Below, piece by piece: positions 1 to 50,398 of a stretch of DNA of 50,398 nt (position 1 is its first letter; each line of letters opens with the position of its first letter). A program made the position numbers and the translations under genes. Source of the stretch: Nitrospira sp. (GTDB lineage: Bacteria > Nitrospirota > Nitrospiria > Nitrospirales > Nitrospiraceae). Below the pieces are notes generated by a model that was given only the letters and a program-made list of their open reading frames with translations, was not told the DNA's origin and did no database searches. The DNA is taken from positions 1-50,398 of the forward strand of contig SWDS01000008.1 of NCBI GenBank assembly GCA_005116745.1, written 5' to 3'.

Positions 1-79
1 GCAACACCTTAGCCCAGCAGGGCTTGTAGTGTTGCACTTGGAGTTGGAACCTAAGGAGGGTAATTGTCCTATGAAAGCG

Positions 80-667
80 CTATGGATTTACGCCTCGAAT
101 GAAGCTCTGCATAAAGGCCGCGACATCGTTCCCGACCAAATCATCGTACACAAAAGGTTCGCCAAGTGCGGCTTGCCTCACCAAAGAAACAAATTCGCGC
201 AAACCGGAAAAATACAATTCATCTTCTCCTGGATCAAACCCTCCCAATTCCTTCGACGAAAGAAGTACTGCTAAATCATTATGCGAAAGGATCTTATTCC
301 TGGCATCCCTGATCGGCTTGGCAAATGTAGTCATTTTCGACCTTAAGTCCATGAGCTGGCTTTCCGTTCTTGCGTCCCATTGCCCATATTCGATTATGTA
401 ATCAATTGATAGGTTGATGTGTCCTTTGGGGCCACCCTGCACGGCAGGATCGTGAAGTTTGGCCAATTCATGCAACCAACTCGCCTGCAGAACCTCTTGC
501 AAACGATAGAAGAAATGCTCGTGGTGTGGCTCTCTTAATACGGCCTGGTCTGGATTCTCATCGAACAAGAATTTTCGCATTTGCCATACCTGCATAAGCC
601 AATCGCATAGCTCGCAAAACTTGTCGATTACTTCTCTACTATGAGCTGACATCTCGCTATTCCTCAT
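80..667 (-). CDS. HEPN-like (AbiU2-type) protein
   Basis: A mostly helical soluble protein of about 195 residues. Near residues 123-129 it carries the string RNKILSH, which fits the R-N-x4-6-H signature of HEPN ribonuclease-fold proteins. The surrounding layout (long helices, then an acidic C-terminal half) resembles AbiU2-type HEPN proteins, linked in the literature to phage abortive infection and toxin-antitoxin pairs. No nucleotidyltransferase or antitoxin partner is visible beside it, although its downstream side is cut by the window edge. The start is uncertain: the frame stays open to a TTG at 721, and ATG codons lie at 667 and 652 with only weak ribosome sites. I chose 667. RNase function is inferred from the motif only. 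Confidence 0.6.
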   Translation of the reverse strand: MRNSEMSAHSREVIDKFCELCDWLMQVWQMRKFLFDENPDQAVLREPHHEHFFYRLQEVLQASWLHELAKLHDPAVQGGPKGHINLSIDYIIEYGQWDARTESQLMDLRSKMTTFAKPIRDARNKILSHNDLAVLLSSKELGGFDPGEDELYFSGLREFVSLVRQAALGEPFVYDDLVGNDVAAFMQSFIRGVNP

Positions 668-745
668 CCAGCAAGTTGTAAGTTCTTCCCGCAATATCAC
701 GCGCTTAGGCGAGCTTGTCAACCGCGCAACTTGATGAGATGAACA

Positions 746-785
746 TGCTGTCGATTTTGACAGCAGATGACGACTATCTTATGTC
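746..785 (+). promoter_or_regulatory. candidate promoter with inverted repeat over the -35
   Basis: A perfect inverted repeat, TGCTGTC-N6-GACAGCA (746-765), overlaps a TTGACA hexamer (757-762). A poor -10 candidate, TATGTC, lies 17 bases downstream (780-785), just ahead of the YCII gene at 800. This would suit a repressor site, but the -10 match is only 3 of 6. Confidence 0.35.
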
Positions 786-799
786 ATGGGAGGTACCTC

Positions 800-1165
800 A
801 TGAAATATCTGCTGCTGGTCCATCACAACGAAGACATGTTCAAGAACATGCCTGAAGGCACCAGGAAAGACCTGCTCGCGAAATCCGTCCAGCTCTGCCA
901 TCAACTTGCGAGCAAGGGACAATACATCCATGCCTCACCGTTACAGCCTGAGGCGACAGGAACCATCGTTCGAGTTCGGGACAACAAACCGATGGTGACT
1001 GATGGGCCGTTCATGGAAACAAAAGAGCAGCTCGCGGGGTACTTTTTGGTCGATGCCAAGGATCGAGAGGAAGCCATCAGGATTGCCGAACGAGTGCCTG
1101 GAGCGCGGATCGGTACTGTCGAAGTCAGACCAGTGATCGCCATCTCTGGATTGCCGAATGAATAA
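800..1165 (+). CDS. YCII-related domain protein
   Basis: A 121-residue protein opening with MKYLLLVHHNED and carrying the DGPFMETKEQLAGYFLVDA segment typical of the YCII/DGPF family, a ferredoxin-like alpha/beta fold found alone or beside ECF sigma factors. The catalytic role of the family is poorly defined. An upstream ATG at 767 is open, but GGGAGG at 788-793 precedes the ATG at 800, and the family N-terminus begins exactly there. The next gene starts 30 bases downstream on the same strand, so the two may be cotranscribed. No sigma factor gene is adjacent here. Confidence 0.85.
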   Translation: MKYLLLVHHNEDMFKNMPEGTRKDLLAKSVQLCHQLASKGQYIHASPLQPEATGTIVRVRDNKPMVTDGPFMETKEQLAGYFLVDAKDREEAIRIAERVPGARIGTVEVRPVIAISGLPNE

Positions 1166-1195
1166 CGAAGCCTTGCACAAGAGAAGGAGTGATTT

Positions 1196-2380
1196 ATGAG
1201 CACGATCCGGCTACTGATCGGAACGAAAAAAGGCGCATTCATTTTGACATCGGATGGCAGGCGAAAACAGTGGACGGTTGATGGTCCTCATTTTGGTGGC
1301 TGGGAGCTGTACCATCTGAAAGGCTCGTCGGTCGATCCTGATCGCATCTATGCGTCACAAACCAGTAGCTGGTTTGGACAGGTGATTCAGCGTTCAGATG
1401 ATGGCGGCAAGACCTGGAATCCGCCAGGCACAAAACCGGAAGATCTCATGGGGCCGGACGGCATGCCGAAGGGCGAAAGCAACATGTTCCTCTACGATGG
1501 CTCTACCGAAACTGGCCAGCCGCTGACTACACACCAGCATTACGATGGCTCACAGCGTCCGTGGGAATTCAAGCGCGTGTGGCACTTTGAACCGTCACTC
1601 ACTGATCCGGATACGGTCTATGCCGGTGTCGAAGACGCGGCGATCTTCAAGTCAACCGACGGCGGCAAGACGTGGAAGGAACTCGCAGGACTGCGCAGCG
1701 CAAAAGGGCAGCTCTGGCAACCGGGTGCAGGCGGGATGTGCCTTCATACCATCCTGCTGAATACCGGACAGCCTGACCGCATGTTCGTGGCCATCTCAGC
1801 TGCCGGTTCGTTTCGCAGTGACGATGCCGGGCAGACTTGGCGCCCCACCAACAAAGGGCTGACGTCGAAGTATGAGTTACCCGATCCGGACGCGGATGTG
1901 GGCCACTGCGTGCACTGCATCGCGATGCATCCGTCACGTCCGAGCACGCTGTTCATGCAGAAACATTGGGACGTGCTGCGCAGCGATAATGGCGGCGAAT
2001 CGTGGCAAGAAATCAGCGGCAACCTACCGAGCGATTTCGGATTTCCAATCGCCGTGCATGCGCATGAGCCGAACACGGTGTACGTCGTGCCCATCAAGAG
2101 CGACTCCGAACATTACCCGCCGGAAGGCAAGTTACGCGTGTATCGTAGCAAAGTCGGCGGGAATGACTGGGAAGCGCTGACCAAGGGGTTGCCGCAACAA
2201 GACTGCTACGTGAACATCCTACGCGATGCAATGGCGGTCGATCAGCTCGACCCATGTGGCATCTATTTCGGCACAACCGGCGGTCAGGTCTATGGTTCTG
2301 CTGATGGAGGGGATAGTTGGGCACCGATTGTACGGGACTTGCCATCAGTTCTATCTGTAGAGGTTCAAACCTTGCCATGA
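1196..2380 (+). CDS. BNR/sialidase-like beta-propeller protein
   Basis: A 394-residue protein without a signal peptide. It contains several BNR (Asp-box) motifs of the S-x-D-x-G-x-x-W type: SDDGGKTW near residue 65, STDGGKTW near 152, SDDAGQTW near 207, SDNGGESW near 262 and SADGGDSW near 384. These mark a bladed propeller as in exo-sialidases and Vps10/photosystem-assembly-like proteins. BNR motifs are structural and do not prove glycosidase activity. The ATG at 1196 follows AGAAGGAG. The stop codon overlaps the start of the next gene (ATGA), so translation of the MoaD-like partner is probably coupled. Confidence 0.85.
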
Positions 2381-2673
2381 TTCGCGTTGTACTGCCCCAA
2401 CATTTGCGGACACTGGCAAGGGTCAGTAGCGAGGTTACGTTAGATATCGCCGGCCCGGTCACAGTGGACTCAGTTCTCGATACCTTGGAGAATCAGTATC
2501 CGATGCTGCGAGGCACGATCCGCAATCATGTCACTATGCGACGCCGGCCATTCATCCGCTTCTTCGCCTGTGAGCAGGATGTATCACATGAACCGACGGA
2601 TACTCCCCTGCCCACTGCCGTGGCAAGCGGAGCCGAACCATTGTTGATCGTGGGTGCCATGGCCGGAGGATAA
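2377..2673 (+). CDS. MoaD/ThiS-like ubiquitin-fold protein
   Basis: A 98-residue beta-grasp protein ending in AMAGG. The C-terminal Gly-Gly is what MoaD and ThiS need for adenylation and thiocarboxylation by an E1-like enzyme. It begins [16 protein letters not shown] and includes a [13 protein letters not shown] segment typical of MoaD-like proteins. The ATG at 2377 overlaps the stop of the propeller gene by ATGA. No moeB, moaE or thiG lies nearby, so molybdopterin or thiazole synthesis cannot be assigned. A sulfur carrier, or a small modifier acting on the coupled propeller protein, are both possible. Confidence 0.75.
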
Positions 2674-2795
2674 GAGGTTGTCGTTTTCGAGTCTCCTGGT
2701 CGACTAAGAGTAGAGAGACCGACACAAATGTCTCCGGCCGACCGAGCATATGCTGGAACGTAGGTGGTTCATATCCAGAATAAGGAGGAAGAACA

Positions 2796-3242
2796 ATGAG
2801 CACCAATACCATTCGCCTACACCGAGTCTTTCGTGCAACACCGGAACGTGTCTATCGCGCATTTCTTGACGCGGATGCCATGACCAAATGGCTGCCACCA
2901 AACGGATTTACAGGGAAGGTCCATCATATGGATGCGAAGATCGGAGGAACGTTCAGGATGTCGTTCACCAATTTCACCACTGGCAAGAGTCACTCGTTCG
3001 GCGGCAAATACCTTGAACTCGTGCCGCATCAACGACTCCGCTATACCGATGCGTTTGATGACCCAACCCTTCCAGGTGACATGCACGTGACAGTGACCCT
3101 GACACAGGTATCCTGTGGAACAGAGGTGAACATCGTGCAAGAGCATGTGCCTGCGGTCATTCCTCCCGAAGCCTGCTACCTCGGCTGGCAAGAATCGCTG
3201 ATCCTACTGGGAAAGCTTGTCGAGGCAGAGATTCCTGAGTAA
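2796..3242 (+). CDS. SRPBCC (AHSA1-type) domain protein
   Basis: A 148-residue START-like protein of the Aha1 C-terminal (AHSA1) subgroup. Visible family features are the opening RVFRATPERVYRAFLDADAM, the KWLPPNGFTGKV region, the GGTFRMSF strand and the C-terminal GWQESLILLGKLVE helix. Such proteins form a hydrophobic cup for small ligands; the ligand is unknown. The start follows a strong AAGGAGG (2781-2787). It lies on the same strand as the genes before and after but with gaps over 100 bases, so cotranscription is uncertain. Confidence 0.85.
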   Translation: MSTNTIRLHRVFRATPERVYRAFLDADAMTKWLPPNGFTGKVHHMDAKIGGTFRMSFTNFTTGKSHSFGGKYLELVPHQRLRYTDAFDDPTLPGDMHVTVTLTQVSCGTEVNIVQEHVPAVIPPEACYLGWQESLILLGKLVEAEIPE

Positions 3243-3360
3243 CTCGACAGATGAGATGGACCTACTGTAGTGAGAAAATAATGACTGCAGTTTCGTATTC
3301 GTGTGACGATTCGAAATATGGACGGCTACGTCTGGAGATGCTGCCCGTGCAGGAAGAAGG

Positions 3361-3765
3361 ATGGCTGATGGAACAAATTCAATGAAGAAGGAAACCGCAA
3401 TCCCCAGAACCGTTGACGACTATATCGCCAGATTTCCTTCCGCCGTTCAGGTTTGTCTCCAGAAAATGCGGACAACAATCAAGCGAGCCGCACCTCGTGC
3501 GAAAGAAACGATCAGCTATGGGATTCCAACTTTGAAACTAAACGGCCCATTGATTTACTTCGCCGGATTCAAAGCACACATCGGTCTCTACCCGATGGCG
3601 ACAACCCTTCAGAGACAATTTAAGAAAGAGCTCTCAGAATATCTCAGCGAAAAGGCGACCGCTAAGTTCCCGCTCAACAAACCCATTCCCTACCCCTTGA
3701 TCGCACGAATCGTGACGTTTAGGGTAAAGGAGAACCTGAACAAAGCAGTAAGAGCCAAAAGCTAG
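3361..3765 (+). CDS. DUF1801 (YdhG-like) protein
   Basis: A 134-residue basic protein with the DUF1801 pattern: TVDDYIARFPSAVQ, then ETISYGIPTLKLNGPLIYFA, then the HIGLYP segment and a C-terminal KFPLNKPIPYPLI stretch. The family includes frataxin-like proteins such as Bacillus YdhG, proposed as iron chaperones. That role is inferred here only from family membership. AGGAAG lies about seven bases before the ATG at 3361; an in-frame ATG at 3382 would drop seven residues. The next gene starts 20 bases after the stop. Confidence 0.8.
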   Translation: MADGTNSMKKETAIPRTVDDYIARFPSAVQVCLQKMRTTIKRAAPRAKETISYGIPTLKLNGPLIYFAGFKAHIGLYPMATTLQRQFKKELSEYLSEKATAKFPLNKPIPYPLIARIVTFRVKENLNKAVRAKS

Positions 3766-3785
3766 TCAACCACAAGGAGGCCACT

Positions 3786-4376
3786 ATGCGTATCATAACG
3801 TTTGCCATCATCTCGTTGTTGACCGTCTCGCCAGCGCTGGCGAAAGAGAAGAAACATGACAAACACATGGACCCCCAAGCCATGATGGAACTGTGGAAGC
3901 AGGCCGCCACCCCTGGTGAACCGCACAAGCAATTCGCTGCGCTAGCTGGAAGCTGGACGACTCAGACTAAGGAGTGGATGGAGCCAGGCAAGCCACCGAC
4001 GGAATCCTCCGGTACCGCGGAACTGAAGATGGTGCTGGACGGACGATTTCTCTATCAGGAATTCAACGGCCAGATGATGGGTCAGCCGTATCATGGCATC
4101 GGCATGGATGGATACGACAACATCACCAAGAAGTATGTCACCGCCTGGTTCGATACCATGGGCACAGGCATTTTCTTCATGGAAGGCACGGCCAGCTCAG
4201 ACGGCAAGACCATCACGTTGCGAGGTTCACACCCTGAGCCAGGGGGCGGAAAGATGTCGCATCGTGCGATCTGGAAGTTGATCAACCACAATACCCAGCA
4301 GTTCGACATGTATGGCGCGCACCACGGACACAAAGAAACAAAGATGATGGAGATCATGTATACGCGGAAAGAATAG
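3786..4376 (+). CDS. secreted DUF1579 family protein
   Basis: A 196-residue protein. An N-terminal signal peptide (about residues 1-20, ending SPALA) is followed by a lysine-rich linker and a DUF1579 domain, seen in LAGSWTTQTKEW, LDGRFLYQEFNGQMMGQPYHGIGMDGYDN and KYVTAWFDTMGTGI. The fold is a lipocalin/FABP-like barrel; the biochemical role of the family is unknown. A good AAGGAGG sits about eight bases upstream of the ATG. The mature protein should be periplasmic. It is the last gene of this rightward run, and a large inverted-repeat structure follows its stop. Confidence 0.82.
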   Translation: MRIITFAIISLLTVSPALAKEKKHDKHMDPQAMMELWKQAATPGEPHKQFAALAGSWTTQTKEWMEPGKPPTESSGTAELKMVLDGRFLYQEFNGQMMGQPYHGIGMDGYDNITKKYVTAWFDTMGTGIFFMEGTASSDGKTITLRGSHPEPGGGKMSHRAIWKLINHNTQQFDMYGAHHGHKETKMMEIMYTRKE

Positions 4377-4392
4377 CCATTCTCGCAAGGAA

Positions 4393-4484
4393 TCGATGAT
4401 CCGATATCAGCGAGGGCGCCCCTTGATCCATGGACATGCTGTCCATGGAACAGGAGGCATCTCGATCTGACATCGGATCATCGA
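4393..4484. repeat. nested inverted repeats between convergent genes
   Basis: Two inverted repeats are nested. The outer arms are 4393-4410 and 4467-4484 (18 bases each, one mismatch). The inner arms are 4427-4435 and 4441-4449 (TCCATGGAC and its exact complement, five-base loop). The structure lies between the convergent DUF1579 and DUF2934 genes and has no T-run. It could act as a bidirectional terminator or be a small repeat element. Confidence 0.75.
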
Positions 4485-4532
4485 CAGTCCAGACGCAATT
4501 GAGAGAGGAGACCCGGATTGCCTCTATGCGTA

Positions 4533-4805
4533 TTACGCAGCCTGGTCACGCACCGCCTTCACTTGCCGTTCGGCTTCCAGCCAATGCTCCACATCTTTTC
4601 CATCCTGGAACCCGCTTCGTTCATACAGAATATAGGCGAGCTCAGCGATTCGTTGATCCAGAGACTCACAGCCTTCCGCCCAATCCTCCGACCTGCCGTT
4701 GGTTGATCCGTCGGAAGACGATTCCCGTTGACCAGCCTTGGATCCCGGCACACTAGGCCCAATGACTCTCAGTCCCCTGTTTTCACCTCTCATGCGACGC
4801 GCCAT
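4533..4805 (-). CDS. DUF2934 domain protein
   Basis: A 90-residue protein. The C-terminal half matches the DUF2934 signature: RIAELAYILYERSG, then QDGKDVEHWLEAERQV. The N-terminal 40 residues are basic and Gly/Ser-rich without clear fold. The frame stays open upstream to a GTG at 4871, but a run of GGAGGAGG lies just ahead of the ATG at 4805, so that start is preferred. DUF2934 proteins are short and common in Nitrospira and related soil and water bacteria; no function is established. Confidence 0.8.
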   Translation of the reverse strand: MARRMRGENRGLRVIGPSVPGSKAGQRESSSDGSTNGRSEDWAEGCESLDQRIAELAYILYERSGFQDGKDVEHWLEAERQVKAVRDQAA

Positions 4806-5168
4806 ACTCCTCCTCCACGTATAACGTCCTCTCACATCCTGCCCTCGCCAAGGGGACTGCCCCCTCGACACCTCATCGTTCGCATTGTACCGAGATCAGT
4901 CAGCGATACAACATTCTTCGGAGATTTCAGAATCTGGCCCATACAGCGCAAGCACTGGCTGTCCAATCAACGACCGTCTTGTACGTGCCGTTCCCCCAAT
5001 GCTGTTCCAAGTGAGAACAGTGACAACATTGTGGGTAGCATCACATGAGTTGATGTGGTAGCGTCACGAGTAACCCCACAACACAGTCTGGAGCTGATCG
5101 CTCACCGCTCGCATCTACCTGCGACCCGTTCCAGTCTATTCACCAACTACTTCTCACAGGAGGTGCCT

Positions 5169-5714
5169 ATGAGACGCCTATCTATATTTTCTGCACTCTG
5201 CGGTTGGAGCGCCATTCTGTTCCTGTCTGCGGCTTGTGTCTCAGCAGGAGGACCAAAGAAAGGAGCATCGGCCATGACAGTCTCGAACGGGAAACAAGTA
5301 TCGCTGGAATACACCATGAAGCTGGACGATCAGTCGGTCGTCGATTCAAACGTCGGCGGGGAACCCTTGAAGGTGACTCAAGGGAAACATGAGCTGGTTC
5401 CTGGCCTGGAGAAGGCGCTGGAAGGCATGGCGGCAGGAGAGAAAAAGAACGTCACCGTCGCTCCACCAGATGCGTACGGCACGGTCGATCCCAAGGCGTT
5501 TCAGGAGGTGGAAAGGAAGATGGTGCCGGCGGAAGCACAGAAGGTGGGGATGCAATTGGAAGGAACAACCACCGATGGACGGAAGGTCTTTCCTCGGATC
5601 TCCGAAGTCAAGAACGAGACCGTCGTGCTCGACTTCAACCATCCGTTGGCCGGCAAAACACTCTACGTCGAGGTCAAAGTGCTGGAGGTGGCCCAAGCCC
5701 CAGCGGCGAAGTGA
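5169..5714 (+). CDS. exported FKBP-type peptidyl-prolyl isomerase (SlyD-like)
   Basis: A 181-residue protein. A signal sequence (about residues 1-25, LFLSAACVSAGG) may be a lipoprotein signal, though the residue at -3 of the Cys is Ser, so SPI cleavage is as likely. The FKBP domain follows, with SlyD hallmarks: YTMKLDDQSVVDSNVGGEPL, LVPGLEKALEGMAAGEKK, VAPPDAYG, an inserted-in-flap region, and NHPLAGKTLYVEVKVLEV at the end. It would catalyse prolyl isomerisation and chaperone folding in the periplasm. The metal-binding His/Cys tail of E. coli SlyD is absent. CAGGAGGTG precedes the ATG at 5169; an upstream in-frame ATG at 5055 is not favoured. Confidence 0.88.
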   Translation: MRRLSIFSALCGWSAILFLSAACVSAGGPKKGASAMTVSNGKQVSLEYTMKLDDQSVVDSNVGGEPLKVTQGKHELVPGLEKALEGMAAGEKKNVTVAPPDAYGTVDPKAFQEVERKMVPAEAQKVGMQLEGTTTDGRKVFPRISEVKNETVVLDFNHPLAGKTLYVEVKVLEVAQAPAAK

Positions 5715-5778
5715 CGCTCCGTCTCTGGTGCGAGGTGGCCGTCACCTCGCACCAGAGGAGTCCAACAGTCAGCAGAAC

Positions 5779-7386
5779 TTACTGCGCCCCAGCACGAATC
5801 TTCTCACGCAGAGCGGCTAAAAACTTTCGGTCGTCCGGTGTCAGGTGCAAGCCCCGCTTGTCGATACGAGACAGGACCTCATAGGCCTGTTTCCAATAGG
5901 CGCCTGCTTCCTTGACAGCGTTGCGTTTCTCAGCCATATCGGCCAATCTCCAGTAGGAGACATACAGGTCCCGCTGCCACTGACTATTCCCCGCATCCCG
6001 CTTGGCGAGGGTCTCGGCGATGCCGAGGCTCGCGCGAAAGACTGTCAGCGCCGCCGGTAAATCGCCTTGCGCCACCAACACATCACCAATCCGGTCGTGG
6101 CTCACCGACAGGTCCCGCTGCCACTCGGTGTTGCTGGGATCTTTGTCCATAAGGCGCTGTGCGAGGCGGTGAGCTTCGTCGTACTCGCGTCGAGCATCGA
6201 CGAGTGTGGTCCTGACACGCGCGAGGTCTCCTTGATCCGCCAGAAACCAGAAGTACCTATGGAGGGCGTCCGGCCAATCGGGTTCAAGGGCCAGAATGTC
6301 GTTGTATAGAGCTCGGGCCTCTTTCGCCTGCCCTTTTGCCCCATGCAGCCCGGCGGTCTGGAGCAGTGGTTGGAGGTCGGCGCGATTGTGCTCGCGCGCT
6401 GCCTCAGCGCGGGTGCGAACGGTGTTGAAGATGGCCGCCTGCTGGGTCCCCATATAGACGATGGCTTCATCGACCCCCTGTTCAGTCAAAATGCGGGTCA
6501 TCTCCTGGAAGACGCTGGTGGCCTGGCTCTTCCCCTCGATCTCAGCAAAGGAGATGGCCAACTCCCCGATGCGGGACAGCCGAACACGATGTGCCTCGTC
6601 GGCAGCCTCACGCAAGCGCTGACGTGTCTTCCAATCGGTTGCGGCTTCGGCTTCGGCGAGCTCGCGCCGATGGGTTTCTTCCGTGGCCTGTTGCAGGTGG
6701 GCGCGGATTTTCTCCTCATTCACGACACCGACTTCTTGGACACCGTGCTGAAGCTGTTGGTAGCCCCACCAGCCTCCACCACCAAGCACCGTCAACCCGA
6801 ACAAGCTCGCCATCACTAACCTGGTGAGTCGACGCGCTCCCTGTTCGGCTCGTTCGCGCAACGCACTCAGCTCATCGCGCAGGCGAAGGACGATGTTGTC
6901 CAGCTCGGTGGGGGTATTCGCCGTATGGCGGAGGTGATTCTCCTGCTTGAGTTGTGCGAGGTAGTGCTGCTGAAGTGTGCGCCGTTCCGCTTGAAAGTCG
7001 ATGGGGTCGGGATGGCCTGGATCGCGAGGCAGGTCAAGTTGATCGGGCGGCTTGTCGCGCGGAAAGTCCTTGCCGATCACAATGATCCAGGTCTTTTTCT
7101 TCTGCTTGTGCGCGTAGAGGAATTCGAGCTGCGTGTAGGAGACACGGCCATACTCTGGATCGATGTCAGGCGGCTCGGCGCCATACCCGTCACCCACCAG
7201 CTGAATAAGACCCTCGCAGGAATCAAGCTGTTCGCGGAGCCACTGACGCAGCTCGCCATAGCCGGTGGGAAAATCGTCTTGAGACACGGGATCGAACCCA
7301 AGCGTGCGGAGGGTCCTGGCCACCGCCTGCCTGGCAGTCCGCAGTTCTTCACTCACGGTAGAGAGAAAGAGACGTGGTCGGTCCAT
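5779..7386 (-). CDS. DUF4062-TM-TPR membrane protein
   Basis: A 535-residue protein. Residues 1-110 form a DUF4062 domain (PRLFLSTVSEELRTARQAV, QLVGDGYGAEP, YTQLEFLYA), a Rossmann/TIR-like fold usually at the N-terminus of STAND or TPR proteins. A linker and one transmembrane helix (about 190-208, LVMASLFGLTVLGGGGWWGY) follow. Next is a charged coiled-coil stretch (about 215-300) and C-terminal TPR-like helices (about 340-520, with WQRDLSVSHDRIGDVLVAQGD and WQRDLYVSYWRLADMAEKR). No P-loop NTPase is present, unusual for the family. The N-terminal domain is predicted cytoplasmic with the TPRs across the membrane, but topology is not proven. It is the last gene of the leftward conflict-type island. 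Confidence 0.82.
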   Translation of the reverse strand: MDRPRLFLSTVSEELRTARQAVARTLRTLGFDPVSQDDFPTGYGELRQWLREQLDSCEGLIQLVGDGYGAEPPDIDPEYGRVSYTQLEFLYAHKQKKKTWIIVIGKDFPRDKPPDQLDLPRDPGHPDPIDFQAERRTLQQHYLAQLKQENHLRHTANTPTELDNIVLRLRDELSALRERAEQGARRLTRLVMASLFGLTVLGGGGWWGYQQLQHGVQEVGVVNEEKIRAHLQQATEETHRRELAEAEAATDWKTRQRLREAADEAHRVRLSRIGELAISFAEIEGKSQATSVFQEMTRILTEQGVDEAIVYMGTQQAAIFNTVRTRAEAAREHNRADLQPLLQTAGLHGAKGQAKEARALYNDILALEPDWPDALHRYFWFLADQGDLARVRTTLVDARREYDEAHRLAQRLMDKDPSNTEWQRDLSVSHDRIGDVLVAQGDLPAALTVFRASLGIAETLAKRDAGNSQWQRDLYVSYWRLADMAEKRNAVKEAGAYWKQAYEVLSRIDKRGLHLTPDDRKFLAALREKIRAGAQ

Positions 7387-7712
7387 TGACTATCAGCCGC
7401 TCCTCATCCATGCGCACCAATCAACGCGAGTCATTCGTGCCGTCCTGCTACGTAACCGACAGCTTATCCCGTCACAACTCGGAGCCGCTCTAACCCACAT
7501 GATTCACGACCGCTTCTGCTGCAACCGCCGATACGCTGCTGCGACAGGCCTGGCTGCGCTGTATCTGCAGCCAGGCAGGCAGGCTCGTCCTCGTGGCCTC
7601 ACCATACTGTTTCAAGTATGCATCGGTCTCTCAGGGCTCCGCGTGCCCGTCTCGCCCGGCGTCTTGGCGGTGTCGCCACGAACGGTCATGAATCATGCGG
7701 GCTAAGAGAGCC
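7387..7712. other. intergenic region with hairpin
   Basis: There is no convincing gene in these 326 bases. A perfect 10-base-pair hairpin (arms 7548-7557 and 7567-7576, nine-base loop) lies between the CHAT fusion gene and the DUF4062 gene. It lacks a T-run on either strand, so it may be an attenuator or simply a processed mRNA structure. Confidence 0.5.
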
Positions 7713-10700
7713 TCACGATTCCGGTTCAGCCGCTGAGTTCTTCCCTGACCGAACAATCAACTTCGCCGTGGCTTGGCCATAATGTTGATAGGCCCCCCAG
7801 GTCGCTCCCTGATCGAGAATCTTCTTTCGCGCCTTCGCCAGTGCGGCACCAAGATCAGCACCCGAGAGCGCCTCCTCATAGAACACGTTCGCAAACTCCA
7901 GCGCTGCGGCATCATCCACGGGCCAACCGGTACCGATGTAGTTCTGCACCCCCCGCTCAAAAAATGCTTGGGCCAGTCCGGCCAAGCTCCGATTGGATTC
8001 CTGCAGGGTAAAGGGCTTGCCGGTGCGAATCACGCCAGAGAAGCAGGCATTGGCAAAGACGAGACGCGGGACCCGCCGGGCGCGGAAGACATCTCGGGCC
8101 GACAGCATGTCGTCCTTGCCCAGCATCCATCCGCTCTTAGCGGGATGCGTTTCGTCGAAGTCGCCGTGCCCCGAGTAATGAATGAGGTCGAATTCTTCGC
8201 TTAGGATCAGCGCGAGGAGTTCGACGGGGTCACATTCATTCGCCCCGATGCGTGACTCGATCGTGATGTCGAGCCCCTGTGTCTCCTTCATGCGCCGGAG
8301 AATCTTCACCACGGCGCGCCCTTCCTCCCGTGCTCCCGGCAATTGCAAGTCAACCTCCGGCGCCGGATCCGCGATCACGAGGACACGCAGGCGGTTGGGG
8401 ATGGAGGCCGTGATGAGCCCCGGCGCACCGGACAACGTCGTGCGAAACTGGCGGGTCACGTGTCGTCCCGGCCCATAAAACACCGCCTGTCCGTGCCGCT
8501 CGAATGCCGCCATCTCCCAGGGAAACGCGGCCGTCGACCGGTCAACCATCAGCGTCAGCGGTGTCATGTCGATCATGCTTTGAAAGTCTTCCGGCATCAG
8601 ATACCGATGCAGCAGCTTCCCGTATTTCTCCTGGTCCTTCAGACTGCGCGCGTTCTTGAGCAAATCCGCGATGCCTTCCGCACGGGACGATTGCACGGGA
8701 ATTTCTCGGACCGGAATGACGGCGTCTTTCGTGATAGCCGAGAAGCGGAAGAGGTCACGGTCTCGCTCAATCGTCACGCGGCTCCCGTCCATCTGATCGA
8801 CCACCTCCGGCTGCGTTTTGGGCGTGGGGTGGACGCGCTTCGGCAGAGTCCTCGACGAGAGCTTCACGGTCAACGACCCGTCGCTCCCGGCGTTGATCTT
8901 CTTCAAGATCGTAAGGACCTCCTGAAAGCGGCGCTTGTCATACTCCACGATCTGGAGGGTGTCGAGGCGTCCTTGCCCCTTGAGCCGTCTGAGCGCAGAC
9001 GCCACCCCCTCCACCATGCCCTCGATGGCTTGCTCCAAGGAGAGATTCCCTGCTCCGGAGCCGATGACGACCGTGGCGAATGTGCGCCACCCCAATGCGG
9101 TCACGCCATAGGTGACATTCGCGAAGAGGAGATCCACGTCCTCCCGGTTGAAGCGCCCGGGCTCCCCCATCCCGGCGAGCATGACGTTGTCGGCGGCAAG
9201 GGTCTGATGGGTATTGGGAATGAGAAACACTTCCCCAAGCCCGCCGCCGATGATGCCTCGCTTCACGGCTTTGGAAATCCAGAACTCGAGCGCCTGGTCC
9301 AGCGCCCCAACGGCTCGGATCGGCGGCACCCCTCGATAGTGACCGGCCACTACCGCCGGCGCGTTGATATCCCGGATATCGCCGTGGACGACCTCAATAT
9401 GGAGTGTGATCGACGCGGGTGCCGGCCCCTGCGTCGTTTGCGTGGCAGTCGTGGCGTCGGTTACGGCCCGGGACCGAACAGGACGCTGCGTCATGACGGC
9501 TTCTCTGAGCAACGCTTCCGCTCGACGACGATCAGCCGCGCTGCTTCGCTCGGCCTTCGTCTCTTCCGCGATGCGGCGGATCTGCTCCGCATCGTGGCGA
9601 TCCTGAACGGCACGGACGCGGGCCGAGGTGAGTGCGCGAACAGCGCGGGCCGCAACCGGTTCCATCGCCAGCGCCCCGGTCTTGCCGGTACGCAAGATCT
9701 CATCCATCGCTGCGAGCACCTGCGCATGCTTCTGGAGATCACCGTGAATCTCATCGACATAGTAGGTCTGCACACCATCGAGCAGCCCAAGCGCGTGAGT
9801 GACACGCCCATCGCCCTTCAAGGTCATCTCAAACTCGAACAACCCTGGGCCATCAATCCTCACCGCACTCACGGTGTCTTGATTACAACCGGCGATATAG
9901 GTCATCCGCTCCGGATCGATAGTCCCCGGCACGTCGAGCGAGGCGTGGAACTCCTTTGCGCGTTGAAGATGAGCGGCCACGATCGGATAGCGCCCCCACG
10001 TACGACTGTCGTACAGACCTTGTTCCGAGGCTGGGAGTTTGGCGGGCGACGGAAGCAATTGATAACTCCCGACGAATCCGTTCAGGACATCGAGCACTTC
10101 ATCTAAATCATGCCGCAGATCCGCCGCCGCCAGCCACTTGACGAGCTTGTCCTTAGCCACCATCGCTTGCGCAATGGCATAGGAACCATAGTTCGGCGTG
10201 CCGAGCATGATGAGTCGCCCACCCTGCACCTTCTTCGGCTCCAACATGGCCTTCCAGAGTTTGGGATACCGCCGAATAAAATTCCGGGACACGAGGCCTC
10301 CCATGGAATGGGCCACGAGATGCACCGGTTGGTCTTTGAACTTGGTGTCCACCAAATTTTTCAACGCATCTGCGGCTTGATCGAGGTCTTTCCGCCAATC
10401 ATAGGCAAAGGGTTCCACGTTCCAGTAGGCCTTCAACCACAAAATCGTCTCGGCATAACTGTCCTTCTCAAGCCCGCTCGGCTGTACATGCAGGCGCGCA
10501 TCGGCTTCCCGCATGCCATCTTGTGCAAGCCGGAGTTTGTTGATTCCTCCCCAGATCAGTTTCAGAAAACTGATCCACACCGTGTCGTCATCGCCGTCTT
10601 CTGTCACCGTCAACTCGGAACCCATGATCCCGGGAATAAAAATGATATTGCCCCGCAGCGGCTCCCGCTTACTGCGCGCCGCTCGCGCCCGTTCCGCCAA

Positions 10701-10880
10701 CTGTTGAAGCCGCGCGAGCTTCTCGGGTTCGAAATGATCCCGCAAGGCCTGATCAGAGACCGCCCGTGTTTTCCCTCCGCGCGTCGAGCGAGAGAGCTGC
10801 GCTTCAAACTCGTCCCAAGCCATTTGGCGAACCACGCGATCGGAATCGTTCGGCTTTGAGCTTCTCTGTTTTCTGCTCAT
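7713..10880 (-). CDS. alpha/beta-hydrolase, M17-N-like, CHAT protease fusion
   Basis: A 1055-residue multidomain protein. Residues about 85-400 are an LCAT/PGAP1-like alpha/beta hydrolase: NIIFIPGIMGSEL opens it, the nucleophile elbow AHSMGG places Ser192, and KGDGRVTHALG probably supplies the Asp and His. A basic helical linker is followed (about 480-640) by a segment resembling the macro-like N-terminal domain of M17 aminopeptidases (VVHGDIRDINAPAVV, GGGLGEVFLIP). The C-terminal part (about 720-1040) is a CHAT caspase-like protease with His905 in HYSGHG and Cys946 in ANACFSG. Both enzymes appear catalytically intact. The ATG at 10880 has AAGGAGG nine bases upstream; an earlier in-frame start at 10925 would overlap the patatin gene. 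Substrates are unknown; membrane lipid attack plus proteolysis is inferred. Confidence 0.85.
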   Translation of the reverse strand: MSRKQRSSKPNDSDRVVRQMAWDEFEAQLSRSTRGGKTRAVSDQALRDHFEPEKLARLQQLAERARAARSKREPLRGNIIFIPGIMGSELTVTEDGDDDTVWISFLKLIWGGINKLRLAQDGMREADARLHVQPSGLEKDSYAETILWLKAYWNVEPFAYDWRKDLDQAADALKNLVDTKFKDQPVHLVAHSMGGLVSRNFIRRYPKLWKAMLEPKKVQGGRLIMLGTPNYGSYAIAQAMVAKDKLVKWLAAADLRHDLDEVLDVLNGFVGSYQLLPSPAKLPASEQGLYDSRTWGRYPIVAAHLQRAKEFHASLDVPGTIDPERMTYIAGCNQDTVSAVRIDGPGLFEFEMTLKGDGRVTHALGLLDGVQTYYVDEIHGDLQKHAQVLAAMDEILRTGKTGALAMEPVAARAVRALTSARVRAVQDRHDAEQIRRIAEETKAERSSAADRRRAEALLREAVMTQRPVRSRAVTDATTATQTTQGPAPASITLHIEVVHGDIRDINAPAVVAGHYRGVPPIRAVGALDQALEFWISKAVKRGIIGGGLGEVFLIPNTHQTLAADNVMLAGMGEPGRFNREDVDLLFANVTYGVTALGWRTFATVVIGSGAGNLSLEQAIEGMVEGVASALRRLKGQGRLDTLQIVEYDKRRFQEVLTILKKINAGSDGSLTVKLSSRTLPKRVHPTPKTQPEVVDQMDGSRVTIERDRDLFRFSAITKDAVIPVREIPVQSSRAEGIADLLKNARSLKDQEKYGKLLHRYLMPEDFQSMIDMTPLTLMVDRSTAAFPWEMAAFERHGQAVFYGPGRHVTRQFRTTLSGAPGLITASIPNRLRVLVIADPAPEVDLQLPGAREEGRAVVKILRRMKETQGLDITIESRIGANECDPVELLALILSEEFDLIHYSGHGDFDETHPAKSGWMLGKDDMLSARDVFRARRVPRLVFANACFSGVIRTGKPFTLQESNRSLAGLAQAFFERGVQNYIGTGWPVDDAAALEFANVFYEEALSGADLGAALAKARKKILDQGATWGAYQHYGQATAKLIVRSGKNSAAEPES

Positions 10881-10917
10881 AGATGAATCCCTCCTTGAGA
10901 GAATCTTGCAAGGTAGC

Positions 10918-12063
10918 CTACGCAAAGCCTTTGAAGTGCGCTGGGAGGACCTTGTGCTTCCCGATGGTCTTGCCGACTGTCTGCAAGTCTTCGATGTGAT
11001 CTGTTGAATCTAGCTGCTGGACATGTTTGGGCTCGATCTTCTCTAAACCCAAACTTTCCAACCCCTCCCTCGACAGCTCTGCGTTGTATCGCATGTAGGT
11101 GAAGAGCTTCGGAGACACCGGACCCGTCTTGCCAATCAGATCTCCCACTTCGCGGTCCAACTGGTCTCCGGCCAAACACCTTCCAAAGACGCGACACAAG
11201 AGATCCTGCTCATTCAATGCAGCAAACATGAGCGCCGAAGGAATTTTGGTCGCATTGTAAATGAGATTCACATCATCCTTCTCAAGCCCCTTATTGGCGT
11301 CAGGACTTGTGCCTGTTCCAACGGAGACGATGAGGAGCTGACCTTCACCTGCCGGCCACGTGAGATTGTACGGTTCTGCAGTTGCCATGATGAAGGCTTG
11401 GAAAGCCGGATTGTTATACGTCGTGATGCCTCCGTCGACAAAGACGAACCGATATTCTTTGGGTGTACCCGCAGCAAAGATCACCTCCTCTGGAGGAAAG
11501 AAGGTTGGCGCAGCCGTACTGGCTCGCACCAACTGCCAGAGCGGAATATCAAGATTGCAGTCTTTGCGATCGCGTGCATTGTACTTGGCCGTGGGATTGT
11601 TCCAAATGGGCCAAGGAGAATCCGTGTTCACATTCCGCATGACCATCATCAGTACTGTGCGCAGCTTTGCATCACCCAGTGTGACGTTTTCGCCAAATTC
11701 TTGCTTCAACTTCTTCGCGAGGCTCTCATCGGCATATTTGTTTTTCCATAGCCTCTCACCAAACCAAACCTTGTCGAACATATCCTTGCCGCTGCTCTTG
11801 TAGAACTCCCGAATCTTGTTCACCGGCATACCCAGAGATATGCACGCAGCGAGAATGGCACCCGTGCTGGTGCCGGCCACAAAGTCAAAGTAGTCTGCCA
11901 ACACGAAAGAATCGCGCTTGTCCTCAGGCTGAGCGGCACGAAGCACATCCTCAATCGCCGAGAGGATTTCGACCGTGATCATGCCTCGAATGCCGCCGCC
12001 GTCGAGCGCGAGAATTTTCTTTTGTCCTGAGCCCGTGATCCGTGGAATTAGATGCTGGCTCAT
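10918..12063 (-). CDS. patatin-like phospholipase
   Basis: A 381-residue protein with the complete patatin Ser-Asp dyad framework: oxyanion loop DGGGIRG (residues 21-27), nucleophile motif GTSTG with Ser66, and FVDGG near residue 215 carrying the catalytic Asp. No signal peptide is present, so it should act from the cytoplasm on membrane phospholipids. Patatins of this short type (CapV in CBASS is the best-known case) serve as membrane-degrading effectors in phage defence. No cyclic-nucleotide synthase is found in this window, so CBASS membership is not supported. A 37-base gap separates it from the CHAT fusion gene downstream and 65 bases from the TIR gene upstream, suggesting an operon. Confidence 0.92.
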   Translation of the reverse strand: MSQHLIPRITGSGQKKILALDGGGIRGMITVEILSAIEDVLRAAQPEDKRDSFVLADYFDFVAGTSTGAILAACISLGMPVNKIREFYKSSGKDMFDKVWFGERLWKNKYADESLAKKLKQEFGENVTLGDAKLRTVLMMVMRNVNTDSPWPIWNNPTAKYNARDRKDCNLDIPLWQLVRASTAAPTFFPPEEVIFAAGTPKEYRFVFVDGGITTYNNPAFQAFIMATAEPYNLTWPAGEGQLLIVSVGTGTSPDANKGLEKDDVNLIYNATKIPSALMFAALNEQDLLCRVFGRCLAGDQLDREVGDLIGKTGPVSPKLFTYMRYNAELSREGLESLGLEKIEPKHVQQLDSTDHIEDLQTVGKTIGKHKVLPAHFKGFA

Positions 12064-12128
12064 GTTTCCTCCTTATTCAGCTCGTTCGCGAGAAGCCCTC
12101 ATGGGATGGTGGCCTGAAATGTTCCCCT

Positions 12129-13415
12129 TCATACTCGGCACCCGTGATGATCAAACGCTGAGAGGATCTTTGCCCGCTCTTCAGGTGATGCGTTTAGCGC
12201 TTCGAGAATGACGATGGCCTGCGCCTTTGTAGACTGGTGATTGCCATGAGCCTCTGGCTCAATCGAGATGGCCTCGGAATACAATCTGGCGGCATTGTCA
12301 TAGGTCGCCAGTAATAGTTGAGTTTCGGCCACTGTCGCAGTTTTCCAATAATCTTGGTCGACCGGCTTTACCCCGACAAGTCCCTCTACCTGCTTGGCCA
12401 ATTGAGCAGCCACATCCCGTTCGCCGAGAATTAGACTTTTTGAAGCAGCGTTGATGCCGGTGTAGTAGCTTTGGGGGGCGGCAGTAAATGCTTGTCGGTA
12501 AAGAGCTCTGGACTTTCTCAGGTGACCGCGGTCTTGGGAAACTCTGTACCGATCCATCCATGTACGGGCATAGATGCCGAGCGTTTCCGGATCGAGTTGC
12601 CCACTCGCATGCAACTCACCCAGAACGGTTTGCGCGCCTTCCCAGTCCTTACTGCGTGCCAGCGCCAGCCCCTCAAGCTGTTTTGGATGAATAGCGCGTG
12701 GAAACTGGTGTTGTAGCTTTTTCAGCAGTCTGAGCGCGGCTGCGTTATCACCGAGTCCAATCATCGCATCAGCCACCTCACACCCCAAGGCCGGTGTTGT
12801 CTGCCAAGCTAGTCCGTTGGACTGGCTGAGCGTTTCAAGCCTGTTTAGAAATCCATTTGTGCGCGCGGCCTTGACTTGCGCACGCGCTGTCTTGAGCTCC
12901 TCATCCACCTCGACGGCAAGCTGGACTGCCGCTGGTGGCAATGGTTCGTCATGAATTCCGTAGAGCATACGCAGCAATCCGCTCCCACTCGGGCCATCGC
13001 GATCTTGCGAGAAATCAACATGGATCTTGCCGGACGCTAAATCCGGCAATGGTGACTCGTCCACTTTTGCAATCACATAGCGGAAGCCTGTCTTGTTTTT
13101 TTCTTTTTGTTCTAATGTGTTGTATTCCTCCATGCACCACTCTGAATCCTCAAATGCTGATGACCAAATCAAAATGGCGGCCCGGCTAGCCGCGAGCGCC
13201 TCGCCGAGGCTGAACGCCAGCGGTGAGGCGGCTGCAAGTTTGTATTGGTCCAAGAACGCTTCATAGTTAAGACCACGAAGAATGTCGTAGAGCTGCAACG
13301 CCCACGCCCGGTTAGTTGATCGATAGCTGAGAAACACATGGAACTTCTTCTTCGAGTCAAGGGGCTTGGGTGCCGGTGCGTACTTGAGCCATTGTTCTAG
13401 GGCGGGACTAGACAT
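12129..13415 (-). CDS. TIR domain protein with TRAFs-binding-like TPR region
   Basis: A 428-residue protein. Residues 23-150 are a TIR domain: FHVFLSYRSTNRAWAL, then IWSSAFEDSEWCMEEYNTL, in which Glu97 of the WCxxE motif is the expected NADase residue. From about residue 200 the protein is helical repeats. The YYTGINAASKSLILGE motif and flanking helices match the TRAFs-binding/DUF4071 domain known from animal ASK kinases and from bacterial conflict proteins. It may sense or scaffold through the repeats and deplete or cyclise NAD with TIR; this is inference. AAGGAGG precedes the ATG at 13415. A GC-rich hairpin separates it from the metacaspase gene upstream. Confidence 0.88.
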   Translation of the reverse strand: MSSPALEQWLKYAPAPKPLDSKKKFHVFLSYRSTNRAWALQLYDILRGLNYEAFLDQYKLAAASPLAFSLGEALAASRAAILIWSSAFEDSEWCMEEYNTLEQKEKNKTGFRYVIAKVDESPLPDLASGKIHVDFSQDRDGPSGSGLLRMLYGIHDEPLPPAAVQLAVEVDEELKTARAQVKAARTNGFLNRLETLSQSNGLAWQTTPALGCEVADAMIGLGDNAAALRLLKKLQHQFPRAIHPKQLEGLALARSKDWEGAQTVLGELHASGQLDPETLGIYARTWMDRYRVSQDRGHLRKSRALYRQAFTAAPQSYYTGINAASKSLILGERDVAAQLAKQVEGLVGVKPVDQDYWKTATVAETQLLLATYDNAARLYSEAISIEPEAHGNHQSTKAQAIVILEALNASPEERAKILSAFDHHGCRV

Positions 13416-13475
13416 GATGGTCCTCCTTCATGACGGCCTACATTCGAGAACTGCGATAACAACCAGTCGAGAGGT

Positions 13476-13499
13476 CCCGGCGGCTGTGAAGCCGCCGGG
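13476..13499 (-). terminator. GC hairpin between metacaspase and TIR genes
   Basis: Nine-base-pair arms CCCGGCGGC and GCCGCCGGG with a six-base loop lie 11 bases after the metacaspase stop and about 60 bases before the TIR gene start. No T-run follows in the transcribed direction. It may be an attenuator or an RNA-processing site inside the operon rather than a full terminator. Confidence 0.5.
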
Positions 13500-13510
13500 G
13501 GTCTGAATTG

Positions 13511-14347
13511 CTAACTGAGGAACGGACGATCGAAGGAAGTCTTTTGCCCTTCCAGCTGAGGAACCTGGTCAAAGTCCTCCGCCTTGAGTTTTGCTGTGGT
13601 CCGCTGGTGCAACTCTCGATAGGTCAGTTGGCCCTCTGCCTCTGTGATCGACTCGACGAGGTAATAGGTCAGCGCTCCATTATAGGTCCCACCAATGTAG
13701 GCATCGGCAGAGGTCTGCGTATCGCGACAGCCTGTGATCAACATCTCTTGAATGTCGGCATGGACGATATCTTGCTTCCTCTTGCGCCCACGAGGCGCCT
13801 TGCCCAACTGACCACGTACGGTTCCACGCAACTTTCGACCGGACTCGGTCGCCATGAGATCGAGCGGACACGGAAGGAACCGCTCTCTAATGGGCGCATC
13901 CGGCGGAGTGATGGCACGAGTGATGGAACCGGAGTGGCAACAGTCCATGATCACCGTGAGGCTGACTCCCTTTCGAAGCCTATTGAACGTCTTCCGAAGC
14001 CAATCGTCGCGCAGGGTATCCTTCCAATCCAGATCGGTTGGGCACAGGATCTCATCACGGTGATCCGCCTCATCCCCATTGTCGTCGGGTACGTTCGACC
14101 CATGCCCCGAATAGTGGAGGAGCAGGACATCGCCCTTCTTCCCGCTCTTGATGAGCTTCTGAATCGCCGCCTGCATGGCCTTCTTCGTCGCCTTCAAGTC
14201 GGTGAGAGTCGTGATGTCCTTGTCCTGGAAGCCGTAGTAGGTGTTCAACACTCCACTCAGATTCTTCACGTCATTGACGCATCCATTCAGATCTGAGCCG
14301 GGAACCTGATATTTGTTGATCCCAATGAGCACCGCGCGTTTGGCCAT
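13511..14347 (-). CDS. caspase family (C14) metacaspase-like protease
   Basis: A 278-residue protein that is almost entirely a p20-type caspase-fold domain. It begins MAKRAVLIGINKYQ, has the catalytic His82 in HYSGHGS and the catalytic Cys137 in the DCCHSGS motif, and carries acidic loop residues (DEADHRDEILCPTD) like the P1-Arg/Lys pocket of type I metacaspases. No prodomain or signal peptide is present. Arginine/lysine-directed cleavage is expected from the family, not shown. AAAAAGGAGGG precedes the ATG. Placed next to TIR, patatin and CHAT genes, it is a plausible executioner or activating protease of the island. Confidence 0.92.
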   Translation of the reverse strand: MAKRAVLIGINKYQVPGSDLNGCVNDVKNLSGVLNTYYGFQDKDITTLTDLKATKKAMQAAIQKLIKSGKKGDVLLLHYSGHGSNVPDDNGDEADHRDEILCPTDLDWKDTLRDDWLRKTFNRLRKGVSLTVIMDCCHSGSITRAITPPDAPIRERFLPCPLDLMATESGRKLRGTVRGQLGKAPRGRKRKQDIVHADIQEMLITGCRDTQTSADAYIGGTYNGALTYYLVESITEAEGQLTYRELHQRTTAKLKAEDFDQVPQLEGQKTSFDRPFLS

Positions 14348-14680
14348 TTCACCCTCCTTTTTGGTCCTGTCATGAAGTCTCTATCCTCGGCTATCTTCCT
14401 TCCCCTCCAATCCATAAGCTCCAGACAGACAGGGACGAAACCCGAAGTACGTGTCCACGTATGGCCTGAGCAAACATCTTGCCAATCCGAATGACGAAGC
14501 GGGTATCGCACGATCTCAACCCTAGGTTGGACTACGCGCGAAAGAATACAGGATTTGAATGTTTTCGAATAGCTACAGTAAGGCAGCGAAGGATTCTGTG
14601 GGTATGGTACGTGACTGCCGGTGAATCTAAACCGATACAGTGCTGTATCGAAACAGGTACAGGCTGCTGATTCCCTCCGC
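14348..14680. promoter_or_regulatory. upstream region of metacaspase gene with palindrome
   Basis: These 333 bases hold no convincing gene. An 18-base perfect palindromic element (CGATACAG-TG-CTGTATCG, 14633-14650) lies about 285 bases upstream of the metacaspase start and 30 bases beyond the SLOG-like gene stop. Its symmetry suits a dimeric repressor. A promoter for the leftward genes could not be assigned with confidence. Confidence 0.45.
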
Positions 14681-15271
14681 TTAGAGAGTTCTGGTGTCGA
14701 TCCAGATCACCTGGCCGGTCCGGCGCTTCACTTCTTGATACATATGTGCAGTCCCACCCGGTCCGTCGCCACCGCCACCGTCCCAGAGACAGACGAATTG
14801 CAGCTTATCAGCTCCATAAGAAAGAGCGGTCTCGAAGAGCCAGAGGTTGCATCGCTCATAGGGATCGTTCCCTGTGGGCAGCGGGCCAAGATCTTGTGGA
14901 GCGGAGCGAATCTCAGTGGTGAGCTTCGCTTTGGCCGCGAGATACCGCGCGCGCCAGGTTTCACTGTGACACACAACCGACTTCTGAATGAATTCAGACT
15001 CATCAAACGGTTGCAGCCATTGCACCTTCACCCCTCGCTGCTGACAGGCATCAGTGAAGAGCAGATCGCCTCCACAAGCCCCTTGGGTGAGGGCAAGATC
15101 CTCCGGGCCGGCACTGAGTTGCTCTAATGCCTCCGCAATTTTTCGTGCAGCGGCCGGTTCTTTGGTGGCGGGGAACCGCGGCTTCGGCCTCGTCGGTGCA
15201 TCGATCATGTGCCCACTGAAGAGGAAGACGTGCCTTGGCCATCCCTGGTTATCAGGCTCATTCGAAACCAT
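14681..15271 (-). CDS. Rossmann/SLOG-like protein of unknown function
   Basis: A roughly 196-residue soluble protein. It has FLFSGHMIDAP near the start, a Gly-rich QGACGGDLLFTDAC segment, a QWLQPFDESEFIQKSV strand-helix and a C-terminal LQFVCLWDGGGGDGPGGTAHM loop. The GACGGDLLF pattern is shared with Rossmann-fold domains of the SLOG/LOG-deoxyribosyltransferase type that accompany adenylate cyclases and TRAFs-binding proteins. Nucleotide-ligand sensing or base-sugar cleavage is inferred. I chose the ATG at 15271; a TTG at 15310 extends the frame. It sits directly upstream of the metacaspase and TIR genes, so it may be the sensor component. Confidence 0.6.
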   Translation of the reverse strand: MVSNEPDNQGWPRHVFLFSGHMIDAPTRPKPRFPATKEPAAARKIAEALEQLSAGPEDLALTQGACGGDLLFTDACQQRGVKVQWLQPFDESEFIQKSVVCHSETWRARYLAAKAKLTTEIRSAPQDLGPLPTGNDPYERCNLWLFETALSYGADKLQFVCLWDGGGGDGPGGTAHMYQEVKRRTGQVIWIDTRTL

Positions 15272-15320
15272 GAGGCCTTGAGCTTCTCCCTTGTGAGTTG
15301 GACAAGTCAACCATGCCGCA

Positions 15321-15560
15321 TCACGTTGTGGAAGGGATCCGGTCCTCTTCCTTTTTGTCTTTCGCGACCTGCGTCATGTAGCGATCAACCTCTTCACGGC
15401 TGAGTTCCTCAACTCGTGTGGCAAAATCCGGATAGGCCTGACTATGCGTCATATTGACGTAGGGTCCACCCAACTGAAGAAACTGCCAGCCTTCGCTCTT
15501 GAGCGACTCGGTCATTCGTCGATAGTGCCGCCATCGCTCGCCATATCCAGAGCACATCAT
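15321..15560 (-). CDS. small unrecognised ORF, probably a truncated gene
   Basis: A 79-residue frame, rich in charged residues and Tyr (GWQFLQLGGPYVNMTH, then REEVDRYMTQVAKDKKEED). I do not recognise a family. There is no ribosome site before the first ATG, and the codons just upstream belong, in another frame, to an O-methyltransferase remnant. The visible part is therefore probably the C-terminal piece of a gene whose start was lost at a recombination joint. It ends 50 bases before the SLOG-like gene. Confidence 0.35.
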   Translation of the reverse strand: MMCSGYGERWRHYRRMTESLKSEGWQFLQLGGPYVNMTHSQAYPDFATRVEELSREEVDRYMTQVAKDKKEEDRIPSTT

Positions 15561-15612
15561 CGATTAAGATGACACCGTTCGGTGCCAGCAAATCGAGCGA
15601 ACGCGATGTCGA
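15547..15612 (-). pseudogene. O-methyltransferase gene remnant
   Basis: Read on the minus strand, this stretch encodes RSLDLLAPNGVILIDDVLW, nearly the same as ALDLLAPNGVILIDNVLW in the intact O-methyltransferase gene at 19314-19955. The DNA is also clearly similar over about 55 bases. Similarity stops abruptly on both sides, with a short indel upstream. It is a scar of a second copy or of a local recombination event. Confidence 0.75.
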
Positions 15613-15686
15613 TACCTGCTGACGTCGTGCCTCAGAACCTTGCGATGATTGTCATGAGTTTAAAACATCGCTTGGTACGGCCAAGC

Positions 15687-18600
15687 TCATCGCCTGCGGC
15701 TCTTCAGCTGCTCGAAATTGTCACAGCCTTTTTTAGTTTCGAGATCGCACGCCTTCCTGTAAAGCTTGAGGGCTTCAGCGTTGTCATGTCTGACCCCCTT
15801 CCCTTTGCTATACATGACGCCGAGATTGTTACAGCCTTGCCCATCCCCGCTACCGCAGGCTTTCCGGAAAAGGGCGACCGCTTGTTCGATATTGGGAGAG
15901 ACCCCGATCCCATTTTCATACATCCCGCCAAGATTGACGCAGCCTCGCACATGCCCGCCATCACAAGCTTTCCGGAAAAGGGCAACCGCTTGCCCGACAT
16001 CGGGGGTGACGCCGATCCCATTTTCATACATCACGCCGAGATTGGAGCAACCTCCCACATACCCGCCATCACAGGCTTTCCGATAGAAGGCAACTGCTTG
16101 CCCAACGTCTGCTTGGACCCCACGCCCCTCCGCATACATCCCGCCGAGATTGGAGCAGCCGAGCGGCTCCCCCCCGTCACAAGCTTTCCGGAATAGGGTG
16201 ACCGCTTGCCCGGCGTCTGATTGAACCCCGCGTCCCTCCATATACCTCGTGCCGAGCGTGACGCAGCCAAGTGCGAAGTCGGCGTCACAGGCTTTCCGAT
16301 AGAAGGCAACTGCTTGCCCGACGTCTGCTTGGACCCCACGCCCCTCAGCATACCTCGCCCCGAGCATGAAGCAGCCTTGCCCATCCCTGCCATCACAGCC
16401 TTGCCGATAGAAGGCGACCGCTTGCGTATCATCAGCTGGGACCCCACGCCTCAGCGCGTACATCCCGCCGAGACTGGAGCAGCCTCTCGCATACCCGCTA
16501 TCACAGGCTTTACCATAGAACACGACCGCTTGCCTGTCGTCTTGCGCAATCCCGCGCCCCTCCGCATACCTCGTGCCCAACGTGAAGCAGCCTTGCCCAT
16601 CCCCGCCGTCACAGGCTTTCCGATAGAAGGCAACCGCTTGCGTATCATCAGCTGGGACCCCGCGCCCCTCCGCATACATCCCGCCGAGAGTGGAGCAGCC
16701 GAGCGGCTCCCCCCCGTCACAAGCTTTCCGGAACAGGGTGACGGCTTGCCCGACGTCTGATTGAACCCCACGCCCCTCCACATACCTCGTGCCGAGCGCG
16801 ACGCAGCCGAGTGCGAAGTCGGCGTCACAGGCTTTCCGATAGAGGTCGACTGCTTGCTTGTCATCAGCTGGGACCCCGCGCCCTTCCGCATACATCCCGC
16901 CGAGAGTGGAGCAGCCTTGTACATTCCCGCCATCACAGGCTTTCCGGAACAGGACAACGGCTTGCTCGTCGTCTGGTGGGACCCCGCGTCCCTCCACATA
17001 CCTCGTGCCGAGCGTGAAGCAGCCTGCCGCATCTCCGCCATCACAGGCTTTCCGAAAAAGGGCGATGGCTTGCTGGTCGTCTCGTGGGACCCCACGCCCC
17101 TCCGCATACCTCACGCCAAGCGTGAAGCAGCCTCCCGCACCTCCGCCATCACAGGCTTTCCGAAAAAGGGCGATGGCTTGCTGGTCGTCTCGTGGAACCC
17201 CGCGCCCCTCCGCATACATCCCGCCGAGAGTGGAGCAGCTTTGTACATTCCCACCATCACAGGCTTTCTGGAACAGGGCGACGGCTTGCCGGTCGTCTCG
17301 TGGAACCCCGCGCCCCTCCGCATACAACCTGCCGAGATTGAAGCAGCCTTGCACGTTCCCGCCGTCACAATCTTTCCGATAGAAGGCAACGGCTTGCCGG
17401 TCCTCCCGTGGAACCCCGCGCCCCTCCGCATACAACCCACCGAGATTGGAGCAGCCTTGCACGTTCCCGCCGTCACAAGCTTTCCGGAACAGGGCAACGG
17501 CTTGCTCGGCGTCTGGGGAAACCCCGCGTCCTTCCGCATACCTTGTGCCGAGCGTGAAGCAGGCTGCCGCATCTCCGCCATCACAGGCTTTCCGATTGAA
17601 GGCGACCGCTTGCTTGTCATCAGCTGGGACCCCGCGCCCCTCCGCATACATCCCGCCGAGCGTGGAGCAGCCTTGTACATTCCCGCTATCACAGGCTTTC
17701 CGGAATAGGACAACGGCTTGCCCGTCGTCTGGTGGGACTCCGCGCCCCTCCGCATACCGCGCGCCGAGCGTGAAGCAACCTCCCGCATCCCCCCCGTCAC
17801 AGGCTTTCCGGAACAGGACAACAGCTTGCCCGTCGTCCGGCGGGACTCCGCGCCCCTCCGCATACCGCGCGCCGAGCGTGAAGCAGGCTCGCCCATGCCC
17901 ACCATCACAGGCTTTCCGGTAGAACACCGCCGCTTGCCTGGCGTCTTGTGGGACCCCGCGCCCCTCCGCATACATCACGCCAAGATTGTTACAGGCTCGC
18001 CCATGCCCGCCATCGCAGGCTTTCCGGTAGAACGCCGCCGCTTGCCTGGACTCTTGCTGAACCCCAGCCGCCGCCGCATACCTCTCGCCGAGTGTGAAGC
18101 AGCCTCGCACATGCCCGCTATCACAGGCTTTCCGATAGAAGACGCCGGCTCGCCGGTCGTCCTGTGAAACCCCGCGTCCCTCCGCATACCGTGCGCCGAG
18201 CGTGAAGCAACCTCCCGCATCCCCCCCGTCACAGGCTTTCCGGAAAAGGGCGATGGCTTGCCTGTCATCTTGTGGAACCCCGTGCCCCTTCGCATACCGC
18301 GCGCCGAGATTGAAGCAGGCTCGCCCATGACCGCCATCACAGGCTTTCTGGTAGAAGGCAACGGCTTGCACATCGTCTTGTGGTACTCCATGTCCTTCCG
18401 CATACCGCGCGCCGGGAGCAGCGCACCCGAGCGCAAAGTTGGCATCACAGGCTTTCCGATAGAAGGCGAGGGCTTGCTCCGCATCTTGTGGAACACCGTG
18501 CCCCTGCGCATACCGCGCACCGAGCGTGAAGCAGCCTTGCCCATCTCCGCCATCACAGGCCTTCCGATAGAAGGCGAGGGCTTGCTCGGCATCTTGTGGA

Positions 18601-18812
18601 ACGCCGATCCCATTTTCATACATCACGCCGAGACTGAAGCAGCCTCCCACATACCCACCATCGCACGCTTCCCGGTAAAACGCTTCGGCTTGACTAGGGT
18701 CTTGTGGCCCCCCCTCTCCTTCCAAATGCGGGGCACCAAGTTCGTGACCTGCTGCCGGTAAAACCAACACGCTAATAACTATGAGCGCGTAAAACAGCAA
18801 CCGGCGAGTCAT
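15687..18812 (-). CDS. secreted SEL1-repeat protein with 28 cysteine-paired repeats
   Basis: A 1041-residue protein. After a signal peptide (about residues 1-22, LIVISVLVLPAAG) it is built from 28 consecutive 36-residue SEL1-like repeats with the core FRKACDGGxxxGCxxLGxMYAEGRGV. Nearly every repeat has two Cys seven or eight residues apart, the pattern of Helicobacter Hcp proteins in which each repeat is stapled by a disulfide; this fits an oxidising periplasmic or external location. It should form a long superhelical scaffold for protein binding. The ATG at 18812 has TTGGAGG upstream; an earlier start at 18890 would add 26 residues ahead of the signal. It is the first gene of the leftward island but could also be an independent unit. 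Repeats are highly alike at DNA level. Confidence 0.9.
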   Translation of the reverse strand: MTRRLLFYALIVISVLVLPAAGHELGAPHLEGEGGPQDPSQAEAFYREACDGGYVGGCFSLGVMYENGIGVPQDAEQALAFYRKACDGGDGQGCFTLGARYAQGHGVPQDAEQALAFYRKACDANFALGCAAPGARYAEGHGVPQDDVQAVAFYQKACDGGHGRACFNLGARYAKGHGVPQDDRQAIALFRKACDGGDAGGCFTLGARYAEGRGVSQDDRRAGVFYRKACDSGHVRGCFTLGERYAAAAGVQQESRQAAAFYRKACDGGHGRACNNLGVMYAEGRGVPQDARQAAVFYRKACDGGHGRACFTLGARYAEGRGVPPDDGQAVVLFRKACDGGDAGGCFTLGARYAEGRGVPPDDGQAVVLFRKACDSGNVQGCSTLGGMYAEGRGVPADDKQAVAFNRKACDGGDAAACFTLGTRYAEGRGVSPDAEQAVALFRKACDGGNVQGCSNLGGLYAEGRGVPREDRQAVAFYRKDCDGGNVQGCFNLGRLYAEGRGVPRDDRQAVALFQKACDGGNVQSCSTLGGMYAEGRGVPRDDQQAIALFRKACDGGGAGGCFTLGVRYAEGRGVPRDDQQAIALFRKACDGGDAAGCFTLGTRYVEGRGVPPDDEQAVVLFRKACDGGNVQGCSTLGGMYAEGRGVPADDKQAVDLYRKACDADFALGCVALGTRYVEGRGVQSDVGQAVTLFRKACDGGEPLGCSTLGGMYAEGRGVPADDTQAVAFYRKACDGGDGQGCFTLGTRYAEGRGIAQDDRQAVVFYGKACDSGYARGCSSLGGMYALRRGVPADDTQAVAFYRQGCDGRDGQGCFMLGARYAEGRGVQADVGQAVAFYRKACDADFALGCVTLGTRYMEGRGVQSDAGQAVTLFRKACDGGEPLGCSNLGGMYAEGRGVQADVGQAVAFYRKACDGGYVGGCSNLGVMYENGIGVTPDVGQAVALFRKACDGGHVRGCVNLGGMYENGIGVSPNIEQAVALFRKACGSGDGQGCNNLGVMYSKGKGVRHDNAEALKLYRKACDLETKKGCDNFEQLKSRRR
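15720..18707 (-). repeat. tandem 108-base repeat array (SEL1 coding)
   Basis: About 28 tandem units of 108 bases make up the SEL1 gene. Adjacent and distant units share long near-identical blocks (for example the segments around 16080-16300 and 16620-16840), indicating recent unequal crossing-over or gene conversion. Unit number is likely to vary between strains. The array also keeps long open frames on the opposite strand, which are compositional artefacts. Confidence 0.85.
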
Positions 18813-18890
18813 CACGGATCCTCCAAGAAAAAACAAGCTTGCTGCGAGGTGGAAGTCTAGCGTACAGGACAAGATAAGAACAAGTCGCAA

Positions 18891-19313
18891 TCAGTAAGCA
18901 GTAATCAGGAAATTCTCCAGTTTATTCCATCTAGCCGATACGTCGCGTCATGCCGCACAACCAGCTCCAGCGAAAGCGGAATACACTGAGGAAGCTTCTG
19001 CTCATTTCCCAGGAAGTGGAGGATCGTGTCATCACTCAGGGACGGGCGAAGGATTACTGCAGTAGGGAAGAGTGGCCCTATAGACTAGATCTGTCTACCG
19101 GAATGCCACCATCGCATAACGCATAGGATGAAAGAAGATTACGGTTGGTATGTACATGAGAGTGCCACGCCTAAACCATATCTATCGAAAAGGTTAATCT
19201 ACCCTGAATCATGACTGAGCGATCGCTCAGTCAGCGCGACAGGAAGAATGTCACCCACTTAAGGCCACTTGGAAAGACACGGGAAGCACCGGGTGGCCCA
19301 TGCGAGTAGAATC
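18891..19313. promoter_or_regulatory. intergenic region with 22-base palindrome
   Basis: There is no convincing gene in these 423 bases. A perfect 22-base palindrome lies at 19212-19233 (half-site TGACTGAGCGA). Its size and TGA...TCA edges resemble operators of TetR-family repressors, but no such regulator is encoded in the window. It lies about 80 bases beyond the stop of the O-methyltransferase gene and 400 bases upstream of the SEL1 gene. Confidence 0.6.
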
Positions 19314-19955
19314 CTACGTTTTCTTCACGACTAGAATCCCATCCCTGATCGTCACCAGCACCGCAGTCACTCGTCTGTCTGCAGCTACAGTGCGGTTGAG
19401 TTCCTGAATAGCCGCCGTTGATTCGTCTGGCGGCGGCTGTTTCAACACCTCGCCGCTCCATAGTACGTTATCGATCAAGATCACCCCATTCGGTGCGAGC
19501 AGGTCGAGCGCACGTCGATAGTAATTGAGATAATTGATCTTATCCGCATCGATAAAGATGAGATCGAATGGGCCAGAGAGCGTCCGCATGGTGTCGAGGG
19601 CCGGGCCCATTCGGATGCTGACCTTGCTCCCGCATTGTGCCTGCGCAAAATACCGTCGAGCCACCGCCGCTGACGTCTCGTTGATTTCACAGGTGATCAC
19701 CGTTCCATCTTCTGGTAGCGCGTCAGCAAAGCAGAGGGCGCTATAGCCGGTAAACATCCCGATTTCGAGTACCCGCTTGGCCCCAACCACTTTGGTCATC
19801 ATTTTCAGAAACGCCCCTTCCAGGGGGCCGACCAGCATTTGGGGATACTCCATGGTCCGCTGGGTCTCCTCGCGCAGCGCTCGACAGACTGACGACTCCG
19901 GTATGGAATGCGCTTCGGCATAGGCTTCGATCTCGACTGGAACCAGCCTGTTCAT
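19314..19955 (-). CDS. class I SAM-dependent O-methyltransferase
   Basis: A 213-residue protein of the caffeoyl-CoA/catechol O-methyltransferase family (Methyltransf_3). SAM motif I is VLEIGMFTGYSALCFADAL, followed by the acidic strand end TCEI, the metal-binding DLIFIDADK segment and DLLAPNGVILIDNVLWSGEV. These proteins methylate catechol-type hydroxyls using Mg2+; the substrate is unknown. The ATG at 19955 has AAGGGA upstream; a longer frame to 20003 lacks support. It stands alone, diverging from the carboxypeptidase gene. Confidence 0.9.
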   Translation of the reverse strand: MNRLVPVEIEAYAEAHSIPESSVCRALREETQRTMEYPQMLVGPLEGAFLKMMTKVVGAKRVLEIGMFTGYSALCFADALPEDGTVITCEINETSAAVARRYFAQAQCGSKVSIRMGPALDTMRTLSGPFDLIFIDADKINYLNYYRRALDLLAPNGVILIDNVLWSGEVLKQPPPDESTAAIQELNRTVAADRRVTAVLVTIRDGILVVKKT

Positions 19956-20056
19956 TAGAATTCCCTTGGATGATTTGAAAAACGCGCCGCCCGTTGCGTA
20001 CACTGCGACGATCGAATCACGGACGCGAATCTTAGCACAGTGACCTGGAGGCCGAA

Positions 20057-21589
20057 TTGAAAACCTTCGCCACGTTAGAACCCCTCACCACCAGACTGCT
20101 GGAAATTCAACGCATCAACAGTGCCGCCTCAGTCCTCTCCTGGGACCAGGAAACCTACATGCCGGTCGGTGGTGGAGAAGCTCGAGCTGAGCAGATCGCC
20201 GTGCTCCAAGGTGTGGCCCATGAGAAGCTCGTCTCGCCGGACATGCAGACGCTCTTGTCACAATGGGTGGATCCGGCGACGGGCCAGGCGGCCGAGCAAC
20301 CCGGAGACAGCTGGGACGAACCGGCGCGCTCACTCTTGCGTGAAACATGGCGGGATTTCAGCCATGCGAAGAAACTGCCGTCGGATTTCGTGGTGGCACT
20401 GAGCCGAGAATGTTCGCTTGCCCAACAAGTGTGGGCTGAAGCCAGGACGAAAAACAAATTTTCCATGTTCCTCCCGAACCTTCGAACGGTGCTCCGGCTC
20501 AAGCGTGAAGAAGCGCAGTATCTCGGCTATCAGGAGTCACCCTATAACGCCCTGTTGGATGTCTATGAACCAGGCGCAACCATTGCGAATCTCCAACCGG
20601 TGTTTGCTGCACTCAAGGCACGGCTGGTGCCGTTGCTGAAAAAGATCGCACAGAGCCGGGCGAAGATCGACGATAGCGTGTTGCACCACTCGTATGACCA
20701 GGCTCGACAACTGGAGTTCGGACGGCTAGTCTTGACGGCGATGGGCTATGATTTTGAGCGTGGCCGTCTGGATCTGTCAGCCCATCCCTTCACCACGTCG
20801 TTTCATCCAACCGATGTGCGCGTCACCACCCGAGTCCATGAACATGAACTGCAATCCTGCCTCTTCAGCTGTATCCATGAAGGCGGGCACGGGCTGTACG
20901 ATCAAGGGTTGGATCAACGATATTTCGGGACGCCGTTGGGTGATTCGGTTTCTCTCGGTATTCATGAGAGTCAGTCTCGTCTGTGGGAAAACTGCGTGGG
21001 TCGTTCGCAGCCTTTTTGGCGCTTCTTTTATCCGGTTTTACAACAGACCTTTCATGACCAGTTACGCGGCGTGGGGATCGACCAGTTCTATGCCGCAATC
21101 AATTGCGTAAAACCGTCGTTGATCCGCGTGGAAGCCGATGAGCTGACCTACAATCTCCATATCATGCTGCGATTCGAAATCGAGCAGGATCTGCTGGAAG
21201 ACAAGATTCAGCCAGAAGACTTACCCGCCATCTGGAATCAGAAGATGGAGGAGTACTTGGGTATCGTTCCACCCTCTGACGCGGACGGAGTGTTACAGGA
21301 CGTCCACTGGTCATTCGGGGCGTTCGGCTATTTCCCCACGTATACCTTAGGCAACCTCTACTCCGTCCAATTTTTCGAGCAGGCCAAGTTGGAGATTCCG
21401 AATCTGGAGCATGAGATTGCGGCAGGCCAATTGTTAAGCTTGCGCCGGTGGCTCGAACAAAAGATTCACCGCTGGGGTCGCATGTTCACGCCGGCCCACC
21501 TCGCCCAGCGCGTGACGGGGGCAACAGTGAGTCCCGAACCTTTTCTCAATTACGTGGAAAAGAAGTACGGCGAGATCTACCAGCTCTGA
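20057..21589 (+). CDS. M32 metallocarboxypeptidase (carboxypeptidase Taq family)
   Basis: A 510-residue cytoplasmic zinc peptidase. The family HEXXH motif is HEGGH at residues 274-278, followed by YDQGLDQRYFGTPLGDSVSLGIHESQSRLWEN, which supplies the downstream Glu of the HESQSR motif. The C-terminal half carries DELTYNLHIMLRFEIE, another M32 marker. It removes C-terminal residues from peptides. The start is a TTG at 20057 preceded by GGAGG five bases away. Length is normal for the family (about 500). The last 13 bases overlap the 3' end of the convergent gene. Confidence 0.93.
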   Translation: MKTFATLEPLTTRLLEIQRINSAASVLSWDQETYMPVGGGEARAEQIAVLQGVAHEKLVSPDMQTLLSQWVDPATGQAAEQPGDSWDEPARSLLRETWRDFSHAKKLPSDFVVALSRECSLAQQVWAEARTKNKFSMFLPNLRTVLRLKREEAQYLGYQESPYNALLDVYEPGATIANLQPVFAALKARLVPLLKKIAQSRAKIDDSVLHHSYDQARQLEFGRLVLTAMGYDFERGRLDLSAHPFTTSFHPTDVRVTTRVHEHELQSCLFSCIHEGGHGLYDQGLDQRYFGTPLGDSVSLGIHESQSRLWENCVGRSQPFWRFFYPVLQQTFHDQLRGVGIDQFYAAINCVKPSLIRVEADELTYNLHIMLRFEIEQDLLEDKIQPEDLPAIWNQKMEEYLGIVPPSDADGVLQDVHWSFGAFGYFPTYTLGNLYSVQFFEQAKLEIPNLEHEIAAGQLLSLRRWLEQKIHRWGRMFTPAHLAQRVTGATVSPEPFLNYVEKKYGEIYQL

Positions 21590-22173
21590 GCATCGAAGAC
21601 CGGTCGGCTGTCATATCCCAGTACCGTGTTGAGCTGTGTGATGATGACCGGAGGCAACGTAAATTCAGCCTGCACCTCGATCCGATGCGGCACGAGCAGC
21701 GTAGTGTGGAACACAATATCGCGAATGGGAATCTTCAGCTCAGGGTCCTGAGGTGTGCTCAACTGAACCAACTCGACGGAGTTCGTGATGGTACCGCTGT
21801 CTTGTGGTCCATAGGCGGCGACGACGGCATCAATGATGTCCTTGACCTTTTCATTGGCCTCTTCCCCTTCGATGGCACGCAGGAGTAAGGGAATCGCGTC
21901 CTCCTTTGCCTGATCCGATACTGCGAAGTTTTCGATCCGGCCTTTTCGGCGGAGGGAGGTCAGGTCATTGTCGAGATCCTTGCTGAACGCTCCATACGCA
22001 AAGCGAAAGAATTCGAAATGGAACGCTTTCAGACCTTTGGCAAAGGTTTGGAGCTCACACAGAAAACACAGCTGCTGCAGTTTGACATCGCTCAGCTGAC
22101 CAAGTGGCTCAGCGAGTTGCAGAACGTACAAGAGTAGGGCACGGTCGACGGCAATCTGGTTGGGCGTTCTCAC
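21577..22173 (-). CDS. Panacea/SocA-like helical protein
   Basis: A 198-residue protein. Its first 90 residues resemble Panacea/DUF4065 (SocA-like) domains: ALLLYVLQLAEPLGQLSDVKLQQLCFL, then FHFEFFRFAYGAFSKDLDNDLTSL with the usual F-x-R-x-x-x-G-x-(F/Y)S pattern. The C-terminal part is an acidic helix then a beta-rich tail. Panacea domains act as antitoxins or proteolytic adapters. No toxin gene is adjacent, and the tail is unlike typical antitoxins, so the assignment is tentative. It converges on, and overlaps, the M32 peptidase gene. Confidence 0.45.
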   Translation of the reverse strand: MRTPNQIAVDRALLLYVLQLAEPLGQLSDVKLQQLCFLCELQTFAKGLKAFHFEFFRFAYGAFSKDLDNDLTSLRRKGRIENFAVSDQAKEDAIPLLLRAIEGEEANEKVKDIIDAVVAAYGPQDSGTITNSVELVQLSTPQDPELKIPIRDIVFHTTLLVPHRIEVQAEFTLPPVIITQLNTVLGYDSRPVFDAQSW

Positions 22174-22270
22174 AGTCTCCTCGCTCTATGCGTGAAGGGT
22201 TCACTATAACCAGCCGGAAACGCACCCGTCAAAGGCGGAGAGATTTTCAGATCAGTTTGCAGAATCCCGC

Positions 22271-22299
22271 TTGACCCGCCGCGTGATTTCGTCTTTAAT
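22271..22299 (+). promoter_or_regulatory. sigma70-type promoter of fur
   Basis: TTGACC (22271-22276), a 17-base spacer and TTTAAT (22294-22299; 5 of 6) lie 30 bases before the Fur-family gene start, with AGGAGG in between. Confidence 0.6.
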
Positions 22300-22328
22300 C
22301 CCGGCTCTAGGAGGTTAGTCTCATCACC

Positions 22329-22760
22329 ATGTCGAAACATACCAAAGAAATGGGAGCTCTGAAGGAACACCTGGGGAAGCACCAGCTGAAGTTCACACGC
22401 CAGCGTGAACTGATCCTCGACGCGTTCCTCAAGCAAGAGCATATTACAGCCGAAGAGATGTACCACCAACTGGCCCGCAAGGATCCGCACCTGGGCTTGG
22501 CAACCATTTACCGCACGCTGAATCTCTTCTGTGAAGCCGGTCTGGCTCAAGCCCGCCACTTCGGCACTCAAACGCAGTACGACAACATCTCGCACAAGGG
22601 CCACCACGATCACCTCATTTGCACCGGCTGCGGAAAGATTGTGGAGTTCGAGAACTGCGACATCGAGCGCCTCCAGGAAGAGGTGGCCTCACGGAACGGC
22701 TTTACGATCCAAACCCACCGCCTTGAGCTCTACGGTCTCTGCTCCCGCTGCCGCCAATGA
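22329..22760 (+). CDS. fur: Fur-family metalloregulator
   Basis: A 143-residue protein with the Fur winged helix (LKFTRQRELILDAFLKQEHITAEEMY, then GLATIYRTLNLFCEAGLA) and C-terminal dimer domain. Metal-ligand features are GHHDHLICTGCGKIVEFEN and the final CSRC, so both structural-zinc CxxC pairs are present. Fur itself is the most likely member, given that an iron importer, TonB system and Fur-box-like sites follow directly; Zur or PerR cannot be excluded from sequence alone. AGGAGG lies 14 bases upstream of the ATG, longer than usual. It has its own promoter and no obvious autoregulatory Fur box. Confidence 0.88.
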   Translation: MSKHTKEMGALKEHLGKHQLKFTRQRELILDAFLKQEHITAEEMYHQLARKDPHLGLATIYRTLNLFCEAGLAQARHFGTQTQYDNISHKGHHDHLICTGCGKIVEFENCDIERLQEEVASRNGFTIQTHRLELYGLCSRCRQ

Positions 22761-22793
22761 CGCGCCCCGCAGCTTGTTGCGGGATATCACACG

Positions 22794-22822
22794 TTGACCT
22801 CTGGGGATATTTCTGTTATCCT
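22794..22822 (+). promoter_or_regulatory. candidate promoter of the ferric ABC operon
   Basis: TTGACC (22794-22799), a 17-base spacer and TATCCT (22817-22822; 4 of 6) lie about 65 bases before the substrate-binding protein gene. No convincing 19-base Fur box overlaps it, which is notable next to fur. Confidence 0.45.
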
Positions 22823-22885
22823 TCTTGAGACGGTTTATCAATTTCAACCCAGCCAATACTTCACATTGAAATAGCAGGTTCAATC

Positions 22886-23953
22886 ATGCGCATGGTCCTT
22901 CAACGTTCCTCTCGCATCACAGCCCTTGCCCATCAACGGAGGGCCTTAGGCATTTCAGCTGCCTGTTGTCTGATGCTCTTCTGGCTGGTCATGCCGACCA
23001 TCACCTCTGCTGCCGACACGTTGACCATCTATTCTGGACGGGCTGAACGATTGATCAAGCCAGTCTTGGATGCCTTCACGGCAAAGACTGGGATTCACAT
23101 CGAGTTACTCTCATCCGGTACCACAGAGTTGGTGAACCGGATGAAGGCCGAAGGAGACCGCAGCCCCGCCGATCTCTTCATCACCAATGATGCCGGCAGC
23201 TTGGAACTGGCACGCACTGCGGGACTCTTCCGCCCCTTGAACATGCGAGAAGTTGAACGGGCCATTCCTCCTCAATTTCGCGCGGCAGACAACAGCTGGA
23301 TCGGCTTGTCAGGCCGGTTTTGGATTGTTGTGTACAACACGACACTGGTGAAACCCGATCAGATCAAGTCCTTGGTGGATCTGTCGGATCCTACGTGGAA
23401 GGACAAAATCGCCATTCCTAATGCCGGCAGCGAATATTTGCAGGCAGGGGTGTCGGTCATTCGCGCGAGTCTCGGTGACGATCACACCAAGAAATTCCTC
23501 GAAGGACTTCGGGATAACGCCGGCACACAGGTCTACCAAAAAAGCTCACAGATCGTTGACGCCGTCGCCAAGGGGCAGGTCGCCCTGGGCATCGTGAATC
23601 ACTATTACGTCTATCGGCATCTCGCCACACAACCGGCTGCACCGCTGGCGGTTGTGATGCCCGATCAACAAGAGGGGGGCATGGGCGCCATCATGAACGT
23701 AGCGGGCATCGGCATCCTGAAACACACGCCCCGCGTGGAGAACGCCAAATTGCTCGTGGAATTTCTCGTGGCACAAGCCGGCCAGAAAATATTCGCGGAC
23801 CTCGACAAAGAGTATCCGCTCCATCCCGAGGTAAAAGCCGACCCAGCGCTGGTCGAACGGAAAAGCTTCCGGGCTGCCTTAGTTCCCTTAACCAAGCTCG
23901 CCGAACTCCGAGAGCCCACGTTGCTGCTCATCGAACAAGTCGGAATGCGGTAA
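22886..23953 (+). CDS. fbpA: ferric iron ABC transporter substrate-binding protein
   Basis: A 355-residue periplasmic binding protein of the FbpA/AfuA/IdiA type. A signal peptide (about residues 1-42, ending TITSA) leads to ADTLTIYSGRAERLIKPVLDAFTAKTGI, the usual FbpA N-terminus, then MKAEGDRSPADLFITNDAG and VNHYYVYRHLA, whose paired Tyr are candidate Fe3+ ligands. It would bind Fe3+ and hand it to the permease encoded next. The gap to the permease gene is 15 bases and the three genes form one operon. The symbol reflects the family; zinc or other metals are less likely. Confidence 0.88.
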   Translation: MRMVLQRSSRITALAHQRRALGISAACCLMLFWLVMPTITSAADTLTIYSGRAERLIKPVLDAFTAKTGIHIELLSSGTTELVNRMKAEGDRSPADLFITNDAGSLELARTAGLFRPLNMREVERAIPPQFRAADNSWIGLSGRFWIVVYNTTLVKPDQIKSLVDLSDPTWKDKIAIPNAGSEYLQAGVSVIRASLGDDHTKKFLEGLRDNAGTQVYQKSSQIVDAVAKGQVALGIVNHYYVYRHLATQPAAPLAVVMPDQQEGGMGAIMNVAGIGILKHTPRVENAKLLVEFLVAQAGQKIFADLDKEYPLHPEVKADPALVERKSFRAALVPLTKLAELREPTLLLIEQVGMR

Positions 23954-23968
23954 CGCGGCGAGCACCCT

Positions 23969-25552
23969 GTGATTGCCGCACGCCGATTAGCTGTTTCTCC
24001 GCTCCAACTTGCCGCCCTTGCCAGCGCAGCGTTCATCCTGTTGCCTCTCGGCTATGTCATCACCCTCGCCTTGTCGGCCGATCTCTCGGTATGGCATCGG
24101 CTCTGGACCACTCGGGTCCCGGAACTGTTGTGGAATACGGTTTCCTTGGCGGGCGCCGTGGCCTTGCTCACACTCATGCTCGGTGTGTCGACTGCCTGGA
24201 TGGTGACGCGATTCGAATTCCCTGGCCGTCGGCTGTGGGAAGTCGGTCTTGTGCTGCCGCTCGCCATGCCGACCTACGTCTTGGCCTATGTGTACAACTA
24301 TCTCTTGGGGTTCGGCGGTCCGGTAGAACATCTCTGGCAGATGGTCGCCGGACCTCAAGCCAGGATCTTCTCACCCCAAAGTTTCTGGGGCGTTACCTTT
24401 GTGATGGCACTCGATACGTTCCCCTTCGTCTACTTGCTCACACGCAGTGCGCTCCTCAGCTTTAACGTGTCGTTTGAAGAAGTCGCCCGCACATGTGGCG
24501 CGTCACCACTTCGAAGGATGCTGTTCGTCACCCTTCCGTTGCTCCGCCCATCGATCGTCGCCGGCGTCGCCCTTGTCATCCTGTACGTCGTGTCCGACTT
24601 CGGTGCCGTCTCTCTGCTGCGTTACCAAACACTGACCTACGCCGTCTTTCAGCAAATGACCGGACGGTCCGACAACCAGGCCGCAAGTATCCTGAGCATC
24701 CTCTTAGTCATCCTGGCGCTTTTATTCTTGTTGACCGAACGATGGTTTCGTCGAAAGAGCCGGTTTTACCAGACCAGCGGGCGCTTTCGAGCGCCGCAAC
24801 GCATCCAGTGCAAATGGGTGCACACGGCAGCGCTGACGACATGCCTGAGCACCGTGATTGGCCTGGCCTTCGGAATCCCCGTTTCTCTCCTGGTGACATG
24901 GAGCCTATCCCCTGAAGCCCTAGCGATTCTCGATGCCCGCTTCTTCAGCTTCGTCTGGAACAGCGCCCTGCTGTCGACCCTAGCCGCCACGGCCGGTGTA
25001 GTGGTTGGGCTGCCTCTCGCCTACCTCGCCAGCCGACAACCAACCTGGCTCAATACTGGCTGTCTGCAAGCCGCGTACGCTGGCTATGTCCTGCCAGGAC
25101 CGGTCGCCGCACTCGCGGTATTGGTCCTCTTTCTCAAGGTTCTGCCATTCTTTTATGGTACGGTCATCGTGTTGATCGTCGCCTATGTCCTGCATTATCT
25201 CCCAGCCGGGCTCCAGTCGCTCGAACCATCCATTCAACAAATTACGCCGAATCTCGAAGAAGTCGCCCGCACCCTGGGTCTGACCGTTCGGGAGACCTGG
25301 CGTCGGGTGACGCTGCCCCTCATTCGAAACGGGGTCATCGTGGCATGGGTCTTGATCTTTTTGCAGACCATGAAAGAGCTCCCCGCAACGTTGTTGTTGC
25401 GACCGGTGGGGTTTGACACCTTAGCGATCCGTGTCTGGCTGGAAGCGAGTGAAGAGTATTACCAACTGGCAGCCCCGTCCGCGCTATTGATCGTGCTCGT
25501 TGGCCTACCGGCGCTCGTCTTGTTGCTATCCCGTGATTGGCGGGCCGCATAA
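23969..25552 (+). CDS. fbpB: ferric iron ABC transporter permease
   Basis: A 527-residue double permease with about 12 transmembrane helices. Two EAA-type coupling loops occur, EEVARTCGASPLRRMLFVTLPLLRPS (near residues 170-195) and EEVARTLGLTVRETWRRVTLPLIRNG (near 430-455), showing the FbpB/SfuB internal duplication in one chain. It forms the membrane channel for Fe3+ taken from the binding protein. The start is GTG at 23969, with a weak ribosome site, so coupling to the upstream gene is likely. The ATPase gene begins seven bases after its stop. Confidence 0.9.
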   Translation: MIAARRLAVSPLQLAALASAAFILLPLGYVITLALSADLSVWHRLWTTRVPELLWNTVSLAGAVALLTLMLGVSTAWMVTRFEFPGRRLWEVGLVLPLAMPTYVLAYVYNYLLGFGGPVEHLWQMVAGPQARIFSPQSFWGVTFVMALDTFPFVYLLTRSALLSFNVSFEEVARTCGASPLRRMLFVTLPLLRPSIVAGVALVILYVVSDFGAVSLLRYQTLTYAVFQQMTGRSDNQAASILSILLVILALLFLLTERWFRRKSRFYQTSGRFRAPQRIQCKWVHTAALTTCLSTVIGLAFGIPVSLLVTWSLSPEALAILDARFFSFVWNSALLSTLAATAGVVVGLPLAYLASRQPTWLNTGCLQAAYAGYVLPGPVAALAVLVLFLKVLPFFYGTVIVLIVAYVLHYLPAGLQSLEPSIQQITPNLEEVARTLGLTVRETWRRVTLPLIRNGVIVAWVLIFLQTMKELPATLLLRPVGFDTLAIRVWLEASEEYYQLAAPSALLIVLVGLPALVLLLSRDWRAA

Positions 25553-25559
25553 CATCGCT

Positions 25560-26687
25560 ATGAACACACCGTTGCACATGACACACGTGGATGCCGACAG
25601 GCTCGAAGAGCAAGTCACCCTCACTGCACCGGCCTCTTCCATCTTGGAACTCCGTTCTGTGTCCTGTGCCTACGATCCCAGCAGGCCAGCAATCCGCGAT
25701 ATTTCATTTTCTGCGCGAGAAGGCGAAATCCTCTGTTTGCTTGGACCGTCCGGCTGTGGCAAGACCACCGTCCTACGAGCCATCGCCGGCTTTGAACCAG
25801 TTCGGTCCGGACACATCTATTTATCGGGCCGGTTGGTCTCCTCGTCCTTGGAAACGATTCCGACGGAGGACCGCCGTGTCGGCATGGTCTTTCAGGAGTA
25901 CGCCCTCTTTCCACACCTGCGCGTCGCCGAGAACATTGCCTTCGGGCTTCATCATCTGTCACGGACGGAACGAACATGTCGGGTTCAAGAAATGCTGCGA
26001 CTGACCGGCCTCGAAGGGCTCGACCGACGCTATCCGCATGAGTTGTCGGGAGGACAGCAGCAGCGAGTAGCACTCTCCCGAGCGCTGGTGCAAAATCCTG
26101 TCTTGCTCCTCCTCGATGAGCCGTTCAGCAACCTTGACCCCGATATGGCTGGCCGTATGCGGCAGGAAGTCCATGCCTTGTTACGCCGAATGAAAACTAC
26201 GACCATTCTTGTGACCCACGATCATGATGAAGCCTTCGCCATGGCTGACCGCATCGCCGTCCTAAATCAGGGCGTACTCGAGCAAATGGATTCCCCGGAG
26301 GTGATTTATCATCTCCCCGCCACGCGGTTCGTGGCCGATTTTGTGGGCCAAGCCGACTTTGTCACCGGACAGATTCGACAAGGCAGAGTGCATACCGAAC
26401 TGGGAGAGTTCCCTGATACGCTCAACAGTCCTGAGGGAAGCACGGTCGTCGTCATGATCCGCCCGGACGACATCCAGCTCATGCCCAATAAATCAGCCGA
26501 ACCTCGGGTTGTGGCTCGCCAGTTCAGAGGGTCTGAAAATCTCTACACGATCCAACTCCCATCCGGGCAGATCATCCACAGCAGTGAACGCTCAACCTGC
26601 GTCTACCAGGAAGGGACCGCCGTCGAACTCCGTGTCTCTGCCACGCACACGGTTCTCTTTCCTGCTGAACCATCTCCTCACTCCTAG
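25560..26687 (+). CDS. fbpC: ferric iron ABC transporter ATP-binding protein
   Basis: A 375-residue ATPase. Walker A is GPSGCGKTT, the signature LSGGQQQR, Walker B LLLLDEPFSNLD and the H-loop VTHDHDEA; a C-terminal TOBE-like domain follows (about 285-370). It energises the Fe3+ importer at the inner membrane face. The ATG at 25560 is preferred; another ATG at 25578 is close. The frame also extends upstream to 25500 inside the permease gene, which is not used. The N-terminal 30 residues before ILELRSVSCAYDP are unusual and may be untranslated if a later start is used. Confidence 0.92.
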   Translation: MNTPLHMTHVDADRLEEQVTLTAPASSILELRSVSCAYDPSRPAIRDISFSAREGEILCLLGPSGCGKTTVLRAIAGFEPVRSGHIYLSGRLVSSSLETIPTEDRRVGMVFQEYALFPHLRVAENIAFGLHHLSRTERTCRVQEMLRLTGLEGLDRRYPHELSGGQQQRVALSRALVQNPVLLLLDEPFSNLDPDMAGRMRQEVHALLRRMKTTTILVTHDHDEAFAMADRIAVLNQGVLEQMDSPEVIYHLPATRFVADFVGQADFVTGQIRQGRVHTELGEFPDTLNSPEGSTVVVMIRPDDIQLMPNKSAEPRVVARQFRGSENLYTIQLPSGQIIHSSERSTCVYQEGTAVELRVSATHTVLFPAEPSPHS

Positions 26688-26811
26688 AGAAATAGAGACC
26701 GCCTCATGTATGTGCAAATTGACAGCTGCTCAGCGATCTGGCATGGATGGATCGATACTCCGGCTTCCACCCCACCGGACTCTACCCATGCCTCCCATGT
26801 AAGGAGCCTCA

Positions 26812-27243
26812 ATGGACGCATTGAAAGACATCATTGATTTCGGAGTCGTCGGCCTGTTACTGGCCCTGAGCGTGTGGTCCGTGGCGATCGCCATCGAACG
26901 CTGGCTCTTTTACCGACGCATCAACCTCTCTCAGTTTTCAAACGCGCAACTGCTCGAAATCACGCTGACTCAACGCCTGGTGATTATTGGTACGGTGGCT
27001 GCTAACGCCCCATATATCGGCCTCCTGGGAACCGTCCTTGGTATAATGTTGACATTCCATACGATGGGAACGTCGGGGACGATGGCCGTGAGCACCATCA
27101 TGATCGGCTTGAGCTTGGCATTGAAAGCGACCGCCATCGGTCTTCTGGTCGCGATACCCTGTGTCGTGATGAATAACGTGCTGCGTCGTCGTGTGAGCGA
27201 ACTCCTGACTGAGTATAGGACACAACATGGAACGGAACATTGA
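26812..27243 (+). CDS. exbB: ExbB/TolQ-type proton channel subunit (short form)
   Basis: A 143-residue protein with three transmembrane helices (about 12-30, 60-82, 93-115) and the MotA/TolQ/ExbB core NAPYIGLLGTVLGIMLTF, then SLALKATAIGLLVAIPCVV. It is shorter than E. coli ExbB (244) because the cytoplasmic loop after helix 1 is only about 30 residues, like the short ExbB subclass of Helicobacter. With ExbD it uses the proton gradient to drive TonB. AAGGAG precedes the start. Its 3' end overlaps exbD by 17 bases. Confidence 0.9.
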   Translation: MDALKDIIDFGVVGLLLALSVWSVAIAIERWLFYRRINLSQFSNAQLLEITLTQRLVIIGTVAANAPYIGLLGTVLGIMLTFHTMGTSGTMAVSTIMIGLSLALKATAIGLLVAIPCVVMNNVLRRRVSELLTEYRTQHGTEH

Positions 27244-27601
27244 TCAGATCAACGTGATCCCGCTCGTGGACGTGATGTTGGTCTTGCTCGTCATTGTCTT
27301 GACGACCGCCACCTTCATCAGCACGGGACAAATTCCCGTCAACCTGGCCAAGGCCAAGGAGGTGAGCGATCGGAAGGATGTTCCCATCGTGATTTCCTTG
27401 ACGGCTGATGGAAGTCTATTCCTAAATGACTCTCCGGTCCCCGATGGAAGCCTTCCCGCTGTTCTCAGCTCTCAGCCGCGTGAATCGGCGGTGGTCGTGC
27501 GAGCCGACAAAGTCACGCTGCTCGAGAAATTTGTGTCCCTCGTCGACGAGATTCGCGGCTTAGGATTTCAGCAAGTCAGTCTGGAGGTCATCCGCCTGTG
27601 A
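27227..27601 (+). CDS. exbD: ExbD/TolR-type protein
   Basis: A 124-residue inner-membrane protein: a short cytoplasmic start (MERNIDQINVIPLVDVMLVL) carrying the conserved membrane Asp of ExbD/TolR in PLVDVML, one transmembrane helix to about residue 33, then a periplasmic domain. It partners ExbB as the proton-driven stator. It overlaps exbB at the start and ends in TGATG with the tonB start, so the three are translated in series. Confidence 0.9.
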   Translation: MERNIDQINVIPLVDVMLVLLVIVLTTATFISTGQIPVNLAKAKEVSDRKDVPIVISLTADGSLFLNDSPVPDGSLPAVLSSQPRESAVVVRADKVTLLEKFVSLVDEIRGLGFQQVSLEVIRL

Positions 27602-28452
27602 TGGGGAAATCCATGACGCGCTCAGGCGGTCAGACTGGCCCTCTGGCGGCTAGTTGGCTGATATCCTGTCTACTACACGGAGGCCTAGCCGTGGCAGCGA
27701 TCTTCTTTGTCCAGCGCATGCAATTGGCACCGCAGGCCAACTCTTTCCAGTGGGATGTGGCGATGGTCGCACCCCTTTCATCCTTACCGGGAGCTACGTC
27801 GAGGTCCGAGGCAATGGCGCCGCCAAGTCCGGCACTTCAGCAACCTGCTTCCCCAGCGAGGAAGCAGGTTCAAGAAACAACGAGACCGGTAACACCACCT
27901 GCACCAGTACCCATCGTTGCAATCAGTCCGGAGCTGCATCAGGAGCAGGCCCCCCCTGATTCGGTACCTTCTGTCCCATCACCTCAAGTTGCTCGGCAGG
28001 AACTATCGGGTCCATCCGCTGACCTCGTCATGTCTGCACAGGAGCGTTCGACCGTTCTACCTGAATCCCAGGTGGCCAAGGATTCTCTGGTCGACTCTTC
28101 GTCTCCGATGATTGTGTCTTCGGCACCTCCCAACCAACTCACGCCCACTAAAGCCGACTACGGATGGCTGGCGGAGCTCATGGCACGGTGGATCGAAGAT
28201 CTCAACAAACGATACCCGGCAACGCTACGAACGGAGGGTGTGCAGGGGAAAGTGACGCTGACTGCGATGCTGCATGAAGACGGACTCTTGAGCGATGTGC
28301 GTATCGCGAAGAGCTCCGGCAATCCTACGCTTGATCAAGTTGCCTTGGAAGATGTGAGAAGCGGCCCTCCGATCACGCTCTCTCGCCCACTGGAACGGCA
28401 GAAAATGCCAGTAAAGTTTTCGATTAGTTACGATCTCAAGACGGCGCGGTAG
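27601..28452 (+). CDS. tonB: TonB energy-transducing protein
   Basis: A 283-residue protein: N-terminal signal-anchor helix (about 17-37, LISCLLHGGLAVAAIFFV), a long Pro/Ser/Gln-rich periplasmic spacer (about 50-180), and a C-terminal TonB domain (about 190-283) with YPATLRTEGVQGKVTLTAML and KSSGNPTLDQVALEDV. It transmits energy from ExbBD to outer-membrane receptors. No TonB-dependent receptor gene lies in the window, so its client is elsewhere. The start overlaps the exbD stop by one base; ATG at 27613 is an alternative. It converges with apbE 14 bases away. Confidence 0.9.
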   Translation: MGKSMTRSGGQTGPLAASWLISCLLHGGLAVAAIFFVQRMQLAPQANSFQWDVAMVAPLSSLPGATSRSEAMAPPSPALQQPASPARKQVQETTRPVTPPAPVPIVAISPELHQEQAPPDSVPSVPSPQVARQELSGPSADLVMSAQERSTVLPESQVAKDSLVDSSSPMIVSSAPPNQLTPTKADYGWLAELMARWIEDLNKRYPATLRTEGVQGKVTLTAMLHEDGLLSDVRIAKSSGNPTLDQVALEDVRSGPPITLSRPLERQKMPVKFSISYDLKTAR

Positions 28453-28466
28453 TCCCCCTCGGCACC

Positions 28467-29492
28467 TCATGGCGCATGCAGCCGACCACGGAGTCCGGAC
28501 GAGACCGTGATCTTGCCCTCCTGGTCGATGATGATCGCTTCAACCCCCGGCAAGCGCTCCACTAACGCCATTCCCTGTTCTGGTCCTAACACGAAAATCC
28601 CGGTATCCAATCCGTCAGCCGTCGTGCCTTCTTTGGCAATCACCGTGACACTCTGACACGCTCGTGCCGGCTGCAATGTCTGGGGATCCAAGATGTGATG
28701 ATACCGGACACCATCTCGTTCGAAAAACCGTTCGTAATCACCCGCCGTTGAAATCGCTTCATCGTTCAAGTCGATCATAGCAATCAATGCCCCTTCCTCA
28801 CGTGGGTGCCTGATACCGACGGGAAACCTGTTTCGATCTGGCAGGACGCCGAATGTTTTGATATCTCCCGATAAGGCCACGATGCCCCCTCTCGCTCCCG
28901 CCCGCTTCATCTCCTCCACCGCCCGATCGGCTGCGTATCCCTTCCCAATCCCACCAACATCAATCTGCATCCCCTGCTGCAGTAGATAGATGGTCCGCGC
29001 TTCTTGATTGACTTGAATGCGTGTCCAATCGACGAGAGGCTTCAATCCTTGCAACTCCCTCTCATTAGGGATGCGCTGCCGTTCGATTACACTCCAAGCT
29101 TCGATGGCAGGACCGAGCGCAATATTGAACCCACCCATAGTCAGGCGCCCTAGCTCCAGAGATCGAGTGACCAGCTCAAGCGTCTCAGAACTCACCTGGA
29201 CAGGCTGACGGCCGGCCGCTTGATTCACCCGTGACAGTTCGCTGTCTGATCGCCACGTACTCAGTAACTGTTCGAGTCGCTTGATCTCATCAAATGCCGC
29301 CTGCATCGCCCGATCACCCACACTCTTGTCGGAAGCGACAGCCGTGATGACCACTAGGGTGCCCATGTGCATCTGGGTACGCTTCGAGACCACGGGTGAG
29401 GCTGACGGTTGTACGCCGACGCAACCAGCTACCAAGATGATGACAGGCCACACCACCAATAGCGAAACGGCGCAGCGTCGAAAAGGCCTCAT
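28467..29492 (-). CDS. apbE: FAD:protein FMN transferase, lipoprotein
   Basis: A 341-residue ApbE protein. It has a lipoprotein signal with lipobox LVAGC (Cys about residue 23), then MGTLVVITAVASDKS, the DVGGIGKGYAADRAVEEM signature, HHILDPQTLQPARACQ and ADGLDTGIFVLG. These are the FAD/Mg2+ binding and catalytic parts used to move FMN onto Ser/Thr of target proteins on the periplasmic side. The two FMN-binding-domain proteins encoded downstream (32170 and 38015) are the obvious targets. The ATG at 29492 is preferred over the frame's upstream extension to 29609, which lacks a lipoprotein-like start. It diverges from cassette A. Confidence 0.93.
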   Translation of the reverse strand: MRPFRRCAVSLLVVWPVIILVAGCVGVQPSASPVVSKRTQMHMGTLVVITAVASDKSVGDRAMQAAFDEIKRLEQLLSTWRSDSELSRVNQAAGRQPVQVSSETLELVTRSLELGRLTMGGFNIALGPAIEAWSVIERQRIPNERELQGLKPLVDWTRIQVNQEARTIYLLQQGMQIDVGGIGKGYAADRAVEEMKRAGARGGIVALSGDIKTFGVLPDRNRFPVGIRHPREEGALIAMIDLNDEAISTAGDYERFFERDGVRYHHILDPQTLQPARACQSVTVIAKEGTTADGLDTGIFVLGPEQGMALVERLPGVEAIIIDQEGKITVSSGLRGRLHAP

Positions 29493-29734
29493 GGCCACAT
29501 CGTCCTCACCACCAAGATCACTCTCCTGTTCGAACGGTGATGACTCGCCCCACACGGAAGTTGCCGGTCGTCTGAGACGGATCCGCCACAGGCAGCCGTT
29601 CCGTCGCACAACCTGCTACACCGAAGGCTATCACCGTCATCAGGCCTCAAGAAATACATGGATCATGCCCTTCATATGGGGATTATAAGACACGCCTCTG
29701 CAGGAAACACGTAGGTGATGCTGAAGCTTATCCC

Positions 29735-29775
29735 TTGACAATGGAATACCAGCTGAGACAAGAATAATTTCTCTC
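29735..29775 (+). promoter_or_regulatory. cassette A promoter with Fur-box-like operator
   Basis: TTGACA (29735-29740) is followed, 16 bases later, by a 19-base site at 29757-29775 that matches the GATAATGATAATCATTATC consensus at 12 of 19 positions. The same arrangement, with identical spacing and a shared CTTATCNCTTGACA start, recurs before cassette B at 35707, where the site is a better match. The -10 is not clear. Confidence 0.6.
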
Positions 29776-29820
29776 AATGGCCCTAATGCTGACGATTGGG
29801 CCATCAATAATAGGGCCATT

Positions 29821-30006
29821 ATGACTAGGTCTCTTTGGGCCGGTACGGTGCGTGCAAACGTCCCCTTGTTCAAAAACTCACAGAAGGTTGAACCGCGCTG
29901 TGAGTGCGGGCAATTGATCGCTACGATGTGCGGTCAAGACCTAGCACTGAAGTGCAAACGGTGTACGCGCCTTGTCGCGATCCCCCTTCCTTCACGCGAA
30001 GGCTGA
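29821..30006 (+). CDS. Com-like small zinc-ribbon protein (cassette A)
   Basis: A 61-residue protein. Its core RCECGQLIATMCGQDLALKC is followed by KRCTR, giving two CxC/CxxC knuckles like the phage Mu Com translational activator family. The N-terminal 25 residues are not conserved with its paralogue at 35776, but the zinc-ribbon half is about 70% identical. It probably binds zinc and nucleic acid or protein; RNA control of the downstream porin is a speculation. There is no AGGAGG before the ATG. It lies first after the cassette promoter, 164 bases before the porin. Confidence 0.7.
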   Translation: MTRSLWAGTVRANVPLFKNSQKVEPRCECGQLIATMCGQDLALKCKRCTRLVAIPLPSREG

Positions 30007-30082
30007 GGAACCGCCATCTCGTAGTCCGAACCACAGGAGGAGGAACAGCCACCGAAATACTAGAACATTCAATTGTACCTGT

Positions 30083-30108
30083 TTTTCGTGCACTCTTTTC
30101 GTGCACTC
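30083..30108 (+). repeat. 13-base tandem direct repeat in porin leader
   Basis: TTTTCGTGCACTC occurs twice head to tail (30083-30095, 30096-30108), about 60 bases before the porin ATG. It is absent from the paralogous leader in cassette B, so it probably arose after the duplication. Confidence 0.6.
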
Positions 30109-30170
30109 CAAGACCAGAGATCTTTAAGTTTCAAGTCAGACCATAACATTATGCATGAGGGAGGATACCG

Positions 30171-31655
30171 ATGAAGATGCGGTTACTCCTCGGGGCTCTT
30201 ATGATCCTCAGCCTACCGGCAATCCCGGTGTGGGCAGAGAATTTGACCTCAGAGGAAATTAAGAAGTTGGTCGATGAAGCGGTAGAAAAACGTCTACAAC
30301 AGCAAGAGGGGGGAGAAGGAGCGACGGAACGCCTTGAGAGGGCAGCACCGACTGCTGAGCCTGGAGTTGGTTCCATTTCCAATCTCGGGAAAGAACCTCG
30401 CGTGCCTCAGCAGCAACCCTTGTCGTTCGGGTCCAGTGGATCGGGTCGGCTGGTATATGCCAAGCCGTTCCTGTCGTTCCCCAAAGCCATCGTGGGCGGC
30501 TACTTCGACATTCAATATCGAACCCACCGCAAACCTGTGCTTGAGACGGGCTATGACGATATCAGTTCTGGCACCACCAATGGATTCGATCAACAGCGAT
30601 TCGTTCCATTCTTCTACGCGGACATCACTGAACATCTGAAGTTCTCGTCTGAGCTCGAAATCGAGCATGGGATTAGAGGACTGAGCGACAACGAGATCGG
30701 CATGGAATTCGCCCACCTCGACTACCTGATCAATGAAAAGATCAACGTACGAGGGGGTATCGTCCTGATCCCTCTCGGCAAGTTTAACCTACTGCACGAT
30801 TCTCCATTGAACGACTTGACTGATCGTCCAATCGTCAGCCGACTGATTATTCCAACGACCATGTCGGAAACAGGAGCAGGCTTGTTCGGCACATTCTATC
30901 CTGGCCGCACAGGGAAACTCGATTATGAAGTCTACGTAACAACCGGTCCCTGCGGCTACACCCCTACCGGCGAACCTCGTGTCACGGAGACCAATGGCAC
31001 ACAGTTCTCTCGTCAACGAAAATGCTTGTCCGAAAACGGGCTTGACATTAATAACGGGAAAGCGGTTTCAGGACGGGTGGCGTTTAGCCCAATCCTGGGT
31101 GTGGAGATCGGTGGGTCCGGATATTTCGGGAACCAGTCGCCCTCTAGCTACAGCCCGCAAACTATCGTTGCGGTGGACTGGACGCTTCAAAAAGGACCGT
31201 TCGAGCTCATCGGTGAAGCCGCGTGGGCCCATATCAGACACAACGCACGAGCGATTCCTGGCAGTACGTTCGGAGGATTCACGCCAGGCTTTCCGCTGAC
31301 TGGTTTTGGCACGTTGAATGCCCTCGGTACGCCTCCTGAACGGATGCAGGGATTTTATGTTCAAGGCAACTATCACTTTATGCCGTCGTTCTTGACCAAG
31401 CTCTCTCCAAAACGGTTCGGTGAGGGCTCCTCATTCACAGCCGTGATTCGCTATGACCGGGTCAACTTGAACTTAGACAACAAAGGCGAGAATGGGGGCG
31501 AACTGGAGCAGATTTCGTTTGGCTTGAACTACCGCCCAATCCAAGATGCGGTGATCAAGATGAGCTATCAATATATGCCAAAAGCATATAACCCAAACAG
31601 CAATCAGCGTATCCACGACAGTGCCTTTGTCGTATCCGCCGCGTCATACTTTTAA
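30171..31655 (+). CDS. outer-membrane porin (cassette A)
   Basis: A 494-residue protein: signal peptide (about 1-22, ending PVWA), a short coiled coil (NLTSEEIKKLVDEAVEKRL), then a beta barrel with repeated amphipathic strands and a terminal Phe (AASYF), as needed for BAM insertion. It resembles phosphate/pyrophosphate-selective OprO/OprP-like porins in LDYLINEKINVRGGIVLIPLGKFN-type segments, but the ion specificity cannot be read. GGGAGGATACCG precedes the ATG; this site and the first 30 coding bases are nearly identical to the paralogue at 36076. It is likely iron-regulated through the upstream operator. Confidence 0.85.
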   Translation: MKMRLLLGALMILSLPAIPVWAENLTSEEIKKLVDEAVEKRLQQQEGGEGATERLERAAPTAEPGVGSISNLGKEPRVPQQQPLSFGSSGSGRLVYAKPFLSFPKAIVGGYFDIQYRTHRKPVLETGYDDISSGTTNGFDQQRFVPFFYADITEHLKFSSELEIEHGIRGLSDNEIGMEFAHLDYLINEKINVRGGIVLIPLGKFNLLHDSPLNDLTDRPIVSRLIIPTTMSETGAGLFGTFYPGRTGKLDYEVYVTTGPCGYTPTGEPRVTETNGTQFSRQRKCLSENGLDINNGKAVSGRVAFSPILGVEIGGSGYFGNQSPSSYSPQTIVAVDWTLQKGPFELIGEAAWAHIRHNARAIPGSTFGGFTPGFPLTGFGTLNALGTPPERMQGFYVQGNYHFMPSFLTKLSPKRFGEGSSFTAVIRYDRVNLNLDNKGENGGELEQISFGLNYRPIQDAVIKMSYQYMPKAYNPNSNQRIHDSAFVVSAASYF

Positions 31656-31662
31656 GAGCAAG

Positions 31663-31689
31663 GGGAGACCGGCTCGTGGCTGGTCTCCC
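31663..31689 (+). other. intercistronic hairpin, cassette A
   Basis: Eight-base-pair arms GGGAGACC and GGTCTCCC with an 11-base loop follow the porin stop by a few bases. There is no T-run. An unrelated hairpin sits at the same place in cassette B, suggesting a shared need to lower expression of downstream genes relative to the porin. Confidence 0.6.
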
Positions 31690-31717
31690 TCCAACATGAC
31701 AAGATAGGAACCAACCT

Positions 31718-32173
31718 ATGCGTATGATATTTCTTCTTTCGCTTGTGACGTTGACAGCCTGTGCCTCTTTGAGCGGCAGTCGAGATCATACCTTCGTCTG
31801 CCTCTATGACACAGTGTGGGACGCGACGTCAGCGACGATGAAAGGCTATTCCGTCACCTCGGAAAATAAGACCAATGGAACGATTGAGACGGCCTGGGTC
31901 GAAATGGAAGGGCAAGCGCGTCCCTACGGTCTCTTTGGACGCGAGGGATTCGGCAACCGTGAACGAGCCCGGTTGTCGGTGGTCGTCACGAATGACGACA
32001 ACCGGTCTTCGGTGAATGTATTGGAGACGCGGGAACGCTGGCATGCGAAAGGCGGCGTGAAACAGCTGGCGACAAAGTGGTGGCCGGTCGAGCCATCCGA
32101 AGAAGTGATGGACGACATCACGAAAACGCTCACCGCTCGACTCAAAGAGAAAGGGTGTGAGGCTCACCCATGA
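31718..32173 (+). CDS. small lipoprotein (cassette A)
   Basis: A 151-residue protein with signal and lipobox LTAC (Cys about residue 15), then a domain with YDTVWDATSATMKGYSVTSENK and GTIETAW, a pattern recalling BamC-like helix-grip lipoprotein domains. Its paralogue at 37560 shares the layout, including RPYGLFGR/RPYGVFRR. It should be a periplasm-facing lipoprotein. Its stop overlaps the start of the FMN-binding protein gene (ATGA), so the two are probably made in equal amounts and may form a complex. No function is known. Confidence 0.75.
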   Translation: MRMIFLLSLVTLTACASLSGSRDHTFVCLYDTVWDATSATMKGYSVTSENKTNGTIETAWVEMEGQARPYGLFGREGFGNRERARLSVVVTNDDNRSSVNVLETRERWHAKGGVKQLATKWWPVEPSEEVMDDITKTLTARLKEKGCEAHP

Positions 32174-32841
32174 CCCTACGCCTCTGCTGTGTATTCATTG
32201 CCCTATCCCTGATGCCGACTCCATCGTTCGGAAACGAACGTATTTGGGACAACGACCTCAAGCGCTTTCTCACCGATCAGGAGACGGTGATGGCTGAAGT
32301 CTATATGAATGAAGAAGAGGGCCTCAAGATCATGTTCCCGAAGTCCGAGCGTGTCCGTAAAGACACGATCAAACTCAACCCTGAGAAAAAATCTCTGATC
32401 GAGGAGCGTATCGGCTGGAAGTTTCCTGAAGAATCTTTTGATGTCTATATCGGAGAAACCGGCGCACAGATCGATGGCTATGCCGTCGTACAAAACACAA
32501 TCGGCAAGCATAAGCCGATGACCTACATGGTCGGCATCGACCATAACGGGTTCGTCTCAGATGTCGAGCTACTTGTGTTTCGGGAAGCGCGCGGGAGCGA
32601 GGTCCGACAAAAGCGGTTTAACGCGCAATATGAAGGCAAATCCGTCCTCGACCCGGTCCGGATCAATCGAGACATCATCAACATCACCGGCGCCACCATG
32701 TCCGTCCGTTCCATGACTGCCGGCATCAAACGCGTACTTGTGCTGATCGATGAGTTCTACCTGAAGCCTGCCGGGATCGGAAGCGACACCCGGGCTGCGA
32801 AAAAGGACAACGGCCTTTTGCCTTCCATCTTTGGAAACTAG
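32170..32841 (+). CDS. FMN-binding domain protein (cassette A)
   Basis: A 223-residue exported protein: signal peptide (about 1-21, ending PSFG), then an FMN-binding domain of NqrC/RnfG type. The covalent attachment motif appears as NITGATMSVRS (Thr176 in GAT, Ser178 at the position where FMN is usually bonded to Thr). ApbE, encoded at 28467, would attach FMN there. It would act as an extracytoplasmic one- or two-electron carrier. It is about 70% identical to its paralogue at 38015. A strong terminator follows about 125 bases downstream. Confidence 0.85.
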   Translation: MTLRLCCVFIALSLMPTPSFGNERIWDNDLKRFLTDQETVMAEVYMNEEEGLKIMFPKSERVRKDTIKLNPEKKSLIEERIGWKFPEESFDVYIGETGAQIDGYAVVQNTIGKHKPMTYMVGIDHNGFVSDVELLVFREARGSEVRQKRFNAQYEGKSVLDPVRINRDIINITGATMSVRSMTAGIKRVLVLIDEFYLKPAGIGSDTRAAKKDNGLLPSIFGN

Positions 32842-32965
32842 CTGACGCGGCCCCAGCGTCCCCGGCAGGCACTACTTTAACCAGACATTCCGACTGCGCG
32901 CTTACAGGAGTCGTAGCGAAACATACGAGCCACAATCTTGTCAGCGGCCAGCAGTTCTTCACCCA

Positions 32966-32997
32966 GAGCCCAGGACCACATGAGTGGTCCTGGGCTC
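32966..32997 (+). terminator. cassette A terminator hairpin
   Basis: A perfect 14-base-pair stem (arms 32966-32979 and 32984-32997) with the loop ATGA, followed by a weak T-containing tail (CTCATCTTT). The same stem core, GAGCCCAGGA, ends the transcript unit of cassette B at 39298, supporting common origin. Confidence 0.75.
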
Positions 32998-33039
32998 CTC
33001 ATCTTTGCGGATGTGAGTCCGCCACATCGATACCATAGG

Positions 33040-33205
33040 CCTGTGACTTTCTTGCGTATTGGGATGCACGGTAGCCGCAGCGGGCTCATAGGTGTTGGGC
33101 CCGCATAATCCGAGCGACTCGATGCTTGTTGTAGATCTCGCCCGCTTCGCGCAAATCGAGACACATCCGCGAAGCCCGTGAATACGGTGGCTCGCCGTCC
33201 TCTCA
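33040..33205 (-). pseudogene. IS3-family transposase (OrfB) remnant
   Basis: The minus strand encodes SRMCLDLREAGEIYNKHRVA and RIMRAQHL in one frame, then a stop, then CGYRASQYARKS in the same frame. This fits the N-terminal part of IS3-family OrfB (the LR..G.....RVARLM...GL region). No DDE core, no orfA and no clear terminal inverted repeats remain. It is a short degraded scar between the two duplicated cassettes. Confidence 0.6.
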
Positions 33206-33568
33206 TGATCACCCTACGCTGTCCGGTAAAACCCGGAAAATCCACTCAACCCCCTGCATCCCAAACACGGAACATACTTTCTAAACAGCTCTATCAGGTA
33301 AGGCCATAAATCTACATCGCATTATCCAAAGTGCTCTACGACACAACCTCAGCGATCAGAGATGGTTACCCAGTGCATCAACCTGTCGGCTGATCCGTTA
33401 GCCGGCACTCCAGCCGATAACTATGCCGAAGTATTCCTACGGGTACGGCTCAGACAACCATAACCTCATGGCGTGATTGGTGAGACCACTGCGCCTGGCA
33501 GGAGTCGGCTCATGAATCAGTATAGAGCATCGTTTCAGTACCCCATGGCCATTTCAGGAATCTCTTGC

Positions 33569-35116
33569 ATGACACGGAGAAAGAGCGCGATACAGATGCG
33601 ACAAGGATTGGATTCCCGTGTGCGCCGTTGCCTGAACCTGGTCTGGGTGTTGTTGCTCAGTGGGACGGTCAGTACGGCCCTCGTCCTATCCGGTTGTGGT
33701 GCCGACGAAGAAGTGAATCCTACGAGTCTTGCGAGTCCTGACGATGAGCTCCGTGGAGTGCTGCAGGCAGCGGGGTTTACTGGAAACATTGAAGCGACGC
33801 TGCCCGCGCGGTTGGGACGGCCCGTCAATCCGCAACTGGCGGACGTGGGGCGGCTCTTATTTTTCGATAAGATCCTGGGCCTGCATAACGACAACTCGTG
33901 TGCCGGGTGCCATTCGCCCGCCTTCGGCTTTGGGGACTCCCAGCCCATGGCCATTGGGGTGGACAACAACAACATCGTGGGCCCCAGTCGCAGCGGGCCG
34001 CGGAATCAGCGGCGGTCGCCCCTGGCGGCCAACACGATTTTCTATCCCGCCTTGATGTGGACGGTCAAATTCACGGCCCCGACGGGAAACCCCTTCGACC
34101 CGTCCCAAGGCTTTGTGTTTCCGCCACCGGAAGGCGTCGTCACCGGGGAACCCACGCTGCTCGCGGCCCAGGGCTCCATCCCGTCCACGGAGTTGGTGGA
34201 GATGGCGGGCTTTACCGGAATCACGCAGAACCCTGGTCCGACTGGCGCGCGCCATCTGCAGTTTGATGACGGCCACGGCCAGGCGCTTCCGGCTCCGGTT
34301 GGCGGATTCCACAACTTTCCCATTCAGGACGCGGTGAATGCTCGGCTGAATGCGATTCCGGAGTACTTGAGACGCTTTGGCGAGGTGTTCAACAACGGGG
34401 TGCCCCTCCCGCCCGGAGGCATTACCACCAGTATGCGGAGTCGCGCGCTGGCGGAGTTACAGGCGAACCTGATGGCCGCCAATGCGCCGCTGGATCGCTT
34501 TGCCCGAGGCGAGAACAACGCCCTGACGGGTCGACAAAAACAAGGGGCGCTCCTGTTTTTTGGGAAAGCCAAATGCGTCACCTGTCATGCGGTGAGCGGG
34601 CAAGCGAATGAAATGTTCAGTGATTTTCAATTGCACCGCATCGCGGGGCCCCAGCTCGCGCCGGCGTTCGGTGTCGGCAAAGGGAATGTGATTTTTGACG
34701 GGCCCGTGGAAAACGAAGATTTCGGGGCCGAGCAGACCACCGGCGCCCAGGCGCACCGCTATATGTTCCGCACCGCGCCCTTGCGGAATCTCAAGGTCGC
34801 GCCGGCGTTCTTCCATAACGGTGCGTTTAAAACACTCGAGGCCGCGGTCACCCACCATCTGGATGTCGAAAAGTCGCTGCAACAGTACAAGGTTCAGCCG
34901 AATCAAGGGTTTACGCTCGGGCCCAGTCAGGTGATGGTAGCAGCGGGCATTGATCCGCTCTTACGGCCGCCGCTCCAGCTGACACCGATGGAGTTTACCG
35001 CACTCGTCGACTTCGTGAAGGAGGGGCTGTTTGATAGTCGGGTGTCGCAATTCTGCACGAAACGACCCGCAGCGGTCCCCAGCGGGTTGCCGCTGCAGAC
35101 ATTTCAAGGGTGTTAG
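33569..35116 (+). CDS. di-haem cytochrome c peroxidase/MauG-like lipoprotein
   Basis: A 515-residue protein. A lipoprotein signal (LVLSGC, Cys about residue 36) is followed by the two c-type haem sites of the CCP/MauG family, CAGCH at 111-115 and CVTCH at 336-340. Flanking family segments include LLFFDKILGLHNDNSC, FRTAPLRNLKVAPAFFHNG and PLQLTPMEFTALVDFVKEGL. It would reduce peroxide or oxidise a protein partner in the periplasm. Several in-frame starts exist (33473, 33569, 33596); 33569 keeps a normal-length signal and has AGGA upstream. Its GC content looks higher than that of flanking DNA, and it lies next to an IS3 scar, so transfer into the locus is possible. Confidence 0.88.
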   Translation: MTRRKSAIQMRQGLDSRVRRCLNLVWVLLLSGTVSTALVLSGCGADEEVNPTSLASPDDELRGVLQAAGFTGNIEATLPARLGRPVNPQLADVGRLLFFDKILGLHNDNSCAGCHSPAFGFGDSQPMAIGVDNNNIVGPSRSGPRNQRRSPLAANTIFYPALMWTVKFTAPTGNPFDPSQGFVFPPPEGVVTGEPTLLAAQGSIPSTELVEMAGFTGITQNPGPTGARHLQFDDGHGQALPAPVGGFHNFPIQDAVNARLNAIPEYLRRFGEVFNNGVPLPPGGITTSMRSRALAELQANLMAANAPLDRFARGENNALTGRQKQGALLFFGKAKCVTCHAVSGQANEMFSDFQLHRIAGPQLAPAFGVGKGNVIFDGPVENEDFGAEQTTGAQAHRYMFRTAPLRNLKVAPAFFHNGAFKTLEAAVTHHLDVEKSLQQYKVQPNQGFTLGPSQVMVAAGIDPLLRPPLQLTPMEFTALVDFVKEGLFDSRVSQFCTKRPAAVPSGLPLQTFQGC

Positions 35117-35529
35117 CCCAAACAGGCCTTAGTCACCCGTCGGCACGGAACGATCCGGACCGTGCCGACGGGAAGCTTGCTCAGCGTAACTGGGCGACGA
35201 GGATCAGGAGGCTGCGCGTAGAGAAATTGGTGATCGTCTGGGAACCGAACCAGTTGACCAAACCAGCGGCTGGTCAATCTCTATCGAGCAGCATGTTATC
35301 AGATCGCGCTCGCCCCAACGGAGACATGTGGTACGGCCCAGCCACCAAAACGTGCACGTTGTTTTTGAAGTAGGCTGTTCCGAACTGGCTACAGGCCAAC
35401 GCTAACGCAGGCATGTCCGGCAAGAACCTGCGAAGGGTTCAAGCCGGCAGCCTCATGTAGTGCCCCTCTTGAGAATTCGTACCGCCAGCATACATTAAGC
35501 GAATAGAACTCTCGGGGATCGCACAGCCG

Positions 35530-35690
35530 ATGGTGAATCCCGATGAGGGACGTGTCTTCCCCGCATCATTAGTACTACCCGCCTCAACTCCGTTCAGTCG
35601 TTCTACCACTTTCGTCTCCACGCCCGGCCCTAAGACAAACAATCCGCATCCAACCCATCGGCAACCACACCTTCCTGTTACTTCCTGATG
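35530..35690 (-). pseudogene. apbE: apbE remnant upstream of cassette B
   Basis: Read on the minus strand, this stretch gives GVVADGLDADC, a frameshift, then FVLGPGVETKVVERLNGVEA, matching TTADGLDTGIFVLGPEQGMALVERLPGVEA of the intact apbE gene at 28467-29492. Only the C-terminal region survives. Its position and orientation relative to cassette B are the same as those of intact apbE relative to cassette A. Confidence 0.8.
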
Positions 35691-35706
35691 AATGAGAACT
35701 TATCGC

Positions 35707-35747
35707 TTGACAAAAGCGATCTGATTGAGATATTAATAATCGTTCTC
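35707..35747 (+). promoter_or_regulatory. cassette B promoter with Fur box
   Basis: TTGACA (35707-35712) and an 18-base spacer lead to TATTAA (35731-35736). Over the -10 lies a 19-base site, GATATTAATAATCGTTCTC (35729-35747), that matches the Fur consensus at 15 of 19 positions. Iron-replete Fur should block RNA polymerase here. Confidence 0.72.
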
Positions 35748-35775
35748 AATTTCATTACATGGGAAATCCGGCATC

Positions 35776-35952
35776 ATGGCTATCGCAAAAGCTCCTTTGT
35801 TGGAACGTGACCAGGCACATGAGACCCGTTGTGAGTGCGGCCAGCTAATCGCCAAGGTGTGCGGGCAAGGCTTGGAGCTGAAGTGTAAGCGGTGCAAGCG
35901 TATTGTCGTGATCCCTTTTTCTTCGATCGAAGGCTGGGGAACGGCAATCTGA
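35776..35952 (+). CDS. Com-like small zinc-ribbon protein (cassette B)
   Basis: A 58-residue protein; the core CECGQLIAKVCGQGLELKCK continues RCKRIVVIPF. Four Cys in CxC and CxxC pairs form a Com-like zinc ribbon. It is the paralogue of the protein at 29821, with a different N-terminus (MAIAKAPLLERDQAHETR). There is no strong ribosome site (GGGAAATCC is the nearest). It is the first gene after the Fur-box promoter and lies 123 bases before the porin, so it is probably part of the same transcript. Confidence 0.7.
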   Translation: MAIAKAPLLERDQAHETRCECGQLIAKVCGQGLELKCKRCKRIVVIPFSSIEGWGTAI

Positions 35953-36075
35953 TAATCCGGTTCCAAGAGGAGTAACGACCGTCATGCAGTCGTCCTGTTT
36001 CCCATGTACCCGAAGACCAGAGACCGTTGAGTCCCGAGTCAGCCTACAACCATTACTTAAGCAGGGAGGATACCG

Positions 36076-37512
36076 ATGAAGATGCGGTTACTCTTCGGGG
36101 CTCTTTCAATTCTTGCGCTGTCGGTCACTCCGGTCTTCGCAGAAGAAAGCCTTGAGGAACGAGTAAAAAGACTTGAAGAGGCGTTACAGAAAGCCCAGGA
36201 GCGTGAATCTCATAACGTTCAGGGGGAAAATTCATCGCCGAAACAATACCCGATGCCTACTGGACCTATTATCGACATTAGGGTCGGACGCCAGGGAGAG
36301 GAAAAGACCTCTCTCGGATTCGGTTCCACGGGATCAGGGAAGCTGATCTATGCGAAACCATTTTTGAGTGCGCCAAAAGCGACTATCGGTGGTTATGTTG
36401 ACGTGATGTACAACGTACTCTCACGCCAAAACCTGGACAATCCGAGCCGCAATAGCTTCGGTCAGCAGCGACTGGTGCCGTTTATTTATGCGGACATTAC
36501 CGACCGTGTAAAGTTCGCGGCTGAAATCGAGTTGGAACGAGGCGGGCCGAACGCGCCACAGGGGACGGACGGCTCAATTCAAATTGAGTTTGCTCAACTG
36601 GATTATTTGGTCAATGAAACAGTGAACATTCGAGGAGGTCTTCTCCTCATGCCGGTCGGCAAGTTCAATTTACTCCACGATTCCCCCTTGAATGACCTGG
36701 TTGATCGGCCCATGGTCTCGAGAATTATCATTCCGAGCACCTGGTTTGAAGCCGGCGCCGGTATTTATGGGACACTGTATCCTTCGAGCCTTTCGAAGAT
36801 TGACTACGAAGTCTATGCTGTCAACGGCATGAGCCAAACAGCAGGCGCGATTACCGATTTGGGCGTCCGAAGTGCACGTGGAAGCGTGTCACGCGACCGT
36901 GATGATAGCAAGGCCGTGGTCGGCCGGGTCGCCTTCAGCCCGATGCTCGGTATTGAGATTGCTGGATCTGGCTTCCATGGCCAATACAAACCTTCGGCCG
37001 GCGCGATCGGTTCCGGCATCATCGATATATTCGCGGTTGACTGGACCTTGCAACGCGGGCCCTTCGAGCTCATTGGAGAAGCAGCCTGGACCAGAATCAG
37101 CAATAACAACGCCACCGGAGTGGCCGGTAATGGGATCGGCCCTGCGGGCATGTTCGGCTACTACATCCAGGGAAACTACCACTTCATGCCGGAGATCTTA
37201 AAGAGGCTGGCGCCAACCCACTTCTCGGATGCGTCAACCTTCACCGCGACCGTCCGCTGGGAGCAAGTCGATACCGATACCGATAATCGTACGACTGGCG
37301 CAGAAAACACACTCGGCAATCGACGAGAGTTAGACCGGTTGACGGTGGGTCTGAACTTCAGACCGGTTGAAGATATGGTCTTCAAAGTCAACTGGCAGTA
37401 CAACACTCAGAACGACAATGCCAGAGGCCTCGTGCCTGCCGGTGATCTAGGAAATTCCAGCAGCCGGATGGATGGAGACGGATTTCTGTTTCAAGCAGCG
37501 ACCTACTTCTAA
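36076..37512 (+). CDS. outer-membrane porin (cassette B)
   Basis: A 478-residue protein: signal peptide (about 1-22, ending PVFA), a coiled coil (LEERVKRLEEALQKAQER) of the kind that forms periplasmic trimer stalks, then a beta barrel ending in AATYF. It shares with the cassette A porin the segment RGGLLLMPVGKFNLLHDSPL and much of the strand layout; overall identity is around half. The ribosome site and 5' coding bases are almost identical between copies. Expected to be iron-responsive through the site at 35729. The solute is not known. Confidence 0.85.
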   Translation: MKMRLLFGALSILALSVTPVFAEESLEERVKRLEEALQKAQERESHNVQGENSSPKQYPMPTGPIIDIRVGRQGEEKTSLGFGSTGSGKLIYAKPFLSAPKATIGGYVDVMYNVLSRQNLDNPSRNSFGQQRLVPFIYADITDRVKFAAEIELERGGPNAPQGTDGSIQIEFAQLDYLVNETVNIRGGLLLMPVGKFNLLHDSPLNDLVDRPMVSRIIIPSTWFEAGAGIYGTLYPSSLSKIDYEVYAVNGMSQTAGAITDLGVRSARGSVSRDRDDSKAVVGRVAFSPMLGIEIAGSGFHGQYKPSAGAIGSGIIDIFAVDWTLQRGPFELIGEAAWTRISNNNATGVAGNGIGPAGMFGYYIQGNYHFMPEILKRLAPTHFSDASTFTATVRWEQVDTDTDNRTTGAENTLGNRRELDRLTVGLNFRPVEDMVFKVNWQYNTQNDNARGLVPAGDLGNSSSRMDGDGFLFQAATYF

Positions 37513-37527
37513 CTATACGGGAAGGAG

Positions 37528-37552
37528 GCTCCCCGCCTGATCGGCGGGGAGC
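37528..37552 (+). promoter_or_regulatory. hairpin hiding the lipoprotein ribosome site
   Basis: A perfect 10-base-pair stem (GCTCCCCGCC and GGCGGGGAGC, five-base loop) follows the porin stop. Its 3' arm contains GGGGAG, the only ribosome site for the ATG at 37560. Translation of the lipoprotein gene would need the stem to open. Confidence 0.65.
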
Positions 37553-37559
37553 TCACAAG

Positions 37560-38030
37560 ATGACGAGATTTCTGCGAATGGGGTTGCAAATCATGCCGCT
37601 CCTGCTGATCGGAAACCTAGCAGGCTGTGCATGGCTGAGTGGGATGCAACAACGGGTTGCCGTGTGCAACTACGATCATGCCTGGGATGCGGCCATTGAC
37701 GCGGTGAAGGACCGTTCAACCGAGACGAAGGACAAAGAAGCTGGATTAATCGTGACACAGTGGCTTGAGATTCCAATGTCTGGACGACCCTACGGCGTGT
37801 TTCGGAGGGATGTCGCCGACAGTAAAGATCGCTCCCGCCTCACGTTGAACGTAAAACGCTTGGATGATGTCACTAGAATCTCGTTCATTGAGGAACGACA
37901 GCGCTGGGTCTTTCGAGGAGGCTCACGTCTCTTTGGCTGGGCTCCGACTGATCCATCCGCAGAAGTCATGCGAGACATACAAAATCGTCTCGATGCCAAG
38001 TTGCAGGAACACGGATGTTCAGCCACTTAA
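37560..38030 (+). CDS. small lipoprotein (cassette B)
   Basis: A 156-residue protein with lipobox LAGC (Cys about residue 23) and a domain with YDHAWDAAIDAVKDRSTETKDK and LIVTQWLEIPMSGRPYGVF, paralogous to the protein at 31718. The core fold is probably helix-grip/BamC-like. The stop overlaps the start of the FMN-binding gene by 16 bases, keeping the tight pairing seen in cassette A. It may anchor or chaperone the flavoprotein at the outer membrane; this is inference. Confidence 0.75.
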   Translation: MTRFLRMGLQIMPLLLIGNLAGCAWLSGMQQRVAVCNYDHAWDAAIDAVKDRSTETKDKEAGLIVTQWLEIPMSGRPYGVFRRDVADSKDRSRLTLNVKRLDDVTRISFIEERQRWVFRGGSRLFGWAPTDPSAEVMRDIQNRLDAKLQEHGCSAT

Positions 38031-38704
38031 GCGTAATTTTCACATGCTTCGCGATTGGGACGGCACTCTGTCTCACCATTCCCCTGTCGGCTCGTGCCGA
38101 AAAGGTGTGGGATAACGATCTGAAGCGCTATCTCACTGAGGGTGAGTTGAATCACGCTGAAGTCTTCATGTCAGAAGATGAGGCCGTGAAGATCGTCCTC
38201 CCAAAATCGCAACGGGTGCGTAAGGAAGTGATCCAGCTCACCCAAGATAAGAAAGATCTGATCGAACAACGCATCGGATGGAAATTCCCGGAACACGCGT
38301 TCGAAGTCTATATCGGTGAAACGGGTGATACGATCGACGGCTACGCCATGGTCCACAATACCATCGGCAAGCATAAGCATATGACCTACATGGTCGGTGT
38401 CGATGCAAAAGGGGTCTGCTCCGACGTCGAACTGTTGGTGTTTCGCGAAGCCAGAGGAAGCGAAGTAGGACGGAAACGATTCAATGTGCAATATGAAGGC
38501 AAGTCGGTCCTGGATCCAATCCGTATCAATAAAGATATTATCAATATCACAGGCGCCACAATGTCCGTCCGTTCCATCAGCGCCGGTGTGAAGCGTGCAC
38601 TCGTGTTGGTCGACGAATTCTATTTGAAGCCGTCCGGGATCGGCAGTGATACGCTGGCGGCGAAAAAAGATAAAGGGTTTTTGCCTTCAATTTTCGGGAA
38701 CTAG
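38015..38704 (+). CDS. FMN-binding domain protein (cassette B)
   Basis: A 229-residue exported protein: signal peptide (about 1-28, ending SARA), then an NqrC/RnfG-like FMN-binding domain with the attachment motif NITGATMSVRS, identical to that of the paralogue at 32170. The C-terminus GFLPSIFGN is also shared. With no intact apbE of its own, it should depend on the ApbE encoded at 28467. The next gene is a haem-b-like membrane protein that could feed it electrons. Confidence 0.85.
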   Translation: MFSHLSVIFTCFAIGTALCLTIPLSARAEKVWDNDLKRYLTEGELNHAEVFMSEDEAVKIVLPKSQRVRKEVIQLTQDKKDLIEQRIGWKFPEHAFEVYIGETGDTIDGYAMVHNTIGKHKHMTYMVGVDAKGVCSDVELLVFREARGSEVGRKRFNVQYEGKSVLDPIRINKDIINITGATMSVRSISAGVKRALVLVDEFYLKPSGIGSDTLAAKKDKGFLPSIFGN

Positions 38705-38729
38705 CGAAAGCGGACCCCGCGTCCCAAAC

Positions 38730-39248
38730 ATGCGAAACTTTAATCAGAAATTCAGGCTCCGTGATTCAGATCGCCATATTCGGTTGCTCTACACATTATT
38801 TTTACTCTTGATGCTAGCTGGATTTACATTTTCGTTTTTTTGGGCACATAGTATGACGGGATTGTCACCACAAGGTATCGCTGAACATTACCGAGGATCC
38901 AACGCGACGTTCGGGGAACCGATGTCGTTTCGCGAGCTGGCAGAAATTACCCACTTTCATCTCTTCACAATGCCAGTCGTCTTCATGATTTTGATCCACG
39001 TGATGTATTTGACCAGCGCAAGCCATACCCTCAAGGCCGTCACCACCTGGGCTGGCTTCGGGGGCGTGATGCTCGATCTGGTATCGCCCTGGCTGATTAG
39101 CTACGTGTCTCCGATGTTTGTGATCTCCATGTTGACCGGAGATACCCTTATGACGATCAGTTTCTTAGTCATGATGGTGGTCCCACTGTATGAAATGTGG
39201 ATACTGGGACAGCCGTTAATGGGAGGGAAGAACCCACCAGGGTCCTAA
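38730..39248 (+). CDS. four-helix membrane protein with membrane histidines
   Basis: A 172-residue protein with about four transmembrane helices (about 22-42, 78-98, 106-126, 132-155). The segment ITHFHLFTMPVVFMILIHVM places three His at helix 2, a pattern that could ligate haem b. Family not recognised with certainty. It lies 25 bases after the FMN-binding protein gene, absent from cassette A, and its transcript ends at the paired terminator. A role passing quinol electrons to the periplasmic flavoprotein is inferred. The ATG at 38730 replaces an upstream frame opening at 38646 that overlaps the preceding gene. Confidence 0.7.
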   Translation: MRNFNQKFRLRDSDRHIRLLYTLFLLLMLAGFTFSFFWAHSMTGLSPQGIAEHYRGSNATFGEPMSFRELAEITHFHLFTMPVVFMILIHVMYLTSASHTLKAVTTWAGFGGVMLDLVSPWLISYVSPMFVISMLTGDTLMTISFLVMMVVPLYEMWILGQPLMGGKNPPGS

Positions 39249-39297
39249 CCATCGCAGTTGGCGGTCTACCATCTAGCGGCCAGCGGCTATTCGCCCA

Positions 39298-39338
39298 GAG
39301 CCCAGGATCACGCGAGTGATTCTGGGCTCTTCGTTTTT
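39298..39338 (+). terminator. rho-independent terminator of cassette B
   Basis: A 14-base-pair stem (GAGCCCAGGATCAC with one G-T pair, loop GCGA, 39298-39329) is followed by TTCGTTTTT. The stem core is homologous to the cassette A hairpin at 32966. Confidence 0.88.
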
Positions 39339-39352
39339 GAGGAGGCAGCGTC

Positions 39353-40045
39353 ATGCATGTTGACAGTACAGATCGGATTGAGCCAGCCGTCTTGACCATT
39401 CAGGGCATGCTCACAAAAATCGATCGTCTCCATCTGCCATCCGCCTCGCGGCGCGATCTGGAGAGTATTCTCGTCCGGCAAGTGGCGAAAGAACTGGACC
39501 GGCTTCTCCCGTGGCAAGCCGGTCATGGACAAGGAACAGCGGCGATTGCACTCCACATCGGACGGGCCGGATCTCTCACGGATGAGGAGTTGCATCAGCT
39601 CAAGCTGGCCTCCCTGCTTCACGATATCGGCGTTCTCATGCTTCCACCCTGTTTGCAAACCAAACGCGAATGGGTTGAGCCAGACTCCTATGTGGCAATT
39701 CAAAACCACCCCCGGCTGGGAGCCACGTTGCTAGAACCTTTTGCATTCCTTCGTGAGGCCACCGTCATGATCGCCCATCACCACGAGCGATGGGACGGAT
39801 CGGGATATCCCTATGGACTCAGGAGAACGTTCATCCCATTGGGAGCAAGAATTCTTGCAGTCGCTGATGCATTCGAGGCCATTCACGTCCCCGCAGTGTA
39901 CGATCGGCCCCTTCGAGATCGCATTGCGCTTCGAATTCTCCAGGTGGCGTCAGGAACTCAATTTGACCCCTCGGTCGTCGGTCTCCTGGCCGAACTCATG
40001 AGCGAGCCAGAACCCATCGCTGTAAGGGACGGACCTCACCAGTAG
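39353..40045 (+). CDS. HD-GYP-type phosphohydrolase
   Basis: A 230-residue cytoplasmic protein. It has the HD-GYP core: KLASLLHDIGVLMLPP, then NHPRLGATLLEP, then IAHHHERWDGSGYPYGL and GARILAVADAFEAI. All metal-ligand positions (HD, H, HH, D) seem present, so c-di-GMP phosphodiesterase activity is plausible, though the first ligand region (ALHIGRAG) is atypical. No sensor domain precedes it; the N-terminal 60 residues are helical. A strong GAGGAGG precedes the ATG and a terminator separates it from cassette B, so it is its own unit. Confidence 0.85.
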   Translation: MHVDSTDRIEPAVLTIQGMLTKIDRLHLPSASRRDLESILVRQVAKELDRLLPWQAGHGQGTAAIALHIGRAGSLTDEELHQLKLASLLHDIGVLMLPPCLQTKREWVEPDSYVAIQNHPRLGATLLEPFAFLREATVMIAHHHERWDGSGYPYGLRRTFIPLGARILAVADAFEAIHVPAVYDRPLRDRIALRILQVASGTQFDPSVVGLLAELMSEPEPIAVRDGPHQ

Positions 40046-40102
40046 CGTAGTCGGCGTACGACCTACGCCGGCATCGAAGTGGGAGCCCCACCTCTCCCAC
40101 TT

Positions 40103-40143
40103 GGCAGGCACGGGCTTTCGCCTCCCGAGAGCCCGTGCCTGCC
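40103..40143 (+). terminator. 14-base-pair hairpin after HD-GYP gene
   Basis: Perfect arms GGCAGGCACGGGCT (40103-40116) and its complement (40130-40143) enclose a 13-base loop. There is no T-run, so it may be a rho-dependent stop or mRNA-stabilising stem. Confidence 0.6.
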
Positions 40144-40232
40144 CTACGGAACGATGGACGACCGTTGATCGTAGATGAGGGAGTACCGCCCAACTGAGTC
40201 AAACTGATTGTATCGAAAGGAACCACGACCTC

Positions 40233-41969
40233 ATGAATCTGACCCTGATTCCACATCACTCGAAAATCGCTCGCATCTTCGCCTCTGTGCTTCTATTTCT
40301 CACTGGACTCGTCGCCTGTTCAGGAAGTGAGAGTACTGCACCGCCTCTCACCGCCACCGGTACGCCAGGGGCTGAAGAAGCCGTCGGCGAACGGTTGTTT
40401 CTGGAAACACGATTTGCCCAGGCCTTTAAGGTGTTCGTGGATACCGGCGGTGACGTGAATGATCCAATGATCGGTGACAACATCGTCGATACGGTCGAAA
40501 CCTTGGGTGCGCCGATCACCCCGGGACCATTCACGGGGCTCTCCATGAATTGCCGGGCTTGTCATTTGGTTGACGATATTCTGGATGCGCCGAGAGGCGG
40601 CATGCGGACCTATGCTGATTTTGCGCGCCGTAGCCCCCTCCCGGCCCGAGCGGACGGCAAAACTGTTGCCGTCCGCAATTCACCTCCTCTCGTCAATGCT
40701 GCGCTCGATCGACCAGGGGGTGTCTTATTCCATTTCGATGCCGAGTTTCATTCTATGGAAGAACTGATCGCGGGCACCTTCACAGGCAGAAACTTCGGCT
40801 GGCTACCTGGAGAACGCACTCAGGCCATTGCTCATATCGCTCGCGTGGTCCGATCCGACAACGGCACCGGAGATCTGGCGAAAGAGTTCGATGGAACCCC
40901 CTTCAAAGTGCTGTTCGGCGGAACTGATGCCTCCATACCAGAGGAATTCCAGCTCACCTCGGAATTCCGCAAAACGATCGGCTCCGCGACCGACCAAGAG
41001 GTGTTCGATGCCGTCGTCAAAGTCGTGACCGCCTACGTCAACGGCCTCCGTTTTTCTCAAACCGAAGACAGCGGAGCACCGATCCGCTCTCCCTTCGATG
41101 TCTTCCTGAAGACCAACGGGCTGCCGCAAGCGCCTAACGCCAACGAATCTCCGCTCGATTACAGCAGACGTCTTCTGCAACTCGTGCAATCACGTGAGTC
41201 GGCCGGGACACTTCAGTTTGTCACCTCGAACCCCAACAGAACAGACGGTCAGTTCCAATTTCATACCCAGCCATTCTCGTTTGGGGCGCAGGAATTGGCT
41301 GGGCTGAAGATGTTCTTGGCGGAACCGACGGCGCTGCCTGCTGCACAGACTGAACTGACCATCGGAAAAATCGGGAACTGTGTCGCCTGTCATGCCGCGC
41401 CGAACTTCACCGATTTCAAGGCCCACAATACGGGGACGACACAGAAAGAATATGATGAGATTCCTGGTCATGGTGATGGGGCCTTTAGGAATTTGGCCAT
41501 TCCCACACTCGCGACACGAACTGCCGCTGATCTGCCGGCTACCGAACAACACCCTCAGGCCAGCGAGCGATTCCGAGCCGTTCCGGCTGCCGACACAACA
41601 TTGACCGACCTGGGCCTGTGGAACGTCTTCGCCAATCCTGACATGCCCATGCCACAAGACAAGATTCGAAACATCCTCTGCGAGGATGAGCAACCCTGTG
41701 CTGCCTCTCAAGGCGAACTCTTGAATCGTGCGATCGCACGATTCAAGACGCCTGGCCTTCGCGACCTCGGACATTCAGAGCCCTTCATGCACAATGGTCT
41801 ATTCGACACATTGGATGACGTGATCGATTTCTACATCGACATCTCCGACCAAGCCCGTGCGGGAACACTCCGCAATGGTGCGCCCCAGCTACAAGGCATC
41901 GCCCTGAAGTCCAGTGACATCGCCCCACTCGTGGCATTCTTGAAATCGTTGAACGAGGACTATCAATAG
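40233..41969 (+). CDS. di-haem cytochrome c peroxidase-like lipoprotein
   Basis: A 578-residue protein: lipobox LVAC (Cys about residue 30), first haem site CRACH at 107-111 and second CVACH at 383-387. Conserved flanks include TPGLRDLGHSEPFMHNGLFDTLDDVIDFY and APLVAFLKSLNEDY. Compared with the other di-haem protein in the window (33569) it is longer and only distantly related. It would sit in the periplasm, lipid-anchored, and accept electrons for peroxide reduction or protein oxidation. AAAGGAACC precedes the ATG. Confidence 0.88.
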   Translation: MNLTLIPHHSKIARIFASVLLFLTGLVACSGSESTAPPLTATGTPGAEEAVGERLFLETRFAQAFKVFVDTGGDVNDPMIGDNIVDTVETLGAPITPGPFTGLSMNCRACHLVDDILDAPRGGMRTYADFARRSPLPARADGKTVAVRNSPPLVNAALDRPGGVLFHFDAEFHSMEELIAGTFTGRNFGWLPGERTQAIAHIARVVRSDNGTGDLAKEFDGTPFKVLFGGTDASIPEEFQLTSEFRKTIGSATDQEVFDAVVKVVTAYVNGLRFSQTEDSGAPIRSPFDVFLKTNGLPQAPNANESPLDYSRRLLQLVQSRESAGTLQFVTSNPNRTDGQFQFHTQPFSFGAQELAGLKMFLAEPTALPAAQTELTIGKIGNCVACHAAPNFTDFKAHNTGTTQKEYDEIPGHGDGAFRNLAIPTLATRTAADLPATEQHPQASERFRAVPAADTTLTDLGLWNVFANPDMPMPQDKIRNILCEDEQPCAASQGELLNRAIARFKTPGLRDLGHSEPFMHNGLFDTLDDVIDFYIDISDQARAGTLRNGAPQLQGIALKSSDIAPLVAFLKSLNEDYQ

Positions 41970-42028
41970 GCAGCTTTGGCTACCGGCCACGACCCAGACA
42001 CCATCACTTAAAAAAAGAGGTAGAACCC

Positions 42029-42226
42029 ATGCGATCAGCCCCTTATGCATATGCACTCAGCACGACCTGCCTGCGCTGCCACGAACCGACCTGCCATCGC
42101 AATCCGCAGCTATGGTGCATCAAGTGCCGATGTTCCCAACGTCAACAGGGACAGGCCAGAGGGCTGGCACGATCGCTCAAGACGCGACGACTGAAAGCGT
42201 GGCTGAGAACGTTTCCCAATTCCTGA
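42029..42226 (+). CDS. small Cys-rich protein
   Basis: A 65-residue frame with CLRCHEPTCHRNPQLWC then IKCRC, seven Cys and two His in 25 residues, followed by a basic tail. The Cys spacing suits a double zinc knuckle or a mononuclear metal centre. AAAGAGGTAG precedes the ATG. It lies 59 bases after the peroxidase gene on the same strand, so it may be the second gene of that unit. Family not recognised; the CxxCH at its start could in principle accept haem, but there is no signal peptide. Confidence 0.55.
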   Translation: MRSAPYAYALSTTCLRCHEPTCHRNPQLWCIKCRCSQRQQGQARGLARSLKTRRLKAWLRTFPNS

Positions 42227-42395
42227 TTTTGGGGAAGCATCAGCCTCACGATGGTTTAGTAACTCGACCTTTCGAGCACAGCAGATCGCTTACTGGAGGA
42301 AGTCCAGACTATACCAACTGAACGAACCCAACTGACGCACTGATACCCGATCGGACCGTCGATCGTTGCGAACGCGGCCAAAGGACTTCACGTCT

Positions 42396-42437
42396 AGCGC
42401 CCATGGTTGTTCAATCAGCCATGGGCGCTGTGTTTTT
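42396..42437 (+). terminator. rho-independent terminator
   Basis: Perfect 11-base-pair arms AGCGCCCATGG and CCATGGGCGCT with a 12-base loop are followed by GTGTTTTT. It ends the unit holding the peroxidase and the Cys-rich ORF. The rest of 42227-42657 shows no gene. Confidence 0.88.
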
Positions 42438-42657
42438 AAGAGCACGTGCGTGCCGATGCACAGTGAAACAGACCCTAAAAACATCACACAGGGGATATTT
42501 CTGTAGCGATGGATCGCACCAGAAAGGAGGCTGCCAAGATGACAGGCTAACGAATCGAGATACCAACCAGGCCAAAGATGAGGAGCAAAGATAGAACCCT
42601 ATCTTCACCATGACCGTGATGAAGACACAATGTCCATCGCATAAAAAGAGGAGTACT

Positions 42658-44094
42658 ATGAAATCACAAATTGCACGACCACGCTTGTATCATTGTTTCT
42701 GGTCCGGCGGAGGACTGCTTCTGATGTGGTCCGCCTTGGCCTTCTCAGGATGCAGCGGGGAGGATTCCCCTTCGACGCCGAGCACTCCGGTCGCAATCAC
42801 CCTCAACAGCGAGATCCTGCCGGTTCCAATGTCTGCAACGGAAGCTGATCGCTTTTTCACGGTGGTCGCGACCACGGGAAATCGTTATTACGCGGCAGGA
42901 TTCACCACCGTGAACGATGACAGCCATATGGCCGTCGCACGCTTTGGAGCAACGGGTGGGCTGGACGCGTCGTTCGGCTCAAACGGGATTGCTACCGTCA
43001 ATGTGGCCGTCGGTGCGGGCAAGAAGGCCGAATTCGTACGCGGCGCCGTCGTCCAGTCCGATGGCAAAATCGTCATTGCCGGTCCGATCGAGCATGACAC
43101 AGCGGCGACCGGGGACGCGGCGCGGGATACCGACATTGCCGTCGTCCGGTTCGATCTCACGGGACAATTGGATCCGACGTTCGGAACCAACGGGATTGTG
43201 CGCCTCGATCTCAGCACAGGAACGGTCTCCGGCACGACTTTTCTCGGCGACACCTCATGGGGGCTGACCTTACTGCCCGGCGATGATCTATTGGTGATCG
43301 GCGGTAAGCTTGCCGATGGAGCGGGTCGTAAGGACATCGATTACGCGGTGGTGAAATTGACCTCGAATGGCGCCTTGGACGCAACTTTTGGGACGAATGG
43401 CCTCGCCACACTGGATGTCGGCACTGGGAACGACAGTCCCCGCACGGCCATCGTCCAACCGGACGGAAAGATCGTCGTCAGCGGCCATACGTCCGATGCT
43501 GGCGTGGTCACAACCGTATTGTTCCGGTTACTTCCCAACGGCCAATTCGATTCCAGTTTTGGCCGAGACGGTGTGGTGAATGTGGCCCTGCGCGCCTCCG
43601 TCGGCGAAGCCTATGACGTGGCCTTTCAAGGGCAAAACCTGATCATCGCCGGCTACGGACGGAATATATCACCCGGCACAGTCGATATCATCAGCGCGCG
43701 ATTCTTACCCACTGGGACCTTGGATACGACCTATGGGGACAGCGGGGTGGCTGTGATCGACGTCGCTGGCGAAGACGATCGAAGCCGAACGGTGGATGTC
43801 TTGCCGGACCAGCGCATCTTGATTGTAGGCCAGGGAAAACAGACCGCCACCGCACAAAAGGGCGCACTGGTCTTACTCACCCGCAATGGTCAGCGCGAGA
43901 CACGACTCAACGGCAATGGCCTCGCCCTCATCGACTTCGGTGGCCCAACCGATGCCCTCTTTGGACTTACCTTATCTCCCGACCTCATAAACGCAGTTGC
44001 AGTGGGCTGGAAGGGCGTGAACGTTTCGGAAAGTAGTCCGACGAACAATGACGATGCCAGAATTGTCCGCTTTTCTCTACCGGCAGGCCTCTAA
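42658..44094 (+). CDS. delta-60 repeat lipoprotein
   Basis: A 478-residue lipoprotein (lipobox FSGC, Cys about residue 31) made of delta-60 repeats. These are visible as recurring SDGKIVIAG, AVVRFDLTGQLDPTFGTNGI and related blocks about 55-60 residues apart, giving around seven repeats. The fold is a beta-propeller-like wheel; such proteins are surface or periplasmic and of unknown function. AAGAGGAG precedes the ATG at 42658; an earlier in-frame ATG at 42610 is not favoured. It converges with the bacterioferritin genes. Confidence 0.85.
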   Translation: MKSQIARPRLYHCFWSGGGLLLMWSALAFSGCSGEDSPSTPSTPVAITLNSEILPVPMSATEADRFFTVVATTGNRYYAAGFTTVNDDSHMAVARFGATGGLDASFGSNGIATVNVAVGAGKKAEFVRGAVVQSDGKIVIAGPIEHDTAATGDAARDTDIAVVRFDLTGQLDPTFGTNGIVRLDLSTGTVSGTTFLGDTSWGLTLLPGDDLLVIGGKLADGAGRKDIDYAVVKLTSNGALDATFGTNGLATLDVGTGNDSPRTAIVQPDGKIVVSGHTSDAGVVTTVLFRLLPNGQFDSSFGRDGVVNVALRASVGEAYDVAFQGQNLIIAGYGRNISPGTVDIISARFLPTGTLDTTYGDSGVAVIDVAGEDDRSRTVDVLPDQRILIVGQGKQTATAQKGALVLLTRNGQRETRLNGNGLALIDFGGPTDALFGLTLSPDLINAVAVGWKGVNVSESSPTNNDDARIVRFSLPAGL

Positions 44095-44297
44095 CTACTG
44101 GCTGTGGAGACGCGCTGACTCACCTGCGCCACTCTGTGATGCATCAGCGGTGGTTCTTCGCTTATACGCGGAGCCACCGCAGCTCCGCGCGGTATGGTTA
44201 TTTCTCGCTTGCACACAGCTTGAGTAACTGGGTTTCGGCTACAAGACAGGCCAGGGAAGGGGAAACACCTATTTCCCGCGGAGAGGTAACCCATCCC

Positions 44298-44768
44298 CTA
44301 CTTCTTGATCTGTTCCGAGAGAAATCGATCAAGACCGATCTGGCTGATGGTCCGAAGCCGAGTCTCAAACCAATCGACATGCTTCTCTGAATCTTCGATC
44401 ATGTGCTCTAAGAGATGACGTGTCGTAAAATCACCGACTACTGCACAATGCGCAATCGCCCTTTGAAGCAATTCGACGTCTTCACATTCAAATTCCAGAG
44501 CGGCGCGAAGCAGCGCTTCCACATTCGGCCCATGCGCCACAACATCGAGACGTTCCACATCCGGCGTACCGTTCAGATACAAGATATGAGCTATTAGCCC
44601 AGCAGAGTGTTGTACTTCTTCATTCGCCAAGTGGTTGTAGTGTCCATGCAACCGCTCGTACCCCCAATTCTTGCACAGAGCCGCGTGCAACAGGTACTGA
44701 TGAACGGCCGTCAACTCTGACCTGAGCACCTGATTAAGAAACTCAAGCACACCTTCTTTGGCTTTCAT
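44298..44768 (-). CDS. bfr: bacterioferritin, ferroxidase-type subunit
   Basis: A 156-residue four-helix ferritin. Aligned by eye with E. coli Bfr, it keeps ferroxidase ligands Glu18, Glu51, His54, Glu94 and His130, but has Ser at 127 (Glu128 is adjacent) and Val at 52, where the haem-ligand Met sits. It is therefore likely a catalytic but haem-free subunit. It starts eight bases after the stop of the companion bfr gene, so the two are cotranscribed and probably co-assemble into a 24-mer that stores iron. Confidence 0.9.
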   Translation of the reverse strand: MKAKEGVLEFLNQVLRSELTAVHQYLLHAALCKNWGYERLHGHYNHLANEEVQHSAGLIAHILYLNGTPDVERLDVVAHGPNVEALLRAALEFECEDVELLQRAIAHCAVVGDFTTRHLLEHMIEDSEKHVDWFETRLRTISQIGLDRFLSEQIKK

Positions 44769-44776
44769 GAACTCTC

Positions 44777-45253
44777 TCAGGATTCTTTCTTGATCTGTTC
44801 AGCCAGATAGTTCTCCAGGCCGACTTGTTTGATCGTTTCCTGCTGAGTCTCGATCCAATCGATATGCGCATCAACATCCTTCGCCATATCTTCCAGCATG
44901 TGCCGCGTTGTAAAATCTGTGACCTTGGTGCAATGCACGATTCCTTCGTTCAAGAGGGCCAGCATCTCCTGCTCCGCCTTCAAGTCCAACTTCAGCTGTT
45001 CAGCTACCGTCTCGCCGACCTGAACGGCATTCATTCGCTGCACATTGGGCACACCTTCCAAATAGAGAATATGGCCGATCAGTTCGTCGGCATCCTTCAT
45101 CTCATCAATGCTCCGCTCCCGCACCTTATGATAGAGCCGGTCATACCCCCAGTTCTCACACATCTTGGCATGGACAAAATACTGGTTGATGGCAGTCAAA
45201 TCAGCCGTCAGGATCTTGTTAAGAATGTTGATTACCCCTTCTTTTGCTTTCAT
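44777..45253 (-). CDS. bfr: bacterioferritin, haem-binding-type subunit
   Basis: A 158-residue Bfr with the haem-ligand Met52 in SIDEMKDAD. Its ferroxidase centre is degraded: Asp18 for Glu, Asp54 for His and Val127 for Glu (by eye alignment to E. coli Bfr), while Glu51, Glu94 and His130 remain. This pairs naturally with the ferroxidase-type subunit encoded next. The ATG at 45253 follows AGGAGG; the frame extends to 45358 without support. The upstream region contains TGATGATAATGA, part of a possible Fur site. Confidence 0.9.
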   Translation of the reverse strand: MKAKEGVINILNKILTADLTAINQYFVHAKMCENWGYDRLYHKVRERSIDEMKDADELIGHILYLEGVPNVQRMNAVQVGETVAEQLKLDLKAEQEMLALLNEGIVHCTKVTDFTTRHMLEDMAKDVDAHIDWIETQQETIKQVGLENYLAEQIKKES

Positions 45254-45290
45254 CTCTGGCCTCCTTCCGAATAAGTCATCACCGTCCGTC

Positions 45291-45303
45291 TCATTATCAT
45301 CAC
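45291..45303 (-). promoter_or_regulatory. possible Fur half-site upstream of bfr
   Basis: On the minus strand this reads TGATGATAATGA, containing the Fur core TGATAATGA, 38 bases before the bfr start. Only one half is well matched, so the call is weak. Confidence 0.35.
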
Positions 45304-45527
45304 GTATCGCGCTCGTCGTCAACTTGATAAATAGATGTATTCTGAATTCGTCTCTCAAATTCGATGAAATGAATTCTCAATATTGCTCGAGCTCCATCCA
45401 TGCGCGGGGTGATAGACCATCGAGACCGATCGAGGCGCATGGTTCGAGCACTTGAAACAACCATCTGCGGGGTGGTAAATTCTTCGGAATCTAGGCTACC
45501 TAGACAATTCAATCAGCGGATAACGTC

Positions 45528-46115
45528 ATGATTAAGTGTGCGATCCGAATAGGCCTTCCCCTCCTGACCTTGGTCCTCGTAACCGTAATCGGCCCTACTG
45601 CCGCCGTCGCACATGGGAATGTGGCGATGGAAGAGGACAGTTGTGTGCGAAAAATCGGTGGGAATATGGTGCATTTCAGTGCCTACCAGCCCCAAATTGA
45701 GCCGAAGGCTCAGTACTGCACAGAGATCCCAGATGTGGGGGATACATTCCTTGTCCTGGACCTTGTCGACCCGAGCCTGCGCAACATGCCGGTAGGGGTC
45801 AAGATCATTCAAGGGGTCAATGAAGACGAGCAGGACGAGGCCAAGACCGTGGCCTATTGGAAACCGGTTTCTCACCCTGATGGGATCGTGCGGGGTGAAG
45901 CCACACTGGAAAAAGGGCTCTACAAATTGATCATCACAGCGGAAGGGCTTAGCCCTTCCACCTACCTGCTGCGAGTGCAGCAGGCGGACTATTCAAAGCT
46001 TGGACGCGCAGCGCTTGGACCATTGGCAGTGCTCCTGGTACTCGGGGTTGTCGGATATGAGCTCTCGAAATCGATTCGAGTGCGAGGATGGTTTGCATCA
46101 CGCCGTCGCTCATGA
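45528..46115 (+). CDS. amoE: AmoE/AmoD-like membrane-anchored protein, first copy
   Basis: A 195-residue protein: signal peptide (about 1-28, ending AVA, exposing HGN), periplasmic beta-rich domain with MEEDSCVRKIGGNMVHFSAY and YCTEIPDVGDTFLVLDLVD, then one C-terminal transmembrane helix (about 162-182) and a basic tail. The pair of Cys and the EEDxC...YC.EIPDV pattern match the AmoD/AmoE family of ammonia oxidisers, related to PmoD copper proteins. It is the most divergent of the three tandem copies and the most likely amoE. It would help load or protect copper for AMO. The gene symbol is a positional inference. Confidence 0.65.
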   Translation: MIKCAIRIGLPLLTLVLVTVIGPTAAVAHGNVAMEEDSCVRKIGGNMVHFSAYQPQIEPKAQYCTEIPDVGDTFLVLDLVDPSLRNMPVGVKIIQGVNEDEQDEAKTVAYWKPVSHPDGIVRGEATLEKGLYKLIITAEGLSPSTYLLRVQQADYSKLGRAALGPLAVLLVLGVVGYELSKSIRVRGWFASRRRS

Positions 46116-46181
46116 GCAACCGGACGACGCATGCCAGTATCTGAGCATTCTCTTCACCATTGCAAAAAAGAGGACACGTTC

Positions 46182-46766
46182 ATGAAGTCTTTCGTATCTC
46201 TGAAACTGACAGTTGGATGTGCAGTAGTTATTCTGAGTGCTCTCTTGTCCTCGCAGGTCCATGCTCACGGTGGGCTCTCTATGGCCGAGGACATGTGCAA
46301 GCTCACGGTCGGCCCCTACACGATGCACTTCAGTGGATATCAGCCTGAAAACACTCAACAAAAACAATTCTGTGAGGATATCCCAGCAGTCGGCCAAACA
46401 ATTGTCGTGCTGGATTACATTGAGCAAGATCTTCGCACCCTCCCTGCCGAAGTTCGGATCATCAAAGACACCGGCACAGAAGAAAATCTTGAGGCCAACA
46501 CCGTGTTTAACCTTCCGCCAAAAGTGTATCCCAATGGTTCTATCGACTTTGCCTATACCTTTGACAAGCCCGGAAAGTTTGTCGGCATTGTCACCGTGGG
46601 CGACAAGAAAGAGCATGTCTCCAAGTTTCCATTTTCGGTAGGAGAGCCGAAGTTCTATACCAAGTTCTTAAATATCTACATGTTTCCTGTGGCTGCGGTG
46701 CTCATTGTCCTAGGAATTGTGTTTTTCATGAGAGACCGCAAGCCATCGCAACCCGTAGCGTCCTAA
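46182..46766 (+). CDS. amoD: AmoD-like membrane-anchored protein, second copy
   Basis: A 194-residue protein: signal peptide (about 1-27, ending VHA, exposing HGG), domain with MAEDMCKLTVGPYTMHFSGY and FCEDIPAVGQTIVVLDYIEQ, the LPAEVRIIKDTG and DKPGKFVGIVTVG segments, then a C-terminal transmembrane helix (about 168-188). It is close to the third copy and less close to the first. Two conserved Cys and nearby His/Met suggest a copper site. AAGAGG precedes the ATG at 46182; an earlier frame start at 46131 is not favoured. It belongs to the AmoD family by motif. Confidence 0.7.
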   Translation: MKSFVSLKLTVGCAVVILSALLSSQVHAHGGLSMAEDMCKLTVGPYTMHFSGYQPENTQQKQFCEDIPAVGQTIVVLDYIEQDLRTLPAEVRIIKDTGTEENLEANTVFNLPPKVYPNGSIDFAYTFDKPGKFVGIVTVGDKKEHVSKFPFSVGEPKFYTKFLNIYMFPVAAVLIVLGIVFFMRDRKPSQPVAS

Positions 46767-46833
46767 TGATTGAGACCATAGCGAAACCGCTATGAATGCT
46801 GCTGATGAAATTAGAGAAAAACGAGGATTGAAC

Positions 46834-47415
46834 ATGTCCGGTCATCTTCTCATCCGTGCTTGGGTCTGTTGTGTATTCCTTCTGGTCGCCGCTCCTTTTT
46901 CAGCGATGGCCCAACATGGGCATGAGTTGGCTGCAGATACGTGCGTCCTCCACGCTGGACCCTATAAGATGCTTTTCGCCAGCTACCTACCTGACATGTA
47001 CTATGAGCGGAAATTCTGCCAAGAACTTCCGGCGGTGGGGAACACCGTTTTGGTGCTTGATTATGTTGAACAGGAGCTCCGCTCTCTCCCGGTAGAAGTG
47101 AGGATCATCAAAGATACCGGCTCGGAGGATAATCTCGAAGCCATAACAATCGCACACCTCCCCTCCAAGGTCTACCCCACTGGATCCATCGACGTGAAAT
47201 ACAACTTCGATACACCTGGGAAGTTCGTCGGATTGGTTTCAATAGGTCAAAGCCGCGAACATGTCGCACGATTTTCTTTTTCTGTCGGTGAACAAGGCAT
47301 CATCTCTCATCTCTCGCACAACTTGATGCTCATTGTGCCAGTCTTCGTAGGCATTGCCGTTGCCGTGTTCTACGTCTTCCGAGATCGTCGCAAGCCATCA
47401 CAGGTCCGGGTATAG
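46834..47415 (+). CDS. amoD: AmoD-like membrane-anchored protein, third copy
   Basis: A 193-residue protein: signal peptide (about 1-27, ending AMA, exposing QHG), domain with LAADTCVLHAGPYKMLFASY and FCQELPAVGNTVLVLDYVEQ, LPVEVRIIKDTGSEDN, DTPGKFVGLVSIG, and a C-terminal transmembrane helix (about 164-184). It shares more than half its residues with the second copy, pointing to a recent tandem duplication. Only 67 bases separate the two. It leads into copC and copD, in keeping with joint copper handling for AMO. Confidence 0.7.
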   Translation: MSGHLLIRAWVCCVFLLVAAPFSAMAQHGHELAADTCVLHAGPYKMLFASYLPDMYYERKFCQELPAVGNTVLVLDYVEQELRSLPVEVRIIKDTGSEDNLEAITIAHLPSKVYPTGSIDVKYNFDTPGKFVGLVSIGQSREHVARFSFSVGEQGIISHLSHNLMLIVPVFVGIAVAVFYVFRDRRKPSQVRV

Positions 47416-47500
47416 ATAGGAAGCGACTTCTCAAGGGAACGCCAGACTAGACCGCCCAATGCAGCACCGTAGGTGTAGCAATCGGGCGTAGGGAGAGCTT

Positions 47501-47902
47501 ATGGTCGGCCCAGCAGGCATGCATATGTTCACGCGCGTCATCTTGGTTATCATGCTCGTCTTGGCAGCACCCGTAACCTCAGCTTTGGCGCATTCCATGT
47601 TAGTCAAGGCCGAGCCTCCACGCCGAGCCGTGCTGACCAAGTCGCCGACACACGTGCGACTGTGGTTCAACGAGAAAATTGAAGGAGACTACGCCTCGCT
47701 CGTGGTCCTTGATGCCCAAAAACAACCACTCACCGATGCCAAGCCCACCCTTGCACCGGATGACCAGAAATCGATCGTGCTGCCCCTTCCCGAGCTGGCT
47801 CCCGGTAAGTACTCCGTTAAGTTCCGTGTCCTCTCGGTCGACGGCCATGTGGTTGAGTCTACTTTCGACTTCACCGTAAAGGGCGACGCTCAAAGGAAAT
47901 GA
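47501..47902 (+). CDS. copC: CopC-type periplasmic copper-binding protein
   Basis: A 133-residue protein. A signal peptide (about 1-30, ending SALA) exposes an N-terminal His (HSMLVKAEPPRRAVLTKSPT), the first Cu(II) ligand of CopC in the histidine-brace type. The C-terminal strand carries VDGHVVESTFDF, giving the conserved Asp and His ligands. The fold is a single cupredoxin-like domain. GGGAG lies five bases before the ATG at 47501; ATG codons at 47519 and 47525 are alternatives. Its stop overlaps the start of copD (ATGA), so the pair is coupled. Confidence 0.9.
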   Translation: MVGPAGMHMFTRVILVIMLVLAAPVTSALAHSMLVKAEPPRRAVLTKSPTHVRLWFNEKIEGDYASLVVLDAQKQPLTDAKPTLAPDDQKSIVLPLPELAPGKYSVKFRVLSVDGHVVESTFDFTVKGDAQRK

Positions 47903-49914
47903 TCGAGGCCGTCGGTACGCTGCTTCGCTGTCTGCAACTCGCGTCCAACATGATGCTGATCGGGGGTTGCGTTTTTCTAGCAATCGCCGAGCAGAAGAGC
48001 CTCGAATCAGGGCATTCGTGGCTGGCTCGTCTGAAAAAGACTTTTCCTTGGTTGGCCACTCTCCTACTGATCGGCCTAGTCGGTCTCTTGGCTACGACGA
48101 CCGCACAGGCTACCGGATCCCCCGAGAATTCCTGGAACCCGCAAGCCTGGTTGGATTTTATCCAGAAAACTCGTATTGGGTTTATCTGGACCCTGCGCGC
48201 TGCGAGTGCACTTGCTGTCCTTGTGATCGTTCTGTACATACAGAGTGCTCCTGCTGCGCCATGGCGCTACGTCATAGGGGCATCAGCGGCGGCGCTGCCC
48301 CTGGCCCTCGGTTCTCTCGCGAGCCATTCGGCGGCCGAAGAGCAAGCGGTCTTGGCCACCGTGACCTATGCCCTCCATCTTATCGTAGCGAGCATTTGGT
48401 TCGGCGGTCTCCCGGGGGTAATTCTTGTTGCCTCCACCATCGCGACCGGATCAGCTGATGAAAGATCCCATATCGGTGACGTGCTAGCTCGTTTCTCGAG
48501 ATTGGCCCTCGTCACAATGATCGTTGTTGTCATATCAGGCCTCGTCGTGGCCAATCGCATGTTTGAGACCAATTACGCCGGACTGGTCGCGACAACGTAT
48601 GGCTGGCTGCTTATCACAAAGCTCACGTTACTAGCCGTCATTCTTTCCATCGCCTCACAAGCAAAGTCTCTTTGGATACCATCGATTCGGCAACGCTCCG
48701 AGCAAGCCGCAACAAGTGGGCAAAAACTTCGGACATGGGTAACAGTCGAGTTTGGCCTCGCCATTCTCCTAGTCATCGTCGCGACCTTACTGGCCAACGC
48801 GGTTCCGGCTAAACATGAGGTCATCGATAACTGGCCTTATCCATTCCGCTTCTCGATCGACGCAACATGGGACGACTGGCTTGTACGGGCCATTGTGCTA
48901 ACCGGCCTTGTACTCTTGATCATAGCTGGAACGACCATCGTACTCAGCCGCAAAAAGCAGTGGGCAACCTCGTGGCGCATCGCTGTTCCAACCCTGCTGG
49001 GGATCCTCGGACTTGGCGCGACATTCTATCCCATCGCGATACAATCCTACCCGGAGACGTATCGAAAGACCCCTGTTCCGTTCGATGCCATCTCGATTGC
49101 CAATGGCGTCGAGCTATTCACGGCGAATTGCATTCCCTGCCATGGCCCACAGGCGAAGGGGAACGGGGTATTGGCGAAGACGCTGCCGAAACAACCCGTC
49201 GACCTGCTGACGGAGCCTCATACCGCCATGCACACGGCAGGCGACTTTTTCCATTGGCTGACCTACGGACGATTCAACGGTGTCATGCCGGCCTTTGGTG
49301 AGAAATTTTCCGAAGAAGAGCGCTGGGATCTCCTAAACTTTCTCCATGCCAATTCCCGAGGGTATCAATCGAGGATCATCACGCCCCGTATTCTGCCTGA
49401 GCAGCCGTTTATGGCCACCCCGAACTTTTCGTATACGGCGCACGATGGTTCAAGCGGCACCTTGAAAGACTTCCGAGGAAAACAAAACCTACTGCTCGTG
49501 TTATTCTCCTGGCCGGAGTCGCGTGTTCGGCTTGATCAACTTCGTACGGCTTCGACCGCGATTACTACAACTGGCACGGCTATCCTGGCCGTCCCAATGA
49601 CCGACCTTCCTCCAGATGAGCTGACCGCAATCGCACAGGAGATGCCGTTCCCCGTCATCACTCAAGGCGGACGGGAGATCTCCCGCAGCTATGCGCTATT
49701 CCGCCGAACACTCTCGATTCCTGACTTGTTCAGCGAGGGCACTCGACAGAGTCACATGGAGTTTCTCTTCGACCGATTCGGATACCTACGAGCTCGATGG
49801 ATTCCTCGTGGAGATGGACCAAGCTGGACAGACATGGGCCTTTTGACAGAACAGATCACACAGCTCAATCAAGAGCGAGAGATCTTGCCTCCTCCTGGTG
49901 ATCACGTCCATTGA
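47899..49914 (+). CDS. copD: CopD, cytochrome c and thioredoxin-fold fusion
   Basis: A 671-residue membrane protein. Residues 1-300 form a CopD-type domain with about eight transmembrane helices, including HSAAEEQAVLATVTYALHLI and WFGGLPGVIL. One or two further helices follow, then a periplasmic cytochrome c domain with CIPCH at 411-415 and the Met ligand region VMPAFGEKFSEEERWDLLNFL. The C-terminal 165 residues (from NFSYTAHDGSSGTLKDFRGK) resemble the SCO/AhpC-TSA thioredoxin fold but lack the CxxxC copper pair of SCO. It may couple copper import to haem-linked reduction; the exact task is inference. It directly precedes amoC. Confidence 0.85.
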   Translation: MIEAVGTLLRCLQLASNMMLIGGCVFLAIAEQKSLESGHSWLARLKKTFPWLATLLLIGLVGLLATTTAQATGSPENSWNPQAWLDFIQKTRIGFIWTLRAASALAVLVIVLYIQSAPAAPWRYVIGASAAALPLALGSLASHSAAEEQAVLATVTYALHLIVASIWFGGLPGVILVASTIATGSADERSHIGDVLARFSRLALVTMIVVVISGLVVANRMFETNYAGLVATTYGWLLITKLTLLAVILSIASQAKSLWIPSIRQRSEQAATSGQKLRTWVTVEFGLAILLVIVATLLANAVPAKHEVIDNWPYPFRFSIDATWDDWLVRAIVLTGLVLLIIAGTTIVLSRKKQWATSWRIAVPTLLGILGLGATFYPIAIQSYPETYRKTPVPFDAISIANGVELFTANCIPCHGPQAKGNGVLAKTLPKQPVDLLTEPHTAMHTAGDFFHWLTYGRFNGVMPAFGEKFSEEERWDLLNFLHANSRGYQSRIITPRILPEQPFMATPNFSYTAHDGSSGTLKDFRGKQNLLLVLFSWPESRVRLDQLRTASTAITTTGTAILAVPMTDLPPDELTAIAQEMPFPVITQGGREISRSYALFRRTLSIPDLFSEGTRQSHMEFLFDRFGYLRARWIPRGDGPSWTDMGLLTEQITQLNQEREILPPPGDHVH

Positions 49915-50136
49915 ATCAGGCTCTACATCAGGCCTAACCCACAGTAGTTGATCGAGAGCGTTTCATTCGGACAAAAATGCACATCGCATGGCCAGCCGAA
50001 AGGAACAGCCGTCATGGTACAGCCCTGCTGAACTTGACTTCAACTATCCGCAAGAGTATACGGGGGGTAATACGAACCACGCTTGCCATGTAGGCTTTAT
50101 ACGAGTGTTTTGCGAGCCTAACCCATAATATTTCCC

Positions 50137-50166
50137 TTGACTCATCTCAGATTTTTGTCGGATACT
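50137..50166 (+). promoter_or_regulatory. candidate amoC promoter
   Basis: TTGACT (50137-50142), an 18-base spacer and GATACT (50161-50166; 4 of 6) lie about 120 bases upstream of the amoC start, giving a long leader. The rest of the 375-base gap from 49915 shows no gene. Confidence 0.4.
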
Positions 50167-50289
50167 TGCTCACATTTTACCGGTCCTTCCACGTGAGCAA
50201 ATGAGACGTAGTTGCGGGGAAGGATCTTTCACTGAAACGTGGTGCTCCGTAGTTTCACTATTTCATCCAAACAGAAGGAGGTAGGGAGT

Positions 50290-50398
50290 ATGGCTGCAGA
50301 CAGTTCAGGGCGAGGGTATGACATCTCGCAGTGGTACGACACGAAGTCGGCGAAGCTCGGCTGGTTTGGGATGTTGGCAATTGGCGTGTTTTGGGTGG
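50290..50398 (+). CDS. amoC: ammonia monooxygenase subunit C (partial, N-terminus)
   Basis: The window ends inside this gene; 36 residues are visible. RGYDISQWYDTKSAKLG then WFGMLAIGVFWV matches the AmoC N-terminus of bacterial ammonia oxidisers (RGYDMSLWYDSKFYKFG in Nitrosomonas), with the first transmembrane helix beginning at about residue 24. AmoC carries the second copper site of AMO, which oxidises ammonia to hydroxylamine. AAGGAGGTAGGGAG precedes the ATG. amoA and amoB are expected just beyond the window. PmoC of methanotrophs is the alternative, but the AmoD-like neighbours favour AMO. Confidence 0.82.
   Translation, partial: MAADSSGRGYDISQWYDTKSAKLGWFGMLAIGVFWV

What the first reader, a model, noticed from the sequence alone, without database searches (positions are those of the whole stretch)
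7713..10880. Lipase-like hydrolase, M17-N-like domain and CHAT protease in one chain
Seen: Ser192 in AHSMGG, His905 and Cys946 in CHAT motifs, and a macro/M17-N-like segment in between. Inference: CHAT could release or activate the hydrolase by cleavage, or the metacaspase could cut the linkers, giving protease-triggered lipid attack as in gasdermin-like logic but with an enzyme. A proform of this kind would be new.
Basis: partly seen in the sequence, partly recalled or inferred. Interest (0 to 1): 0.8.

Follow-up and report, generated by a model that had tools for sequence, protein, structure and literature searches.

The report
Lipase, sensor-like and protease fusion protein
One bacterial protein chain joins a lipid-cutting enzyme, a probable small-molecule sensor and a protein-cutting enzyme; relatives occur in many bacterial groups, often near a caspase-like gene, so it may be a regulated self-destruction or anti-virus effector, which can now be tested.

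Summary
Observation confirmed. Minus-strand ORF 10880..7713 (1055 aa) joins an LCAT/lysosomal-PLA2-like lipase (Ser192-Asp357-His379), a Peptidase_M17_N/macro-like domain and a CHAT protease (His905, Cys946). A deep-alignment AlphaFold2 model (mean pLDDT 88.6) matches LPLA2 (Z 30.9), leucine aminopeptidase N-domain (19.3) and separase (24.0). The triad is invariant in 80 of 80 lipase rows, the His-Cys pair in 69 of 69 CHAT rows.

It is not a one-off. In 86 loci M17N-CHAT is constant while the N-terminus varies: lipase (34), DUF7379 hydrolase + lipase (42), no lipase (9), TIR+SLOG (1). A caspase-type gene lies within 6 kb on the same strand in 33 of 86. In Nitrospira the operon sits in a hotspot with swapped cargo.

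A test of basic linker sites lacked power. I favour a conflict effector in which M17N senses a ligand, perhaps NAD-derived, and switches CHAT and lipase allosterically. Ligand, CHAT substrate and anti-virus role are inferred.

The parts
7713..10880 (-). Full gene: LCAT-like lipase + M17N/macro-like + CHAT protease, 1055 aa
9675..10658 (-). Lipase domain, residues 75-402, LPLA2/LCAT fold (Z 30.9, 2.7 A over 305 residues to 4x97)
   Evidence: Pfam LCAT
10305..10307 (-). Ser192, presumed nucleophile in AHSMGG
   Evidence: 80 of 80 rows
9810..9812 (-). Asp357, presumed triad acid (GDG)
   Evidence: 80 of 80 rows
9744..9746 (-). His379, presumed triad base (HG)
   Evidence: 80 of 80 rows
9417..9674 (-). 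Linker 1, residues 403-488; predicted helices 420-442 and 448-463; pLDDT under 50 at 412-416 and 465-485
   Evidence: conservation
8880..9416 (-). M17N/macro-like domain, residues 489-667 (Z 19.3, 2.2 A over 172 residues to P. aeruginosa leucine aminopeptidase; macro domains also matched)
8793..8879 (-). Linker 2 core, residues 668-696 (boundaries my choice); holds candidate basic site K681-R682
   Evidence: cleavage not shown
7749..8792 (-). CHAT protease domain and its N-terminal strands, residues 697-1044 (boundary my choice); separase and Csx29 matches
8166..8168 (-). His905 of CHAT
   Evidence: 69 of 69 rows
8043..8045 (-). Cys946 of CHAT
   Evidence: 69 of 69 rows
10918..12063 (-). Patatin-like phospholipase, 381 aa; ends 37 bases upstream of the lipase-CHAT ATG
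   Evidence: Pfam 92.7 bits; CBASS_lipase 125.8 bits, below its cut-off of 200; gap
12129..13415 (-). TIR + TPR-S protein, 428 aa
   Evidence: Pfam TIR_2 66.7 and TPR-S 64 bits
13511..14347 (-). C14 caspase / metacaspase-like, 278 aa, with SGHG (His82) and DCCHSG motifs (meaning of motifs recalled)
   Evidence: Pfam Peptidase_C14 121.7 bits
14681..15310 (-). SLOG-like protein, 209 aa; the label is recalled and rests on a sub-threshold match of a 49% relative
   Evidence: no match itself; relative L055: YAcAr 21.7 bits against 28.2
5779..7386 (-). DUF4062 + TPR protein, 535 aa, downstream; membership in the unit uncertain (326-base gap)
   Evidence: Pfam DUF4062 48.6 bits

Best explanation
This is a single-chain conflict (anti-virus or self-destruction) effector. 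Its core is M17N-CHAT: a macro-like domain that probably binds a small nucleotide-type ligand, joined to a cysteine protease of the separase/Csx29 kind. The N-terminal LCAT/LPLA2-like lipase is a plug-in output that would cut membrane phospholipids. Most likely the ligand switches the protein by conformational change or clustering, turning on the protease, which cuts a protein in trans, and the lipase, without needing linker cleavage. In this window the TIR-TPR-S protein, perhaps with the SLOG-like and DUF4062 proteins, is the likely maker or handler of an NAD-derived signal, and the metacaspase and patatin are parallel outputs. Shown here by computation: domains, conserved active-site residues, wide occurrence, N-terminal swaps, caspase linkage, hotspot location. 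Inferred: ligand binding, switching, substrates, anti-virus role.
For: Folds: LPLA2/LCAT/Tle4 for 75-402, leucine aminopeptidase N-domain and macro domains for 489-667, separase and Csx29 for the CHAT part (viral macro proteins). Active-site residues 80 of 80 and 69 of 69. M17N-CHAT stays while the N-terminus changes: 34 compact, 42 long (DUF7379 + lipase; 41 of 42 with C-terminal TPR-S, L023 runs off its contig), 9 without a lipase in the chain, 1 with TIR + SLOG cluster2. Six lipase-less Nitrospira proteins nest inside the long clade. Within 6 kb on the same strand: caspase-type gene 33 of 86 loci, any of caspase/TIR/NDT/SLOG/DUF4062/patatin/TPR-S 43 of 86 (recognised by my own profiles, Pfam checked on a few). 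SIR2-type genes lie next to two compact relatives: L280 (Pfam SIR2_2) and a Rhizobium plasmid gene (annotation). An Azotobacter plasmid copy of the long type lies by restriction genes and a recombinase. Patchy presence, partial matches included: 33 of 79 genomes of the window's genus, 26 of 399 in the order of the Thauera record, 11 of 347 and 20 of 294 in the phyla of L037 and L056 (at most two candidates per genome scored in 49-51). Precedents: macro ThsA domains bind ADPR and oligomerise (PMC11204291, abstract); TIR-made N7-cADPR activates a caspase-like protease (PMC12847820, passages).
Against: No ligand or activity was tested. The presumed pocket is only partly kept: Asp501 in 39 of 69 rows, Gly611 in 29 of 69, though Gly607 is 68 of 69 and Asp528 66 of 69. 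43 of 86 loci show none of the partner families, 21 of them compact; a TIR neighbour is seen in only 16 of 86. Short contigs make these lower bounds. Of ten neighbours of stand-alone compact genes scanned (10 of 24 listed, mechanical ORFs), one is clearly defence-like (SIR2), one radical-SAM protein matches viperin models at 51 bits but looks otherwise metabolic, four have no Pfam match and four are metabolic or peptidase-like. No phage-defence effect is known. Relative placement of the domains is uncertain (pTM 0.68; no coordinates or error matrix).
Confidence: 0.43

Rival explanations
1. Proform model: CHAT in cis, or the metacaspase in trans, cuts a linker and frees the lipase, which then attacks membranes.
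For: Part of linker 1 is predicted disordered (465-485). At K681-R682, KR stands in the window and in 7 of 8 further rows of the caspase-linked clade, and not at that column in 8 rows outside it; 10 of 11 close orthologues have KR. Linker 2 of compact proteins is richer in basic residues where a caspase is near (0.194 against 0.136 per residue). A caspase-type gene often lies directly upstream, as in the published caspase-nuclease pair (PMC12799240). A lipase-only gene sits next to a C14 caspase in Anaerolinea thermolimosa (L061).
Against: Linkers are less conserved than domains. The basic pair follows one clade, so it is not independent evidence; L276 has KK there and L041 a KR a few residues on. 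Ten independent pairs gave no signal, but with little power. Lipase-less relatives keep CHAT, 6 of 9 with the caspase, and 23 of 34 compact proteins have no caspase nearby.
Confidence: 0.22
2. Protease cascade: activated CHAT cuts and activates the neighbouring metacaspase (or the reverse), and the lipase is a parallel output.
For: Caspase-type gene within 6 kb in 33 of 86 loci, in all three main architectures, including 6 of 9 lipase-less ones. CHAT proteases commonly cut products of nearby genes (PMC9729208, passage). SAVED-CHAT activating a caspase is recalled, not read here.
Against: The caspase stands with no CHAT gene next to it in five Nitrospira loci (L175, L177, L186, L187, L188) and with patatin and DUF4062 genes but no CHAT gene in L178. 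CHAT stands without it in 53 of 86 loci as far as the fetched stretches go.
Confidence: 0.2
3. Ordinary lipid or stress housekeeping enzyme; the immune-like setting in Nitrospira is secondary.
For: A 30%-identical Nitrospira group (L018-L022) has no caspase nearby and neighbours that look like housekeeping by eye (not scanned), although all five genomes carry the caspase elsewhere. Most of ten scanned neighbours of stand-alone genes are not defence genes.
Against: Patchy distribution, plasmid copies, swapped N-termini, a hotspot with alternative cargo, and TIR, caspase and patatin partners.
Confidence: 0.1

Closest known systems
Csx29 (TPR-CHAT) of Craspase
   Same: CHAT protease fold with His-Cys pair (Z up to 21.6); regulated bacterial immune protease
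   Different: No N-terminal TPR here; carries its own lipase and M17N; long relatives have a C-terminal TPR-S; a Cas7-11 partner was not searched for
SAVED-CHAT of type III CRISPR
   Same: Ligand-sensor domain fused to CHAT (8tl0 matched)
   Different: Sensor candidate is macro-like M17N, not SAVED; an added lipase; no CRISPR family among the 7 window proteins scanned
Lysosomal phospholipase A2 / LCAT / T6SS effector Tle4
   Same: Lipase fold (Z 30.9, 28.0, 25.9) and conserved Ser, Asp, His
   Different: Those are secreted or injected (recalled); here it is one domain of a chain with M17N and a protease; no signal-peptide search was made
Macro-domain (TM-macro) Thoeris
   Same: TIR enzyme in the operon plus a macro-type domain coupled to a possible membrane-damaging output
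   Different: Output is a lipase and a protease rather than transmembrane helices; M17N is a leucine-aminopeptidase-type macro relative
Type IV Thoeris (TIR + caspase)
   Same: TIR and caspase-like genes in one operon in the window
   Different: Extra lipase-M17N-CHAT, patatin, SLOG-like and DUF4062 genes; signal not known
Canu and Hachiman/AVAST protease-activated nucleases
   Same: Caspase-type gene upstream of an effector enzyme
   Different: Effector is a lipase with its own protease, not a metallo-beta-lactamase nuclease; no gating insertion shown
Bacterial gasdermin + protease operons
   Same: Protease next to a possibly membrane-attacking protein
   Different: No gasdermin domain found; membrane attack would be enzymatic

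Membership tests
CHAT protease (PF12770) | Pfam CHAT above curated cut-off | tested here: met
   109.6 bits against 24
CHAT protease (PF12770) | Conserved His-Cys pair | tested here: met
   69 of 69 rows
CHAT protease (PF12770) | Protein-cutting activity | not testable with these tools
   needs an assay
LCAT/LPLA2-like lipase | Fold | tested here: met
   Z 30.9, 2.7 A, 305 residues to 4x97
LCAT/LPLA2-like lipase | Ser, Asp and His of the triad present | tested here: met
   80 of 80 rows each; geometry not measured
LCAT/LPLA2-like lipase | Phospholipase activity | not testable with these tools
   needs an assay
Peptidase_M17_N / macro-like | Pfam and fold match | tested here: met
   31.3 bits against 23.4; Z 19.3; macro domains
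Peptidase_M17_N / macro-like | Binding of ADP-ribose or a relative | not testable with these tools
   presumed pocket only partly conserved
M17 leucine aminopeptidase | C-terminal M17 metallopeptidase domain | tested here: not met
   no such Pfam match; CHAT follows M17N
Gasdermin system | Gasdermin domain in the candidate protein | tested here: not met
   no gasdermin family; the three domains are lipase, M17N, CHAT
Type IV Thoeris | TIR gene and caspase-like gene in one operon | tested here: met
   operon inferred from spacing and strand
Type IV Thoeris | Curated Thoeris model above cut-off | tested here: inconclusive
   TIR protein: ThcB4 (type III) 41.8 bits against 220, ThsB 28.7 bits; caspase: caspase_w_EACC1 64.7 against 140, PADLOC caspase 74.6 bits; no type IV model among the hits
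Type IV Thoeris | Caspase activated by N7-cADPR | not testable with these tools
   needs biochemistry
Canu | Metallo-beta-lactamase pro-nuclease partner | tested here: not met
   none among 7 window proteins scanned
Craspase | N-terminal TPR before CHAT | tested here: not met
   lipase and M17N precede CHAT
Craspase | Cas7-11 gene nearby | not tested
   no dedicated search

The most novel reading that the evidence does not exclude
A widespread, unnamed immune family in which a macro-like M17N domain reads a TIR- or SIR2-type NAD-derived signal and switches on, in the same chain, both a caspase-clan protease that starts a cascade with the neighbouring metacaspase and a phospholipase that breaks the cell's own membrane: a one-protein sensor, protease and lipase with a swappable output.
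Probability: 0.25. Interest if true: 0.85.

Novelty: new variant of a known kind. Interest (0 to 1): 0.6.

Why it matters
It adds a recurrent architecture, seen in records of at least seven phyla (placement of titles in phyla is my knowledge), to the proteins built around caspase-like proteases, and names M17N, best known from leucine aminopeptidases, as a candidate immune sensor. It makes a question testable: do bacteria couple proteolysis and enzymatic membrane attack in one switchable molecule, as animals couple caspases to membrane rupture? The lipase-less, TIR-fused and split natural variants are ready-made controls.

Tried and rejected
The first structure job (10-row alignment) was poor, mean pLDDT 41.9, and was not used. 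A search of phage records with the protein found nothing. For the protein itself PADLOC lists only BovA (CHAT part, 30.8 bits) and NCBIfam only matches far below cut-off. Gasdermin membership was rejected on domains. Literature: ten searches; one search was wasted on a too-common word. None of the titles and abstract openings listed, and no passage I read, described the lipase-M17N-CHAT architecture. Subscription papers, including a recalled 2015 paper on nucleotide-centric systems that I believe introduced TPR-S, were not readable, so an earlier mention cannot be excluded.

Rows dropped before counts: conservation used 86 of 145 references. The tree and partner counts used 86 loci after leaving out small-flank copies, known duplicates (L033, L034, L035, L042, L268) and CHAT pieces under 200 aa (which removed L263). 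The 86 still include close relatives, one identical pair (L184, L185) and the fragment L032, counted as lipase-less although a lipase ORF of the same broken gene lies beside it. L057 is counted as compact but carries a TPR-S and starts at a contig edge. Labels MCA, TIR, NDT, SLOG, TPRS, PAT are my profiles seeded from these loci; NDT rests on a sub-threshold Pfam match (17.0 bits against 28.8).

Full report
Observation. The finding lies on the minus strand. Pfam gives LCAT, Peptidase_M17_N and CHAT above their cut-offs. The gene order, all minus, is SLOG-like, C14 caspase, TIR-TPR-S, patatin, this gene, then a DUF4062-TPR gene; gaps are 333, 95, 65, 37 and 326 bases. The SLOG label is weak: the window protein has no match, while a 49%-identical relative has a sub-threshold match to a YpsA-related SLOG family. 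The genus is taken as Nitrospira because contigs of same-genus genomes reappear under that title (for example G004:C113 and L034, both 34,211 bases).

Structure. A first model from 10 sequences failed. A second, from 86 rows, reached mean pLDDT 88.6 and pTM 0.68, with pLDDT under 50 at 1-8, 412-416, 465-485 and 820-822. Against solved structures, residues 75-402 match human lysosomal phospholipase A2 (Z 30.9, 2.7 A, 305 residues), LCAT (28.0) and Tle4 (25.9); residues 489-667 match leucine aminopeptidase (19.3, 2.2 A, 172 residues); the C-terminal part matches separase (24.0, 3.4 A, 304 residues) and TPR-CHAT/Csx29 (21.6). Foldseek also lists macro domains such as macroH2A1.1 and Af1521, and viral macro proteins. 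No M17 metallopeptidase domain is found, so this is not an aminopeptidase. Residue-level geometry could not be measured.

Conservation. In alignment A3 Ser192, Asp357 and His379 are kept in 80 of 80 lipase rows and His905 and Cys946 in 69 of 69 CHAT rows. M17N keeps Gly607 (68 of 69), Gly513 (65) and Asp528 (66), while Asp501 (39) and Gly611 (29) vary. Both enzymes therefore look functional; the sensor role is an inference from fold.

Family. One scan of named genomes kept 80 loci, with more matches beyond its limit. Fused lipase-M17N-CHAT proteins come from records titled Nitrospira, Bryobacterales and Acidobacteria, Desulfobacterales, several Gamma- and Betaproteobacteria, Dokdonia, Acidimicrobiia and Ilumatobacter, and Planctomycetota. 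Presence is patchy: 33 of 79 genomes of the genus at E 1e-10; at E 1e-25, 26 of 399 genomes in the order of Thauera, 11 of 347 in the phylum of L037 and 20 of 294 in that of L056, partial matches included. In plasmids 22 records match, two over 80% of the length; phages none.

Architecture swaps. Among 86 loci: 34 compact (lipase-M17N-CHAT), 42 long (DUF7379 hydrolase-lipase-M17N-CHAT, 41 with a C-terminal TPR-S, the other cut by its contig end), 9 without a lipase in the chain and 1 TIR-SLOG cluster2-M17N-CHAT. In the last, M17N was found by my profile (69 bits), not by Pfam at 0.01, and TIR_2 scores 26.3 bits against a cut-off of 28. On a quick CHAT tree the architecture needs at least 7 changes against a shuffled mean of 34.8; six lipase-less Nitrospira proteins sit inside the long clade, which suggests loss of both hydrolases. 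In L109 a lipase gene and a CHAT gene overlap as separate ORFs, and in L030 one ORF lies between them. So M17N-CHAT is the constant unit of this set and the lipase is replaceable; the set was found partly with lipase motifs, so lipase-less forms are under-sampled.

Context. A caspase-type gene lies within 6 kb on the same strand in 11 of 34 compact, 16 of 42 long and 6 of 9 lipase-less loci; 43 of 86 have at least one of caspase, TIR, NDT, SLOG, DUF4062, patatin or TPR-S partners and 43 have none; TIR is seen in 16 of 86. Chance is unlikely for the caspase: 79 genomes of the genus held 45 matches at E 1e-10, and eight other genomes, partly chosen for having it, held 8 at E 1e-8, so I estimate under 1% by chance. 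In the genus the caspase locus is a hotspot between an M32-carboxypeptidase-like/methyltransferase-like side and an FKBP-like gene (these three names are my reading of the sequences). On 23 contigs with both flanks within 25 kb, the caspase (82% identity or more) lies between them in 15; in three of the other eight (G102, G067, G003) the flanks are 1.0 to 1.3 kb apart (read). The cargo beside the caspase varies: compact, long, lipase-less, patatin, or nothing.

In 11 close orthologues the linkers are less conserved than the domains (0.67 and 0.64 against 0.84, 0.78 and 0.85). K681-R682 is a candidate site: KR in the window, L013, L015, L033, L036, L172, L182 and L184, KQ in L016; not KR at that column in L018, L020, L037, L038, L040, L041, L276 and L277, but these groups are clades. 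Linker 2 of compact proteins has more dibasic pairs where a caspase is near (2.82 against 1.67 per 100), long proteins do not (1.53 and 1.53); ten independent pairs show no link, with too little power to decide. Lipase-less relatives keep CHAT, six of nine with the caspase. The proform is therefore possible but not shown.

Mechanism. I favour ligand-driven switching. Csx29 CHAT is opened allosterically (PMC9729208, passages). Macro ThsA domains bind ADPR and oligomerise (PMC11204291, abstract). TIR signals can activate a caspase-like protease (PMC12847820, passages), and DUF4062 proteins are reported as TIR-like NADases (PMC13174449, start of abstract, passages). In VMAP-type vWA-MoxR systems a caspase domain is reported always to come with a neighbouring alpha/beta-hydrolase gene (PMC7159879, passages). 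SIR2-type genes border two compact relatives. Against this, half of the loci lack such partners, and the scanned neighbours of stand-alone genes are mostly not defence genes.

Novelty. Each domain is known. My ten literature searches listed no description of the fused family or its hotspot, but subscription papers were out of reach. I rate it a new variant of a known kind.

Noticed in passing
window 5055-21589: Chromosomal hotspot: 15 of 23 contigs of the genus with both flanks carry the caspase locus between them, three have flanks only 1.0-1.3 kb apart, five have wider spacing whose content was not examined.
   Followed up: partly
window 15687-18890, minus: A Sel1-repeat protein with 26 Sel1 stretches in the same hotspot, upstream of the SLOG-like gene.
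   Followed up: no
L282:6871-10548, minus: Fusion of TIR-like, SLOG cluster2, M17N (my profile) and CHAT, 1225 aa, from the phylum sample around L056.
   Followed up: partly
L024:2079-4064; L172, L180, L184: Fusions of an NDT-like domain (weak label), TPR-S and the SLOG-like domain upstream of the caspase.
   Followed up: no
L294 (Azotobacter plasmid), L295 (Rhizobium plasmid): A long-type copy beside restriction genes and a recombinase, and a compact copy beside a SIR2 gene and an endonuclease gene.
   Followed up: partly
L061:9965-12049: Anaerolinea thermolimosa: stand-alone lipase directly followed by a C14 caspase, without M17N or CHAT in that chain.
   Followed up: partly
L032, L173, L022, L052 and the G085 copy: Copies that look broken or split (frame breaks or stops) in some assemblies; real decay or assembly error not told apart.
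   Followed up: no
L026:3840-4616, L027:178-954, L173:95-871: A conserved 258-aa gene of unknown function follows the lipase-less M17N-CHAT-TPR-S gene.
   Followed up: no
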